Assembly (NCBI GenBank): GCA_037501455.1
Contig: CM074865.1
Span: 15,508,501 to 15,572,500 of the forward strand
Direction of reading: 5' to 3'
Length of the DNA: 64,000 nt
Source of the DNA: Lantana camara
Lineage: Eukaryota; Streptophyta; Magnoliopsida; Lamiales; Verbenaceae
Both the position numbers and the translations under genes were made by a program. Of the stretch, positions 1 to 64,000 are shown piece after piece (position 1 is the first letter of the stretch; every line of letters starts with the position of its first letter). The notes beneath the pieces are model-generated. The model ran no database searches and had not been told where the DNA came from. It was given only the letters and a program-made list of their open reading frames with translations.

Positions 1-232
1 TGCACAAAAGAAGGAAATTGAAAAGCGTTTCAGCAAGCAGACCTTCTCCGACGTAAGTAAACATTATGATTAAAAACATTATGTATACATGAATTATGAT
101 CGGCTATACGCTTATTTTATACAATTTAATCGTTTGCTTGCAGCTATATCAAATTAAACCTGCTAATAAAAAGGAGCTTAAGTTGCTTGATTGTGTAGAG
201 GATCTACCAGAGTCTGCCTTTCAAAATGAGGT

Positions 233-271
<39 letters not shown>

Positions 272-407
272 CGTGGACGAGGAGAAGAAAGACGGTAAGA
301 GGAAAAAATCTAATAAGCGTGCAAAGTCTAACAAAAGAAGGAAGGCAGTTGCTGAGAACTCTGTTGTACAAGGGGTTGAAGGGGATGTTGCTGAGGGTGA
401 AGGATGA
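1..407 (+). CDS. Partial unrecognised gene, C-terminal acidic/lysine-rich exons
   Basis: Two exons are visible: 1-52 (5' part outside the window) and 144-407. They are separated by a 91-bp intron with GT (53) and a clean TTGCTTGCAG acceptor ending at 143, phase 0. The peptide reads ..RFSKQTFSD then LYQIKPANKKELKLL, followed by a run of 13 aspartates encoded by a GAT repeat (about 231-271), then a Lys/Arg-rich stretch (KRKKSNKRAKSNKRRK) and an acidic tail ending at TGA 405-407. Acidic plus basic low-complexity tails are common in nucleolar and chromatin proteins, but I do not recognise the family. A reading frame one base over continues past the stop as ETEEQNVEKV up to the retrotransposon at 436, so the stop may be a frameshift artefact or mutation. 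The exon structure is convincing; the function is unknown. Confidence 0.6.
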
Positions 408-435
408 AACTGAGGAGCAGAATGTTGAAAAAGTT

Positions 436-2536
436 TGTAGCGCCCCGGAGCGAAGGGCACCACATCCCCCGCACCATAGCCCAACACGTGTAACGAAATG
501 GAATCTCCGCACACGCACCAAGCTATAGCAAACGGAAGACAAGCAAAAACTCTCACCTAAGCTAGGCGGTCTAGACCCTAAAACAGAGTACGCAACAATA
601 TAAAACATAAGCGGAAGCAACAGGATCAACAAATACTAACTCATACATGCTCAAGAGAATAAAAGATATACATGCGATGCCACTCCAGGGCCAAATAAAA
701 GCTTACAAATTCCAAATTCGAATCAGAAACATAATCTTATACATATTTCCAAAATACCAAAGCAATATATAAAGATGCGGTATGCAAGACTCGAGTAACT
801 TGACTCAAATGACCCAAAAGAAACCGCCGCCTAGCTCAAACCGAACCCTGCACCTGCAACTCAAAAACAAAGGGAAAAAGGGGAAACGACATCGAGGGTC
901 AGTCCTAAAGACTGGTGAGGGGCTAACCCACGCACACGTATATATACGTAAGAGCAAAGCACATTCAAAGTCGTATTATTCATGAACCGGGGCGTGGTTT
1001 TTGCAATCCAAAGCATTTTGATCCCGTGATACTATATATAGAAGAAAAGTTAGGCCAAAAGCCAAAATCTATCAAATTTTAATAATTAGAAGTCCACTCC
1101 CGTTTCACGAATCGAATTCATAATCAAATTCAAACTAACTCGGCGAGTACGAGTTTTCAAACCAACCTCCTTCATATAGATTCAAACTTATATTCAAATT
1201 CAAACGAAAACCAAATCAAACATACCTTCCCCAACACCGGGTGATAGAAGGGTTGTGCACACCCTAACTATCCGAACTTTATGTATGGGTTGTGAGTTTC
1301 ATGACGCTCACGCCCGAGGATTCCATCCCCCACCAAACCTCCTAGTGGGTTCCGGGTTGATCCTATCCAACAGGAGAATGTGCACAGGGGTCATAACCGG
1401 CTACCCCATGGTCGTCCCGGGTCCCCCTTACCCACATCTCCGGGGCCCAGATTCAAACTCAAACACAGGGATTCATACTAAAGACTTATCTTTCAAAGTC
1501 AAACCTCGCTACGTATCCAAATTCAAATCACACACACCAACCCGTTTTCAAAATAAATAACCAAAAACATATCTACGTATACATATACAAAGCGTTTTCG
1601 AAAGGGTTCATAACAAACGGGTCAATTCCCGAAAAATACATAACAAACACGTATCTAATATATATATATACATACGTAGGTCACATGCGGGCTTAAAACA
1701 CATTTAGGGTTGTAGGTCATAATATCTAAAAGAAAGAAACCTCACCTCGACGAACCAACCGAACAAATCGAACAAGAACCACGCCTAAGGAGCAGCTCCA
1801 CACCAACGAGCAACTCCACTCGAACAATCTAAACAAGGGAACAACACTTAGACTCAATATGAACCAAGGAAACGCTCGACAAATGCATATGAATGTATAT
1901 GATGCAATGCACTTCATATAATTTCATATTCAGACGTATCGAAGCAAATGTCGAAATATCACATAAATAAACCACGAAACAAAATTCATTTTACGTCAAA
2001 TAAATTCATATTAAGTCATTTAATGTCATAGCACGAGCATCCATAATTCCTACACGTATATATTCATCAAATTCATATCATACATGTCACTTAAGATCAT
2101 GATTTTCAAAGAAATATTCAAACTTACACAATTAAAATACACATAATTAATTTAATACTTAAATAAATATTATATAATATATAATACCATAATTATTTTT
2201 ATATTATATATATATAGCAGCATGCAAATTCAAATCAAATATAATTATAAGTACTAAATAAATAGGGTACATGCACTATGTATATATATATTACATATAT
2301 ATATAATACATATTCATGCATGCAAATTCACGTACAGGCATATATTATGTATATATCACATATTCACACACATTATACTTTAATGCAAACATTACACTCT
2401 TATATATATACATAATATATACGTATTAAACACATGCATGCATTAATCTAATTCTTAGCAATTTCATGCATATGCACACATGCACACACAAATCAACAAA
2501 TGCATGCATTTCATATATTATATATATAAATACAAC

Positions 2537-2567
<31 letters not shown>

Positions 2568-4310
2568 CTGCATACCTGCATGAAATCACACATATATATA
2601 TATATACACGTACTAATGCAGCACACAAACATGCATGAGCAAACACCCAAAATGCAACAGCAAAACGAGGCTCCCCGGCCGGGTAAAGAAGATGCAGTAG
2701 CTACTGCCTCAAGGTGTCCCCGCCCGGGGACACAACCAAAGCAAATCTCCCCGCCCGGGGAGATGACAACAGCTGCGAGGAACAGCAGCTACTGCTGCTC
2801 TGTTTTTCATCCATTTCACGCAGCAAACCAGAGCAAAGGAGCAGCAGCAGCAGCGGAACAGAAACGGCAGCAACACAGAAGGAAAAAAACGGCAAAACAA
2901 AGGAAAAGTTGGCAGCAAAACATCATAACAGCAGCAGCAAAGATCACGCAGCAACAATGGGAGAAAATCAGGCACAAACCAACGAAACTCATGTTCATCA
3001 ATGGCGGATCAAGAAGCAGAGATTTTCCACGTGTTTTAAGCTTAGAATTGAATCATTTAAGTCATATAGATCATATTTATAGCTTCATATCAAGATAAGC
3101 ATGAAGATTTCACAAGAATTCATCCAAAATTCACAAAAACCCTTACTATTCACATAGCAGCCCCAAACCATGCCCAAATCATCATCAAATTTAGCAAATA
3201 GACACTTAAAAGAAAGAGGAGAAGATCAATAACAAGAATCCGGGCTTACCTTTCGAATTTGAGGCGAAATGATGGAGTATTGATCTTGGAAAGCCAAAGA
3301 AAACTGTGCAGATTTCTTCCCCTTCTTTTCCTCTCGGTTAGCTGCTTCTTTCTCTCTCTCCAGACATGAGTTCGAAATGAGGGGATAAGGGATGGATAGA
3401 GGGTTTAACTAGGGTTAATTAGGCTCAAGAATCAAGTAATTTGGTTAAGAAATGAATTAGTTATGGCCAAAATACTCCAAGGTGGCAGATCTGCTCGAAC
3501 AGTACGTTTCGGACTAAATACGGGGGATCAAACGGGCTTAGAAAAATATGAGGCCAAGTTCTGAAGCTTCCAAATTTCGTCACGAGTCCGGCACTACTTC
3601 CGGAATTCGAATCCGAATTCCCTAGCTCAAGTTACGGTCTCCGGAATCCAAGGCGCGCTAAAACTAGTTAGGCCCTCGAATCCCCAACAATTAAAATATG
3701 GTTCGTTACCATATCAAACAAGTCCGAAAAATTAAAACGAGCATATAAACGAATTCATAACACATATAATTCATGCATATTAAATCGGCACGAAAATTCG
3801 ATCTCAAATCGAGCACAAACGCAAAACATTTTCAACAAAGAAGCTTATTATTCAAATAATAAAAATCAAATTTGTAAAAGAAACAATAAATAAAATTTAA
3901 AAATAATATTTAAACGAATTAAAATATATAAAAATTTTATTAAAAGGATATTTTTCAATTAAGTCCAAAACTTTCGAAAAGTTTCAAATAAGTCCAAGTT
4001 TCAAATTTTCAATTAAGTCCAAAACTAAATAAATCTTACAATTAAGCCCTTAATCCCATAATTCACAAAAATTAGCATGCTCGGAAATTAAATCCACATA
4101 TCATAAAATTCATAAAAAAATTCGTATCATAAATTACTTAGGCAAATTTTGGCATATAAATCGAATATTTCATATAAATCCAAATAGTTCATATACGAAT
4201 TTCAAATAATAAAGTGTAATTCAATTAAATATGAAATTTAAATAATTTAAATTGCACATTTAGCTCTCTCGTAAGTGCGTACCTGGACGGCCGAAAACCG
4301 GGGTGTCACA
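436..4310 (-). repeat. 3' LTR (left copy) of the Tekay-like element, 3875 bp
   Basis: Nearly identical to 7306-11175. By eye I count roughly two dozen substitutions plus small length changes, such as a (TA)n tract near 2540-2566 that is 6 bp longer here. On the + strand it begins TGTAGCGCCCCGG and ends GGGGTGTCACA. Within it are a TA-rich central block (2150-2620), three GC-rich palindromic clusters of the type CCCGCCCGGGG (2675-2765) and a CAG-rich stretch (2770-2960). Short reading frames here are not conserved genes. Confidence 0.95.
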
Positions 4311-4312
4311 AT

Positions 4313-4330
4313 CTCTCCCCCTTAAAAAGG
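4313..4330 (-). other. Polypurine tract of the Tekay-like element
   Basis: The minus strand reads CCTTTTTAAGGGGGAGAG and directly precedes the 3' LTR start TGTGACACC. Position and purine content match the plus-strand primer of reverse transcription. Confidence 0.85.
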
Positions 4331-4403
4331 ACCTGTCCTCAGGTCCGAATCAGGGTCTTGATCAACGCCGGAAAAGCTCAACTCCACGCTTCCACTGCGC
4401 CGC

Positions 4404-5590
4404 TCTAATTCGGTTTCCAAGTGGCTTCTTGGATTTTAAATCCCGCCACGAGAATTCTCACCGAAGGAAAACTTCTAGTCTTCGGCTCGAATCTCTGACG
4501 AACTCAAACTCTAACCGGTCACTCACGAACAACGAACCCCCTTGTAGGAGATGCTTCCGAGGAATCACGATCTCCCACTTCGACTCTAGGGGCCTTCATC
4601 TCCAAACTGTGAAGCTCTCGAGCCCTTGCCGAACCACGAAACCATGAGAAAATGGGCCAACTCGTTAAAACGAGCGACCACTCAAATCCCATAGAAATCT
4701 CCTTTACTTTAGCAAACCGGACACATAGTCCTTAGCTATTTGCTCCCACTTCCAATTAAATATGGAAGTAGTTGGAGAATCCAACCGGTTCTTGATGCTC
4801 GGCCTTCAACCGACGGCATATTAGACATTACTACACGAAGTTTGCAACGTCTCTCCTTACGCCAGTACATCTATACCGGTTCTTCAGGTCCTCGAACAAA
4901 CTCGAACCAAGAGTGGGGTAAGTCTCGAGACCTTGCACATCACGAGACGTAGGCTAAACTCTCCCCGCAAGCAACACACAACCAAAGCCTTCCTTAGTGC
5001 CTCGATTGTAAACGAAGTAGTCTTGAGTGCCCCCGATCAAGCGAAAGCCGATGCCGAAGGCAACTCTCTTTTACCACCTCTTCCCACTCTAAAACCGTAC
5101 CTCTTCTTGTCAAGCGAATCAACGGTTGGCAATCCCAAAGAAAAGAATCGCCTAATGTACCCCGTCAACATGAGAGACTTCTTATTCTGAGGTAATTCTC
5201 GGTTCTTCTACCGAATGTGTAGTTAGTTATACCCTTACTAAAACCAAACTCGGCACAAACACGAAACTCTGAAGCAAAACGAATGACTCTTCGAAGCGAG
5301 CAAAGGGTACTTATCTTCCACGGTTACCTGTATAGCTCACGGCAGTCAATCTTCACCCTAGTGTCCCGTTTCTTCTTAGGCAGGACTTAAGCACTCCACG
5401 AAGAAGCACTCATCGGATGAAACCACCTTCTAAGAGCTCTTCGAACTACGCCTTCAACTCCAACAAGCATGCTAGAGCCATTCGGTAGGCAGTCTTCAAA
5501 CAAGTTCAACTCCGGGATAAAGATCAACGACATCTCAACGTCCCTATCAAGTAATAGAGAATCCCAACTTTCAAGGAACATCAAAATGCC
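4404..5590 (-). pseudogene. Collapsed pol (RT, RNase H, integrase, chromodomain traces)
   Basis: No long frame survives, but conserved Ty3 pol motifs can be traced in order on the minus strand. Around 5560-5535 DRDVEMSLIFIP aligns with the segment preceding RT. Around 5425-5325 WFHPMSASSW then KIDCRELYR matches the RT motif normally read as IDYRELN. A degraded LHIR...SLGLPT segment near 5235-5115 matches the RT stretch before MPFGLTNAP. FVYNRGTKEGFGCVLL (about 5015-4965) matches RNase H. KAEHQEP and NWKWEQIAKDYVSGLL (4810-4715) match integrase. IQEATWKP (4434-4411) resembles the chromodomain C-terminus. Stops, frameshifts and deletions are frequent: the interior from RT to PPT is only about 1.3 kb. 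It cannot encode working enzymes. Confidence 0.8.
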
Positions 5591-6058
5591 TTACTTCGAT
5601 CTTTGTCTCCTCGAGTTTGGCTCGATCCCTCAGTTAATCCAAAGGTAAGCCACAAAGCTCATCGCACTGTCCCGGATTAAACAACCGCTTCCACGGAGGA
5701 TACAAACGGGCTAGCCTTCAATCTATTACCCGAAAATATCGTTGAGCCCAAACGGACCTCTTAAAGCAACACACCAACTCAACTCGGAGCCCGAACAACC
5801 AACCCACGCCTAAGGTAGCTCCGTACCTCACTAGGCGCCTTCAAACGAACCTACCGAGCAAACTCGACCCTCACAACTCACAAGTCACCCGAACACTCGA
5901 GCTCACTAAACTCTCATCCAAGAAGAGAGCTCACACGGAGGAAAACAACAACACAAGCAACAACAAGCACCAAAGAGCAACGAAACAAGAAAGTAACCAA
6001 CTATTGGGTTTCCCCGAGATTAAATATGCATGAATGAGATGCCATGAATGCAAATACC
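5591..6058. other. Degenerate interior between gag and RT remnants
   Basis: This is where protease and its linker would sit in a Ty3 element. I find no intact protease motif in any frame. The sequence on the + strand is rich in short CAA/CGA/ACC runs and looks like decayed element DNA. Confidence 0.5.
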
Positions 6059-7078
6059 TCAATTTCCGGGTTCGATTTGATTCCCAACTTGAAGCCTTTG
6101 GTTCCGCCTCCTTTGTTTATTAGCCCTCGAACGGTTACAGTCTGGAAACTTGTGCTCTGAAGACCCGCAAGCGTAGCATCTCCGTAACCGAATCCAACAT
6201 CCCTCGTAGGTATGATTGGTCCCTCTGTAATGGGCGCACGGTTGAAACTCTCTCTCCGATCGAGGTGTCTTCCGAGGCTTAGACTTCTTGTTACTTCTCT
6301 TCTGAGTTTGTATACCTTGTCGAGACGGTCTCTGCTCCACTTGCAAGTTGGAACATGAACCTAATGCGAGTGGTTGTTCCAGTGCCTCTCCTTCATGTCT
6401 CTTTCTTGCCATCCATCTATTCTCGACCCGTAGTGCTTTCTCAACGGCTTGATTCCAAGTACTCTTGTCGTTGGCAATCAAAGCTTCCCTAAACTCACTC
6501 CGAAGCCCTTCCATAAAGTATCTAGCCTTCATCCCGTCATCATTTATGACATGTGGCACGCAAGCGCCCAACCTCTCGAACTCCTCTAAGTATTCCATAA
6601 CCGTCTTGTCTCCTTGTTTAAGGGTGCGAAACTCTTCGAATCTTCGATTTCGTAGAATAGCTGGCGTATATCTCTTTCTGAACTCCCGGATAAACACCTT
6701 CCAAGTCAATTCTTCGCTTGTCGCTTCTAGTTGTTGAGTAACTCTTGACCACCATAACTTTGCTTGCCCTTGTAAAAGTAGGGTAACAAGACGAATCATA
6801 TTTTGGGGGTCACATGGCCATACTCAAAATATTCCTTCTATCTCCGACAACCATTCCTCGGCTTTAATATCATCACCTCCTCGAAATTGTGACGGATTGA
6901 AAGTCCCAAACTCTCGATATAGGGTTATCATCGGATCCATTGGTGGCGTTGTAAAAGAAGATGGTCCTTGATTAGGTTGGAAGTGTTGAAACATCGCGGT
7001 CATGAACTCCTCGGCATTGAAGGATAGACGAGGGTGTTGAAGTGAAGGTTGACCGAAGTGTTGTCGATGCGATGACAT
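6059..7078 (-). pseudogene. gag: gag of the Tekay-like element, one nonsense codon
   Basis: One reading frame of about 340 codons runs leftward from ATG 7078 to TGA 6059-6061. It is broken once by a TGA near 6826 (reads EGIF-stop-VWPCDPQ). The change fits CGA to TGA, a CpG transition. The N-terminal part contains a typical Ty3 gag opening (FRGGDDIKAEEWLSEIE). The central part has the retrotransposon-gag core (AKLWWSRV, FIREFRKRYTP, VMEYLEEFERL). The C-terminus carries a CCHC zinc knuckle, CYACGSSEHKFPDC, for nucleic-acid binding. Gag would form the intracellular particle. Only one substitution separates this frame from continuity, unlike pol. Confidence 0.9.
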
Positions 7079-7285
7079 CCTGAGAATCTCAACAACTAAA
7101 AAAAAAAGATAGGTGCATGTCGGTTAGTAAATGCATGTTCATGTGAACTATTAATACAATTAATAACAACTTATAACAAATATTCACATAAATGGTACAA
7201 ATGAATGCAAACAAACACATAATCCTAAGCCGAACGACCTAGACAAACCCAACACGACACTAGAGCTCCGGTTTTGCAACCCGGA

Positions 7286-7297
7286 GCTCTGATACCA
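7286..7297 (-). other. Primer-binding site, initiator tRNA-Met type
   Basis: On the minus strand this reads TGGTATCAGAGC, the standard plant primer-binding site complementary to the 3' end of initiator tRNA-Met. It starts 8 nt inside the 5' LTR end, a normal spacing. Confidence 0.93.
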
Positions 7298-7305
7298 CTT
7301 TAAGA

Positions 7306-10300
7306 TGTAGCGCCCCGGAGCGAAGGGCACCACATCCCCCGCACCATAGCCCAACACGTGTAACGAAATGGAATCTCCGCACACGCACCAAGCTGTAGCG
7401 AACGGAAGACAAGCAAAAACTCTCACCTAAGCTAGGCGGTCTAGACCCTAAAACAGAGTACGCAACAATATAAAACATAAGCGGAAGCAACAGGATCAAC
7501 AAATACTAACTCATACATGCTCAAGAGAATAAAAGATATACATGCGATGCCACTCCAGGGCCAAATAAAAGCTTACAAATTCCAAATTCGAATCATAAAC
7601 ATAATCTTATACATATTTCCAAAATACCAAAGCAATATATGAAGATGCGGTATGCAAGACTCGAGTAACTCGACTCAAATGACCCAAAAGAAACCGCCGC
7701 CTAGCTCAAACCGAACCCTGCACCTGCAACTCAAAAACAAAGGGAAAAAGGGGAAACGACATCGAGGGTCAGTCCTAAAGACTGGTGAGGGGCTAACCCA
7801 CGCACACGTATATATACGTAAGAGCAAAGCACATTCAAAGTCGTATTATTCATGAACCGGGGCGTGGTTTTTGCAATCCAAAGCATTTTGATCCCGTGAT
7901 ACTATATATAGAAGAAAAGTTAGGCCAAAAGCCAAAATCTATCAAATTTTAATAATTAGAAGTCCACTCCCGTTTCACGAATCGAATTCATAATCAAATT
8001 CAAACTAACTCGGCGAGTACGAGTTTTCAAACCAACCTCCTTCATATAGATTCAAACTTATATTCAAATTCAAACGAAAACCAAATCAAACGTACCTTCC
8101 CCAACACCGGGTGATAGAAGGGTTGTGCACACCCTAACTATCCGAACTTTATGTATGGGTCGTGAGTTTCATGACGCTCACGCCCGAGGATTCCATCCCC
8201 CACCAAACCTCCTAGTGGGTTCCGGGTTGATCCTATCCAACAGGAGAATGTGCACAGGGGTCATAACCGGCTACCCCATGGTCGTCCCGGGTCCCCCTTA
8301 CCCACATCTCCGGGGCCCAGATTCAAACTCAAACACAGGGATTCATACTAAAGACTTATCTTTCAAAGTCAAACCTCGCTACGTATCCAAATTCAAATCA
8401 CACACACCAACCCGTTTTCAAAATAAATAACCAAAAACATATCTACGTATACATATACAAAGCGTTTTCGAAAGGGTTCATAACAAACGGGTCAATTCCC
8501 GAAAAATACATAACAAACACGTATCTAATATTTATATATACATACGTAGGTCACATGCGGGCTTAAAACACATTTAGGGTTGTAGGTCATAATATCTAAA
8601 AGAAAGAAACCTCACCTCGACGAACCAACCGAACAAATCGAACAAGAACCACGCCTAAGGAGCAGCTCCACACCAACGAGCAACTCCACTCGAACAATCT
8701 AAACAAGGGAACAACACTTAGACTCAATATGAACCAAGGAAACGCTCGGCAAATGCATATGAATGTATATGATGCAATGCACTTCATATAATTTCATATT
8801 CAGACGTATCGAAGCAAATGTCGAAATATCACATAAATAAACCACGAAACAAAATTCATTTTACGTCAAATAAATTCATATTAAGTCATTTAATGTCATA
8901 GCACGAGCATCCATAATTCCTACACGTATATATTCATCAAATTCATATCATACATGTCACTTAAGATCATGATTTTCAAAGAAATATTCAAACTTACACA
9001 ATTAAAATACACATAATTAATTTAATACTTAAATAAATATTATATAATATATAATACCATAATTATTTTTATATTATATATATATAGCAGCATGCAAATT
9101 CAAATCAAATATAATTATAAGTACTAAATAAATAGGGTACATGCACTACGTATATATATATTACATATATATATAATACATATTCATGCATGCAAATTCA
9201 CGTACAGGCATATATTATGTATATATCACATATTCACACACATTATACTTTAATGCAAACATTACACTCTTATATATATACATAATATATACGTATTAAA
9301 CACATGCATGCATTAATCTAATTCTTAGCAATTTCATGCATATGCACACATGCACACACAAATCAACAAATGCATGCATTTCATATATTATATATATAAA
9401 TACAACGTACATATATATATATATATATATACTGCATACCTGCATGAAATCACACATATATATATATATACACGTACTAATGCAGCACACAAACATGCAT
9501 GAGCAAACACCCAAAATGCAACAGCAAAACGAGGCTCCCCGGCCGGGTAAAGAAGATGCAGTAGCTACTGCCTCAAGGTGTCCCCGCCCGGGGACACAAC
9601 CAAAGCAAATCTCCCCGCCCGGGGAGATGACAACAGCTGCGAGGAACAGCAGATACTGCTGCTCTGTTTTTCATCCATTTCACGCAGCAAACCAGAGCAA
9701 AGGAGCAGCAGCAGCAGCGGAACAGAAACGGCAGCAACACAGAAGGAAAAAAACGGCAAAACAAAGGAAAATTTGGCAGCAAAACATCATAACAGCAGCA
9801 GCAAAGATCACGCAGCAACAATGGGAGAAAATCAGGCACAAACCAACGAAACTCATGTTCATCAATGGCGGATCAAGAAGCAGAGATTTTCCACGTGTTT
9901 TAAGCTTAGAATTGAATCATTTAAGTCATATAGATCATATTTATAGCTTCATATCAAGATAAGCATGAAGATTTCACAAGAATTCATCCAAAATTCACAA
10001 AAACCCTTACTATTCACATAGCAGCCCCAAACCATGCCCAAATCATCATCAAATTTAGCAAATAGACACTTAAAAGAAAGAGGAGAAGATCAATAACAAG
10101 AATCCGGGCTTACCTTTCGAATTTGAGGCGAAATGATGGAGTATTGATCTTGGAAAGCCAAAGAAAACTGTGCAGATTTCTTCCCCCTTCTTTTCCTCTC
10201 GGTTAGCTGCTTCTTTCTCTCTCTCCAGACATGAGTTCGAAATGAGGGGATAAGGGATGGATAGAGGGTTTAACTAGGGTTAATTAGGCTCAAGAATCAA

Positions 10301-11175
10301 GTAATTTGGTTAAGAAATGAATTAGTTATGGCCAAAATACTCCAAGGTGGCAGATCTGCTCGAACAGTTCGTTTCGGACTAAATACGGGGGATCAAACGG
10401 GCTTAGAAAAATATGAGGCCAGGTTCTGAAGCTTCCAAATTTCGTCACGAGTCCGGCGCTACTTCCGGAATTCGAATCCGAATTCCCTAGCTCAAGTTAC
10501 GGTCTCCAGAATCCAAGGCGCGCTAAAACTAGTTAGGCCCTCGAATCCCCAACAATTAAAATATGGTTCGTTACCATATCAAACAAGTCCGAAAAATTAA
10601 AACGAGCATATAAACGAATTCATAACACATATAATTCATGCATATTAAATCGGCACGAAAATTCGATCTCAAATCGAGCACAAACGCAAAACATTTTCAA
10701 CAAAGAAGCTTATTATTCAAATAATAAAAATCAAATTTTTAAAAGAAACAATAAATAAAATTTTAAAATAATATTTAAACGAATTAAAATATATAAAAAT
10801 TTTATTAAAAGGATATTTTTCAATTAAGTCCAAAACTTTCGAAAAGTTTCAAATAAGTCCAAGTTTCAAATTTTCAATTAAGTCCAAAACTAAATAAATC
10901 TTACAATTAAGCCCTTAATCCCATAATTCACAAAAATTAGCATGTTCGGAAATTAAATCCACATATCATAAAATTCATAAAAAAATTCGTATCATAAATT
11001 ACTTAGGCAAATTTTGGCATATAAATCGAATATTTCATATAAATCCAAATAGTTCATATACGAATTTCAAATAATAAAGTGTAATTCAATTAAATATGAA
11101 ATTTAAATAATTTAAATTGCATATTTAGCTCTCTCGTAAGTCCGTACCTGGACGGCCGAAAACCGGGGTGTCACA
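7306..11175 (-). repeat. 5' LTR (right copy) of the Tekay-like element, 3870 bp
   Basis: Direct repeat of 436-4310 with the same termini. In the element's orientation this is the 5' LTR, because the primer-binding site lies immediately inside it (7286-7297) and gag is read leftward from 7078. The minisatellite at 11176 onward abuts its outer end. Confidence 0.95.
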
Positions 11176-12290
11176 AAGTCCCCATCCAATCACTCATTAT
11201 TACTGTTTCACTTGACAAAGTCCCCATCCAATTACGCATTATTACAGTTTCACTTGACACTTCACCCATCTAATTACGCATTATTACCGTTTCACTTGAC
11301 CAAGTCCAACATCCAATTACGCATTATTCCAGTTTCACTGGACAAAGTCCCCATCCAATTACGCATTATACCAGTTTCACTCGACAAATCCAACATCCAA
11401 TTACGCATTATTCCAGTTTCACTGGACAAGTCCCCATCCAATTACGCATTATTCCAGTTTCACTCGACAAAGTCCCCATCCAATTACGCATTATTACAGT
11501 TTCACTTGACACTTCACCCATCTAATTACGCATTATTCCAGTTTCACTTGACAAAGTCCCCATCCAATTACGCATTATTACCGTTTCACTTGAAAAAGTC
11601 CCCATCCAATTACGCATTATTACAGTTTCACTTGACACTTCACCCATCTAATTACGCATTATTACCGTTTCACTTGACAAAGTCCAACATCCAATTACGC
11701 ATTATTCCAGTTTCACTAGACAAAGTCCCCATCCAATTACGCATTATTCCAGTTTTACTCGACAAATCCAACATCCAATTACGCATTATTCCAGTTTCAC
11801 TGGACAAAGTCCCCATCCAATTACGCATTATTCCAGTTTCACTCGAAAAAGTCCCCATCCAATTACGCATTATTCTAGTTTCACTGGACAAAGTCCCCAT
11901 CCAATTACGTATTATTCCAGTTTCACTGGACCAAGTCCCCATCCAATTACGCATTATTACAGTTTCACTTGACACTTCACCCATCTAATTACGCATTATT
12001 CCAGTTTCACTTGACAAAGTCCCCATCCAATTACGCATTATTACCGTTTCACTTGACAAAGTCCCCATCCAATCACGCATTATTACCGTTTCACTTGACA
12101 AAGTCCAACATCCAACTACGCATTATTACCGTTTCACTTGACAAAGTCCCCATCCAATTACGCATTATTACAGCTTCACTTGACACTTCACCCATCTAAT
12201 TACGCATTATTACAGTTTCACTTGACAAGTCCAACATCCAATTACGCATTATTAACGTTTCTCTGGACAAACCATGACTTCAATTACGCA
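11176..12290 (+). repeat. 41-42 bp minisatellite, about 26 units
   Basis: Tandem units of the form AAGTCCCCATCCAATTACGC + ATTATTACAGTTTCACTTGAC. There are three recurring variants: one with CAACATCCAATTACG, one with ACTTCACCCATCTAATTACG, and alternation of ATTACAG/ATTCCAG/ATTACCG. Units are mostly 42 bp, a multiple of three, which creates long artefactual reading frames on both strands. The array starts at the first base outside the retrotransposon LTR and decays near 12260-12290. No function is evident. Confidence 0.92.
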
Positions 12291-13114
12291 TTTTTAACCC
12301 TGCTTTTAGTCTTCCAAGGCGGGACTCTCCAACTCCCGGCATTTAATTCCCCCATTACCCAAGGCGATGTGATTACAGATGGTCTCCTTTAAATTCACCA
12401 CCAACTCCCCACTTCTTCAGATCTCTTATGCTAAATCATCTATGTATTTGTTTAGCTCTCACCGATCTGTGTATAGATGCTCCCTTTTTTCCATCTGCAA
12501 CAAATTCAGATGGGTAAGAAAATAAACATGGGAGCATCTATACACAATCGGTGACAGCTAAACCAATAAGGGGGTGAACTTACTGCTTTTAAAGGTGACA
12601 GTGGGCTGCCAGGCATCAAATCCCCACTTCTACAGATCTGTAATGGTCGATCATCTATGAACGATTTAGATCTCACCGATCTGTACAAAGATGCTCCCCA
12701 TTTTTTTCCCATTTTTTCCCCATTTTCTGTAATGGTCGATCATCAAATCCCTATTTTTTTCCCATTTTTTAGATCTCACCGATCTCTACAAATTCACCTC
12801 TTAATTACGATTATCATAGCCTAACTAGACAAACCCAGATTTTAATTCCGAATATTCATGGCCTAACTCTACAAACCCAGCTTTTAATTAAAACTTTTTC
12901 ATAGCCTAACTCGACAAACCCAACTTTTAATTACGAGTTTTCATCTTTTAATTCGACAAGCACAGGTTCTCCCCCATTCGCCAAAGCAGAAAATAAACAA
13001 CCGAATATACACTGCAAAATATTTACGTGCTTGTTTAAATGTAGGATTACAACCGAAGGTGACCATACTACCAAAAATGAAGAATCACCCGTAATCTTAC
13101 ACCAAGGGGAATCA
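12291..13114. other. Non-coding repeats between minisatellite and zinc-finger pseudogene
   Basis: Apart from the hairpin listed separately, 12635-12800 contains further direct copies of the ATCTCACCGATCT / AGATGCTCCC motif. 12795-12960 contains about four degenerate units of a CATAGCCTAACTNGACAAACC repeat of roughly 45-50 bp. I see no supported coding sequence. Confidence 0.55.
12451..12562. repeat. Near-perfect inverted repeat, potential hairpin RNA
   Basis: The left arm 12451-12485 (TTTAGCTCTCACCGATCTGT, then GTATAGATGCTCCC) pairs with the right arm 12529-12562 (GGGAGCATCTATACACAATC, then GGTGACAGCTAAA). Arms are about 33 nt with only a few mismatches. The loop itself contains a 7-bp stem (CCATCTG / CAGATGG). 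The size and pairing resemble a short MIRNA or MITE-type hairpin. It may equally be a chance product of the local repeats, which recur in direct orientation nearby. Confidence 0.6.
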
Positions 13115-13429
13115 TCAAATAAATGATCGTACTAGGAAGGCTATCCATGAGACAAGAAGAAGAGTTGCCATAAATTTTAACTTCAACTTCAGAAGTCTGA
13201 TTTCAGCATCCCGGACAACGATCTTCTTGTCGTAGCTAGCGAAAAGTGCTCTCATTTCAGGGGTAGGTTCTGGATCGATCCACAGCCACAAGAGACAAGT
13301 TCCCTTGCAACATTTAGCAAACCTCCGATGAGGATTTCTGGAAGTCTTAGAAGTGAAAACACGGGCTGGGACACCACAATAACATAACAGCCTCTACTCA
13401 TTCTGCACTGACGATGTTGAATTAAACAT
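13115..13429 (-). pseudogene. GRF-type zinc-finger small protein, in-frame stop
   Basis: On the minus strand ATG at 13429 opens a 105-codon frame ending at TGA 13115-13117, interrupted by TAG at codon 12 (13394-13396). After the stop it reads CYCGVPARVFTSKTSRNPHR, RFAKCCKGTC, then LWIDPEP. These are the Cys and aromatic positions of plant GRF-type zinc fingers (CxCG...NPxRRF..C....C..W.WxDPE). A polar helix (KKIVVRDAEIRLLKLKLK) and a C-terminal hydrophobic anchor (FMATLLLVSWIAFLV) follow, the usual layout of the short plant members, which are often near transposons. An intron or alternative start cannot be ruled out, but no other good start is visible, so I call it broken. Confidence 0.72.
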
Positions 13430-14840
13430 CTTAACAAGATAATCTGCCCATTAACAACCATTGAAGCGTTAGTTGGCATCAATACCATTTCCAGCTAAAC
13501 ATTGCAGATATAAACCAAAATGGAAATGAAATGCAAATAGAACAGGAAAGAATACAACATCAAAGATTCAAATCTAGAACGGCAAAAGGTCTCATACACT
13601 TCCTTGATATGCTTTACTGTCCTGGTCTCCGTCGCCAGATGAAAATTACGGCACCAATCGCGCAAAGCAAGCTTGCAAAAGAAGACTCCGATGGGGGCTG
13701 GTGAGACTTAGTAAAGCAGAGGTTTGGAGGAAGCAAATTTGGACTGGCGCTAGGAAAAACGTAAGGGCAACCCAGTCTTTTTAGGTGATTAGGGGGTTTA
13801 GGAAAAATATATTGTGTATTGTTGACCTCAAACATAGATTTTTCAAACTAGGGTGTTTAGGATAACTTTTGACCATTATTGATCCTGTTTAATAACTCCC
13901 CCTTCAAAAATCGGATATTTTTTTTAATAATTTAGATCTCCAAATTCCCAACCTAAAAATCTCATCTGAATTAAAGGTTTTGTGGTCAGGCGTTAATCTT
14001 CTTTAGAGATCTCCAAATTCCCAATTTAAAAATCTTATTTAGATCAAAACTCTCTACGGTTTGGGAACAATTTCGCGAAGGCTTGATATTAAACACAAAG
14101 ATGCTTGATATCAAATAGAAAAAAACCGCTATTAAATAATTTTACAATATTCCAGTTAACCTGTTAAGCTTCACTGAAAAATAATAATTTAATAATAATT
14201 CCATTGAGATATATTGTGATTTTTCAAATAAAAATTTTTAAGATGAAAAGTAACCTTAAATTTGTAAAGGAAATAATGGAGTCCTGCTAAATAATTCTTC
14301 TAAGTTTCAATAGATATTTTCAATCTATTGATATTTTGCCTAATTTCTCAATTTTCATCTTGAATTCAATTTATTTCTGAATTTTCAAAGTTTTCTCAAT
14401 TTTCAATAAGTTCTTATTAATTTAAATATTCTTTTCCCTTTTTTTTTCCCATGATGAGTCACAAAATTGTTTTGATAAAGAGTAGGACTCTGTTGATGTA
14501 TTTATTTATTTATTTTTAGATATATGAGATTTTTTTATTTTTTTATTTTTGGAAAATAGGAAATTTGGGACATTAAGTACCTTTAACTTGACATTTAGGG
14601 TTTTTCTCTTTTCTCTCTAGAAGTCTGTCTCTTCTTCCTCTTTGATTTGTTTTCCAAAGAGATCCAGATCTCAAACTCTAATCTATGTTGTTTGCAATTT
14701 ATTTCTTTTTATTTGGTTGTTTCTCTCGTATGAGAGTAGTTTTTCTCTCGTATGAGAGCTGTTTTCCCTCTCGAATGAGAGCAGTTTTAATTTCTTTTTC
14801 TTTCGAGATCTCAGGTTCTCTCGGTGCTGCAAACGTCCGT
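13430..14840. other. Intergenic, no supported gene
   Basis: AT-rich sequence. A short duplicated segment (GATCTCCAAATTCCCAA at about 13936 and 14006) and T-rich runs are visible. A 73-codon frame on the minus strand (13614-13835) ends in a hydrophobic stretch but has no recognisable family or splice context, so it is not called. Confidence 0.5.
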
Positions 14841-14845
14841 TTCTT

Positions 14846-15127
14846 TTGTCACTCATGGATGGCTGCGTTACACCTGATCACGAGTCGACCTATATGACTC
14901 AATCTCTAGCAACTACAGAATGTTCAAGTGCTAAGAATTTGGTGGTGGAAAAAGTCTTTGGTTGTGTTCTCATGGTTTTTACAAGTATTAGATCTAGTTT
15001 TGAGAATGTCAGTTTTTGTTCTATTAGACGTGGTGCAAATATGATCGCCCACAAATTTGTTAGAATTGCGGCCTCGAGCCTGCGTTGCTTTCCTCATTAT
15101 TCCATTGTATGTTTTAATTTTGGTTGA
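14846..15127 (+). pseudogene. LINE-type RNase H fragment
   Basis: A short open frame includes FTSIRSSFENVSFCSIRRGA followed by NMIAHKFVRIAAS. This matches the C-terminal helix/strand pattern of the RNase H-like domain at the end of plant LINE reverse transcriptases and related host proteins (..F..V.FSHVRRSAN.VAH.LA..A). No RT or upstream catalytic DED residues are seen, so it is a fragment. Roughly 14985-15095 carries the similarity. Confidence 0.5.
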
Positions 15128-15496
15128 TTTAGTAGATTTCCCCTTCGGAGTTTACGTTTCAAAAAAAAATTTGACATTTCATGCCACTAAGTGTTGCGAT
15201 TGCAATTTAAGGACTTCAAGTAGTAAAAGGTGGCAATTAAGGACAATTTTCCCTCTAATTTTGAATTGAGGTCGGATCAAGTCACGTGCACGGCATGAAT
15301 CATCTGAAAACGCAGATGTAATACTAGATAAATAAAATCTAGGCACATTCATTATGTGAAGTACGAGATAAAGCACAATAATGGAGCAGAACTCAGTAGA
15401 AGATCCAAACCGATGAATGGAGTAGAAGATCCTGCGACATTAGGAATTAAGAACTTGGTAAATAATTAAGAGGTTATCCTAAATAAATAAAGGGTG
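15128..15496. other. Intergenic with relic of the F-box flank repeat
   Basis: No gene is seen. From about 15445 the string ATTAAGAACTTGGTAAATAATTAAG.. resembles segments near 26990 and 35265 (see findings), suggesting an old copy of the sequence that flanks the F-box genes. Confidence 0.45.
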
Positions 15497-15906
15497 AGTT
15501 ACGTCCAACTACCCTATGGTTTGGCCTAATTACAATTTAATCCCTATTCTTTGCATATTTATAATATAGTCCCTGAACTTTACATTCCGTTTGAGGTCCT
15601 TGACGTCCGTTAGGGTTCCGTTAAGTTGGTTAGTTATCCTCCAAAATTGCCTTTGAATTTATTACAAATACATCCATACAGTTTCTTTTTAATAACAAAA
15701 TGATCCCTATTGTTTTTTTTTTTTAATAAGAAAATGATCCCTATTCTTTTTGCAATTTCGGAAAGAGAACTGATCAACTTATCGTAATCCTAATGGACGT
15801 CAGGGACCTCAAATGGAATGTAAAATTTAGGGACAACATTATAAATATGCAAAGAATAGAACTTGAGTTGTAATTAGGCCAAACCTGAGGGTAGTTGAAT
15901 GTAATT
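15497..15906. mobile_element. Fold-back (MITE-like) element, about 410 bp
   Basis: Long terminal inverted repeats of about 130 bp. The left arm starts near AGTTACGTCCAACTACCCTA and runs to CGTTAGGGTTCCGTTAA; the right arm is its inverse and ends GGGTAGTTGAATGTAATT. The inner part is T-rich. No coding capacity. It interrupts the old F-box flank repeat, with matching sequence on both sides (15445-15490 and 15915-15975). Confidence 0.8.
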
Positions 15907-17029
15907 GTTTCATAAATTAATATCCAGTTAGATTAGAATTAGAAGAAAATAAATCACAATCAGATTAGAATTAAGAGAAATATTAGCCTAATAAAGGAAA
16001 AATTATGTTTTTAGACCAATTTGATAAATATCGTTGCAATATTAGTTTTATTCGTTTCAAAATTTCAAAAATAGTTCCATACTTTAAGAAAACGTTGCAG
16101 TTTCACTCGTTTCAAAAATTCAAAAATGGTTCCATAATTTAAGAAAATATTACAATAATGGTCCAACATATTGCAATAATGGTCTCACTATTAACTAGAT
16201 GATGGAAAAGGCATGTGAGAATCATGTATACTGTTAGAAATCTGTCAAATTAAATAAAAATATTATTTTAATTAATGGAGATCACTTTTTTTATAAAATA
16301 AAATAACATAAACAAAAAACTTAAACAATAATAAAAAAAAAGACGTTAACGTTTTAAAGAAAAAAAAAAAATGTGGTGTGATGGCGAACGTCGTGTAAAG
16401 CACGCAGAATGACATCTGGCGCACTACTTCGCTTCATTTAATACGTGATCAACATTTTTATCATGCAGAGGGATAGTGGGTCATGTGATCACTTATCGAG
16501 CTAGATGATCCGAACTATCAAACAAATGAAGAATTCAAACTCTGGGTTGGCTAGGGGTGGGGGAGGAGGGCATTGTCGCACCCTTGATTGTGATGGCCAT
16601 CACCTACTTTGAGATTCGAGTAAGGCTGTCTAACAATGTTAGTCAGAGGCCACGTGTCCCCATAGAAGGTTGCCACTTGGGGTAGTGGGGTCGAGCTGTG
16701 TCAATATTCATGTAAAATTAAATATGATATTATCTAAAAGAAATAACCCATATATGAGATAATTATTTAACAAAAAAATTATTGTGATTTCTCTAAATAC
16801 AGAAGAAATTTGTGTAATTATGTTAAACTTTAAGCACATAACTATAACTATTTTTTATATTATATTCAGATAAAAATGTAAAATTGATTCCGTACGTTTT
16901 CATTTTGGCAATTTAACCCTATCGAAATTATGTTTATTTACTTTAATAGATTTCTGACGGTGCACCGTGCACATGATTTCACATACTTTTTTCGTTACCT
17001 AACTAACCGTGGGATCATTATTACAACGT
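15907..17029. other. Intergenic, no supported gene
   Basis: AT-rich. 15925-15985 contains two copies of a GATTAGAATTA.. motif shared with 27045 and 35310. 16020-16200 has repeated TTCAAAAATAGTTCCATA / TTCAAAAATGGTTCCATA segments. 16540-16700 is locally GC-richer with two short inverted motifs around GCCACGTGTCCCC. No gene is visible. Confidence 0.45.
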
Positions 17030-17253
17030 GTGGGATCATTATTTCACATCCAGAATGATGTGTTGTATGTTTTGACTCATGTTCTCATAGGGTATCCTTT
17101 CATAACTTCTACGAAGGGCCAAGGACTCTCTCAAAAGACCAAAGCAATTAAAAGAAAGATTTTGCAAAGCTTCAAACAAGATTTCAATGGTCCTCTTGGA
17201 AACTTTTACGCAAACTCATCATCTCAATATAACCATTGGCTCTTCATCATACA
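17030..17253 (+). repeat. Left half of a host repeat split by the Helitron
   Basis: Homologous to 36945-37145. Shared text includes CATAGGGTATCCTTTCATAA, GACCAAAGCAATTAAAAGAA and CATCTCAATATAACCATTG. The homology stops at A17253 and resumes at T24437, while 37145/37146 is continuous. The right half is listed at 24437. Confidence 0.85.
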
Positions 17254-17447
17254 CTAGTGATTATGCACACCCTACATATGTGCCAAAAAAATCAAATATT
17301 ATTATTAAAATAGATTAAAATTAAAAAAAATTATTAATAAAAATTAAATAATTACTAAATTACGATAAATAAATTTGATGATATCATTAGTAAAAAGAAA
17401 AAGATAATAAGAATATATAAAAGTTATTAAAAGAAAAAGATTATCTA

Positions 17448-18176
17448 GATAGGTTTACTATATGGTAGGTCATGACCCACTAGTCATTCATCTCAAATTG
17501 TGACACATGCCATTTTCTCCCTCTTCTTTACTTTTTATGTATTATCGTTATTTTTGTTTAGTTTGTTCTCACTTTTCCTATTTAGATTATTATTATTTCT
17601 TATAAAATATATAATTCTATGTATTTTTCAACTATGATATGTATAAAATAAAATTTAATTATGTGTATATGTTTTTTTTCTAAATCTAATATATTGCTTA
17701 ATTTTTTTTTTCCAAACTTGTGAAATCACTACTATTTGAACATATTACATGTAGATTACATAAAATTTATTTTTTTCTTAACATATTATTCAATTATAAA
17801 ATATTATTAATTATTTTAAAAAACAAATATAACTAATTTGAGTCGTTAAATATAAAATGAACATATTTTGAAGGTAAAATTAATTTGTAGATATAAAAAA
17901 AAAAATTAATTCTCCATATACAATATTTTATTAGATAAAAAAAAGTAATATAAATAATTAAGTTTTATTTTATACATATCATAATTGAAAAATAAATAGA
18001 ATTATATATTTTTATAAGAAATAATAATAATCTAACGAAATAGAAAAAGTGAGAAAAAACTAAACAAAAATAAGGATAATGCATAAAAAATAAAGAAGAG
18101 AGAGAAAGTGACATGTATCACAATCTAAGAGGAATGGCCTAGTGGGTTATGACCTAGCATATAGTAAACCAGATAG
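17448..18176. mobile_element. Palindromic fold-back element inside the Helitron, about 730 bp
   Basis: The left arm (GGTTTACTATATGGTAGGTC.. at 17451, continuing through ATTATCGTTATTTTTGTTTA) and the right arm (inverse, ending near 18175) match imperfectly for over 200 bp each. The centre is AT-rich. No coding sequence. It might be a foldback DNA element or a large internal palindrome of the Helitron itself. Confidence 0.72.
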
Positions 18177-18457
18177 GTTATCGAGATACAAAAGAAAAGA
18201 AAGTTCAGAGATAATACGTGCAATAGTAAAATAAATAAATAAATAAAGAGTTTTAAAGATAAAATAGTGGCAGAAAAGATACACAATATTGAAAAAGATA
18301 AAAAACTATGAAAATATTAACGTGATGTGAAAGAAAAAGGGAGTTCAGGATAATACTTCAATAAATAAAAAGAAAAGAAAAGATTAAAAAGTCAGGGGCA
18401 GAAAAGGAAAGAGTCCAAGACACCATATCTACCCCTGACGCTTAATAATATAGTATA

Positions 18458-18778
18458 GGGGAAAATATCATTTTTCGTCCTCTACAGATGCCCTTTTTCG
18501 GTTTTGGTCCCGAACTTTTTACTTTTTTCACATTGCATCTTTTATGTTTCAAAAAATCTCAATTTCAGTCATTTAACTAACGGACGTTAATTTTTAACGG
18601 AAAAAGGCGAGTGTCACTCACGCGCCACTCACATTCGGTCAATTTTTTAACATCCGTTGGCTAAAGAACTGAAATTGAGATTTTTTGGAACATAAAGGAT
18701 GCAATGTGAGAAAAGTTAAAAGATCAGGACCAAAACCGAAAAAGGACATCTGTAGAGGACGAAAAATGATATTTTCCC
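18458..18778. mobile_element. MITE, 321 bp, TA target duplication
   Basis: Terminal inverted repeats of about 140 bp start GGGAAAATATCATTTTTCGT and end with the inverse ..GATATTTTCCC. TA flanks both ends (18456-18457, 18779-18780). The element sits in the 5'-terminal motif of the Helitron. No open frame. Confidence 0.8.
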
Positions 18779-18786
18779 TACAGTAT

Positions 18787-19938
18787 TGATGGTGCAGAAA
18801 CTTGTAAAGGATTTAAACACCAATCACTTTAGAATTTGTTTGTAGAAGGGAAGACCATCACAGGCGTTGAGCCTCAGGAACTGGGTTTCCAATGAGCGTA
18901 GGTTCTTCCAGCTAGGATAACACCAGGAAATCGTGCAGCAAGGGTGCAGAAAATGGTGAAATATACGAAGCTTTAGAGAAGATGAAGATGCAGAGGAAAA
19001 TGATGCCCAGTTCAGTAGTGTTGAGTCTTGTGAAGAAGATGAATTAGGGAAATGTGAGTATAAATCCCATATTTATAAGTTAAGGCCAAGGGTGTTTTGG
19101 GTAATCTGATCAAGTGGTCCCAAACCCAGTGTTGCCCTAGACACGTGGCCCAATATGGGAGATATGTGGAAAAGCATATGTAGGCCTGCCATAAAGGTAG
19201 CTGTAAAGCAATGGTGGCAGGTGCACTGCCAAGTACGGAGTGTCAGAGAGCGCTACATGGTTGTTACCGAGGGGTTGACGTGCTCGGTGTGAGTAGGCTT
19301 GAGGCACATCTAAGATAGAGGACCATGAGGGGTCCTAATTTAATGTAGTCTAATGAGGGCCCGAGGGCCTTGAGGGTCCGATGAGGGCCGAGGGGCTCAA
19401 GGGTCCAAGGACCAATGAAGGCCTGAGGGACGCGAGGGTCCAATGAGCGTCTGAGGGATGCGAGGGTCCAATGAAGGTCCAAGGACCAATGAGGGCCTGA
19501 GGGACGCGAGGGTCCAATGAGCGTCTGAGGGACGCGAGGGTCCAATGAAGGCCAGGACCTGAGGGACACGAGGGTCCATTGAGGGCCCGGGGACCAATGG
19601 AGGCCCGAGGGTCCAATAAGGGCCTGAGCGACACGAGGATCCAATGAGGGCCCGGGGGTCCAATGAGGGCCCAGGGACTAATGGGGGCCCGAGGGCCCAA
19701 TGAGAGACTAAGGACCAATGAGGACCCGAAGGCTCGAGGGTCCAATGAGGGCCCGAGGGACTCGAGGGTCCAGAGACCAATGAGGGTCAGAGGGGATACT
19801 TGTAGTTTTGCCAATTGCCAGGCTTTAGTAATTTCCATGTAGCTTATGAGGGCGGCTAAGTTGACCCAAAGATATAAGCAGCGAACCCATGAGGGCCCAC
19901 GTGTCATGACGTGGCCTCGTTATATTTGTGCTCCATCA
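18787..19938 (-). repeat. 3' LTR (left) of the Tat-like element, 1152 bp
   Basis: Direct repeat of 23234-24414. The outer part matches over the whole stretch from TGATGGTGCAGAAACTTGTA to the repeat zone. From about 19350 to 19795 it consists of degenerate GGGTCCAATGAGGGCC-type short tandem units, which differ in number from the other LTR. Confidence 0.9.
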
Positions 19939-19952
19939 TTTGCCCCCCAACT
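19939..19952 (-). other. Polypurine tract of the Tat-like element
   Basis: The minus strand reads AGTTGGGGGGCAAA and directly precedes the LTR start TGATGG. Confidence 0.8.
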
Positions 19953-20082
19953 CTATAGTCACAATGTTGTGGCATATAGAGTTTGAACTTGAACTCCTAG
20001 AGGGTGTGAATCAGGGGGGACAATGGGCGTCCCGAGCGCTCATTCTGCAGAGCATTAAATGCAAGATCCTTCTCGCGAAACC
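19953..20082. other. Unique 3' segment between PPT and tandem array
   Basis: About 130 bp of non-repetitive element DNA next to the 3' LTR, containing GTTGTGGCATATAGAG. No coding potential. Confidence 0.5.
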
Positions 20083-22805
20083 CCGATGTTGAAAACGAGA
20101 GGGAACCCCGATGTGGAAATCGAGGGGAACCCGAATGTTAAAAATGATGGGGAAACCCCGATGTTGAAATCAAGGAGAACCCGAAGTTGAAAACGAGGGT
20201 GAACCTCGATATTAAAATTGAGGGGGAACCCCGATGTTAAAATCAAGGGGAACCCGAAGTTGAAAATGAGGGGGAACCCCGATATTGAAATTGAGGGAAA
20301 CCCTAAGTTGAAAACGAGGGCGAACCTCGATGTTGGAATCAAAGGAAACCCGAAGTTGAAAACGAGGGTGAACCTCGATATTAAAAATGAGGGAAAAACC
20401 CGGATGTTGAAATCAAGGGGAGCCCAAAGTTGAAAACGAGGGGGAACCCCGATGTTGAAATCGAGGGGAACGCTAAGTTGAAAACGAGGGGAACCCCAAT
20501 GTTGAAATCAAGGGGAACCCGAAGTTGAAAATGAGGGTGAACCTCGATATTAAAAATGAGGGGAAACCCCCATGTTGAAATCAAGGGGAACCCGAAATTG
20601 AAAACGAGGGTGAACCTCGATATTAAAAATGAGGGGGAAACCCCGATGTTGAAATCAAGGGGAACCCGAATGATGAAAACAAGAGGGTCCCCGATGTCTA
20701 AATCGAAGGGAACCCTGATGATGTAGACGAGGGGATCCCCGATGTCGGAGTCAAGGGGATCCCTGATTTTGAAAACGAGGGGGAACCCCGATGTTGAAAT
20801 CGAGGGGATCCCTGATGTTGAAAACGAGGGGGATCCCCGATGTTGAAATCGAGGGGATCCCCGATGTTGAAAAGAAGGGGGATCCCCGATGTTGAAATCG
20901 AGGGGATTCATGATCTTGAAAACGAGGGGGAACCCCGATGTTGAAATCGAGGGGATCCCTGATTTTGAAAACGAGAGGGAACCCCGATGTTGAAATAGAG
21001 GTGATCCCTGATGTTGAAAACGAGGGGGTCCCCGATGTCGAAATCGAGGGGAGTCCTAATGATGAAAACGAGGGCATCCCCGATGTTGAAATCGAGGGGA
21101 ACCCTGCTGAGGAGGACGAGGGGGTCCCCGATGTCAAAATCGAGGGGAACCCTGCTGAGGAGGACGAGGGGATCCCCGATGTCGGAATCGAAGGGATCCC
21201 TGCTGTTGAAAATGAGGGTGAACCCTGATGTCATAATCGAGGGGAACCCCAATGATGAAAACGAGGGGATCCCCGATGTCGGAATCGAGGGGATCCCTAC
21301 TGTTGAAAACGAGGGTGAACCTTGATGTCAAAATCGAGAGGAACCCCAATGATGAAAACGAGGGGATCCCCGATGTTGAAATCAAGGGGATCCTTGATGT
21401 TGAAAACGAGTTGGATTCCCTATGTTGAAATCGAGGGGGTCCCCGATGTCGAAATCGAGGGGAGTCCTAATGATGAAAACGAGGGCGTCCCCGATGTCGA
21501 AATCGAGGGGAACCCTGCTGAGGAGGACGAGGGGGTCCCCGATGTCGGAATCGAAGGGATCCCTGCTGTTGAAAACGAGGGTGAACCCTGATGTCATAAT
21601 CGAGGGGAACCCCAATGATGAAAACGAGGGGATCCCCGATGTCGGAATCGAGGGGATCCCTACTGTTGAAAACGAGGGTGAACCCTGATGTCAAAATCGA
21701 GAGGAACCCCAATGATGAAAACGAGGGGATCCCCGATGTTGAAATCAAGGGGATCCTTGATGTTGAAAACGAGTTGGATTCCCTATGTTGAAATCGAGGG
21801 GATCCCTAATCTTGAAAACGAGGGGGAACCCCGATGTTGAAATCGAGGGGATCCCTGATGTTGAAAACGAGGGGGATCCCCGATGTTGAAATCGAGGGGA
21901 TCCCTAATCTTGAAAAGAATGGGGAACCCCGATGTTGAAATCGAGGGGATCCCTAATCTTGAAAAGAAGGGGGAACCCCGATGTTGAAATCGAGGGGATT
22001 CATGATCTTGAAAACGAGAGGTTCCCCCGATGTTGAAATCGAGGGGATCCCTGATGTTGAAAACGAGGGGGAACCCCGATGTTGAAATCGAGGGGATCCC
22101 TAATGTTGAAAACGAGGGGGTCCCCGATGTCGAAATCGAGGGGAGCCCTAACGATGAAAACGAGGGGATCCCCGATGTCGGAATCGAGGGGAACCCTGAT
22201 GATAAGGACGAGGGTGAACCTCGATATTAAAAATGAGGGGGAACCCCGATGTTAAAATCAAGGGGATCCCTAATCTTGAAAACGAGGAGGAACCCCGATG
22301 TTGAAATCGAGGGGATCCCTGATATTGAAAACGAGTGGGTCGCCGATGTCGAAATCGAGGGGAGCCCTGGTGAGGAAAACGAGGGGATCCCCGATGTCAA
22401 AATCGAGGGGAGTCCTGATGTTGAAAACGAGGGGGAACCCCGATGCTGAAATCAAGGGGAACCCTAATCTCGACCGCTGTTGAAATCGAGGGGATCCCTG
22501 ATGTTGAAAACGAGGGGGAACCCCGATGCTGAAATCGAGGGGAACCCTGATGATAAAAACGAGGGGATCCCCGATGTCGAAATCGAGGGGATCTTTGATG
22601 TTGAAAACGAGGGGGAACCCTGATGCTAAAATCGATTGGAACCCTGATAATGAAAACGAGGGGATCCCCGATGTCAAAATCGAGGGGATCCTTGATGTTG
22701 AAATCGAGGGGATCCTTGGTGTTGAAAACGAGGGGGAACCCCGATGTTGAAATCGAGGGGATCCCTGATGATGAAAACGAGGGGATCCCTGATGATGAAA
22801 ACGTG
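20083..22805. repeat. 24/25-bp tandem array filling the Tat-like interior
   Basis: About 110 units alternate between GAGGGGATCCCTGATGTTGA+AAAC (24 bp) and GAGGGGGAACCCCGATGTTG+AAATC (25 bp). They form a 48-49 bp dimer, with many units carrying a GGATCC site. A higher-order duplication of about 363 bp is visible (for example GAGTTGGATTCCCTATGTTG at 21409 and 21772). Left-hand units (20083-20680) are a more diverged GAACCC/GAGGGTGAACC variant. The apparent proteins in several frames come from the near-multiple-of-three unit length. Confidence 0.93.
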
Positions 22806-23134
22806 GGGTTGCATGTACATATACCCCGGTGGTGGCATTGCCATAGTATATGCGCCAGTATTGGCGTCGTTTGCGACGGTAGTGGCGGGTATGAGCGTCA
22901 CGGGGGGATCAATGGAACCTCCAGCCCCTGTTTCAGTGATGGGGAAAGATCCCACTAAACCTCTTTACCCATGTTTCCTACTGTTGTGAGAGGAATGTTC
23001 CCGTCCATTGGGGTGTTTCCGGCTTGTGTGGCAGTGACGACAACGATGTTGGATCCGCCAGCTGGGTTCTCTTCGTTCACCGGAGGAAGAACTCCTCTGT
23101 TGACCAAAGCTCCAGATCTCGTTGTAGCAACCAT
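22806..23134 (-). pseudogene. gag: gag N-terminal fragment of the Tat-like element
   Basis: On the minus strand ATG 23134 opens MVATTRSGALVNRG.., a Tat-type gag start located about 80 nt after the primer site. A frameshift near 22960 moves the frame to ..TETGAGGSIDPPVTLI.., which then runs to GYMYMQPH and straight into the tandem array, the first units reading VFIIRDPL repeats. No gag core domain or zinc knuckle remains. Confidence 0.65.
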
Positions 23135-23211
23135 GGTGAAAGCTGCTGGTGTTACTTTTCAACTAGCTTTAAGAGGAAGAAACTGATGATGATGAAGAAG
23201 ATGATGATGGT

Positions 23212-23231
23212 TTCCCACAGACGGCGCCAAA
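23212..23231 (-). other. Primer-binding/leader signature of the Tat-like element
   Basis: The minus strand reads TTTGGCGCCGTCTGTGGGAA, 2 nt inside the 5' LTR. This GGCGCC leader is characteristic of Tat/Athila Ty3 elements; I do not assign the tRNA. Confidence 0.8.
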
Positions 23232-23233
23232 AA

Positions 23234-24414
23234 TGATGGTGTAGAAACTTGTAAAGGATTTAAACACCAATCACTTTAGAATTTGTTTGTAGAAGGGAAA
23301 ACCATCACAGGCGTTGAGCCTCAGGAACTGGGTTTCCAATGAGCATGGGTTCTTCCAGCTAGGATAACACCAGGAAATCGTGCAGCAAGGGTGCAGGAAA
23401 TGGTGAAATATACGAAGCTTTGGAGAAGATGAAGATGCAGAGGAAAATGATGCCCAGTTCAGTAGTGTGGAGTCTTGTGAAGAAGATGAATTAGGGAAAT
23501 GTGAGTATAAATCCCATATTTATAAGTTGAGGCCAAGGGTGTTTTGGGTAATCTGATCAAGTTGTCCCAAACCTAGTGTTGCCCTAGACACGTGGCCCAA
23601 TATGGGAGATATGTGGAAAAGCATATATAGGCCTGCCATAAAGGTAGCTGTAAAGCAATGGTGGCAGGTGCACTGCCAAGTACGGAGTGTCAGAGAGCAC
23701 TAAATGGTTGTTACCGAGGGGTTGACGTGCTCGGTGTGAGTAGGCTTGAGGCACATCTAAGATAGAGGACCATGAGGGGTCCTAATTTTATGTAGTCTAA
23801 TGAGGGCCCGAGGGCCTTGAGGGTCCGATGAAGGCCCAAGACCAATGAGGGCCGAGGGGCTCGAGGGTCCAATGAGGGTCCAAGGACCAATGAGGGCCTG
23901 AGGGACGCGAGGGTCCAATGAAGGTCCAAGGACCAATGAGGGTCTGAGGGACGCGAGGGTCCAATGAGCGCCTGAGGGACGCGAGGGTCCAATGAAGGCC
24001 AAGGCCTGAGGGACACGAGGGTCCATTGAGGGCCCGGGGACCAATGGAGGCCCGAGGGTCCAATAAGGGCCCGAGGGACGCGAGGATCCAATGAGGGCCC
24101 GGGGGTCCAATGAGGCCCTGAGGGACGCGAGGGTCAAATGAGGGCCCAGGGACCAATGGGGGGCCCGAGGGCCCAATGAGGGCCTAAGGACCAATGAGGA
24201 CCCGAGGGCTCGAGGGTCCAATGAGGGCCCGAGGGACTCGAGGGTCCAGAGACCAATGAGGGTCAGAGGGGAGACTTGTAGTTTAGTCAATTTCCAGGCT
24301 TTAATCATTTCCATGTAGCTTATGAGGGCGGCTAAGTTGACCCAAAGATATAAGCGGCGAACCCATGAGGGCCCACGTGTCATGACGTGGCCTCCTTATA
24401 TTTGTGCTCCATCC
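23234..24414 (-). repeat. 5' LTR (right) of the Tat-like element, 1181 bp
   Basis: Same sequence family as 18787-19938. The GGGTCCAATGAGGGCC-type tandem zone (about 23800-24260) is somewhat longer here, explaining the 29-bp difference. Long reading frames through it, on the minus strand, are repeat artefacts. Confidence 0.9.
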
Positions 24415-24436
24415 AGTATAGATAATATAGTATAGA

Positions 24437-24510
24437 TGAACCTTATGTAACTTGTACGGCATCCTATCGGCCCCACCCCACACCCCACTCCCAATTAAAA
24501 ATCTCATTAA
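24437..24510 (+). repeat. Right half of the host repeat split by the Helitron
   Basis: TGAACCTTATGTAACTTGTA and the following CCCACACCCCACTCCCAAT match 37146-37205, continuing the homology broken at 17253. Confidence 0.8.
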
Positions 24511-25351
24511 GGTACACATAAAAAATTTAATAAAAAATTTATATGATTGTATCATGTTATATTTATATTCGTATTCGTACATCATTAGACAAATGCTTAT
24601 ATTTTGCCAAATAATTCCCGAAAAGAAAATGTAAAAACCAATCAACCAAATTTAACAAGTTATTCCAAATAAGGAAAATTGTGAAGACCAATCAAACATT
24701 TGTTTTCCCTATAAAGTACTGATCAAAAAGTTTTGTAATACATAGTTAGTATTATGATGACTTTTATTTTTGGGGAGCAACTAAAATTTCTACCTCCAGG
24801 GCCTCCAGAGGGAAGTTATTAATGGTAGTATTTTTGTATATGGTATTTATGAATTCCAATCATTCGAGATCAGGATTTAGATGGAATTATCAAATTTTCA
24901 TATCATACCAAATTCGAATCTTTTTAAATCCGAATCCGACTTATTAACAAAATCCATACATTTTTCTTGTAGCAATTTATATATTTTTTTAGGCAAATTC
25001 GAATCGAACCCATACTTCATGAATATTTCAAAAGGGGGTGATATTCCTCATTGAATATTTCAAAAGCGAATCTTGCGTCTGGTTAAAATGATATTCCAAT
25101 TTTCTTATTAATAAATCAAATACAATTAATTTAGGAAAATAATAAATTAAAATAACAAACAATAATAATTATCTTTAAGTCGCACAAAACGATGCAACCA
25201 ACAAAGCCGCGGAAAAATGTTGAGGTTCAGTTAAGGCGAAGCCAAGATCAAAATATAAAAACTCATCATAAGGTATGTTCGTTCAGCTACTTCTCTGGGG
25301 ATGAACATCTTACCCATCCAAAACACCAATGATGAGGTCTCATTCGCATCT
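24511..25351. other. Intergenic, no supported gene
   Basis: AT-rich DNA. From about 25260 it begins to resemble the sequence downstream of the second F-box gene, near 29640-29710. Confidence 0.45.
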
Positions 25352-26765
25352 TCAAGTAATGATCATTGCTTTAGATGAAGCCCGCGGGAATTCTGCCAAC
25401 TCTTTAAAAATCAAATACCCTTCAACTCGAGTTTTGTGAGTGCAGTTGCTACTGATAAAACAAGCTTCACAAATTCCATTTCAGGTTTTGAACCTGAGAA
25501 GCCCTCAATCATTACATGACTGATCAGGTGTCCCAGTGTAAGGTTTAACCTTTGTTGTTCCTTTAGAAATTCTGCAGAAGACTTCATGTCTTTAATGGAG
25601 GCCAGAGACTACAACAGTAATTATACAAAAGACAGTCAGGATTTTTCTTTAAAAATGGGGACAACAAAGAAAATTACTTCAATCACTTACCCCCAATTTT
25701 ATCTTTAGCAAATTTGGGGAGCTTCTCATCAAGCAAAGCACACAACTGACTTTAGTCATGGCAGCAAAATCAATCCCCTTGCACTTGATATCACTTAGAT
25801 GGATAAGGTTGTGAGGAAGTTTTTGAGGTATATGGCCGGTTGACAAGGACTTAAACAAGATAAACAAAGATAGATCCTTAGCCCTTAGCCCTTGATCATC
25901 CAACGAAATGGACAAGAACTTAAAAAAGAAAATTGAAAACTTGATCATCCAAGAAAATTCTTCTTACCTGCAGAAAGCTCCAACTAAGTTGGAAATTTTT
26001 AATGGACGATAATTGACCAAAATACTCGATCAAGTTAACCACAGAACCGGCTACAGGAACTTCAACTAAAAAGATCGAAACTTTATGAAGGGATGATGTA
26101 TTTTAAAGTAAATTGAAGTGCATGTGCGTGGGCCAGAGAAGTAAAAGGACTTGAGATTGGGAGCATCGATCACAAGCTTCTCATTCTCATCCATGCTATG
26201 ATGTAAATTGAAATGCTCGAGCATTGGGCATTTGGAGAGAAACTCAGAATGGCCAAGGAAATTAACATAGTTAAGATCGAGCGTAACAAGTCTACCAAAA
26301 CCCTTGAAGCCTGCCGGTGGTTTGAGAGTACAAATCATCATGAATGTAAATGTTTGAGTTGATCGAAAGAAAATATATAGATAGTGCGACATAACTCGGG
26401 GAAGCCTTGGGATGAATAAAAAGTTTAGTTTGAGTTCTTGAATCCGATCCTTGACAAGAAATTTAGCCATTGGTCCACAGCAGCCCAAAAACTATTGTTG
26501 TCATTATTACGATCGTGAGATCCGAGTGTAAACTTGAGTATGGATCCTCTATGGAGTAATAAGACTTGATAAACATCTAACTCAATCGTTGACTTCCATG
26601 AAATAATCTGTTTTCAAACTCCCGATCAAAAACAAGATTTGAAATAGTTTGCCATTTGTAGCGCCACTCTCTTGATAATATGCTCGTCCTCACTGCGTCA
26701 TGCAACGGCAACAACTTAAGTATCTTGTCTGTCACATTGCGCGGAAGGTTGCTAATTATGTCCAT
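25352..26765 (-). pseudogene. F-box/FBD/LRR gene, broken copy 1
   Basis: It reads leftward from ATG 26765: MDIISNLPRNVTDKILKLLP, then LHDAVRTSILSREWRYKW, a clear F-box. The frame then breaks near 26580 (LS-stop) and repeatedly afterwards. LRR-type text such as LVTLDLNYVNFLGHSEFLSK is still readable in 26066-26488. Exon 2-like sequence (STGHIPQKLPHNLIHLSDIK, about 25860-25690) and an exon 3-like tail lie to the left, with an internal deletion of about 30 bp relative to copy 2. Gene structure and direction match the intact copy at 29714-31268, about 4.4 kb away. It would have encoded an SCF ubiquitin-ligase substrate receptor. Confidence 0.85.
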
Positions 26766-28157
26766 TCTTGTCTATATATTCAGATCATGCATTTGAAGGA
26801 AAAGTTAGAGATAGGTATATAGACAAATTATAGACAGAAATGCAAGTAAAAATATGAAAATAAACAAAAATTAATGGGACCTGCTCTATGCTGCATGGTA
26901 AATTCACTCAAGCCCCTTTTATGTGGCAGGCCTTTTAGTCCTAAATTCTATTTAATTAGGTATGTAATTGACATCTAATGCATTAGAAACTCTATTAAGA
27001 ACCTGATAAACATTTAAGATTTTATCCTGAATAATTCAATAACGGATCCGATTAGAATTAGAAGAAAATAAATCATAATCATACACAGGGACAATAATGC
27101 TCTAGAAAAGTGTTGCAAGTCTTTATAAGTTATAACTCAGATCTATCTATAAATGTTTTAACTTTATATGTTATAACTCAAATCTATATCTCTATTATTT
27201 AAACTAGGCATTGTACTCTACATTTTTGTTATCCCTTCAAACTCCTCAATGATTGAGTTTTGAATAATTTTTTTCTCAATTTAACATAAAAACAAAAGTC
27301 AAATAACAAAATAGCATAAAAAAAATAAAATAAATCATTTATATTAAGAACCACCCTCATTAATTTATTGCTCAAGAAGTCATTATATCATGAAAATACT
27401 AGGTTATTCAAAATTAAACACAATTATCTTTTGACTTTTTCTCATGGAGATAAAGATCTTTGAACTAATTCGTAATTAATAAATTAATTATAATCTTTTT
27501 CTAAATAATCTATTCATTATAAGAAACAATTAAAATTAAATATAAATTAATATTACCTTTCCTTTGGATAACTAATTTGAACTTGAGATCACAATCAATT
27601 TCTTCTTCCAATAAGTGTAAATTTTCTTCGAACAAGTATAAATTTTGAAGATTAAATAAAACTAACGGTTTTATATTGAGAAGGAAAAAAATAATAATAA
27701 AGAAAAGGAATAGAAAAAGAAGAAAGAAAACTTCTTGTAGAGAGACCGAGGGAGAGTAAAAAGATTGAATTGGGATTTTTAAAAAATAAAAATAAAAAGT
27801 GGATTTAGGAGAAGTATTGACCTAATAAATAACAAAGAAAATAACTGATAAAATTATAATGGAGAGTTTGGGAGAGTAAAAAAGATTGAGTTGAGATTTT
27901 TAAAAAAGAAAAATAAAAAGTGGATTTGGGAGAAGTATTGACCTAATAAATAACTAAAGAAAATAACTGATAAAATTATAATGGAGAGTCGTTTGAGATT
28001 TAGACAAACAAGAATGAAGAGTTTGATATTTAGACCAATTGGCAATTAGGAATATAAAACCGTACTTAGAGATTCAGTTGAACAACAAAGTTTACATATA
28101 TAACGATTCCAGCATGTAATGCAATCTTCTAATTTATTTCGCTACGTTTAGTAAATT
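26766..28157. other. Intergenic upstream of the F-box pseudogene
   Basis: 26930-27090 is homologous to the sequence upstream of the intact F-box gene (CTAATGCATTAGAAACTCTA). At 27750-28000 a segment of roughly 130 bp is tandemly repeated (GATTGAATTGGGATTTTT.. and GATTGAGTTGAGATTTTT..). No gene seen. Confidence 0.5.
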
Positions 28158-28265
28158 AACTAATAATAATAATAAAAGAGGAATAATTTTGAAAATGGGA
28201 AACAAACAAAAAAAAATTCTAATTGGGGAGTTTTCAAACAAGACCCCAAATTTTAAGAAAATAAT
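28158..28265 (+). repeat. Direct repeat, copy 1 (about 108 bp)
   Basis: AATAATAATAATAAAAGAGG through GACCCCAAATTTTAAGAAAA; a close match recurs at 29297-29400. Confidence 0.8.
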
Positions 28266-29295
28266 ATGATTTTTTTTGCAGTATTATTCTTCGTTCTTAT
28301 TTGCAGGATCATTGTTCTTCTTCTAATCAACTATTTCCTTTTCGATTCTAATAGAAAATTTATTTTCTTACTAATTACTTCTAATAGAAAATTTATTTTC
28401 TTGCTAATTCTTTACATCTTTTCATATCCATATACAGGCTCATTCTTTTCTGATAATAAGTCTTATTCTAATCTAAGTGTTTGTTTTTTTTTTTCCATTC
28501 TAATAGAAAATTTATTTATTTTGCTAATTTTCTACATCTTTTCATATCCATATATAGTTTTTCACGCATAATCATTCTCGAGGTAAGTTTTCTTATTCAG
28601 TGTGTTTTTTTTTTTTTTTTGGTTTTTTATTCCAATTGTTCTGCTAATTTGATAATCAATTATTTGTAGGTATTTAGAGTATATGTCATCCATATCTTCC
28701 CACTAATTTCCTATCTCTTCTCTTATTCCTGTAATAATGTTAAAATTATTAATTTAGTTTTTAATATTTGATTTTTTTTTTATTTTTTAAAACTTACATT
28801 TTTTTAATATATTTCTATTTATTATTTTGCTCATTAAATTTATTTTTTAAAATTATAATATAATTTTTTTATTATATTTAAATAAAATATATTCTAGGCA
28901 ATTATCAAATAATAATATGATATATTTTAATTTAACGTGATATCTTTATCTTTTAAAATTTGTAACATATTTTATTTTTTATAATATATGTGGAAATGTA
29001 TTCTACAATTTAAGAGTTCTATTTATTATTTTAAGGAATGCACTTTTTATATATTCTTTAGTATACATTTTATTATTTATTATTTTATATAATTTATAAT
29101 AATTTTAGTTTTTTATTTAATAAATTTCTCTCTAATTTCAGTATTTTTTCTTTTATATAATATTTTCATCTGCTATTCAAATATTTTAAATAAAATTTTA
29201 GTTTAATAGCTATTATTTTAATAATATATTTTAATTGATTTCTTAGTTATTTTTATAAAAATTTGACCCATGCCTTGGCACGGGTTTGTAACTAG
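28266..29295 (+). mobile_element. AT-rich insertion ending in a Helitron-like 3' end
   Basis: About 1 kb between two direct repeats. The right end has an ACCCATGCC..GGCACGGGT hairpin (29267-29285) and then CTAG at 29292-29295 followed by T, the layout of Helitron 3' ends. No matching 5' TC-type end was found, so the left boundary is uncertain and the 108-bp flanking repeat is unexplained. The interior has three copies of TTCTAATAGAAAATTTATTT-like text (28350-28510). Confidence 0.4.
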
Positions 29296-29296
29296 T

Positions 29297-29400
29297 AATA
29301 ATAATAAAAGAGGAATAATTTTGAAAATGGAAAACAAACAAAAAAAATTTCTAACTGGGGAGTTTTCAAACAAGACCCCAAATTTTAAGAAAATAATAAA
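29297..29400 (+). repeat. Direct repeat, copy 2
   Basis: Matches 28158-28265 with only a few differences. It lies immediately after the Helitron-like CTAGT. Confidence 0.8.
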
Positions 29401-29713
29401 GAAAAGAAAGACGTGATGTATGTGTTGTATATTCTCTAATGCACTAAAAATATCACCTATCATATTGGACATTCATATCCGACACCGTATTCAAAACTCT
29501 CACATGAAAATTTTAACAAAAAATCCATTTCATGTTCCTATTCATGCATCCAACCAAAAATGCACAAGAGCACAACAAAATGTTCATAAATGCACAAGAG
29601 CACAGACATGTTCAGCTTCAATTAAGTTCTGAATATCCAAGCCAAGATATGAAAGCTCATCATTCTTAGTTTTTGGCATTTAAGAGGTCTCACTTGCACC
29701 GCTTCTCGCATTT
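29401..29713. other. 3' flank of the intact F-box gene
   Basis: No gene. Contains a duplicated AAATGCACAAGAGCACA motif (29559 and 29587) that probably lies in the 3' untranslated or downstream region. Confidence 0.45.
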
Positions 29714-31268
29714 TCAAGTAACGATTATCGCTTTAGATGAAGCCCGTGGGAATGCTGCCAACTCTTTAAACATCAAATTCCCTTCTTTACTTGCATTTTT
29801 TAATCCCCTGCTGAGTTTCAACTCAAGTTTTGTAAGTACTGTTGCTACTGATAAAACAAGCTTCACAAATTCCATTTCAGGTTTTGTACCTGAGAACTCA
29901 GCGATCGTCACATAGGTGAGGTGTCCCAGGGTAAGGTTAAATTTTTGTTGTTCCTTTAGAAATTCTGTAGAAGACCTCATGTCTGTATTGGAGGTTACAG
30001 ACTACAACAGTATTATACAAAAGTCAGTACGTTTCTTTAAAAGTCATGTGGAAAGCAAAGAGAATTACTTCAATCACTTACAAGTAAGTTTATCTTTAGC
30101 AAATTCGGCGAGCTTCTCATCAAGCAAAGAACACACCTGACTTCAGCCATGCCTGCAAAATCAATCCCCCAGCACCTAATAGCACTTAGATGGCTAAGGT
30201 TGTTAGGAAGTTTTTCAGGTATATGGCCTGTTGACAAGAACTTAAACAAGAAAAAAAAAAGATAGAGTTAGAACTTGATCACATAAGGAAAGCAAGGAGA
30301 ACTTAAACAAGAAAATTTAAAACTTGATCATCCCACATCTATACATTTGAAACAGAGAAAAAGTGTAGTAGTCTTTTCTTGAAAGAAAAAAAAAAATAGT
30401 GAAGTAGTCTTACTCGCAGAAAGTTCCAACTAAGTACGAATGTTTTAATGGATGGTAGTTGATCAAAATACTTGATCAAGTCAACCGCAGAACCGGATAC
30501 AGGAACTTGAAATAAAAAGATCGAAACTTTCTGAAGGAAAGACGTATGTTTAAAGTAAATTGAAGGGTATGCGCCAGGGAAGACAAAGGACAAGGACTTG
30601 AGGTTAGGAGCATCAATCTCAAGCTCGGCAAAATTCGATTTCATGTCAGGAAAAAATTTCAAATGCTCTAGCATTGGACATTTGGAGATAAACTTACTGA
30701 GCTCTATGAGAGCAACATGTTCAAGCTCGAGTGTAACAAGTTTAGCAAAACCTAGAAAACCAACAGGGGGTTTGAGGTTACAATTGACAAGACGCAAATG
30801 TTTGAGGTGATCAAAAGAAAATAGATGATGAGACATAACTCGCGGAATGCTAGACAACGAAAAGTTTAGTGTGAGTTCTTGAATGGGATGGTCTGACAAG
30901 AAATTTAGCCATTGGTCCACAGCATCCCGAAAGCTTTTGCCATCCTTATTAGATTCGAGTGCAAACTTGAGTATGGATCCTCTATGGAGTAATAACACTT
31001 GGTAAATAATTGAGACAATCGTCTTGCTTCCATGTAATGTACTTTCGAAACTTTGATCAAAAACAAGATGTGGAATAATTCGCCATTTGTATCGCCACTC
31101 TCTTGATAATAGGCTCGTCTTGACTATGTCATGCAACGGTAAGAACTTAAAAATATGGTTTATGAGGTCGCACGGCAGGTTGCTAATTCTGTCCATCTCT
31201 TTTCTTTTTCTTTTTTTGAAAGTTCTGTCCATCTCTCTTCTTTTTCTTTTTGTGAAAGTTCTGTCCAT
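29714..31268 (-). CDS. F-box/FBD/LRR-repeat protein, intact copy
   Basis: Three minus-strand exons join in phase 0: 31268-30414, 30240-30082 and 30001-29714 (TGA at 29714-29716), all with GT..AG introns, giving 433 residues. The F-box follows DRISNLPCDLINHIFKFLP, LHDIVKTSLLSREWRYKW. LRR-like strands follow (LRLVNCNLKPP, LVTLELEHVAL, LEIDAPNLKSLSF). The tail carries the FBD-type ending FPRASSKAIIV. This matches the At1g13570-like family (about 416 residues). Such proteins bind SKP1 and select targets for SCF ubiquitin ligase. Starting at the third in-frame Met (31196, MDRISNLP) gives 409 residues and fits the family better; two 36-bp repeats add MDRTF..KRKR segments upstream. Substrate unknown. 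Confidence 0.88.
31161..31268 (-). repeat. 36-bp start-codon repeat at the F-box N-terminus
   Basis: The unit encoding MDRTFTKRKRRE recurs as MDRTFKKRKRKE, and the third start is MDRISNLP. DNA units share GTTCTGTCCATCTCT on the + strand. This creates three in-frame start codons and two basic KRKR clusters. Confidence 0.8.
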
Positions 31269-31396
31269 CTCTTTTCTATGTATAAAGATCCCGCTTTCAA
31301 GAAGGACTAAAGTGAACAAGAAAGAAACTAAAATCTCAGATTTATAGACACAGAAAACCGAAGTAAAAGACGAAAATAAACAAAAAAAAAAACACA

Positions 31397-31652
31397 CCTG
31401 AGTTAGAATTTGGTGCCCTAAATTGTAGTTAATTAGGTATCTTTGAGATCTAATGCATTAGAAACTCTATTAAGAAAAGATGAAAATAAACAAAAAAAAA
31501 AAAAATCACACCTGAATTAGAATTTGGTGCCCTAAATTGTAGTCAATTAGGTATCTTTGAGATCTAATGCATTAGAAACTCTATTAAGAGCCCTAAATTG
31601 TAGTTAATTAGGTATCTTTGAGATCTAATGCATTAGAAACTCTATTAAGAAC
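31397..31652 (-). repeat. Upstream tandem repeat of the F-box gene
   Basis: A unit of about 110 bp (GAATTTGGTGCCCTAAATTG.. ATCTAATGCATTAGAAACTC) occurs two and a half to three times. It lies in the likely promoter or 5' flank of the intact gene, and a single copy lies upstream of the pseudogene (26935-27000). Confidence 0.8.
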
Positions 31653-32163
31653 AGTTTTGGATCTCATGCTTTAAGTTTGTGTTTAATTTTCTATTGAAGC
31701 ATGTGTTTAATTTTCTATTTCACTTATATGATTTCATGCTTTAAATTTGTGTTTAATTTCCTATTTTACTCATGTACACACTTTACCAACAGACAAAAAA
31801 AATTAGGTCCATTTATTAATACACTTAGATTGTTATAGACCAAACAGGAAAACACTTGGATTCTTATAGACCAAAAAGGATACTCATCCCAAGAAAACTT
31901 ATTTGTTAGGAGAGAAAGTTCTTTTGGTTTATAAAAACCTCACTGCTTACGCAACGTCCTCGTTGGTCATAGCTACGTTGCAATTGGTCCAGTCATCGTT
32001 GGCCACAACTACGTTGCAATTGGTTCAGATTCATGACAATCGGCCCCCTTGAGAACATAAAACTACGTTGCAATTGGTCCAAGTTCATGACAACCGACCC
32101 CCTTGAGGGCCAACATCACGGCTAACTTCTCTGACCACCACTCTCAGTCAGCCTTAATATTAA
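31653..32163. other. Intergenic, short internal repeats
   Basis: 31670-31760 repeats TGTTTAATTTTCTATT.. motifs. 31965-32100 has three copies of CTACGTTGCAATTGGT with CATGACAA.CG.CCCCCTTGA between them. No coding sequence is supported. Confidence 0.5.
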
Positions 32164-32550
32164 CTAGTAATTTTGGCACACTCGTTGCGTGTGCAAATTA
32201 TAAAATTCTTTTGTTTAAAATATATTTAAATTAATTTTTATATTAATATATATTTTATCAGTATTTTTAATATAATTATTGAATTAATATAAATGTAACA
32301 TAAAAGTATAAAATATCAAACAACACTATCTTTAAAAAAAACATCCAAAAGAAAAGAAAAATAATTGAAATAAGGTGAGAGAAAAGAAAAGATAAGAAAA
32401 TGTAAGAGAAGAAAACGGATAAAGATAAATAAATAGAAAAGAAGAGAAAAAATAGTAAGAGAAGAAACTAACGGATAAAAGAATAGAGAAAAAGAAAAAG
32501 AGGACACCAAGAAACCACTTTACCTCTCGCACTTAATAATATAGTATAGA
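32164..32550 (-). mobile_element. Short non-autonomous Helitron, 387 bp
   Basis: The minus-strand 5' end is TCTATACTATATTATTAAGT at 32550. The 3' end is a hairpin GCACACGCAACGAGTGTGC followed by AAAATTA and CTAG at 32167-32164. The host sites are A (32163) and T (32551). The interior is GA/TC-rich and non-coding. Its 5' end matches the motif at about 18438-18456. Confidence 0.82.
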
Positions 32551-33441
32551 TTATTATAAACCAAAAAAGAGAACTCATCCCAAAAAACTAACACCTTAAA
32601 AGAGAGTCCATTTGGTGGTCTATATACTCCTCACTAATCGCTTTACACAATCTACGAGGGACAAATCCCAGTGTAGGTGACTAAAACAGAAGATGAAACT
32701 AGGCATGACAACCAGCCAAGCCGAGCATTGATCATTTTGTGGCTCGGGCATTAGAAACTTGGCTCGGACCATGGCTTGAGATGGCTCACGAGCCAGTTTC
32801 AGATTCACAAATTTGCAGCCATCAATTGAGTCAAAAAAACCCAATCATCCGTAACAAAGCAAAAAAGGAAAAAGAAAAACCCACAATCATACCCAGCAAA
32901 GAAGGGTGGTGGCGTGCGGAGATGGTGGTGGGGCTCTGGCCGCTGGCACGGCGAAGGACTCAAGGTTGGCGTAGTGGCGCGCGGCGGGTGCCCTCTGGCG
33001 TGGTTGGGAGAAGGAATGAGGGGAGGGGCATTGCTGCGTGGGGGTATGGGAGGGGTAGGGTTTTTTTTTTTTTTCCCCAAAAGACAAAATTGAAGATTTT
33101 GTGCTAATGGAATTTGTTCTTACAAGAAATTAATTTTGTATTTGATACATTCAACTGACAAATTTAATTGCATATCCTGTTTGATATCGAATATTAGTAT
33201 TGTGCGTAAAATATTTGTTATAAATAGAAATATAAAATATTTGTCATAAATAGAAAAAGAAAATATTTGTCGTAAAATAAAAGTAAAGAAAATATATAAG
33301 ATTTTAAAAAAGAAAAGAGTCCAAAAGTTCAAGACACCAAGATTGGAGTTAATCTCTCTATAGTGCGGAGATTAAATGGGATCAAAGATTAACTTGAGAT
33401 TTAATACGCGACATCAAATAGAAAATTAACTAAAATTAATA
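32551..33441. other. Intergenic with a local GC-rich island
   Basis: 32550-32640 resembles 31850-31950 (ACTCATCCCAA..). 32700-32820 is rich in GCTCGG/GCTCACGAG motifs also seen near 35100-35200. 32890-33060 is GC-rich (GGTGGTGGCGTGCGGAGATG..) without a recognisable protein. No gene called. Confidence 0.45.
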
Positions 33442-33729
33442 TCTATATTATTATATAACATGTCAGTTAATTTAAACTTCAAAAACGTACTAACTCCTCT
33501 TTTTTCTCACCTTAATTTATTTATTTTTTTTTTCATATTTTATAATCTATATTTTAATATTATTTTTATTAGTATAATATTATCAAATTTATTTATATAA
33601 TCTAATAATTATATTAAAAATAATTATAGAGTATATATTAATATGAAGAATTTAACTTTAATAAAATTAAATAATAATAATTATTTTACTACATAGTGCA
33701 CACACATCGAGTGTGCAGAAAATTACTAG
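33442..33729 (+). mobile_element. Short non-autonomous Helitron, 288 bp
   Basis: Starts TCTATATTATTATATAACAT after A33441. Ends with a hairpin TGCACACACATCGAGTGTGCA, then GAAAATTA and CTAG (33726-33729) before host T33730. Orientation is opposite to the 32164 element, and the 3' hairpin is closely related to that element's. Confidence 0.8.
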
Positions 33730-33739
33730 TATATATATT

Positions 33740-35063
33740 AGGGTTAATTACACCTGACCTCCATAATAGATGAGCTAATTACAATTTGTCACCATTTTTA
33801 GATTAAATTACGAACACCATCCTTCAGGAATAAGTAATTACACTTAGCCCCTATTTTCATTTAAAAATTGCTGACATCAGCAAAAATTGTAATAAAAATC
33901 CAAAAATACCCTCCATTCACTTTAGTCAATTTTTTTATTCTCATGTTACCCTTAGGGGTTGATTGTAATTGACTATACTAATCTGGGAGTTAAGTGTAAT
34001 ATTCTTAATTAAATTTTCCAACTGTTATTTTTTGACAAAATATGGTTGTTATGAGAGCTATATTTCTCTTTCAGTTACAATTGGCTAACACTTTGTTCAT
34101 ATTTTTTTTAGTTTATATATTTAGTTTGATTTGTAAAATTCGCTCATGATTTTTTAAAATTAAAAAAAAAAATTTTAATTAATACATTATCCTAATATAC
34201 TTAAAATAAGTATTTTTAATGAATTTAGTACTTTATAATAGATGTTTACCGGCGACATTTAAACAAACTTTAAAATATAAAAATTACAATTTGTACCATG
34301 CAGTCAAAGTTGCAAATTGTACTCAATAAATTAAAAACAAAAATAAAAAATTCACTCAAATCGAATCAAATCTAACTGAGACAGTTCAATATTAAAAGTT
34401 TTACTAAATATGTATATGTAAAAGGAATTTTTCTTTTATATTTATATAAAATTTTTAACATGTATTATAAGTCAAAATTTGTAATTTCAATTTATAATAA
34501 ATTATTATTTAATATTATTAGAAATTAACTTATATCTATATAAAAAATAATTTAACTTCTAATTTTGAATTAATAATTTTTTTATTAAGTTAAGTAAATA
34601 AAAAAAATTGAATAATAAAACAATTAATTATGTTTTTAAATTAATCTTTAATCATAATTAATTATTTCTTAATTTTTACCTTAAAATTAATAACAAAATA
34701 AATATTTAATTCATATTAATACACTGTAGATAAAAGAGGAATATAGCCATTACGACTATATTTTGTCCAGAAAATGACAATTATAAAATTTTATTAAAAA
34801 TATTGCACTTCACCTTCATATTAGTATAGTTAATTACACCTAATCCCCAAGGGCAATATAAAACAAAAAAATTGACCAAAGTCAACTTAGGGTATTTTCG
34901 GAGTTTTATTGAAAATTTTGCTGACGTCAGCAATTTTTAAACGAAAAATGAGGGTTAAGTGTAATTACTTATTTCCTGAAGGGTGGTGTCTCTAATTTAA
35001 TCTAAAAATGGTGGCGAATTGTAATTACCTCATCTATTATGGGGGCTAGGTGTAATTAACCCT
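33740..35063. mobile_element. Fold-back element, 1.3 kb
   Basis: Inverted arms of about 150 bp: AGGGTTAATTACACCTGACC.. to ATTGCTGACATCAGC on the left, and GCTGACGTCAGC.. to GGTGTAATTAACCCT on the right. The AT-rich centre has further weak inverted similarity and no coding sequence. The same terminal sequence is found at 36006-36889. Confidence 0.83.
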
Positions 35064-35367
35064 ATAGAAACCTAGGGCTCGCTAACTATCGAATAGAGAA
35101 TACTTAAGCCAAGGCTCGGCTCGACATTCACGAATTTGAGCTTGAGTTTTTTTTTTTTTTGAGTTGGTTTGCGGAGCTCATGAATCGACTCGATCGACTC
35201 ATTGTCATCTATAGATGAAACACAAATTTGAAACAAAAGATTGAAACCTATATTAAGAACCTCATAAATAATTAAGACGTTATCCTAAATAAATTCATAT
35301 TTAATCAGATTAGAATTAGAAGGAAATATAAAACTATAATTGAGAGTTTGAGATTTAAAAAACCATA
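35064..35367. other. Intergenic with old F-box flank repeat
   Basis: 35260-35345 contains ATTAAGAACCTCATAAATAA.. and GATTAGAATTAGAAGG.., shared with 26990-27070 and 15450-15960. No gene. Confidence 0.45.
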
Positions 35368-35752
35368 GAGCAAATACCATGTTTAGTCCCTAAAGTTTTA
35401 AGTTTGTATCACTTTAATCCTTAAAATTTTAAAAGCAACATATAAGTCTATAATGTTACTAATTTGTTTTAAATTAGTCCCTCGATAACTTTTTCAGTGA
35501 AAATGTGACCAGAACAAAATTCTATAATTGGTCTTGAAAGGTATCATTTTAAAAATACAAGACAAGAATACCCTTACTAATCACATACCTGACGCACATG
35601 AGTTTTTTTGGCAATATTTTTACCGGAAAAGTTATGAAAGGACTAACTTGAGATAAATTAGTAATATTAGGAACTTATCTATTACTTTTAAAATTTTAGG
35701 GATTAAAATGATATAAACTTAAAACTTTAAGCACTAAATTTGGCATTTACTC
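35368..35752. mobile_element. MITE-like fold-back, 385 bp
   Basis: The left end GAGCAAATACCATGTTTAGT.. and the inverse at the right end (..TTTGGCATTTACTC) form arms of about 130 bp covering TTAGTCCCTAAAGTTTTAAG and the complement. Non-coding. Confidence 0.78.
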
Positions 35753-36005
35753 AAAACTATAATGAATTAGGATTATAAAAGGGGCAATTTCAAATCTCAG
35801 CGATTTTGTTGAACTAGGAAATTTCCAATCTCAATTTCTATAGATATCTCGATTTTAATCCAATCTTCTAATTTACCTCTCTTATAATAAAGGGCAGCTT
35901 TAGGACCATGCAAAACAATAACAAAAAATAAAAATAAAAGTTCAAATATGGTGTAACGGAACTATTATTTCTTTTTTTTTTTTTTTCATAATAATAATAA
36001 TAATA
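35753..36005. other. AT-rich spacer, nothing recognised
   Basis: Ends in T and AAT runs next to the following fold-back element. Confidence 0.4.
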
Positions 36006-36889
36006 AGGGTTAATTACACTTGACCCTCAAATTAGACGGGGTAATTACAGTTGATACCCTACTTTTAGATATAATTACAGACATCATCCCTATGGAGTTT
36101 GTTTATTACATTTAACTCCCAAAATTTTTAAAATTTTGATGATGTCAACAAAATTTTTTGTGAAAGTTCGAAATTAACCCTGTTAACTTCGGTCAAATTT
36201 TTATTAGTCATATCCTTGGGGGTTCATTGTAATTTAGTAAATTAAAATGGGTGCTATGTGTAAATTTTTATGTTAAATTTCCAATCAAAATTTTTAATTG
36301 AAATTAGTTTTAGCAACGATTATTCCATGCCTAATAAGACTGTTATTTTCATAATTTGAAGTCTATAAATATTGAGTCGATCATGTAAAAATTATACAAC
36401 TATGAAGGTAGTCATACGTTCGATACTTCTTACTTTGGTATTTTAGTGCTCGATTACTTGAAGAATAGCTACTTGAAACCATGAGAGAGATTACAATTGG
36501 TTTGCATGTTGTTTGTGAATCTCAATATTTATAGACTTAAAATTATGAAAATTATGGTTATATTAGGCATCGAAGTAACCATTGCAACAATTAGTTTCAA
36601 CTCGAAAATCTAATTGAAAATTTAACATAAAAAATTACACATAACCCCCATTTTATTTTACTAAATTACAATAAACCCCCAAGGATATGATAATAAAAAT
36701 TTGACCGAAGTCAATAGGGTTAATTTCGGATTTTCATAAATATTTTTGCTGCATCATCAAATTTTAAAAAAATTTGGGGGTTACGTGTAATAAACAAACT
36801 CTAGAGGGGTAGTATCTGTAATTATATCTAAAATGGGGTACCAACGGTAATTATCCTATCTAATTTGGATGTTAAGTGTAATTAACCCT
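36006..36889. mobile_element. Fold-back element, 884 bp, nearly full palindrome
   Basis: Ends AGGGTTAATTACACTTGACC and its inverse ..GTGTAATTAACCCT. Pairing continues through the middle: ATTCCATGCCTAATAAGACT near 36325 against TATTAGGCATCGAAGTAACC near 36560. It is inserted in an (AAT)n tract. Same family as 33740-35063 but palindromic over almost its whole length. Confidence 0.83.
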
Positions 36890-36939
36890 AATAATAATAA
36901 TACCACCTAAAAATTTAAAAATAAATAAATAAAGAAAAG

Positions 36940-37205
36940 AAAGACGTGTTGTATGTTGTCTCATGTTCACATAGGGTATCCTTTCATAACTTCAACAAAG
37001 GTAAGGGCCATGGACCACCTCAAAAGACCAAAGCAATTAAAAGAAAGATTTTGCAAAGCTTCAAACAAGATTTCAATGGTCCTGAAGAGGGAAAACTTTA
37101 CACGAACTCATCATCTCAATATAACCATTGCTTCTTCATCATACATGAACCTTAAGTAACTTGTACTGCATCGCATCCACCCCCGCCCTCACACCCCACT
37201 TCCGA
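36940..37205 (+). repeat. Unoccupied paralogue of the Helitron target site
   Basis: Continuous homologue of 17030-17253 plus 24437-24510. The junction reads CATCATACA|TGAACC at 37145/37146. Short frames here are not conserved between copies. Confidence 0.85.
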
Positions 37206-37933
37206 TTTAAATCTTTAATATAATATACAAACTTTTTTTAAAATATCATTTTACAGTATCGTATCATTTAAACACTTCTCATGATAAAATTTCAAATATA
37301 TATGCGTATATATATGTGTGTGTGTGTGTCACCGCATCGTATCGAATGATGCATGTACCAGTGCATCATAGGTTAAAATACACTCATATGCACTTCTAAA
37401 ACAGCCAAGTTTTTTAAAATTACAGTAACCTCCCTTCTAAACTTCATGATTTAACAATCTAACCTGCAGTACAAAGACCCTATAACAAGATCCATGATAG
37501 AAAAGTACTTGCACTAATCATTCCCAAGGCTACATTACAATAGTCCCCACTCACGAACCCCTCTTGCCTTACAGTTTTCACGTGCAAGTACTTCTTAAAG
37601 GGATTTGGTAATGCTTGCATTTCTTGAAACAGTAGAATACTGTTGAGAATTGAGCTAATACACTCTACATAATGCAACAATAATTGTACGTAAAACACCA
37701 AGATTGCCGTACCTTGTCCCCACCCACCACCGTGCTTCCTTCCAACCAACCTAAAACACAAATGGTGATGTGCACAATCTACCAAGCAACACAGACACCA
37801 TTAAAGACCACACCCCATTCATACACACCAAAAGAAAAAAGGGTTCACCTAATTATGCAACTACCGCGAGGCATATTAAATGTCGTCTCACGTTACAAAC
37901 AACAACAAATCGAAGTCGAAAACAATGAAGAAG
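37206..37933. other. 3' flank of the GRF gene
   Basis: Contains a (TG)n/(TA)n tract near 37297-37329 and presumably the 3' untranslated region in its right part. No separate gene is supported. Confidence 0.5.
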
Positions 37934-40900
37934 TTAAAGTGCAGGTAGGGACGGGTGCATTAGACCAGGACCGATGAGAGCACCGTTGCTCTCGGCCCTC
38001 GGGCTGCTTCCGGCACTGCTGTTGGAAAATGATGTAAATGCCCCTCTTTGGAGAACACCGGTTGGAGACGAGGCAAGTCGGGGGCTATTGTCCCAGCTAT
38101 CAATCAGGTTCAGAGGTTTGGCAGTGTTCTTGCAATCCCCTGCAGTTGAGTGGAGAACTTCTCCAAGGGGTCCTCCCATTGAAGGCTCCCAAGAAATGGG
38201 GACCCAATTGGTTGTTTGTCGCTGGTGTTGATTGCTTACGGTGGTCATCCCAACACCCAGTCCCATCTCGAGCTGCTCTCGGGGTAGTCTTAGTGGGGAG
38301 GCTTCATTCGTGGGAGACGAGGCAATGGGGATGGAGATGGAGAGGTGAGTGCCATCTGATTGGTCAGCATCGGGCCATGTGGCAGATTCTGCTTGGTTCT
38401 TGGGCCAGTTGTCCATGAACTGTCTGAGGGAATGCTGTTGGGATTTGTTTTCTTGATTGTTGTTATTTCTGCAGTTGACTAAAGATGAGCTCTTGTTTAG
38501 AGGGTTGAGTAAGGAATCCGAGTAGACTAATCCGAAGGAGGATTCATTGTACGGGTTTTGCGGTTTGAGATACGAACCGGATGGGGTTTCCTTGTCTACA
38601 AGACTTCTGTTCAAGCACAAATAAAATGATTGCATTAACAAAAAGGGGAATCCCAGTTTAAGTACATTAGAGGAAACCAAGGGAAAATATCGTTTTCGGT
38701 CTCATTTTATTTAGTCCCTGACCGAGTTGAATACGAATATTTCACATTGCATTTCATATAATCTAAATTCTAGCGATATAATCATGAGATATATCCAAAA
38801 AATGTATTAAAGAGGGTATATATTGTAATATTTAGCAAAAGAGATGGAATGTTAACATTTTAAGGGCGGCAAAATCATCAATTTTAAAAAATTTACATGC
38901 AAAATAAAGATTTACAAGATCAACCCAAAAATTTATAAAAAGAAAATAAAGGGTCTCTGAAATTCAAGGGGGATGGCCGGCTCCGCCATAGGCTGGAAAA
39001 CTAAAATTGAGACCACTTCAAAAGCAGTAGGCATACTTATTCTGTGTGTATTAAAACCAAACCTAACAGGCCAGAAAACAATATTTTTCACCTAATTTCC
39101 AACTTAATTAACTCTTACCTGTTAATATTGGGCAATGCAGCAGAAGCAGGAGGCTGCAAGTTAGTAATGTGATGCTGTTGAGACAGAGTTAGAGCGTTGG
39201 ATACAGCAACAGAGGTTGACGGTGATGTAGAAGAAGTAAGCTTAGCGTTGCTGTTAGTGGCTGCTGCGCCATTGCTTTGACCTTCCACAGGCTTTCTTGA
39301 ACGATGTCGGCCTCTGTTCATATGCCGTTCACAGTATTTCTGATCCGGAACAGCATCTCTCGAGCACCGCCATTTCTTCCCATCTGTTCTTCGGCACCGT
39401 CCGGGCTCAGGATCGCTGTTGGAGAATCCCAAATGGAATCCACCCCATCCCACTGCACAATGAAGTAATTACATAAATAAATAAATACATCACGTCGAGC
39501 TACATACACATGAGATGTTCGTTTAAAAAAATGGGATAACCATACCACATACCCAGGAATTTAGGCATAATAACACAACTTTCACTGAAGTTTGTGAAAT
39601 TACAAAAACTTCCCTCCTCAAAAAATTTATGAATCTTGATGACTGTATCTCTAAATTTTTTTTGTTTATGGATACCTTATTGTTCCAGTGGCACTTGTTG
39701 ATCAATATTTGAATTCAAACTCATGACTTAGCTTGGGTCAGGGCCAACTCTGAGGATCTGTTGGGGAAAGTTTTTGTAATTTCCCAAACCCAGGGGAAGT
39801 TTTTGTAATTTCTCAAAAAAGAATATCCGCCAGTCTAATTAAACCAAACCTATTTTATGTATATAAGGAATTTTCAATTTCAGTAAAATCCCAACCATAC
39901 TGTATTACTGTTCAGGCTGAGTCACTGCACAAGGCCACAAGCCAAGAACAAAAAGATCCATTCTTGAACCAAAAATAGAAAGAAAAAAAAAATTAAATGT
40001 AGAGAAGAATGACTTACAAGGGTTGGATCTGAGGCCGGAGAAGGGGGAGAAACCAGCAGACTCGAAGGCTTTTCTGATGGGATTGAGGAGATAAGAAGGA
40101 ATAGGCACATTTGCTGTGATGTATTTGTAGATCAAAGCTTGATGTTCTAACTCCATCCATTGTGATGGTGTAAAAGGCCCTCTCACACCTGATAATACAC
40201 CCTGCATGCTCGAACCATTTATTCCTGTACACCCGTAGCCTGAAAACACAGATATAATCAAGAAATGCTCAGATTGCAGTGTGTTTGCTTTATCTTTAAG
40301 ACATGTGTAACTGTTGTGAGAGAGAAACAAGTACTGTCTGAACTCCTATTTTTCTCAACAGATGTCTTCTTCTACAGCTAACCATTTGAATTGAAGGAAA
40401 AAAAAAGAGAGAAAGGAAAGTAAAAGTTAAACCTTACAGGAGGAGTAGTTTCAAAAAAAGAAAGCAAAGAAAAGAAAACCACCCAAAAATAGAGAAAGGA
40501 TAGAAATCACTGTTCATTGTATGGATAAGACTTGAAAGATGAGCATAACCTTTGCATTGTTCATATGACAAGACTAATCAAATCTGAAAACTGAAAAGTA
40601 AGAACCCCATAACTAATCTTTGCAACCCCAGTTAACGCCTGAGTTTCTTCCTGCATTGCACCCTATAAACCCCCCCAAACTCAGAAAGCTACTCTCACAC
40701 ACACACACATTTATATGAATGTATACATTAAAGATTGAATTTTTTTCACAGTACCATTTAAGCTAACCTGAGTTTCTACTAAAGGCAGTAGATGCTGTAT
40801 GGTGATAATAAGGCAATGTGGTATTCTGCGAGTTGGGTGAGGCGAAACTGAGCATTTGCTGGCAAGAATTAGCTGTTTTCGCCATTTTAAATTCCCTCAA

Positions 40901-41086
40901 GTTGTTGTCATCTTCATTTATTGCTCTTTCTTGCTTTAGAAACCCAGATCCAGCATACCATTTCTGCTTGCTGATATTCTCGGCCGCCGCCGCAGCAGCA
41001 GCAGCAGCACCGCCGTTTTCTAAAGCGAAGCCGCCGGCGTTGGTGGCGGAGAGAAAATTATCGAATCCCACGACCCCGAAATCCAT
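37934..41086 (-). CDS. GRF: Growth-regulating factor (GRF) transcription factor
   Basis: Four minus-strand exons with GT..AG introns join without a stop: 41086-40768, 40239-40018, 39452-39119 and 38606-37934, giving 515 residues. The start is [11 protein letters not shown], the only ATG upstream in frame. A polyalanine tract lies near residues 27-35. The QLQ domain (about 128-163, [20 protein letters not shown]) binds GIF co-activators. The WRC domain (about 194-238, [13 protein letters not shown], with C200, C210, C221, H224) binds DNA. C-terminal family motifs are [10 protein letters not shown] (FFD-like), [11 protein letters not shown] (TQL-like) and MGGPLGEVL (GGPL). GRFs act in the nucleus to promote cell proliferation in leaves and other young organs. 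A miR396 site lies in exon 3. Orthology to one numbered GRF is not assigned. Confidence 0.96.
39283..39303 (-). promoter_or_regulatory. miR396 target site in GRF exon 3
   Basis: The mRNA-sense strand reads CGTTCAAGAAAGCCTGTGGA+A, the conserved GRF target of miR396 including the usual single-base bulge (GCC against the miRNA). It encodes RSRKPVE at the end of the WRC domain. It predicts transcript cleavage that restricts GRF to young tissue. Confidence 0.93.
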
Positions 41087-41460
41087 GAAATGAAGAGAGA
41101 AAAATTATAAAGGGGATTAGAAGAAGAAGAAGAAGAGAGAGAGGGAGAGAAAAGGGTCGTCGCTACATTCGGAGACAGAAGCTTGGTTTGTTGGAGAAAG
41201 TACCATCCTTTTAAACCCCTTCCTTCTCAGAATGTATGTATGTAAGGTGTGCTATGTTTGGTTGAGCAGAGTTGAAAAGGGGAAATCACAGTGCTGCTTG
41301 TTTAGTGAAGTTTGATGTTTGTCAAAGGAAAAATAATTGGAGAGAGAGACTGAGAGAGGAGAGATGGATGCTGTCTGAAAGGTTTGTGACAAAAACTACA
41401 TTACTGCGACTGCGTTTCTGCCTTCTATACATACACTGAATCTATATATTATGGGCTTTC
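41087..41460 (-). promoter_or_regulatory. GRF: GRF 5' untranslated region and proximal promoter
   Basis: Directly upstream of the start codon is a purine/GAA-rich + strand segment (41100-41155), read as a CT-rich leader on the coding strand. This is typical of GRF 5' leaders. The transcription start cannot be placed. Confidence 0.45.
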
Positions 41461-43079
41461 ATGAATAATAATAAAAGAAAAGGAAAGGAGAGAAATGAAA
41501 AAACCTTTTATTTCGTGATAATGGGATGTAATTTTAGAATCTTGTTATTCCCTTATGATGTGGGCATTGTCAAATATACTATATCGAAATTTAAAAAATA
41601 TAATGTTCAATTTATAATGATTTGATAAGATAATCCTTCCCTCAACAGATATTTTCCGGTTCATATGAATTCTATTCATCCTCGTAAATATTTTATTCCT
41701 TGAACTCTCTTCGTCGATTCCTGTGAATTCTTTCCTTTGATTTTTATAAACTTTCTCCACCCCCCATATGTTCCGATTTCATTCATAATGACTTGATGAT
41801 CCTCCTCTGCCCAGGCAGATGTTTCGATGATTATTGTGAAGTACATGTTCAATTCATAATGATATGTGTTTGGAGATCGTGTTAATTATCAGAACGGAAT
41901 CAAAATTTAAGATAAGGATGGCAAAAATTAAAATATCAGAATTAAAAAGTGATAAAATTTGTAATTTTCTTTAAAGTGGGGGAGCAAATTAAAGTTTTTA
42001 AATAGGGGTTAAATTATCATATGATATGTGTTCGGAGATAGTGTTGATTGGCGAAACGAAATCAAAATTTAAAATAAGGCAAACGAAAATTAAAATATCA
42101 GAAATATAAATAAATATTATTTTAATTTTCTTTAAAGTCTTTAAATATGGAGCAAAAAATATAAATATTTTAAAATACACACATAAAACTAAAAAAAATT
42201 CAAAATTTTGTGTCTCCATCTCTGATGATTATAGTGTCAAACACAACAAGATAACCAAATATTTTAAAATATTCGTGTATTATAGGTTAATTATTACCGT
42301 TTTTCTTTTCGAGACTATGACTAATTAATCTCATGGAAAATGATTTATAATTACAACAACATATATAATTAAGCAATATTAATTTAGCAGCATCAAAATT
42401 CAGAAACTATACACAAATTCAAGAGTTGGGATTTAATAAACTAGCCAACAATAGAGTACTATTTAGAAATAACTAATATTTCTTAAAATGTCTAGGCATT
42501 TTGCTAGGAAGTAGGAAGATATTGAAGGTGCACCTTAGGGAAATGGTATTAATAAAATAACTATAGTAATAGCATGTTACATTGATTTAAATGCACTTGG
42601 AAAAATTCCTCTTGAAATAGATCTAATAATGAAATTCCTAACAAATTTTGAACCCAGAATTGAATGGTTAAGTTTTGTCTGTATAGAACATCAAACACTG
42701 CTGCCCTACATAATTATTGCTTTGATTTTGTGTGTCTATATTTGTTGTCACTATAGTACTTTTCCTTTTTATGTTTTATATAAAAATTGCAATTTAATAA
42801 GTTCTTAATTAGTTATAAACATAGAGTTATTTTTTTAATAGTATAAGGAACTGGATATATACAAGAAAAGGAATATCCCTTCATCACATTTTTGTATTCC
42901 TAATAACTTTTGATATTTAATATATATTGCACCAAAACTAACACCTATTTCCAGATATAAGTTCGAGTTCGGAAATTAAATCTCTAAAGTGTAAAGTATT
43001 TTGATATGTTAATGATGGTTGTTCATTTATAAATGCGAGTATGGGATTCTTCATAAGTTTAATTTTGAGAAACTTGAGG
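41461..43079. other. AT-rich intergenic DNA
   Basis: 41860-41990 and 42010-42130 are imperfect direct repeats (GATATGTGTTYGGAGATMGTG.. AAATTAAAATATCAGAA); a related stretch lies near 50455-50560. No gene is supported. Confidence 0.45.
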
Positions 43080-43578
43080 GGTCACAGTTTTGTGACGAAA
43101 TTGCAACTATGTAATTGATGATAACTTTAGTGTTTATACTGTCTCAAACCAATCATATCCTATTATAGAAAGTTCTGTGAACGTTGGCGATGTAGATGCG
43201 TTTTCTCGCTGTCATGTTTGTCTCCTTGATGCCTATCGAACTTCCTCGGATGATTAGGCGCCTCATCGTGAGACCAACGAGAGATTCTAAAGTTTCGGGC
43301 AGCATGAGGGGGGTGGGGGGTTTGCTTCCACTCTGTCAACCATATCTTTTTAAATTCCTTTTTGGTCGCGTGTAAGGCGTATATGACGTGGTTTAATAAT
43401 TTTGTTCAATTGTTTTCCTCTGTTATGTACTTTCGTGGGCGTTTTTGTTTGAATAGCTTATTGGATCCTTGGTTCATGATTGTATCCTGATTGATTTTAG
43501 TTGGTTATATGTGAGGGAAAAGCCTTGGTAAAATACTCCATGGCTTTCTTGCCGGTTAGAAAAAAAAAAAAAAAAAAA
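43080..43578 (+). mobile_element. Possible retroposed fragment with poly(A) tail
   Basis: A GC-richer segment ends in 19 A's (43560-43578). The text preceding the tail (GTTATATGTGAGGGAAAAGC..) has the feel of a LINE 3' end, and CTTGAG occurs on both sides (43074 and 43581). No readable protein domain. Tentative. Confidence 0.3.
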
Positions 43579-45787
43579 CCTTGAGTACGAAATTAATTAT
43601 TCACTAATCTTCTAAGTATGCTCATGATTCCTCCTTTTTGGATATCTTTCTTCTTAAAAACAATAATAGTTGTATCAATTATGGTACTAAGAATTAAATT
43701 TCTCTACCAATTGTACATACACGAGTAATAATAACTCTTATTTAATGCATTGGCCAATTAATATCATATCCCAACTAAAATTGCAACTTTTAATTAAGAT
43801 AGGTTTGGAATTTTAACCCCAACCTCGTTCGGTCAGATCAATATAATGAGAAAAGGGTGTTTTATACTTATCATATAATTAGTAAAAATTTATGAAAAGT
43901 GACAAATTAAACGATGAGTGTATTACACTTATCATTATAATTGGTTATGTTTGATCTAATCGAGTTCGGATTAGAATTTTTTTTATGATAAATAATAAAA
44001 GAGAAGAGAGGAAAAGTAAAAGTAAAAGGTGGACAAAAATAATAATTGATCCAGCTATAGTAAGTTTTGACCTTTTTGTTAGTGTGTAGTGTGGTCATCT
44101 ATTCTTAAATACAAGGGGTAAAAAGCACGAGTGGTGGGCTGCATCAACAAAAGATGCATTTCCACGTGACCCGCAGTTGTGGTCATGCAATTTTACGCAA
44201 TTTTTGAAATTTATTTAATTAATTAGATCCTTTTGGACTAATTAATTTAATCCCTAATACATGAGTTGTGTTGAAAGAGAATGCGTTAAATTAGTGTAGG
44301 CTTAACTATTTTACGGAATGAAAGATTCCATCGCAGTTGTATGCATAACACAAGTAGTGGCCGAGATAGACTCTAGAGTCGTGAATTATTTTTTTTATAG
44401 TACAAAAATATAGGATGTTTAGGAATGATTTTCATATCGAATATTCATGAGTAGTTTTTTTTTTTTCCTAAATAAATCCGCCAGAAAAACCATGCAGTGA
44501 TTATCAAAACCCCAACCTCATATATAAAAATCGATAGTACAAAAAGTATATACAATAAATCATAATCCACATGTTCATCGAAAGTTAAATCAAAATTCTC
44601 AATATAGTAATAATGACAAAGAGTGCAAAAGTGGACAATGTTAAAACACCGGTCCTATTACACATTGACCTGTTTGGATTAATTGCCGGCCTCTAAGTGA
44701 GACCTCTAAAGTCTAAATATTCAGGCAACATGGTTTGCTAGGGTAACGTCAAGCTTGCAACGATTGATTGTATTACCGACAATGGCTAAAAATAAATTAT
44801 TATTTTTTTGTTCTATAGCCATATTGGGTCGAGTTAGGTCAGATCATAAAACTCTCCTTATCCAGGGTAGCTGAATTCCCAATGACTTAAATTTGAGACC
44901 TCTAATTTAGCACTGAATCGCTAAGTTACACTATTTTGTGGTTTTTTTTTAGGATAGATCATCACGAGTAGTTGAATCTACTTCAATTTTTGTTACTAAT
45001 AAGAGTATCTATAGTTGACTATAGTAATTCGTCACGAACAACCGAATACTCTTTAGTCGGAGCCTTTTTAAGGAATTAAGCTATGAAAATAAATGAATTT
45101 CATTAAGAAAATTGTCAAAATTAAACCATTGGTTGAACCCCTTACCCCTCCATTTCATAGAGAAATTCATTACAAAATAATATACCATCCTTATAAAAAA
45201 TATATATATAGGTTAATTATTTTTGGAGTGGTCCATGTTCAAGTTTCAACCAGCAAAGATTAATTATAAAAGCATAGGAAGAACCCTTTTTTAGGCGTAT
45301 TTATTAGTCTTTTTGATTCACTTTTTAGGCATTGTTGGTCAAATAAGTGAACTTGTTAGGTCATGATTTACCAATCTAGAATAATTAATGATAAAATTAA
45401 ATAACTCAATTAATTCCCACCCCCCTACACAGACACATGTATATGAAAAAGAAAATTATGATTCCTTAAATTCTCGATAATATTATTAGTTTGCACTTTG
45501 CAGCATCACGTGTGAGGTCATTAAACAACTCCCAAAGCACGTGACTTCCATAGATTGAAACCATAATGATACAAGTAAATCATTAAAATTCATTGACGGG
45601 TAAGAACATGAAATTGTGTATTTCATTGAATTTTAACGTATACTGCAATATAAATAAGTGTTGCCATTTCTTTTCGGGCTTAACTCTTTGATTTCTTTTC
45701 TATTTATAGATTTTGGTTCCTTATTGTCACATGTTCTTTAGTTTGTTAGGTTTTTAACTTTAACCTAAATTCATCATTAGTCATACT
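43579..45787. other. Intergenic, no supported gene
   Basis: AT-rich. Two CACGTG-type motifs occur near 45507-45543 (ATCACGTGTGAG, GCACGTGAC), and one near 44162. Their relevance to any gene is unknown. Confidence 0.4.
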
Positions 45788-45898
45788 TTTTTTTTTTTTT
45801 TAACACACGCACACCCAAGTGGTCAGAGGGATTTGAACCCGGAACATTACCTTCGAGAAACAACCCTCGAATCACTTAGACCAACCTCTGTTGGCTCG
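45788..45898 (-). mobile_element. tRNA-derived SINE with target duplication
   Basis: On the minus strand it starts CGAGCCAACAGAGGTTGGTC. It has an A-box-like TGGTCTAAGTGATTCGAG, a B-box GGTTCAAATCC (Pol III promoter) and the ending CTTGGGTGTGCGTGTGTTAA plus a poly(A) tail (T run on +). The flanking duplication is TCATTAGTCATACT (45774-45787) and TCATTAGTTATACT (45899-45912), 13 of 14 identical. 111 bp. Confidence 0.88.
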
Positions 45899-46489
45899 TC
45901 ATTAGTTATACTTATATATTATTTGTTGGACAATCTAAAAGAGTTCTAAACATCTCGTACTTCACTTACTCATTGAGCAAACAAATAGGAACTGCCCTCG
46001 CATTCCAAAATGAGCTTAAGGTTTGGACTTTTAAGGGACCATTAAGTATGTCCCCAACAATAAGTTAGAGGTCAGGTGATCTTTTTAGTTTGAGTTTTTT
46101 CCATATGAATAGTGATGCGTGCCAATTTTCTCTCGTATGTATCTGATGATTTTCTTTGTGTTATGTCTTCTTATTTATAATAGTATTCTAGGGTACCTTC
46201 CTCCTCGATTTACCCTACATCTCTTCTTATCTTTTACTATCTTTGAGGGGATCCGACTCTATCTCCAGCTCTTCTCATTTTCTTCCGGTAAAGTAAATCT
46301 TATCTTCCCTTATCCTATTAAGTTCTTTGTTTCCACACAGCTTTCATATCCTAAAAACTCTTGTTCGCTCTTCGCAGCGAACAGTATTACTTCTTCTATA
46401 CGATCATCATATCCGAACAGATGGGGTGCTTCAAGTATTGTAAGGAGCCCCAACAAATAGTATTAGTAATAGAAATTAAAGGGTATTCA
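45899..46489. other. Intergenic, no supported gene
   Basis: A 113-codon + frame at 46119-46460 is hydrophobic and serine-rich but has no family likeness or splice context; not called. Confidence 0.4.
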
Positions 46490-46934
46490 TAGGGGTGTGC
46501 ACAATTCGGTAAAACCGACCGAACCGACCGAAACCGAAATTTCGGTCGATACCGAATACCGAACCAGAATTTCAGTTCGGTATTCGGTTATTTTTTTTTT
46601 TAAATTTCGGTATTCGGTTCGGTATCGGTATACCGATATATATATATATAATACATATTTTATTTATATATATTAGCCAGATTATTATCCATACATAATA
46701 TATATATATATAATACTTTTAATATATGATATAATATATGTTTTTTTATTTTTTTTCCAGATTTTATTTTTTTATATAAAATTTCGGTAGAACGGTTTTT
46801 TACCGAACCGAACCGAATTAATTTCAGTTTTTATCGAACCGAACCGAGAAGTTCGGTTTGGTATTCGGTTCTCCAAAATGATGTACCGAAATTTCGGTTC
46901 GGTTCGGTTCGGTATTACCGATTGAACACCCCTA
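46490..46934. mobile_element. hAT-like MITE, 445 bp
   Basis: Terminal inverted repeat TAGGGGTG...CACCCCTA with an exact 8-bp duplication GGTATTCA (46482-46489 and 46935-46942), as expected for hAT elements. Subterminal zones are made of repeated TTCGGTTCGGTAT / ACCGAACCGAA motifs in opposite orientation around a TA-rich centre. Non-coding. Confidence 0.88.
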
Positions 46935-49271
46935 GGTATTCATGACTTTTTTAAATTTCAAAATTATTTCTATATATGCAACGTATATATTTGATTATTA
47001 AGTAAGGACTCCGAGATCATGACTGCACCACTAGGTATGTATTAATATATACTTATATTTGATATTTACAGCTCAATTACACGGAGAAAATATCAAGAAA
47101 CTTAATTTAGTGCAGAAAAAGAAGTTTACTTTCGTCAAATAGAGTCATTTTCTTTGTCTAAAGTAACATGTATTTTGTCTTTGTTGGGGGCTATGGTTAA
47201 TTATTGCCCATATTCAGTCTTTATCGTCTTCATTTATATCGACTTTGATGGTTAGGCAATGTCATTCATTTTGATGATTATTGCTACATATTATAGTTCC
47301 TAATAAGCCAAGAAAATGTATATTCATATTAAAGCTGAACTTCCTGTACCAAAAAAATATTAAAGCTGAACTTCAAATTAATTTTCATATATATTGATGA
47401 TGATACTATTGGACATTATTCTTGTTTTCTTTAAAGTTTCAGAATAAATATTAAGAAATATAACAAATATATAAATGCTAATTTGTTAAATTTGAAAATA
47501 TAGAGCAATGATGAACATACTAACTAAAGGTCAATTTCCTATTTGGAAATTGCGCATCATAGTTGGGAGATCATGCACTTAAATGGAGAAAATTATAGTC
47601 AAAACACGTATCAACTAAATCCAATTAATCATAATAGTAAGTGAATTATATTTACTATTTGATTTGTCACTTTATCTAAATTTTTTATCAACCATAAAAC
47701 AAGTGAAAACCACTCATCCCTCGTCACATCAGTTTGATCAAATTAGATTTGAATTAAAATTACCCCCTAAACAGAACATGAATTGACAAAGTTAATCAAA
47801 ACTTGCTCATTCTTGGCGGGAGGGCAACAGCTGACGACTCTTTGGACTGTTTCGGTAAGTAATCATGTAGAAAATCTTTTGGTATTTTGGGATGACTCCA
47901 ATGATATTTTTAACTTAATATTCGAAGAGAATTATATATCTTCTCATGTGAGATTTTTGTATCTCATATAAATAAAACTATGTCAATGAAGAGCAAATAT
48001 AACCATAAGAACCAAGATACCAATGCGAAGGACTAGCAGTAAGCGTTTAAAGTTTAAACATAGGAATAGAATGGCAAATTTAATGAAAAAACATATGCAC
48101 GAAATGTCATAAAAAGTGCACCATAAGCACATACACGTCCAATTGAAATTCCAACTTATGTTACGTGTTGTTGGTACCCTTTGGTTTGCTTTACACAAAA
48201 GGAGAAATGAATAAAGTAGTAGACTTTATTTGTTTTTAAAGCATAACATATTCGACCCATCAATTTAATTTATTTCTTTATTCAAACTATTTTCTTCTAA
48301 AAAAAACCATATATAAAATAAGTAATGGAAAAATGCAATGTTGGTGTCATACGGTTTAAAGTATCTCAGTGTGTACCACTATTTTCATTTATCCAATTTT
48401 CGTCCTAAAATTTTGAAAATCTTGTAATCGGTCCCATTTATTAGTTTTCTGAATGGAACTTTCACGTATATCATTAATAGGTCTGATTAATCAACTATCT
48501 TTTAAGAAATTTTTTTCACAGTTATAATCAACTGTTTTCGCCTAAACTTTAACCACGAAAAAACCACCCCATATAGTTACATCTATGAAAAAATTACTTA
48601 AAATACAATTAATAAGATCTACTAACAGCGCATGCATGTAAAAATTTCGTCCTAAAACCTAGCGTCGAGATCAATATTGCACTATTTTTAAAATTTTAGA
48701 ACTAAAATTAATAAACAACTGAAGATAACAGTACAAACTACAAACACTCACATTATTTACCCCGGTACCAAAATTATATATTTTTTTCTCGAATAATTAA
48801 TATTCAAACCACACATACATGCATTTTGAATTAGATACCATTAAAAAAAAAAAGGAGATAAAATAAAAAATAGATAAAAACGTAAATGCATGGGTGTAAT
48901 CAAATCGGATAGGAAATGAAGAAGACGACAAGGATAAGAATTATAGAGAGAGAGAGAGAGAGAGTTGATAGGGACGTGTCAACGGTGGGTGGCGTGGGGT
49001 GGCCCCCACTCACCACCACTATGGTCCCCGGACAAAACAACACATTTACTCACAACTGGCTCCTACCCTACCCTACTATCTCTATATCTATATCTCCCTT
49101 TGTATCTATAGCCCTACCTTAACTTTCAATTAGAGGTATATCTTGCTACCTAACTTCATTAATTTCTTTCTTTTGGGCAACAAACAACAACTTTCTCTTC
49201 CCATGTTTTAATCTGAATAAATGATACTTAGGGTACTAATTTCCCTTTTTTCTTTTTTTTTTTTTCTCCCC
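46935..49271. other. Intergenic; GA repeat and conspicuous GC block
   Basis: 48943-48963 is (GA)n. 48965-49075 is unusually GC-rich for the area (GGTGGGTGGCGTGGGGTGGC then CCCACTCACCACC). No coding sequence is supported. Confidence 0.4.
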
Positions 49272-49363
49272 ACGAATCATTGGTCAAGTGATTAATGAAC
49301 TCATTTTTTAATAAAATAATTCGAATTTGAATTCTACTTGGGTACACGTGTATTAAAAAAGAA
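49272..49363 (+). mobile_element. Diverged SINE relic
   Basis: CATTGGTCAAGTGATTAATG, a B-box-like TTCGAATTTGAATTC, then CTTGGGTACACGTGTATTAA and an A-run resemble the SINE at 45788-45898 in order and spacing. No clear target duplication. Confidence 0.5.
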
Positions 49364-50864
49364 AATCAGTTGGACCCGTAAATTTTTTGAACTTTTTCCT
49401 ATAAACAATAATTATGTATTCATAAATTTGTATCATTTAATCTTATCATTATCATTATTATTATTATTATTGAATAATGAATTTTGACATTACTCACCCC
49501 TAAAAGCTAGTTGTTGAGAGGAGGGTTGTCAAGCCATTATATATTGAACACCACATCATTAAGTATTCGATGTGGGACATTTAACAATTATTATTATAAA
49601 GTCGATCAAAATGATCGTGGGGTTATTATTATTAATTAAATTAGTATAAAGTCGAATGAGTTGATGATGTGATCATTCCATATGATATCAAAATTCAAAC
49701 TAAGAAAAGTTTTGTACTCGAATACTCATTTTCACCCGTCTAAAAAGTAAAATTCACGTGTAAGATCAGATCAAAAGAAATTCGTAAACTTAATAACTTA
49801 CTTAATATAAATTGGAGTTAGAAAAGAAGAATAAATTGGGTGTTGCCGGGGTGGGAGAGAGCGAGATGTGGATATAGAGGGTTGGCTTCCTCTTTGCCGA
49901 CAGGGATGGTTGGGTCCCTTTCCAGCTTTTTCTAACCTCCTCTTTTATTTTCATACCCCACTCCTTCTTGATATTTTTCTCAATTCATTTTTGCCCTTTG
50001 GGGGAACATCTTAATACTTTTTTCATTTTTATATATTTCAACATAATTATAAGGTTTTTAATATTATACATGTGTGTATATTCAAAATTAACTAACATAT
50101 TTAGAATCAACTCCTGATTTTGTTCAAAGATGATCGTTGCTGATTTTTTAATTACTTACTCTTGATATGTGTTAAATGCTTGGTGTTGAATTAATTTTTA
50201 GTTTAAATATTAGGGTTTATTTGTGTAATAGTATCTTTCAAAGGTTGCAACTTTTGGACGATTTATGAAGGCCAATTATTGTTGGGATTTAGATCTCCTG
50301 CACAAATATGTTTGTCGGGGTTCCAATGGTCTTTTACGAAAATGTCTCGCAAATATCATTTTTTTCTCCCTTGATTTTTATGAGAAGTCGAAATTCTTTT
50401 TTTAATGGAAAGACAAAATATTGCAGACCTTTCGTGTGTAACTTCATGTGATTTGAGACGGAATCAAGATTTAATATAAAGAGAGATAAATATTAAAATA
50501 TTTAGAATTAAGGAGATGGAATTTTGTATTTGAGAGATAAAATATATACACAAATTAAAAAAAAAAAGTTCAAATTTTGGTCCCGTGCCACCCCCCTCTG
50601 TCTCCGTCCCTGCGTCTGACCTATGCGAAAAACTCAAACAATAATAAAAAAGGGACGCTAAATAAAATTAAACTTTAGTTTATAACATATATATAATCTA
50701 TTACCGAAGGAATTACTCATTTTCATCTAATAGAATTGGCTTACTTTCCATGTCCATGTTTTTGCATATTGTATATCAGATTATCATTTTATTTGTCACT
50801 TGCAAGTCGTATTAAACGGCTTAGGTATAATCTCTTCTTTTCAATGGTAATTAAATTTTGGCAA
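49364..50864. other. Intergenic, no supported gene
   Basis: AT-rich; 49840-49950 is a GC-richer patch. 50455-50620 resembles the repeat near 41860-42130. Confidence 0.4.
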
Positions 50865-51257
50865 AATTGTATCTTTGTTCCTATAAATACAGTTAAAATT
50901 CAATTTTGCTCATATAGATATTTCATGTACACATCTGGCCCTATAGATATTTCATTAATATATTAAGTCTGAATGTACATTTTTTAGTTGAAATTAAGTC
51001 TGAATGTACATATTTGGTCCTATACTAACACATTTAGTCCTTTGATTTTAATCATTTAGTCATGTGAAAAAATTAAAGAAGTGAAGGTAGTGTATCTATG
51101 GAACCAAAGGTGCTAAAATTAAAAAACCAAATATGTTAACATAATAAATTCAGACCAAAATTTATTAAAATTAATAAGATATAAGACCAAATGTTTTAGT
51201 GAAATACTTAAAGGATCAAAATTGGATTCTGACCGTATTTATATGATAAAAAATGTA
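50865..51257. mobile_element. Fold-back element, about 390 bp, diverged
   Basis: AATTGTATCTTTGTTCCTAT.. ATTCAATTTTGC.. on the left pairs with ..GATCAAAATTGGATTC.. ATAAAAAATGTAATT on the right, with many mismatches. Non-coding. Confidence 0.6.
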
Positions 51258-52339
51258 ATTCCACTTTATATTTTCAAAGATTTGAATATGAGATATCCCT
51301 AGCGTCGAACAATTAAATTAAACTATTTGAGTTGGGTGAGTTTTATGAATTAGGTGTTTTAATTTGTTCGATGAATTGTTTTTACATTAATTACAAACGT
51401 GATGAAAATATTTATACCAATTTCCAACTCAAGTAAAAACTACAACTAAACTCGATAATATATATATATATTTTTTATATATATCTCATTTAACTGAGTT
51501 CGAGTCAGACGATAAATAAAACTCTCCTCATGATATTTTTTTAACAAATAGGTTTTGAATCTCTATCCTCTTAAAAAATCAGGTAAAATCCATCTCTTAT
51601 AATCTAGTCGCTAACCATTAAACTCGACAATATAACAACTTAAATAATGTTTGTACCAATCTAGAAGTGTCAATAACGAGTGAATAGTGATTTTACAAGC
51701 AACAAAAAGGTTTTGTATTAATAGTACACTAGTTTTATACAACAATAAATTCCTTCATGTACTAAATAATACAAGACTTCATTTTGATGAAATTATTGTA
51801 CCATGGTAGTAGGTTGCCCTAATTAATGTTTCTATTCCTTATACTTGCTCCAGATAAACTCATCAAATCTAAGAGAATCTGCTTTGGATTTGGGATAAGA
51901 ACAATATATATTTATATTTATTATATATATACATATATATTCTCAATTATTAAATAAAACGACCCTAGTGCATAGTGGTTGTACTCTACCTCGTGCTGGT
52001 TCACACACCATCCTAGTTTAATGAACGGTCAATACGCTTTAAAGACTTGTACATTTTTCATCAATGAGCTTTACCCCATTAGCCCCCTGCCTTTGGACCA
52101 AAACCTATTCACATTAGTCACGTGGATGCATTGTATTATTTTATTATATTTTATTATATCGTATCGTATCAAATATTCGTATTAAATATTGTGTTAAACA
52201 CTTAATACGTAAGAAATTCAAAAGAAAAGAAAATTGTATCGTTGCATTTATCGTATTATGTTATACCTATATCATTGTGTCGGTACCCTTCTATTAGAAA
52301 GAGTCATTTACATGATTACATCTGAATCTCTGACTATCC
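51258..52339. other. AT-rich intergenic DNA
   Basis: TA-rich tracts near 51450-51485 and 51905-51945; no gene recognised. Confidence 0.4.
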
Positions 52340-52727
52340 TGAACTTAGGCATAATTACAACACAATCCATCTAAATTGGAAAATTATATTTTTGTTCTTA
52401 TAAAATATTTGTTTGGTTTGAGATCCTTAGTGGGATTTGTAAAAGTATATTTATGTTGCTGACGGTTTGTATAAGCCTTATATTGAATATATGACCAAAA
52501 TTATAAAATAATCCCTAAAGTTTGTAAATATAAACAAAATGATTCCTACAAATTATGAATTTAATAATACAGTCCATGGAGTCTCAAATCAAATTAAAAA
52601 TTTTGAAAATATTTTTGGAAAGATATAACGGAACCTTATCAGATGTCAGGGATCACAAACGGTTAGGGATTAAAACGTAATTTGTCGATCTAAATGGATT
52701 ACATCATAATTAGACCTAAATATAAGG
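52340..52727. mobile_element. Fold-back element, about 390 bp, diverged
   Basis: Left arm GAACTTAGGCATAATTACAA.. and right arm ..ATCATAATTAGACCTAAAT are inverted, with matching GTCCATGGAGTCTCAAATCA / GGTTTGAGATCC internal text. Non-coding. Confidence 0.65.
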
Positions 52728-53235
52728 TAGCTAGATGGAATTATTTTTATCGTAAATTGTATTTCAAGAATTATGTCACTAACTAGTTTATCATTACAAA
52801 CCCTATAGCTTATATTTTCTAAAATATTGGTTCCAATAATTAGAATGATAAAATCATCCTTACTTTATTATCGGTCAAAATAAAAATATGTTTAAAAACT
52901 CTATTTTTATTCATTTAAAAATATGTCATTTTCTTCTATACTCGGAGTAATAATCCTATTTTTATTATCCTTTAGTTAGAATTAAAATAGTTGTATAATC
53001 TCGCTTGGGTGTGCGTGTATCAAAAACTAAAAAAAATCCATATTAAATCTTTGTCTGCTTAGAAATAATTAAACAATACTTGCCAAACATTCGTGTATTG
53101 TTTAAGTGACAAAATAAAATTTAATAGAACTATTCACCCGTGGGATTAGGCCGGTACCCTTAATAAAATTTGTATTTTATTATTTAAAACTAAATAATTT
53201 ATCTGTTGTTAGGTTCATTTAAGTGAATATACTTT
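52728..53235. other. Intergenic with SINE-like tail fragment
   Basis: 53000-53025 reads CGCTTGGGTGTGCGTGTATC, like the 3' end of the SINE at 45788. No gene. Confidence 0.4.
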
Positions 53236-53582
53236 AGGGCAATTTACATCTGGGTCCCCTGAGGTTTGGCGTAATTACAAATTAATCTCTGCACTTCTAG
53301 AAATTACATACAACTACTCTACTGTTTCCTTCCGTTAGAGGTCCCTGGACGCCGTTATAGTTCCGTCCAAAAAATTATCCTGAATATTACAAAAAAGTCC
53401 CTGTATTTTACAAAATGTTACAAAACGAGCCCTCAAGAATACCCAGATTTGGACGGAACTATAACGGCGTCCAGGAACTTGTAACAGAAGGAAACAGTAG
53501 GGTAGTTGTATGTAATTTCTGGAAGTGCAGGGATTAATTTGTAATTACACCAAACCTCAGGGGACCCAGATGTAAATTGCCC
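53236..53582. mobile_element. Young MITE with near-identical long inverted repeats
   Basis: AGGGCAATTTACATCTGGGT.. and its inverse ..CCCAGATGTAAATTGCCC form arms of about 130 bp with only a few mismatches. TATACTTT flanks both sides (53228-53235 and 53583-53590), an 8-bp duplication. 347 bp; no coding sequence. Confidence 0.88.
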
Positions 53583-53590
53583 TATACTTT

Positions 53591-54420
53591 ATCAATTTAC
53601 GAGTTTTACTATTATATTGTTTATTTATTTAATTTTTACTTTATAAATAACTTATATAATTTGGACAAAAGAATCATTTTAATACATTAAGATACAAATA
53701 TATTTTTGTTTTAATTTTTTTAACTGTTGAGTCGTGGACAACTTTATTTTCTCTCACGAGAAAATGACCTTTGATGCTTTAAATTTTGAATAATATTTCA
53801 TTTCTTTTACTATATACTTATTCTTGTTGGGAATTTTTTTTATTAAAACTACATCTATATTTATGAACAAATTCGAATCTCATTTAAGATAATTGATAAA
53901 CAAGAAATGATCCTATTAAAAAATATATATATATTAAAACTATTCATACGTACGACTAGGTAAATAAACTCGTGACTTATAAATTATTGTAAACAGATTA
54001 ATGTAGTTATTGCTTCTTCACACGAGCTGAAGTTTTTCTTCGCTGTTTTATGAAATCGATTTTGTTTTCCTCTTCTTCTTCTTTTTCTTCTTCTTCTTCT
54101 TCTTATTATTATTATTATCATCATTATTATTATTATCATTTATTAAAACATATAATATGGTTTTCATTGTTGTTGAAGTAACACTATGTGAAAGAGGACA
54201 AACACAATAATATTCAAGTGCACAATATATATGAGGTGAGAGTCTCGTTAAACTCTCCACTGTCTGACCAATTTTTTTAGAAAAAACGTGGGTGATATAT
54301 GCATCAAAACGCAATAATAGCACCCACCAAATTAACCTTCTTCTTGGTCCAAGATCAACCATTTTAGGTTGAAACAAATACCAATCTCATATTCATCATA
54401 TCATATCATTCATATATTTA

Positions 54421-54456
<36 letters not shown>

Positions 54457-54584
54457 AAGCATTGATTGCCCCTAATAATGGGAGCACAAGATAAGTACAA
54501 AAGTAGTTTCTAAGGTACTCATACACAGTAACTTAGCAAACAAGTCCAGTACGTCCCCTTTAGTAAGGCTAATAAGTAATAACC
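53591..54584. other. Intergenic with TTC/TAT and TA microsatellites
   Basis: A (TTC)n then (ATT)n tract runs at 54063-54150 and a (TA)n tract at 54421-54452. Frames through the TTC tract are artefacts. No gene. Confidence 0.5.
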
Positions 54585-55293
54585 TATGTTTTAAAACTTG
54601 AATTGGAGGCCTTACTGATTATCGGTTTTATTGGTTCGATCATTGGTCGAACCGGTATGACATCATTATTGTGTAATAATTATATTTAATTATATATTTA
54701 TATATATTAAGATATAATTAGCTAAGATACTTCAAAAATATATAATAGCTAATTATATAATAGGTAAATACTAATAATATTGTTGATATTTATAAAAATA
54801 TATTTATATTTATCATATAATTAGGTAATACAAAGTTTATGAAGAATTGGAGATAATAGGTAATATAATTATTTCCTGTTATTTATCGTCATAAATTCTC
54901 ATATTCTTTTTCCAAATCTCAAGAACTTCTCTATTTATTTATCATAGATATTGTTCTATCTACTATCACAAAATCCCAACAACCTCTCTAATCCGTTACA
55001 TGATGTGCGCCAAACTCCTATAAAATAGGATCTATTAAACTCTAAAAAGGAAGGAAAAACTTCTACCGATTTTCAATAAAACAAAAAATCTGAACAGAAA
55101 TTTTTAAAAATTGAAGGAGAAAACCGGTCCAACTGGTCCGTTTGGACCGGTTCAATCGCTTTCTGGCCGGTTTTGACCGGTTCCCATTGGTCCAAATGAG
55201 TGGTGGTTTTTGGGGGTCACCCGGACCGGAATGGCGGCGGGTCACCGGTTGAACCGGTCGGACCGTCCGGTCCGGTCCGGGTTTTAAAACATA
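54585..55293. mobile_element. Fold-back element with CCGGTTCAACC-type ends
   Basis: Ends TATGTTTTAAAAC..GTTTTAAAACATA. Subterminal zones are GGTTCGATCATTGGTCGAAC on the left and repeated ACCGGTTGAACCGGTCGGAC on the right. Flanked by an imperfect 17-bp direct repeat GCTAATAA(G/C)TAATAA(C/T)C (54568-54584, 55294-55310). 709 bp; non-coding. Confidence 0.72.
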
Positions 55294-55310
55294 GCTAATA
55301 ACTAATAATC

Positions 55311-57064
55311 AACCAATTTCTTATTTGTACTATATATATGATTATTAATTTTGCATCACATGTTACCTTCCTCACTATGTACTTGTTGGGATTTCATATG
55401 GCCAATTTGATTAATTAAAGAGCTGTATTATGTTGTTTTAAATTAAATCATAAACTTGAAAATTAACGGTGTCGGTTCTGATTAATTCTTGAAGCATGAA
55501 AATGTTATTTTGGAGAGGAAATATGAGATTAAATTGGTCTCTTTAAAATTTCTCGCCAGATAGATACGAAGAATTGTATCTGTTACATGAGAATTGCATC
55601 TGGTATATGGATCTTTAATAATGAAATTTCTTTGTTTCCGTATTCATTATATATTTTCCTACTTAATTTTTCGAGTTTGGGTAATTTAAAAAATTGATAT
55701 TAGGGTGACCATTTTTATTCAATTGTTCCGTTTATAAAATTTGAATTAGAACCAGGGGCAGAGCCACTTAAGAACGGGGGCGAAAGGTGGCCGCCCTACT
55801 CAATTAGGTTTTCTTCTTAAGTGGTCAAAATTAATTATCATTTTCAATGAAAAAAGATATACCGGTAATCATTGAAGAAAATTTTGTTTATCAAAATTTC
55901 CAGGAAATCAAATATGCAAATTATTTTTCTTTTAAAACGCGGAAATAAAAGTAGACACAAATGTCTTGCAATTTAAATGTTCCAATAAATTGTTGAAGCC
56001 ACACTAATGGTGCTATTGGTCGTAGGTGTAGCCCTAAGTGTTTGATTATATTTATATATTCACACACGAGTGAACTTTTCAGACAATTAGCAACCAATAA
56101 AAATAGTGTCAAATATAGACCTCTAGAGGTCTTAATAACTATTTTGCCAAAAAATAAGAGGGCATGCCTTAAGTTGGGGCATTTTGAAATAACTCTCCAT
56201 CAGTTTGGAATATTTTTATTTAACTTCTCATAAAAATATACTACATAATAGGATATAAATATGACATTAGAACGTTTTAGCACTACATCTTATGAAAATT
56301 ATACAACATGTTTTGAGAGATATTTTAAGTACGACATTTTGTGATGATGCACATTTGGGGATTTATCCCACATTACCTGCCTAAGTTTCAAAATTTTAAT
56401 TTAGTGTCTAAAACATTTGGAAAATTAAGAATTTCATAATTGGGTCAGCGAAAATGCAAGAAAAAAATCTCTTGAACTTATAAATTAAACATTCCGAAGC
56501 TCGATTCACATAAAAGTTCTAATCGTAAACTCAACTAGAATATTTACACTTTTAAAAATCTCAATTGGGTCAGTTCGACTCCATTGTAATTAATTACATA
56601 TATTCAGTTTACTCTCACTCCTATTGCGCTGTAGTTGCATTTTATTCATTATAATAGTTGTGATATGTGAATCAAATAATTGTATAGCTAAGAATATCAT
56701 AAACTTCATTTATTTTGGTATCTCGCCTTCATTATATATATATATGATATCATTTAATTTTGCCTTCCACGGAAAATAATAAAACTTTATAATTGTTTCC
56801 AAAGCAAAACATCATATATAAACCTACGGGTATCGATGCTTGAGCATGCATATATATAATAGAAGAATAAACAAGACAAAATTTGTTTGATTTCTTAGTT
56901 TTGTGTAATTAATGGACATAATAAATAAAGAAAAGAAACGTGTAATCCCAAAGGCATGTCTTATCAGATTGAGCATTTATGAATACTACTTGGTCAAATT
57001 AATGAAAATCAACAATATAATGCATGCTTGTCCTCCTACTCTTCAGGCATGTCGACTTAGCTGT

Positions 57065-57102
<38 letters not shown>
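55311..57102. other. AT-rich intergenic DNA
   Basis: No supported gene. A (TA)n tract at 57067-57101 is the target of the adjoining Helitron. Confidence 0.4.
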
Positions 57103-57103
<1 letters not shown>

Positions 57104-58924
57104 TAGCGTATACCTCGTGCCATGCACGGTAATAATATATAGTATCTAATTTATAATATTAGCTATAAATATATAAATGTATTAGTGTAATACACGAAAT
57201 TTAATAACAAAGACAAAAATATATAATTGTAGTCAATTAGTTATTGCAAATATAAATCAAACATACAAAATAATACAAAAATGACCAACACGAACATAAT
57301 GTGGTTAATGTGCAAGTAAATTATTTAGATCGAAAAAACAGTAAAACATAATAAAATCCTTGGTAAACCATAAATTAATCATTGAACAATATATAGAACA
57401 AACCAGTGTATAAAATTATCATTGAACAAACCAGTGTATAAAATTATCATTTTATTATCGGTACTTGAACAAAATTTCAAAAGAAAGAATTTCTCTATTA
57501 AAAATGTGGAGAAAAAAAATTATAATTTCAAAAAAAATATATAAACAATACATATTGTATCATTCAACGAAAATTTGTATAAAATTACCTTGTGACGTTA
57601 GGTGTTTGAGCATAAACTCCAGTAAAGTACTTCTCTATCAAAAAATGGAGAAAAAAATCTATAATATTAAAAAGATATATACATAATATATAAATTATCA
57701 TTAAACTAAGATATGTATAAAATTACCTTATCACAGTTGGAACTCGAAAAAAACCTCAAAACGGGTTAAAAAAATTATAATGTAGTATACAAATAAATAC
57801 CATAAAGAATTGAAATATAAATACATTGTGGAGATGGAAGGAAAAAATATTACCTCTTAGTTCATAAAAAACCTTCTTAGGATTGGTACTTGAACAAAAG
57901 TTGAAAAGAAAATATTTCTTTATCAAAAAATAGAGAAAAAAATTATAATTTCAAAAAAAATATATAAACAATACATATTGTATATACAAAATTACCAGGT
58001 GCTTCAGTATAAACTCCAAAGAAGGTAATTCTCTATCAAAAAATGGAGAAATACTAAAAAGATATATAAATAATACATAAATTATCATTAAACTAATATA
58101 TGTATAAAATTACCTTTTCATGGTTGGAACTCGAACAAAAACCTCAAAACGGTGAAAAAGAAAACTATAATTTAGTATACAAATAAATACAATGAAAAAT
58201 TAAAATATAAATATATTGTGAAGATGGAAGAAAATTTTTTTATCACTTAGTTCATAAAAAACCTTACCACGAGCAAATCTTTTTTTTTTGTCACTAACAG
58301 TGAAAAGAAAGTAAGAACTCAAAAATAATATACAAACGATAAATAAACAAAAAATAAGTTAAAATATATAAACCATTATCATCACCGATGATGTACGATA
58401 TTGCTGTGAGATTGTGGTAAATTTCAGAGAAAAAATCTAAATATTCAAAGTCGCAATGAAAAAAATGTTAGGTTATGTTTATTCTTCATTGTCAAGTGCA
58501 TCTATATATGAAAGGAGTTCTGAGTTAGAATGTTTGTGCACATATATTATATAATATTTGCTAAAAATAAGTCTTAATAAATAAAGTTAATCCCCTTGAT
58601 TTATACTAAAATATTGATTTTATTTTCAATTAGTTGCAATCAATCAATTATTTAAGATATTTGTATTCACTTAACATAAATAAAATATCGATAGTTAGAT
58701 TTTCTTAAATTTAGAAGATTAGCATCTTAATTAATTTGATTTTGGAAAATAATAATGGGAAAATATTAATTAAATCATTTAAAATATTAATATTGTGGAA
58801 TATTTATTGACCAATGAAATGATTTTTAAAGAATTAAAAAATTCAAAAAAATGAGAAAAAAGTATTTGGTCAAAATTGATATAATTAGGGTAAAAAACAC
58901 CCTTCCTATATATTATAGTATAGA
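57103..58924 (-). mobile_element. Non-autonomous Helitron, 1.8 kb
   Basis: The minus-strand 5' end is TCTATACTATAATATATAGG at 58924. The 3' end has the hairpin CCGTGCATGGCACGAGG (57129-57113) then TATACG and CTAG (57106-57103). The host sites are A57102 and T58925. The interior is AT-rich with a tandem duplication of about 400-420 bp (57475-57890 against 57890-58310). No RepHel coding. Confidence 0.8.
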
Positions 58925-61900
58925 TATATAAAACTTCTTATTAATAATTGCTAATTAGGGCTCCATTTTTCAAAGCTTCCCTAGGGTTCATAATGTCTCT
59001 TCATTATTTCTTTTCATATTAAATTAATTTATTTCTTAATTATTTGTTTTAAACAAAAGCAATCTCTTTGGTTTTCGTTAGGGGTTGGGGACAGGATCTT
59101 TTTTGTTTTTCCTTATCTCTATATTGTAAATATTTATATATTAAAATTGATTTGCTTTAATAATTAATATATTAGTAATTAGTTATTAAATGATCACTGC
59201 TGTATTTTTTGAAAGAATAATTATCATAAGTCAGATTACTTTGCATGTAACCGTAAGCTCTTTAAAACAGAATTAAAAAAAAAAAATTAAATTAAAACAG
59301 ATCATAAGGTTTAAGAATTTCATAAAATATTTTTAGATATTAGATAGGTTTTTATGCAATATACTTATACAATCTCCGAAATAAAATGACGTAAATTGAT
59401 CTTTAAATTAAGTAAATTCTTTAAGATCCTGATTAAAAGATAATATCCATATCCTCACACATTTTACAAGATGTTCAAAAAGACAAAAACTTATAACATT
59501 TTTCCAAATAAATTCCAATAGTTAGGGTATTCGCAAAAAATATTTGTACTCATCACAGAGAATTTAAAATTAGCACAAATGTTTTGTACCGAAAATTAAG
59601 AGTATGGAAAAAAAAAACATATAGAAAACTCAAATAATGTAACGGAAAAAAAAAATAAAAATCTCAATATATGCTTTTAGCTAACGAATCACTCTATTTC
59701 AAATAGCTCAAACCCAAAAATGCAAAATAACACTAAAAATATTAATCAAGTTTACAAACCCTTCCAAAAGAGTACTACTACATATCAAAAATATAAAATT
59801 TCACATCGTATCACTAGATGCATCTTTTAATATGCGAATATTTCTAACAACATCATTTATCGTGTCGAATATTCGTATCGACACTCCCGACCGGAAAAGT
59901 TCAAGAAAAAGCATCATATAGTCTATAAGCCAGTTGCACATGAACTTTACTCCCCATATTTCCCAAGTGGTAGCACCTTGTTTTAGTACTAAAACTCACA
60001 ACTTGCTGTACCTCAAATTCAAAGGCTCCAGTGGTCCAATTCAAGTGTATTTGGCTGTCCAATTGACAATTTGCATCAAAATTAAATAATCCTCGTGTCT
60101 CATCCCACATGGCACGTGACCACAAGAAAACTGGTCTTTTTGTTCTTCCCCTTTTTTCCCATATTAATTATAACAACATATTTCCAATGCTAACCTGGAT
60201 TAAATCGAGCCTGGAGAATGAGGCTTGATAAGGTTGACCACATCCCTTTTCGTTTTTTGGATCAAATTCCAAAGATTTGTTAGTGAAAATTGTTTAATTG
60301 GGAACTGGAATTTGGGCACCACTCATGATATATGGATGGCTTCAAACAATTTACGAGCCCGAAACCCTAGGTGTTTGTGTAATTTGTATCTTAATTTAAG
60401 TTGTTGTTATGAGAAAAAAGTAATGAATTAGTGGTGAATAGTTTCTTGGGAGATGAGATGTTACTTTTGTTTGATTAGTTTAGTGTTAGGGTTGTTGGAT
60501 TGGCAACCTAAACATGACAAAAAGCTTGGTCATGCTGAGTGAGATTGGAAAAGAACCATAGGTTTCAAACTCTTATTATAATAATGAGTCTTAGATGCTT
60601 CTACCCTTAATTTATGGACTAATGTGTGTGTAATTATATATACGTATCATTAGTCTTTGATCTTGACTAATTATTTGCCTTTGCTTTTGTACTTTGAACG
60701 CTTCACATGGTGAAATGTAAGGAATTGAGACAAAGAAAATCTATCATTTTATTATATTTTATCGTGTCAGATATTCATGTTAAATAATTTATTGAATACT
60801 GGCCATGTAGTAATCAAAAGGAAAAAAAACCAATGTTATCATATTTATAATTTATTGTGTTTGTATCGGTCTGTTTGTTTCGCGGCGAAATGATGTCATG
60901 CTACATTTTGTTATTTAGGTTGAAATTAATTATTTAAGTAAACCTTTACTCGAAGTGTCGATTTCAGTACTTTATATTGTCTGTTGTACATGCAGCTAAG
61001 TTTTTCTTATGCGTATCATGCAAGTGGGGAAAAAATATTATCTTGATGGCGAAAGCAAATACGCAATAAATGGTGGAGAGCAAATTCAATTCGCCTACAT
61101 TTTAGTTTTGTCATCTTAGGTTGAACTGATCAGTGAACTAATTACTAGGGGCATCTTTCTATGCAAAACATAATTGATAATACCCAAACTTCCTGTTATT
61201 TTTCCCTTTGGGTGTGAAATTAAAACTTGGCCAAAAAATAAAAAAAAAATTAAATGTGGAAATGGAAATACTTTTTACATTTAAATTAGAATTGTCAAAT
61301 CCCATATTAATTAGATAAATTCAAGACGTAGTAAAGTTGTGTGTTGGAATTTCATGAATGCGGGTTTTGTTCTAAATTTATATTGGTTTATTTCTATTGT
61401 GTAGTGGCTTGTTTCATAATTTTTATCATTGTAATAGTTTGAGTTTGAATGGATGAAGTATCAACTATCAAGTAACTGATTGAATGAAATTTAATAATTA
61501 AGAAAAAAAACCCTAATGAGCTTATTTTTTGATGTTGATTGGACTCAAATTCATTTTTTGACATGGTAATAGAACAAATTAGCTCAATCCCATGCATGTT
61601 TCAATCACACTCCATTTAAAAATCGGCAAGCTAAAACTACGTACTGTTTTAGACTATTTCTGCATTTTCAAAATTCATAATCTAAAATGATTATTTTAGA
61701 CCTATCTGCACCATATTTCGTTGACGTTTTTAGGGTATATATTTCATTAGTGGTTAGAATTAAGTTGGGTTAAATTCTTCCTACTAATTGTAGATGGATA
61801 TTCAGAAACTCGTAATACACAACTTTTTTTATTAAATTAGCAATCGAACCACTAAATTATACTATTTATATATGCTTTTATCGACACGTAGAATATATAT

Positions 61901-63630
61901 TCTACCAAGAAAACATCTCAACTAGTATTGGGGAATTGCACACATTGGTCTCACTAATATATGTATGAAAAACCCAACACTGCCGGAGTCATTCAAAGGC
62001 TATGTCACATGCATGAGGATTAAATTAAGTGACAAGATTGATTAGATAAATGATAAATTAGGATTGAGTTGTGCACATACCTATGAGACAATATTAAGTA
62101 TTATTAGGATGCAATTATCGAATATTCGCACGCATTAGAGGGATAGGCATAGGATTATTATATTAATCCATACATTTTTATGGCATGTGAGAAGATCTTG
62201 GGATTGAGTCTCTCTGCACGAGCCCAGGGACAACTCTTATCTTACCCAACCCCAAGATTAATATTAATAGATTAATTATGATAAATCTTTGGGCAAACTT
62301 TGTCTCGAGGTAAAACACAATCATTTTATTGATTATTTGCACATGGATTGTTATCCCCTTAATGTTTTCTTTCATTTTAATTCACTCACTTCAAAATACG
62401 TTATCTCAATATTGTTTTTTTGGTTTCCCACTAGATATTTTTGTGAATTTGAGTACGAATTTGAGTACTGCAAATACGTAACATGGGTTTATCCGGATAT
62501 TAGTCGGTGTAAGATACTCGACCATGTAATGTTGGGAAGATTCTATTCTAGACCTGGTTCGGCCGAGCAACGATTTGATCGAGACAGGTTCGGGTAGAAT
62601 TTCCCGTAATGGTGTGATAAATATCTCCTATATATGGAAAAATATAGATCTTCCTCTTTTTCTTTTCAGCGCTTTTAATGTGTTAATAATTAATTAATGA
62701 ATTATACCAAGTAAGATTTTGCAAGAAATTAGCGGGCCGGGGTAAACTTAATTTATGCCTTATTATTATTTTTGAAAGTTAAGTATATATTTGCTTTCAG
62801 AAAAAATAGATAATTAAGAATATATTTATTTCAACAATCCTCCTTTAAAAACAAGGATATGTTTATTTTATGCTAGCTTTAGTAATTAGTATTAGTCTCA
62901 TGAGTCATGAGCAGGCGAGCTAATAAAGATATAAAATTCACTATTTACTATTTAGTGGGTAACCCAATAGTCTTTTAAGCCCATTAACAAAGTCTTGACT
63001 TTTGGTGGGCTTTTATAGGCTTGGTGGTTTCTATGCACACATTTTATTTGCATTACATGGTAAAATACTAAAATGAGTTGTATTATATTCAACAATCTTA
63101 GAATTTATTGCAAATATGTGGAGAGAAACGAGTTGCTGCAAGCTTGGCGCTATGCCGGCTCAACTACTTTGCTACTGTCCGGATGTCTGAGCGTCTTCCA
63201 TGACCAATTATTGATTCTTTAGAGTCAGCGTGTAATAGGAATTCTTCTTTGAATATTGCCCATGGAACGTACTTGTTTTATGTTGGTTTTGGGCATTTTG
63301 ATTTGTATTCCTTACTTGATCGTTCGATCATGATTCATTGGTTGTGTATTTGGATATTCGGTAAAAAAATGTGGAGAGAAATCAACGGAAAAATATCGTT
63401 CCAAAATGGCATAATGAGATATACAAGATCTTCTTATCTTTTATAAATTATATAATCCAATATACCTTTTTGTGCAAATATAGAAGTTGCACTATTTATT
63501 AAACAAGTTTTTGTTAGTAGTGTTTGTTACCACACTTAATATGACAACTGTTGGTATTAGTTAGAAGGGTTCATAGCACTTTTCCTTCTCCGTCATCCAC
63601 CTGTATATATATATATATATATATATATAG
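58925..63630. other. AT-rich intergenic DNA, no gene recognised
   Basis: Short open frames at 59901-60125 (minus), 62289-62597 (plus) and 63249-63446 (plus) show no family likeness and no splice-consistent extension. 60105-60120 has a CACGTG motif. A (TA)n tract lies at 63603-63629. Confidence 0.4.
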
Positions 63631-64000
63631 GAAATTGCTATTTTCGTCCCATAAATTACGCACTTTTTAATTTTGGTCCCAATCATTAGTGTTTTGTCAA
63701 TTTCCATCCGGTATTGTCTTGTTTTTTTGCAAATTTCATCCCACCAAAAATATTCCGTTAATTATTCCGCCTCAAATGCATATTCCGTAAAAGCTATTAT
63801 CATTTTACCCCTCTACAAATATTTTATTTTCAATTAAACCCCACAAATATTACATACATATACATTAAACCCATAAATTTAGAAAAAGATAAAAAAATAC
63901 CATCTTCCCAACTCATCCGACCCTCAACCAACCCACCACCGGTGCACTACACTCACTGCCACCTCCGCCACCATTACCACCACACTCCCAACAAATCGTC
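63631..64000. mobile_element. Left arm of a fold-back element cut by the window edge
   Basis: AGGAAATTGCTATTTTCGTC.. TTTTGGTCCCAATCA resembles the termini of the MITE at 18458-18778 (..TTTTTCGTCC.. TTTTGGTCCCGAA). The complementary arm would lie beyond 64000. The last 100 bp is C-rich (CACCACCGGTGCACTACACT) and unassigned. Confidence 0.45.

What the first reader, a model, noticed from the sequence alone, without database searches (positions are those of the whole stretch)
18787..24414. LTR element turned into a tandem-repeat carrier
Seen: intact LTRs, PPT, GGCGCC leader and an exact 5-bp duplication, but the interior is a gag start plus a 2.7-kb array of 24/25-bp units, and the LTRs carry a second, different short array. 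Known: Tat-lineage Ty3 elements have hypervariable tandem repeats that can seed satellites. Inference: this is a non-autonomous element whose mobile cargo is satellite DNA, possibly spread as a family by autonomous relatives. Having separate arrays in both LTR and interior is unusual.
Basis: partly seen in the sequence, partly recalled or inferred. Interest (0 to 1): 0.75.

Follow-up and report, generated by a model that had tools for sequence, protein, structure and literature searches.

The report
Pol-less plant retrotransposon carrying two minisatellites
This is one member of a plant jumping-gene family that has lost its enzymes and instead carries arrays of short repeated DNA, both inside the element and in its ends; it shows how repeat DNA can be copied around a genome and then change length in place, a route already known in outline from other plants.

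Summary
Window 18787-24414 (minus strand) is an LTR element with an exact 5-bp target duplication, PPT, GGCGCC leader, a 59-codon gag stub, a 2.7-kb array of 24/25-bp units and an unrelated array in each LTR. The genome holds a family: 18 leaders at 94-100% identity in 14 places. All 17 interiors I read hold the same monomer, in arrays of about 0.64 to 11.3 kb. The array is ancestral: its junction with gag is the same in three sublineages, its PPT-side end is collinear, and the same gag stop recurs (9 of 12). Of 22 more distant leader relatives, 14 continue into normal gag, 2 carry the array and 6 show neither. Two gag-type relatives have pol domains and an antisense TRP28 hit, which points to the Retand (Tat) lineage. 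Pol-less Tat elements that spread arrays able to expand are published for Ogre in Lathyrus. What looks new: an array that replaces everything from gag to near the PPT, a second unrelated array in U3, and a minisatellite found in the LTR of one subfamily and the gag stub of another. Free arrays could not be tested; no intact helper was shown.

The parts
18782..18786 (.). target-site duplication AGTAT, left copy
   Evidence: read
18787..19938 (-). 3' LTR of the element (1,152 bp)
19358..19774 (-). U3 minisatellite array in the 3' LTR (mixed units of about 18, 28 and 45/46 bp); TATAAATA lies about 280 bp downstream of it in the element's direction
19939..19953 (-). polypurine tract GAGTTGGGGGGCAAA
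   Evidence: read
20079..22808 (-). interior array of alternating 24- and 25-bp monomers (49-bp dimers), 107 anchors
22955..23134 (-). gag stub, 59 codons then stop
22810..23233 (-). leader with GGCGCC (23223-23228) and gag start; this copy lacks about 560 bp of gag stub that siblings keep
23234..24414 (-). 5' LTR of the element (1,181 bp)
23805..24250 (-). U3 minisatellite array in the 5' LTR
24415..24419 (.). target-site duplication AGTAT, right copy
   Evidence: read

Best explanation
It is one copy of a non-autonomous LTR-retrotransposon family derived from a Retand-like (Tat, Ty3/gypsy) element. In an ancestor, everything from a point inside gag to shortly before the PPT was replaced by an array of a 24/25-bp minisatellite; the U3 of the LTR also carries a minisatellite array. 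LTRs, primer site, leader and PPT were kept, so its RNA could still be packaged, reverse-transcribed and integrated with proteins of gag-pol relatives (inferred). Each transposition planted a ready-made minisatellite at a new site (shown: same array and junction in copies with their own target duplications). Arrays then differ in length and order by block gain and loss, probably unequal exchange or slippage (differences shown, timing inferred); one place became a chain of whole elements with near-identical LTRs inside a single target duplication (shown).
For: 18 leaders at 94-100% in 14 places; the same monomer in all 17 interiors read; exact target duplications at 8 of 10 testable places, one mismatch at 2; solo LTRs with a duplication, 4 of 5; same gag-array junction in the family, L029 and L041; same 59-codon gag stop in 9 of 12 interiors with the ATG found; PPT-side array end 86% identical between copies against 69% for random placement; monomer distance within copies 0.218, between 0.221. 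Relatives: 14 of 22 continue into gag past the junction; L033 has RT and RNase H, L032 gag and integrase; antisense TRP28 hits inside or beside both; L032's LTR shows no array.
Against: No intact helper was shown: frames of L032 and L033 are interrupted, and the other 12 gag-type relatives were read for 1.1 kb only. No expression or transposition data. The RT was not placed in a tree. The array's own origin (inside the element or captured) is open. Against L029 the array-end identity (80%) lies below the 95th percentile of random pairs (82%), so there the junction is the stronger evidence.
Confidence: 0.87

Rival explanations
1. The interior array is captured satellite DNA: a free satellite was picked up once by a gag-truncated element and then spread, rather than arising inside the element.
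For: The monomer matches nothing long in the gag-pol relatives L032, L033 and L034 (best 13-bp stretches). The junction GGTTC(A/C)CCCCTCG in gag resembles the monomer, which fits microhomology-guided joining as well as an internal seed.
Against: The longest array seen (about 11.3 kb) still lies inside an element. Published Tat arrays are mostly element-born (PMC7004042, Discussion).
Confidence: 0.25
2. Arrays are kept by selection on the element: the interior array aids packaging, dimerisation or RNA stability, and the U3 array acts as enhancer.
For: In all 17 interiors read the array persists; three of four interior slices fold more stably than shuffles (z -3.4, -4.9, -3.3; the fourth -1.6); the U3 array lies about 280 bp upstream of TATAAATA.
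Against: Array length varies about 17-fold and order is scrambled; the two LTR-array slices fold no better than shuffles (z 0.3 and -0.2); L019 has only 97 bp in U3; a palindromic monomer folds well without selection.
Confidence: 0.12
3. A degraded autonomous copy that lost gag-pol and gained an array where it sits, after insertion.
For: A block of about 300 bp recurs at 99% in this copy, perhaps younger than the LTR divergence, and this copy lacks gag stub that siblings keep: some changes are its own.
Against: The same loss, junction, array end and gag stop recur in independent insertions.
Confidence: 0.02

Closest known systems
Ogre (Tat) elements with arrays FabTR-54 and FabTR-57 of Lathyrus sativus (PMC7004042; passages and Discussion seen)
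   Same: Tat-lineage LTR element, pol deleted, gag part kept near a tandem array, spread as copies; arrays can expand.
   Different: Ogre rather than Retand-like; there arrays sit downstream of gag-pol in most elements and expanded arrays lie in primary constrictions (not tested here). Here gag itself is a dead stub, and U3 carries an unrelated second array.
Retand elements with arrays between pol and 3' LTR (PMC11963269; abstract, part of Results, Discussion seen)
   Same: Lineage mark TRP28 antisense in the gag-pol relatives; tandem arrays before the PPT in about half of those elements; some lack coding domains.
   Different: Those listed keep RT and a POL-3'LTR region of 2.9-6.6 kb; here pol and TRP28 are gone and the array starts inside gag.
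Gmr9/GmOgre minisatellites of soybean (PMC3305785; abstract and Background seen)
   Same: Polymorphic interleaved minisatellites in a Ty3/gypsy element, upstream of the 3' LTR.
   Different: Coding element over 21 kb; the array is an addition, not a replacement.
LARD / TR-GAG type non-autonomous elements (recalled)
   Same: LTRs, primer site and PPT without pol, presumably moved in trans.
   Different: TR-GAG keeps a gag frame, LARDs a unique non-coding interior (both recalled); here gag stops after 59 codons and the interior is a minisatellite.

Membership tests
LTR retrotransposon (mobile family) | paired LTRs, PPT, primer-site region, target-site duplication | tested here: met
   duplications exact at 8 of 10 testable places, one mismatch at 2
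LTR retrotransposon (mobile family) | several independent insertions | tested here: met
   14 places; different duplications
Retand (Tat lineage) | RT phylogeny | not testable with these tools
   the element has no RT; L033's RVT_1 stretch was not placed in a tree
Retand (Tat lineage) | antisense TRP28 (PF04195) frame between pol and 3' LTR | tested here: inconclusive
   absent in the carrier interior as read; present in antisense inside L032's stretch and about 100 bp beyond L033's (places compared); membership of the carrier is thus indirect
Non-autonomous LTR element | no pol, family nevertheless amplified | tested here: met
   leader-to-PPT gaps filled by gag stub, array and two identified nested insertions; 18 leaders
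Non-autonomous LTR element | mobilised in trans by a related helper | not testable with these tools
   gag-pol relatives exist but with interrupted frames; activity needs experiments
TR-GAG | intact gag frame | tested here: not met
   59-codon stub
Satellite DNA | long arrays independent of the element | not tested
   the array query was sent 27 times and never answered; the longest array seen lies inside an element

The most novel reading that the evidence does not exclude
The family is a minisatellite shuttle: during reverse transcription, short arrays jump between LTR and interior by template switching, so that the LTR array of one subfamily (L029) reappears in the gag stub of another while a different array occupies the LTR. 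In this view the element is a parasite of Retand whose main content is minisatellites that it reshuffles and plants as satellite seeds.
Probability: 0.28. Interest if true: 0.68.

Novelty: new variant of a known kind. Interest (0 to 1): 0.5.

Why it matters
It is a compact natural experiment on how retrotransposons seed satellite DNA: a small, young family whose copies began with the same array, at known sites with datable LTRs, and whose arrays now differ about 17-fold in length. The order of events (array first, insertion second, length change third) can be tested copy by copy. The exchange of a minisatellite between LTR and interior, if confirmed, would bear on the open question of how Tat-lineage arrays arise.

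Tried and rejected
Rejected: single copy; array acquired after insertion; LTR array and interior array being one repeat. An apparent large expansion of L016's 3' LTR array (2,653 against 726 bp) is mostly a nested 1.9-kb insertion of low G+C; what looks like the same insertion, in the other orientation, fills the gap in L011's interior array, and another insertion interrupts L012's gag stub. Long open frames through the array occur on both strands because the monomer seldom makes a stop; not pursued as coding. My notes called both C3 chains alike; LTR divergence in the second chain is 0.016-0.022, so only the first is near-identical.

Led nowhere: protein search with the gag stub (no homologue); Pfam on the stub (none); Rfam at gathering thresholds over 18500-24700 (none); host name (only shows that the window holds a growth-regulating-factor gene like those of flowering plants).

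Not answered: the genome query with the array (window 21790-22110), so free arrays are untested; also a U3+PPT query.
Full report
What is there. The element spans 18787-24414 and reads on the minus strand, with AGTAT on both sides. In its own direction: 5' LTR (24414-23234), TTTTTGGCGCC directly after it, a gag start whose frame stops after 59 codons (23134-22955), a 2.7-kb array of alternating 24- and 25-bp monomers (22808-20079), about 125 bp, the PPT GAGTTGGGGGGCAAA, and the 3' LTR (19938-18787). Each LTR has its own minisatellite array; in the LTR examined TATAAATA lies about 280 bp downstream of it, so the array is in U3. It is no more similar to the interior array than 30 dinucleotide shuffles are. 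The observation and its coordinates are correct.

A family, not a single copy. The genome (1.27 Gb, 378 contigs, unnamed) gave 40 scored LTR matches at 93-100% out of 3,994 candidates. Leader plus gag start gave 18 matches at 94-100%, then 22 at 74-81%; 40 were scored of 2,213 candidates. The 18 lie in 14 places, because two places on C3 are chains of three leaders. I read interior sequence of 17 of the 18, some only in part (the interior at C3:40765455 was not fetched); all 17 hold the same monomer. Both outer flanks were seen at 10 of the 14 places. Eight have an exact 5-bp duplication, given in the element's direction: this copy ATACT, L010 CCATT, L011 AATAT, L012 ATATT, L016 GGATC, L019 GACTG, L020 GGCGT, and CCCCT around the whole L013-L014 chain; two have one mismatch, L015 (TCACT/TCACC) and the C6 copy (CTAGG/CTGGG). 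L009, L035, L036 and the second chain were not tested. Of five solo LTRs with both flanks seen, four have a duplication (L023, L024, L026, L027) and L022 does not. LTR-LTR K2P runs from 0 to 0.025 over 564-569 bp in the 12 comparisons (some within chains), and is 0.037 over 278 bp for the C6 copy. This copy, at 0.025, is among the oldest.

The array is ancestral. (a) Carriers leave gag at the same site: siblings and the 77% relative L029 read CTTTGAC followed within a few bases by GGTTCCCCCT and then the array (seven sequences aligned, one of them the gag-pol relative). In L041 homology to L033's gag stops at position 684 of the stretch used, where that site lies at about 682, and the array follows. 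(b) The 100 bp of array next to the PPT side average 86% identity between copies; the next two hundreds 79% and 72%, then 65-70%, the level of random placement (69%; 95th percentile of single pairs 82%). Against L029 the first two are 80% and 77%, which is weaker. (c) The same 59-codon gag frame and stop recur in 9 of 12 family interiors where the ATG was found (two pairs of these from chains); L011, L012 and L015 stop earlier; in L020 the start word was not found; L035-L037 were not examined for this. (d) Monomer distances are as large within copies (mean 0.218) as between (0.221), so the variants look inherited as a pool.

Change afterwards. Interior arrays run from about 0.64 kb (L020, 25 anchors) to about 11.3 kb (195 + 253 anchors in the neighbouring stretches L037 and L038). 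The longest has a 219-bp higher-order unit and still ends at PPT and 3' LTR; it belongs to the oldest copy measured, which fits growth after insertion but is one case. L009, whose compared LTR parts are identical over 568 bp, has a 193-bp unit repeated 11 times at 93%. In the window copy about 300 bp recur 363 bp away at 99%. LTR arrays of full copies run from 97 bp (L019) to 1,804 bp in one LTR of L012, whose other LTR has 700 bp. L020 has its interior array fused to an LTR array at a shared CCCTCAT and lacks PPT and U3 on that side. In the first chain the two LTR pairs compared differ at 0 and 1 of 568 sites, inside one target duplication, so it most likely grew in place; in the second chain the compared pairs differ by 0.016-0.022. 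This copy lacks about 560 bp of gag stub that siblings keep.

A minisatellite in two positions. The gag stub of sibling L009 holds an 18-bp mini-array that matches the LTR array of L029 (score 86; maximum of 100 shuffles 31) but not the window copy's LTR array (23; maximum 27). The LTR arrays of L029 and the window copy do not match beyond chance (38; maximum 39), while their interior arrays do (423; maximum 41). So the interior array is old and shared, and the LTR array has been replaced. Template switching during reverse transcription would explain the move; independent capture would too.

Relatives with proteins. Of the 22 leader relatives at 74-81%, 14 continue into gag past the junction (L032, L033, L039, L040, L042-L046, L049, L051-L054), 2 carry the array (L029, L041), and 6 show neither (L030, L031, L047, L048, L050, L055). 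For 17 of the 22 only 1.1 kb was read. L033 has RVT_1 and RVT_3/RNase_H; L032 has Retrotrans_gag and an integrase core. A TRP28 (PF04195) hit lies in antisense inside L032's stretch, and another about 100 bp beyond L033's (150 shown of 7,705 candidates, 0 of 14 control genomes). PMC11963269 reports this mark in 97% of its Retand clusters (abstract). L032 and L033 show no tandem array above the score of 100 that I printed. The LTR in L034, whose end is 93% identical to L032's 5' LTR end and which spans about 1.03 kb, shows no array at score 50. Frames of both relatives are interrupted, so a working helper is inferred, not shown.

How it most likely works. Shown: a pol-less element with a dead gag multiplied with its array and made target duplications. 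Inferred: proteins of Retand-like relatives did the copying, through the shared leader, primer site and LTR ends. Shown: arrays differ in length and order between copies. Inferred: part of that change follows insertion, by unequal exchange or slippage. Interior-array RNA folds more stably than shuffles in three of four slices and LTR-array RNA in none of two; the palindromic monomer explains this without a function.

Against what is known. PMC7004042 (passages and Discussion seen) already reports arrays FabTR-54 and FabTR-57 in non-autonomous Ogre elements lacking pol with GAG near the array, and arrays that expand to satellites. It cites Macas et al. 2009 (not seen) for hypervariable Tat regions and for abnormal strand transfer as a possible cause. 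PMC11963269 and PMC3305785 show arrays in Retand and GmOgre elements. What differs here is an array starting inside gag, a dead gag stub, an unrelated U3 array in the family LTRs read, and the same minisatellite in LTR or interior in different subfamilies. Searches listed no title or abstract start that reports the last two; they cover open-licence PMC papers, by words only, and I opened none of their further papers.

Limits. Copy counts are lower bounds by the tool's own statement. Free arrays, chromosome location and expression were not tested.

Noticed in passing
436-4311 and 7306-11176: A second LTR-like pair, 3.87 kb each at 99.3% identity, with a 3-kb interior holding a Retrotrans_gag/Ty3_capsid frame (6059-6799, minus); perhaps another gag-only element with very long LTRs.
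   Followed up: partly
11173-12271: A 42-bp tandem array of about 26 copies that abuts the right end of that LTR pair.
   Followed up: no
18459-18778: A foldback repeat of about 320 bp (83% self-complementary), MITE-like, ending a few bases left of the target duplication.
   Followed up: no
53220-53599 and 35368-35752: Two further inverted-repeat pairs with arms of about 150 bp.
   Followed up: no
37934-41086: A growth-regulating-factor gene (WRC domain) on the minus strand, and an F-box frame at 30339-31397.
   Followed up: partly
L016 sense 5970-7905 and L011 sense 2820-4730: What looks like the same 1.9-kb insertion (ends TGTTAGGAATAGTGCCC and its complement) sits in opposite orientation inside the LTR array of one copy and the interior array of another.
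   Followed up: partly
L013-L014 (C3:25.236-25.250 Mb): A chain of three interiors and four LTRs inside one CCCCT duplication: whole elements amplified in tandem.
   Followed up: partly
L020 sense about 3640-3690: Interior array fused directly to LTR array at CCCTCAT, with PPT and U3 lost on that side; the element still has GGCGT on both sides.
   Followed up: partly
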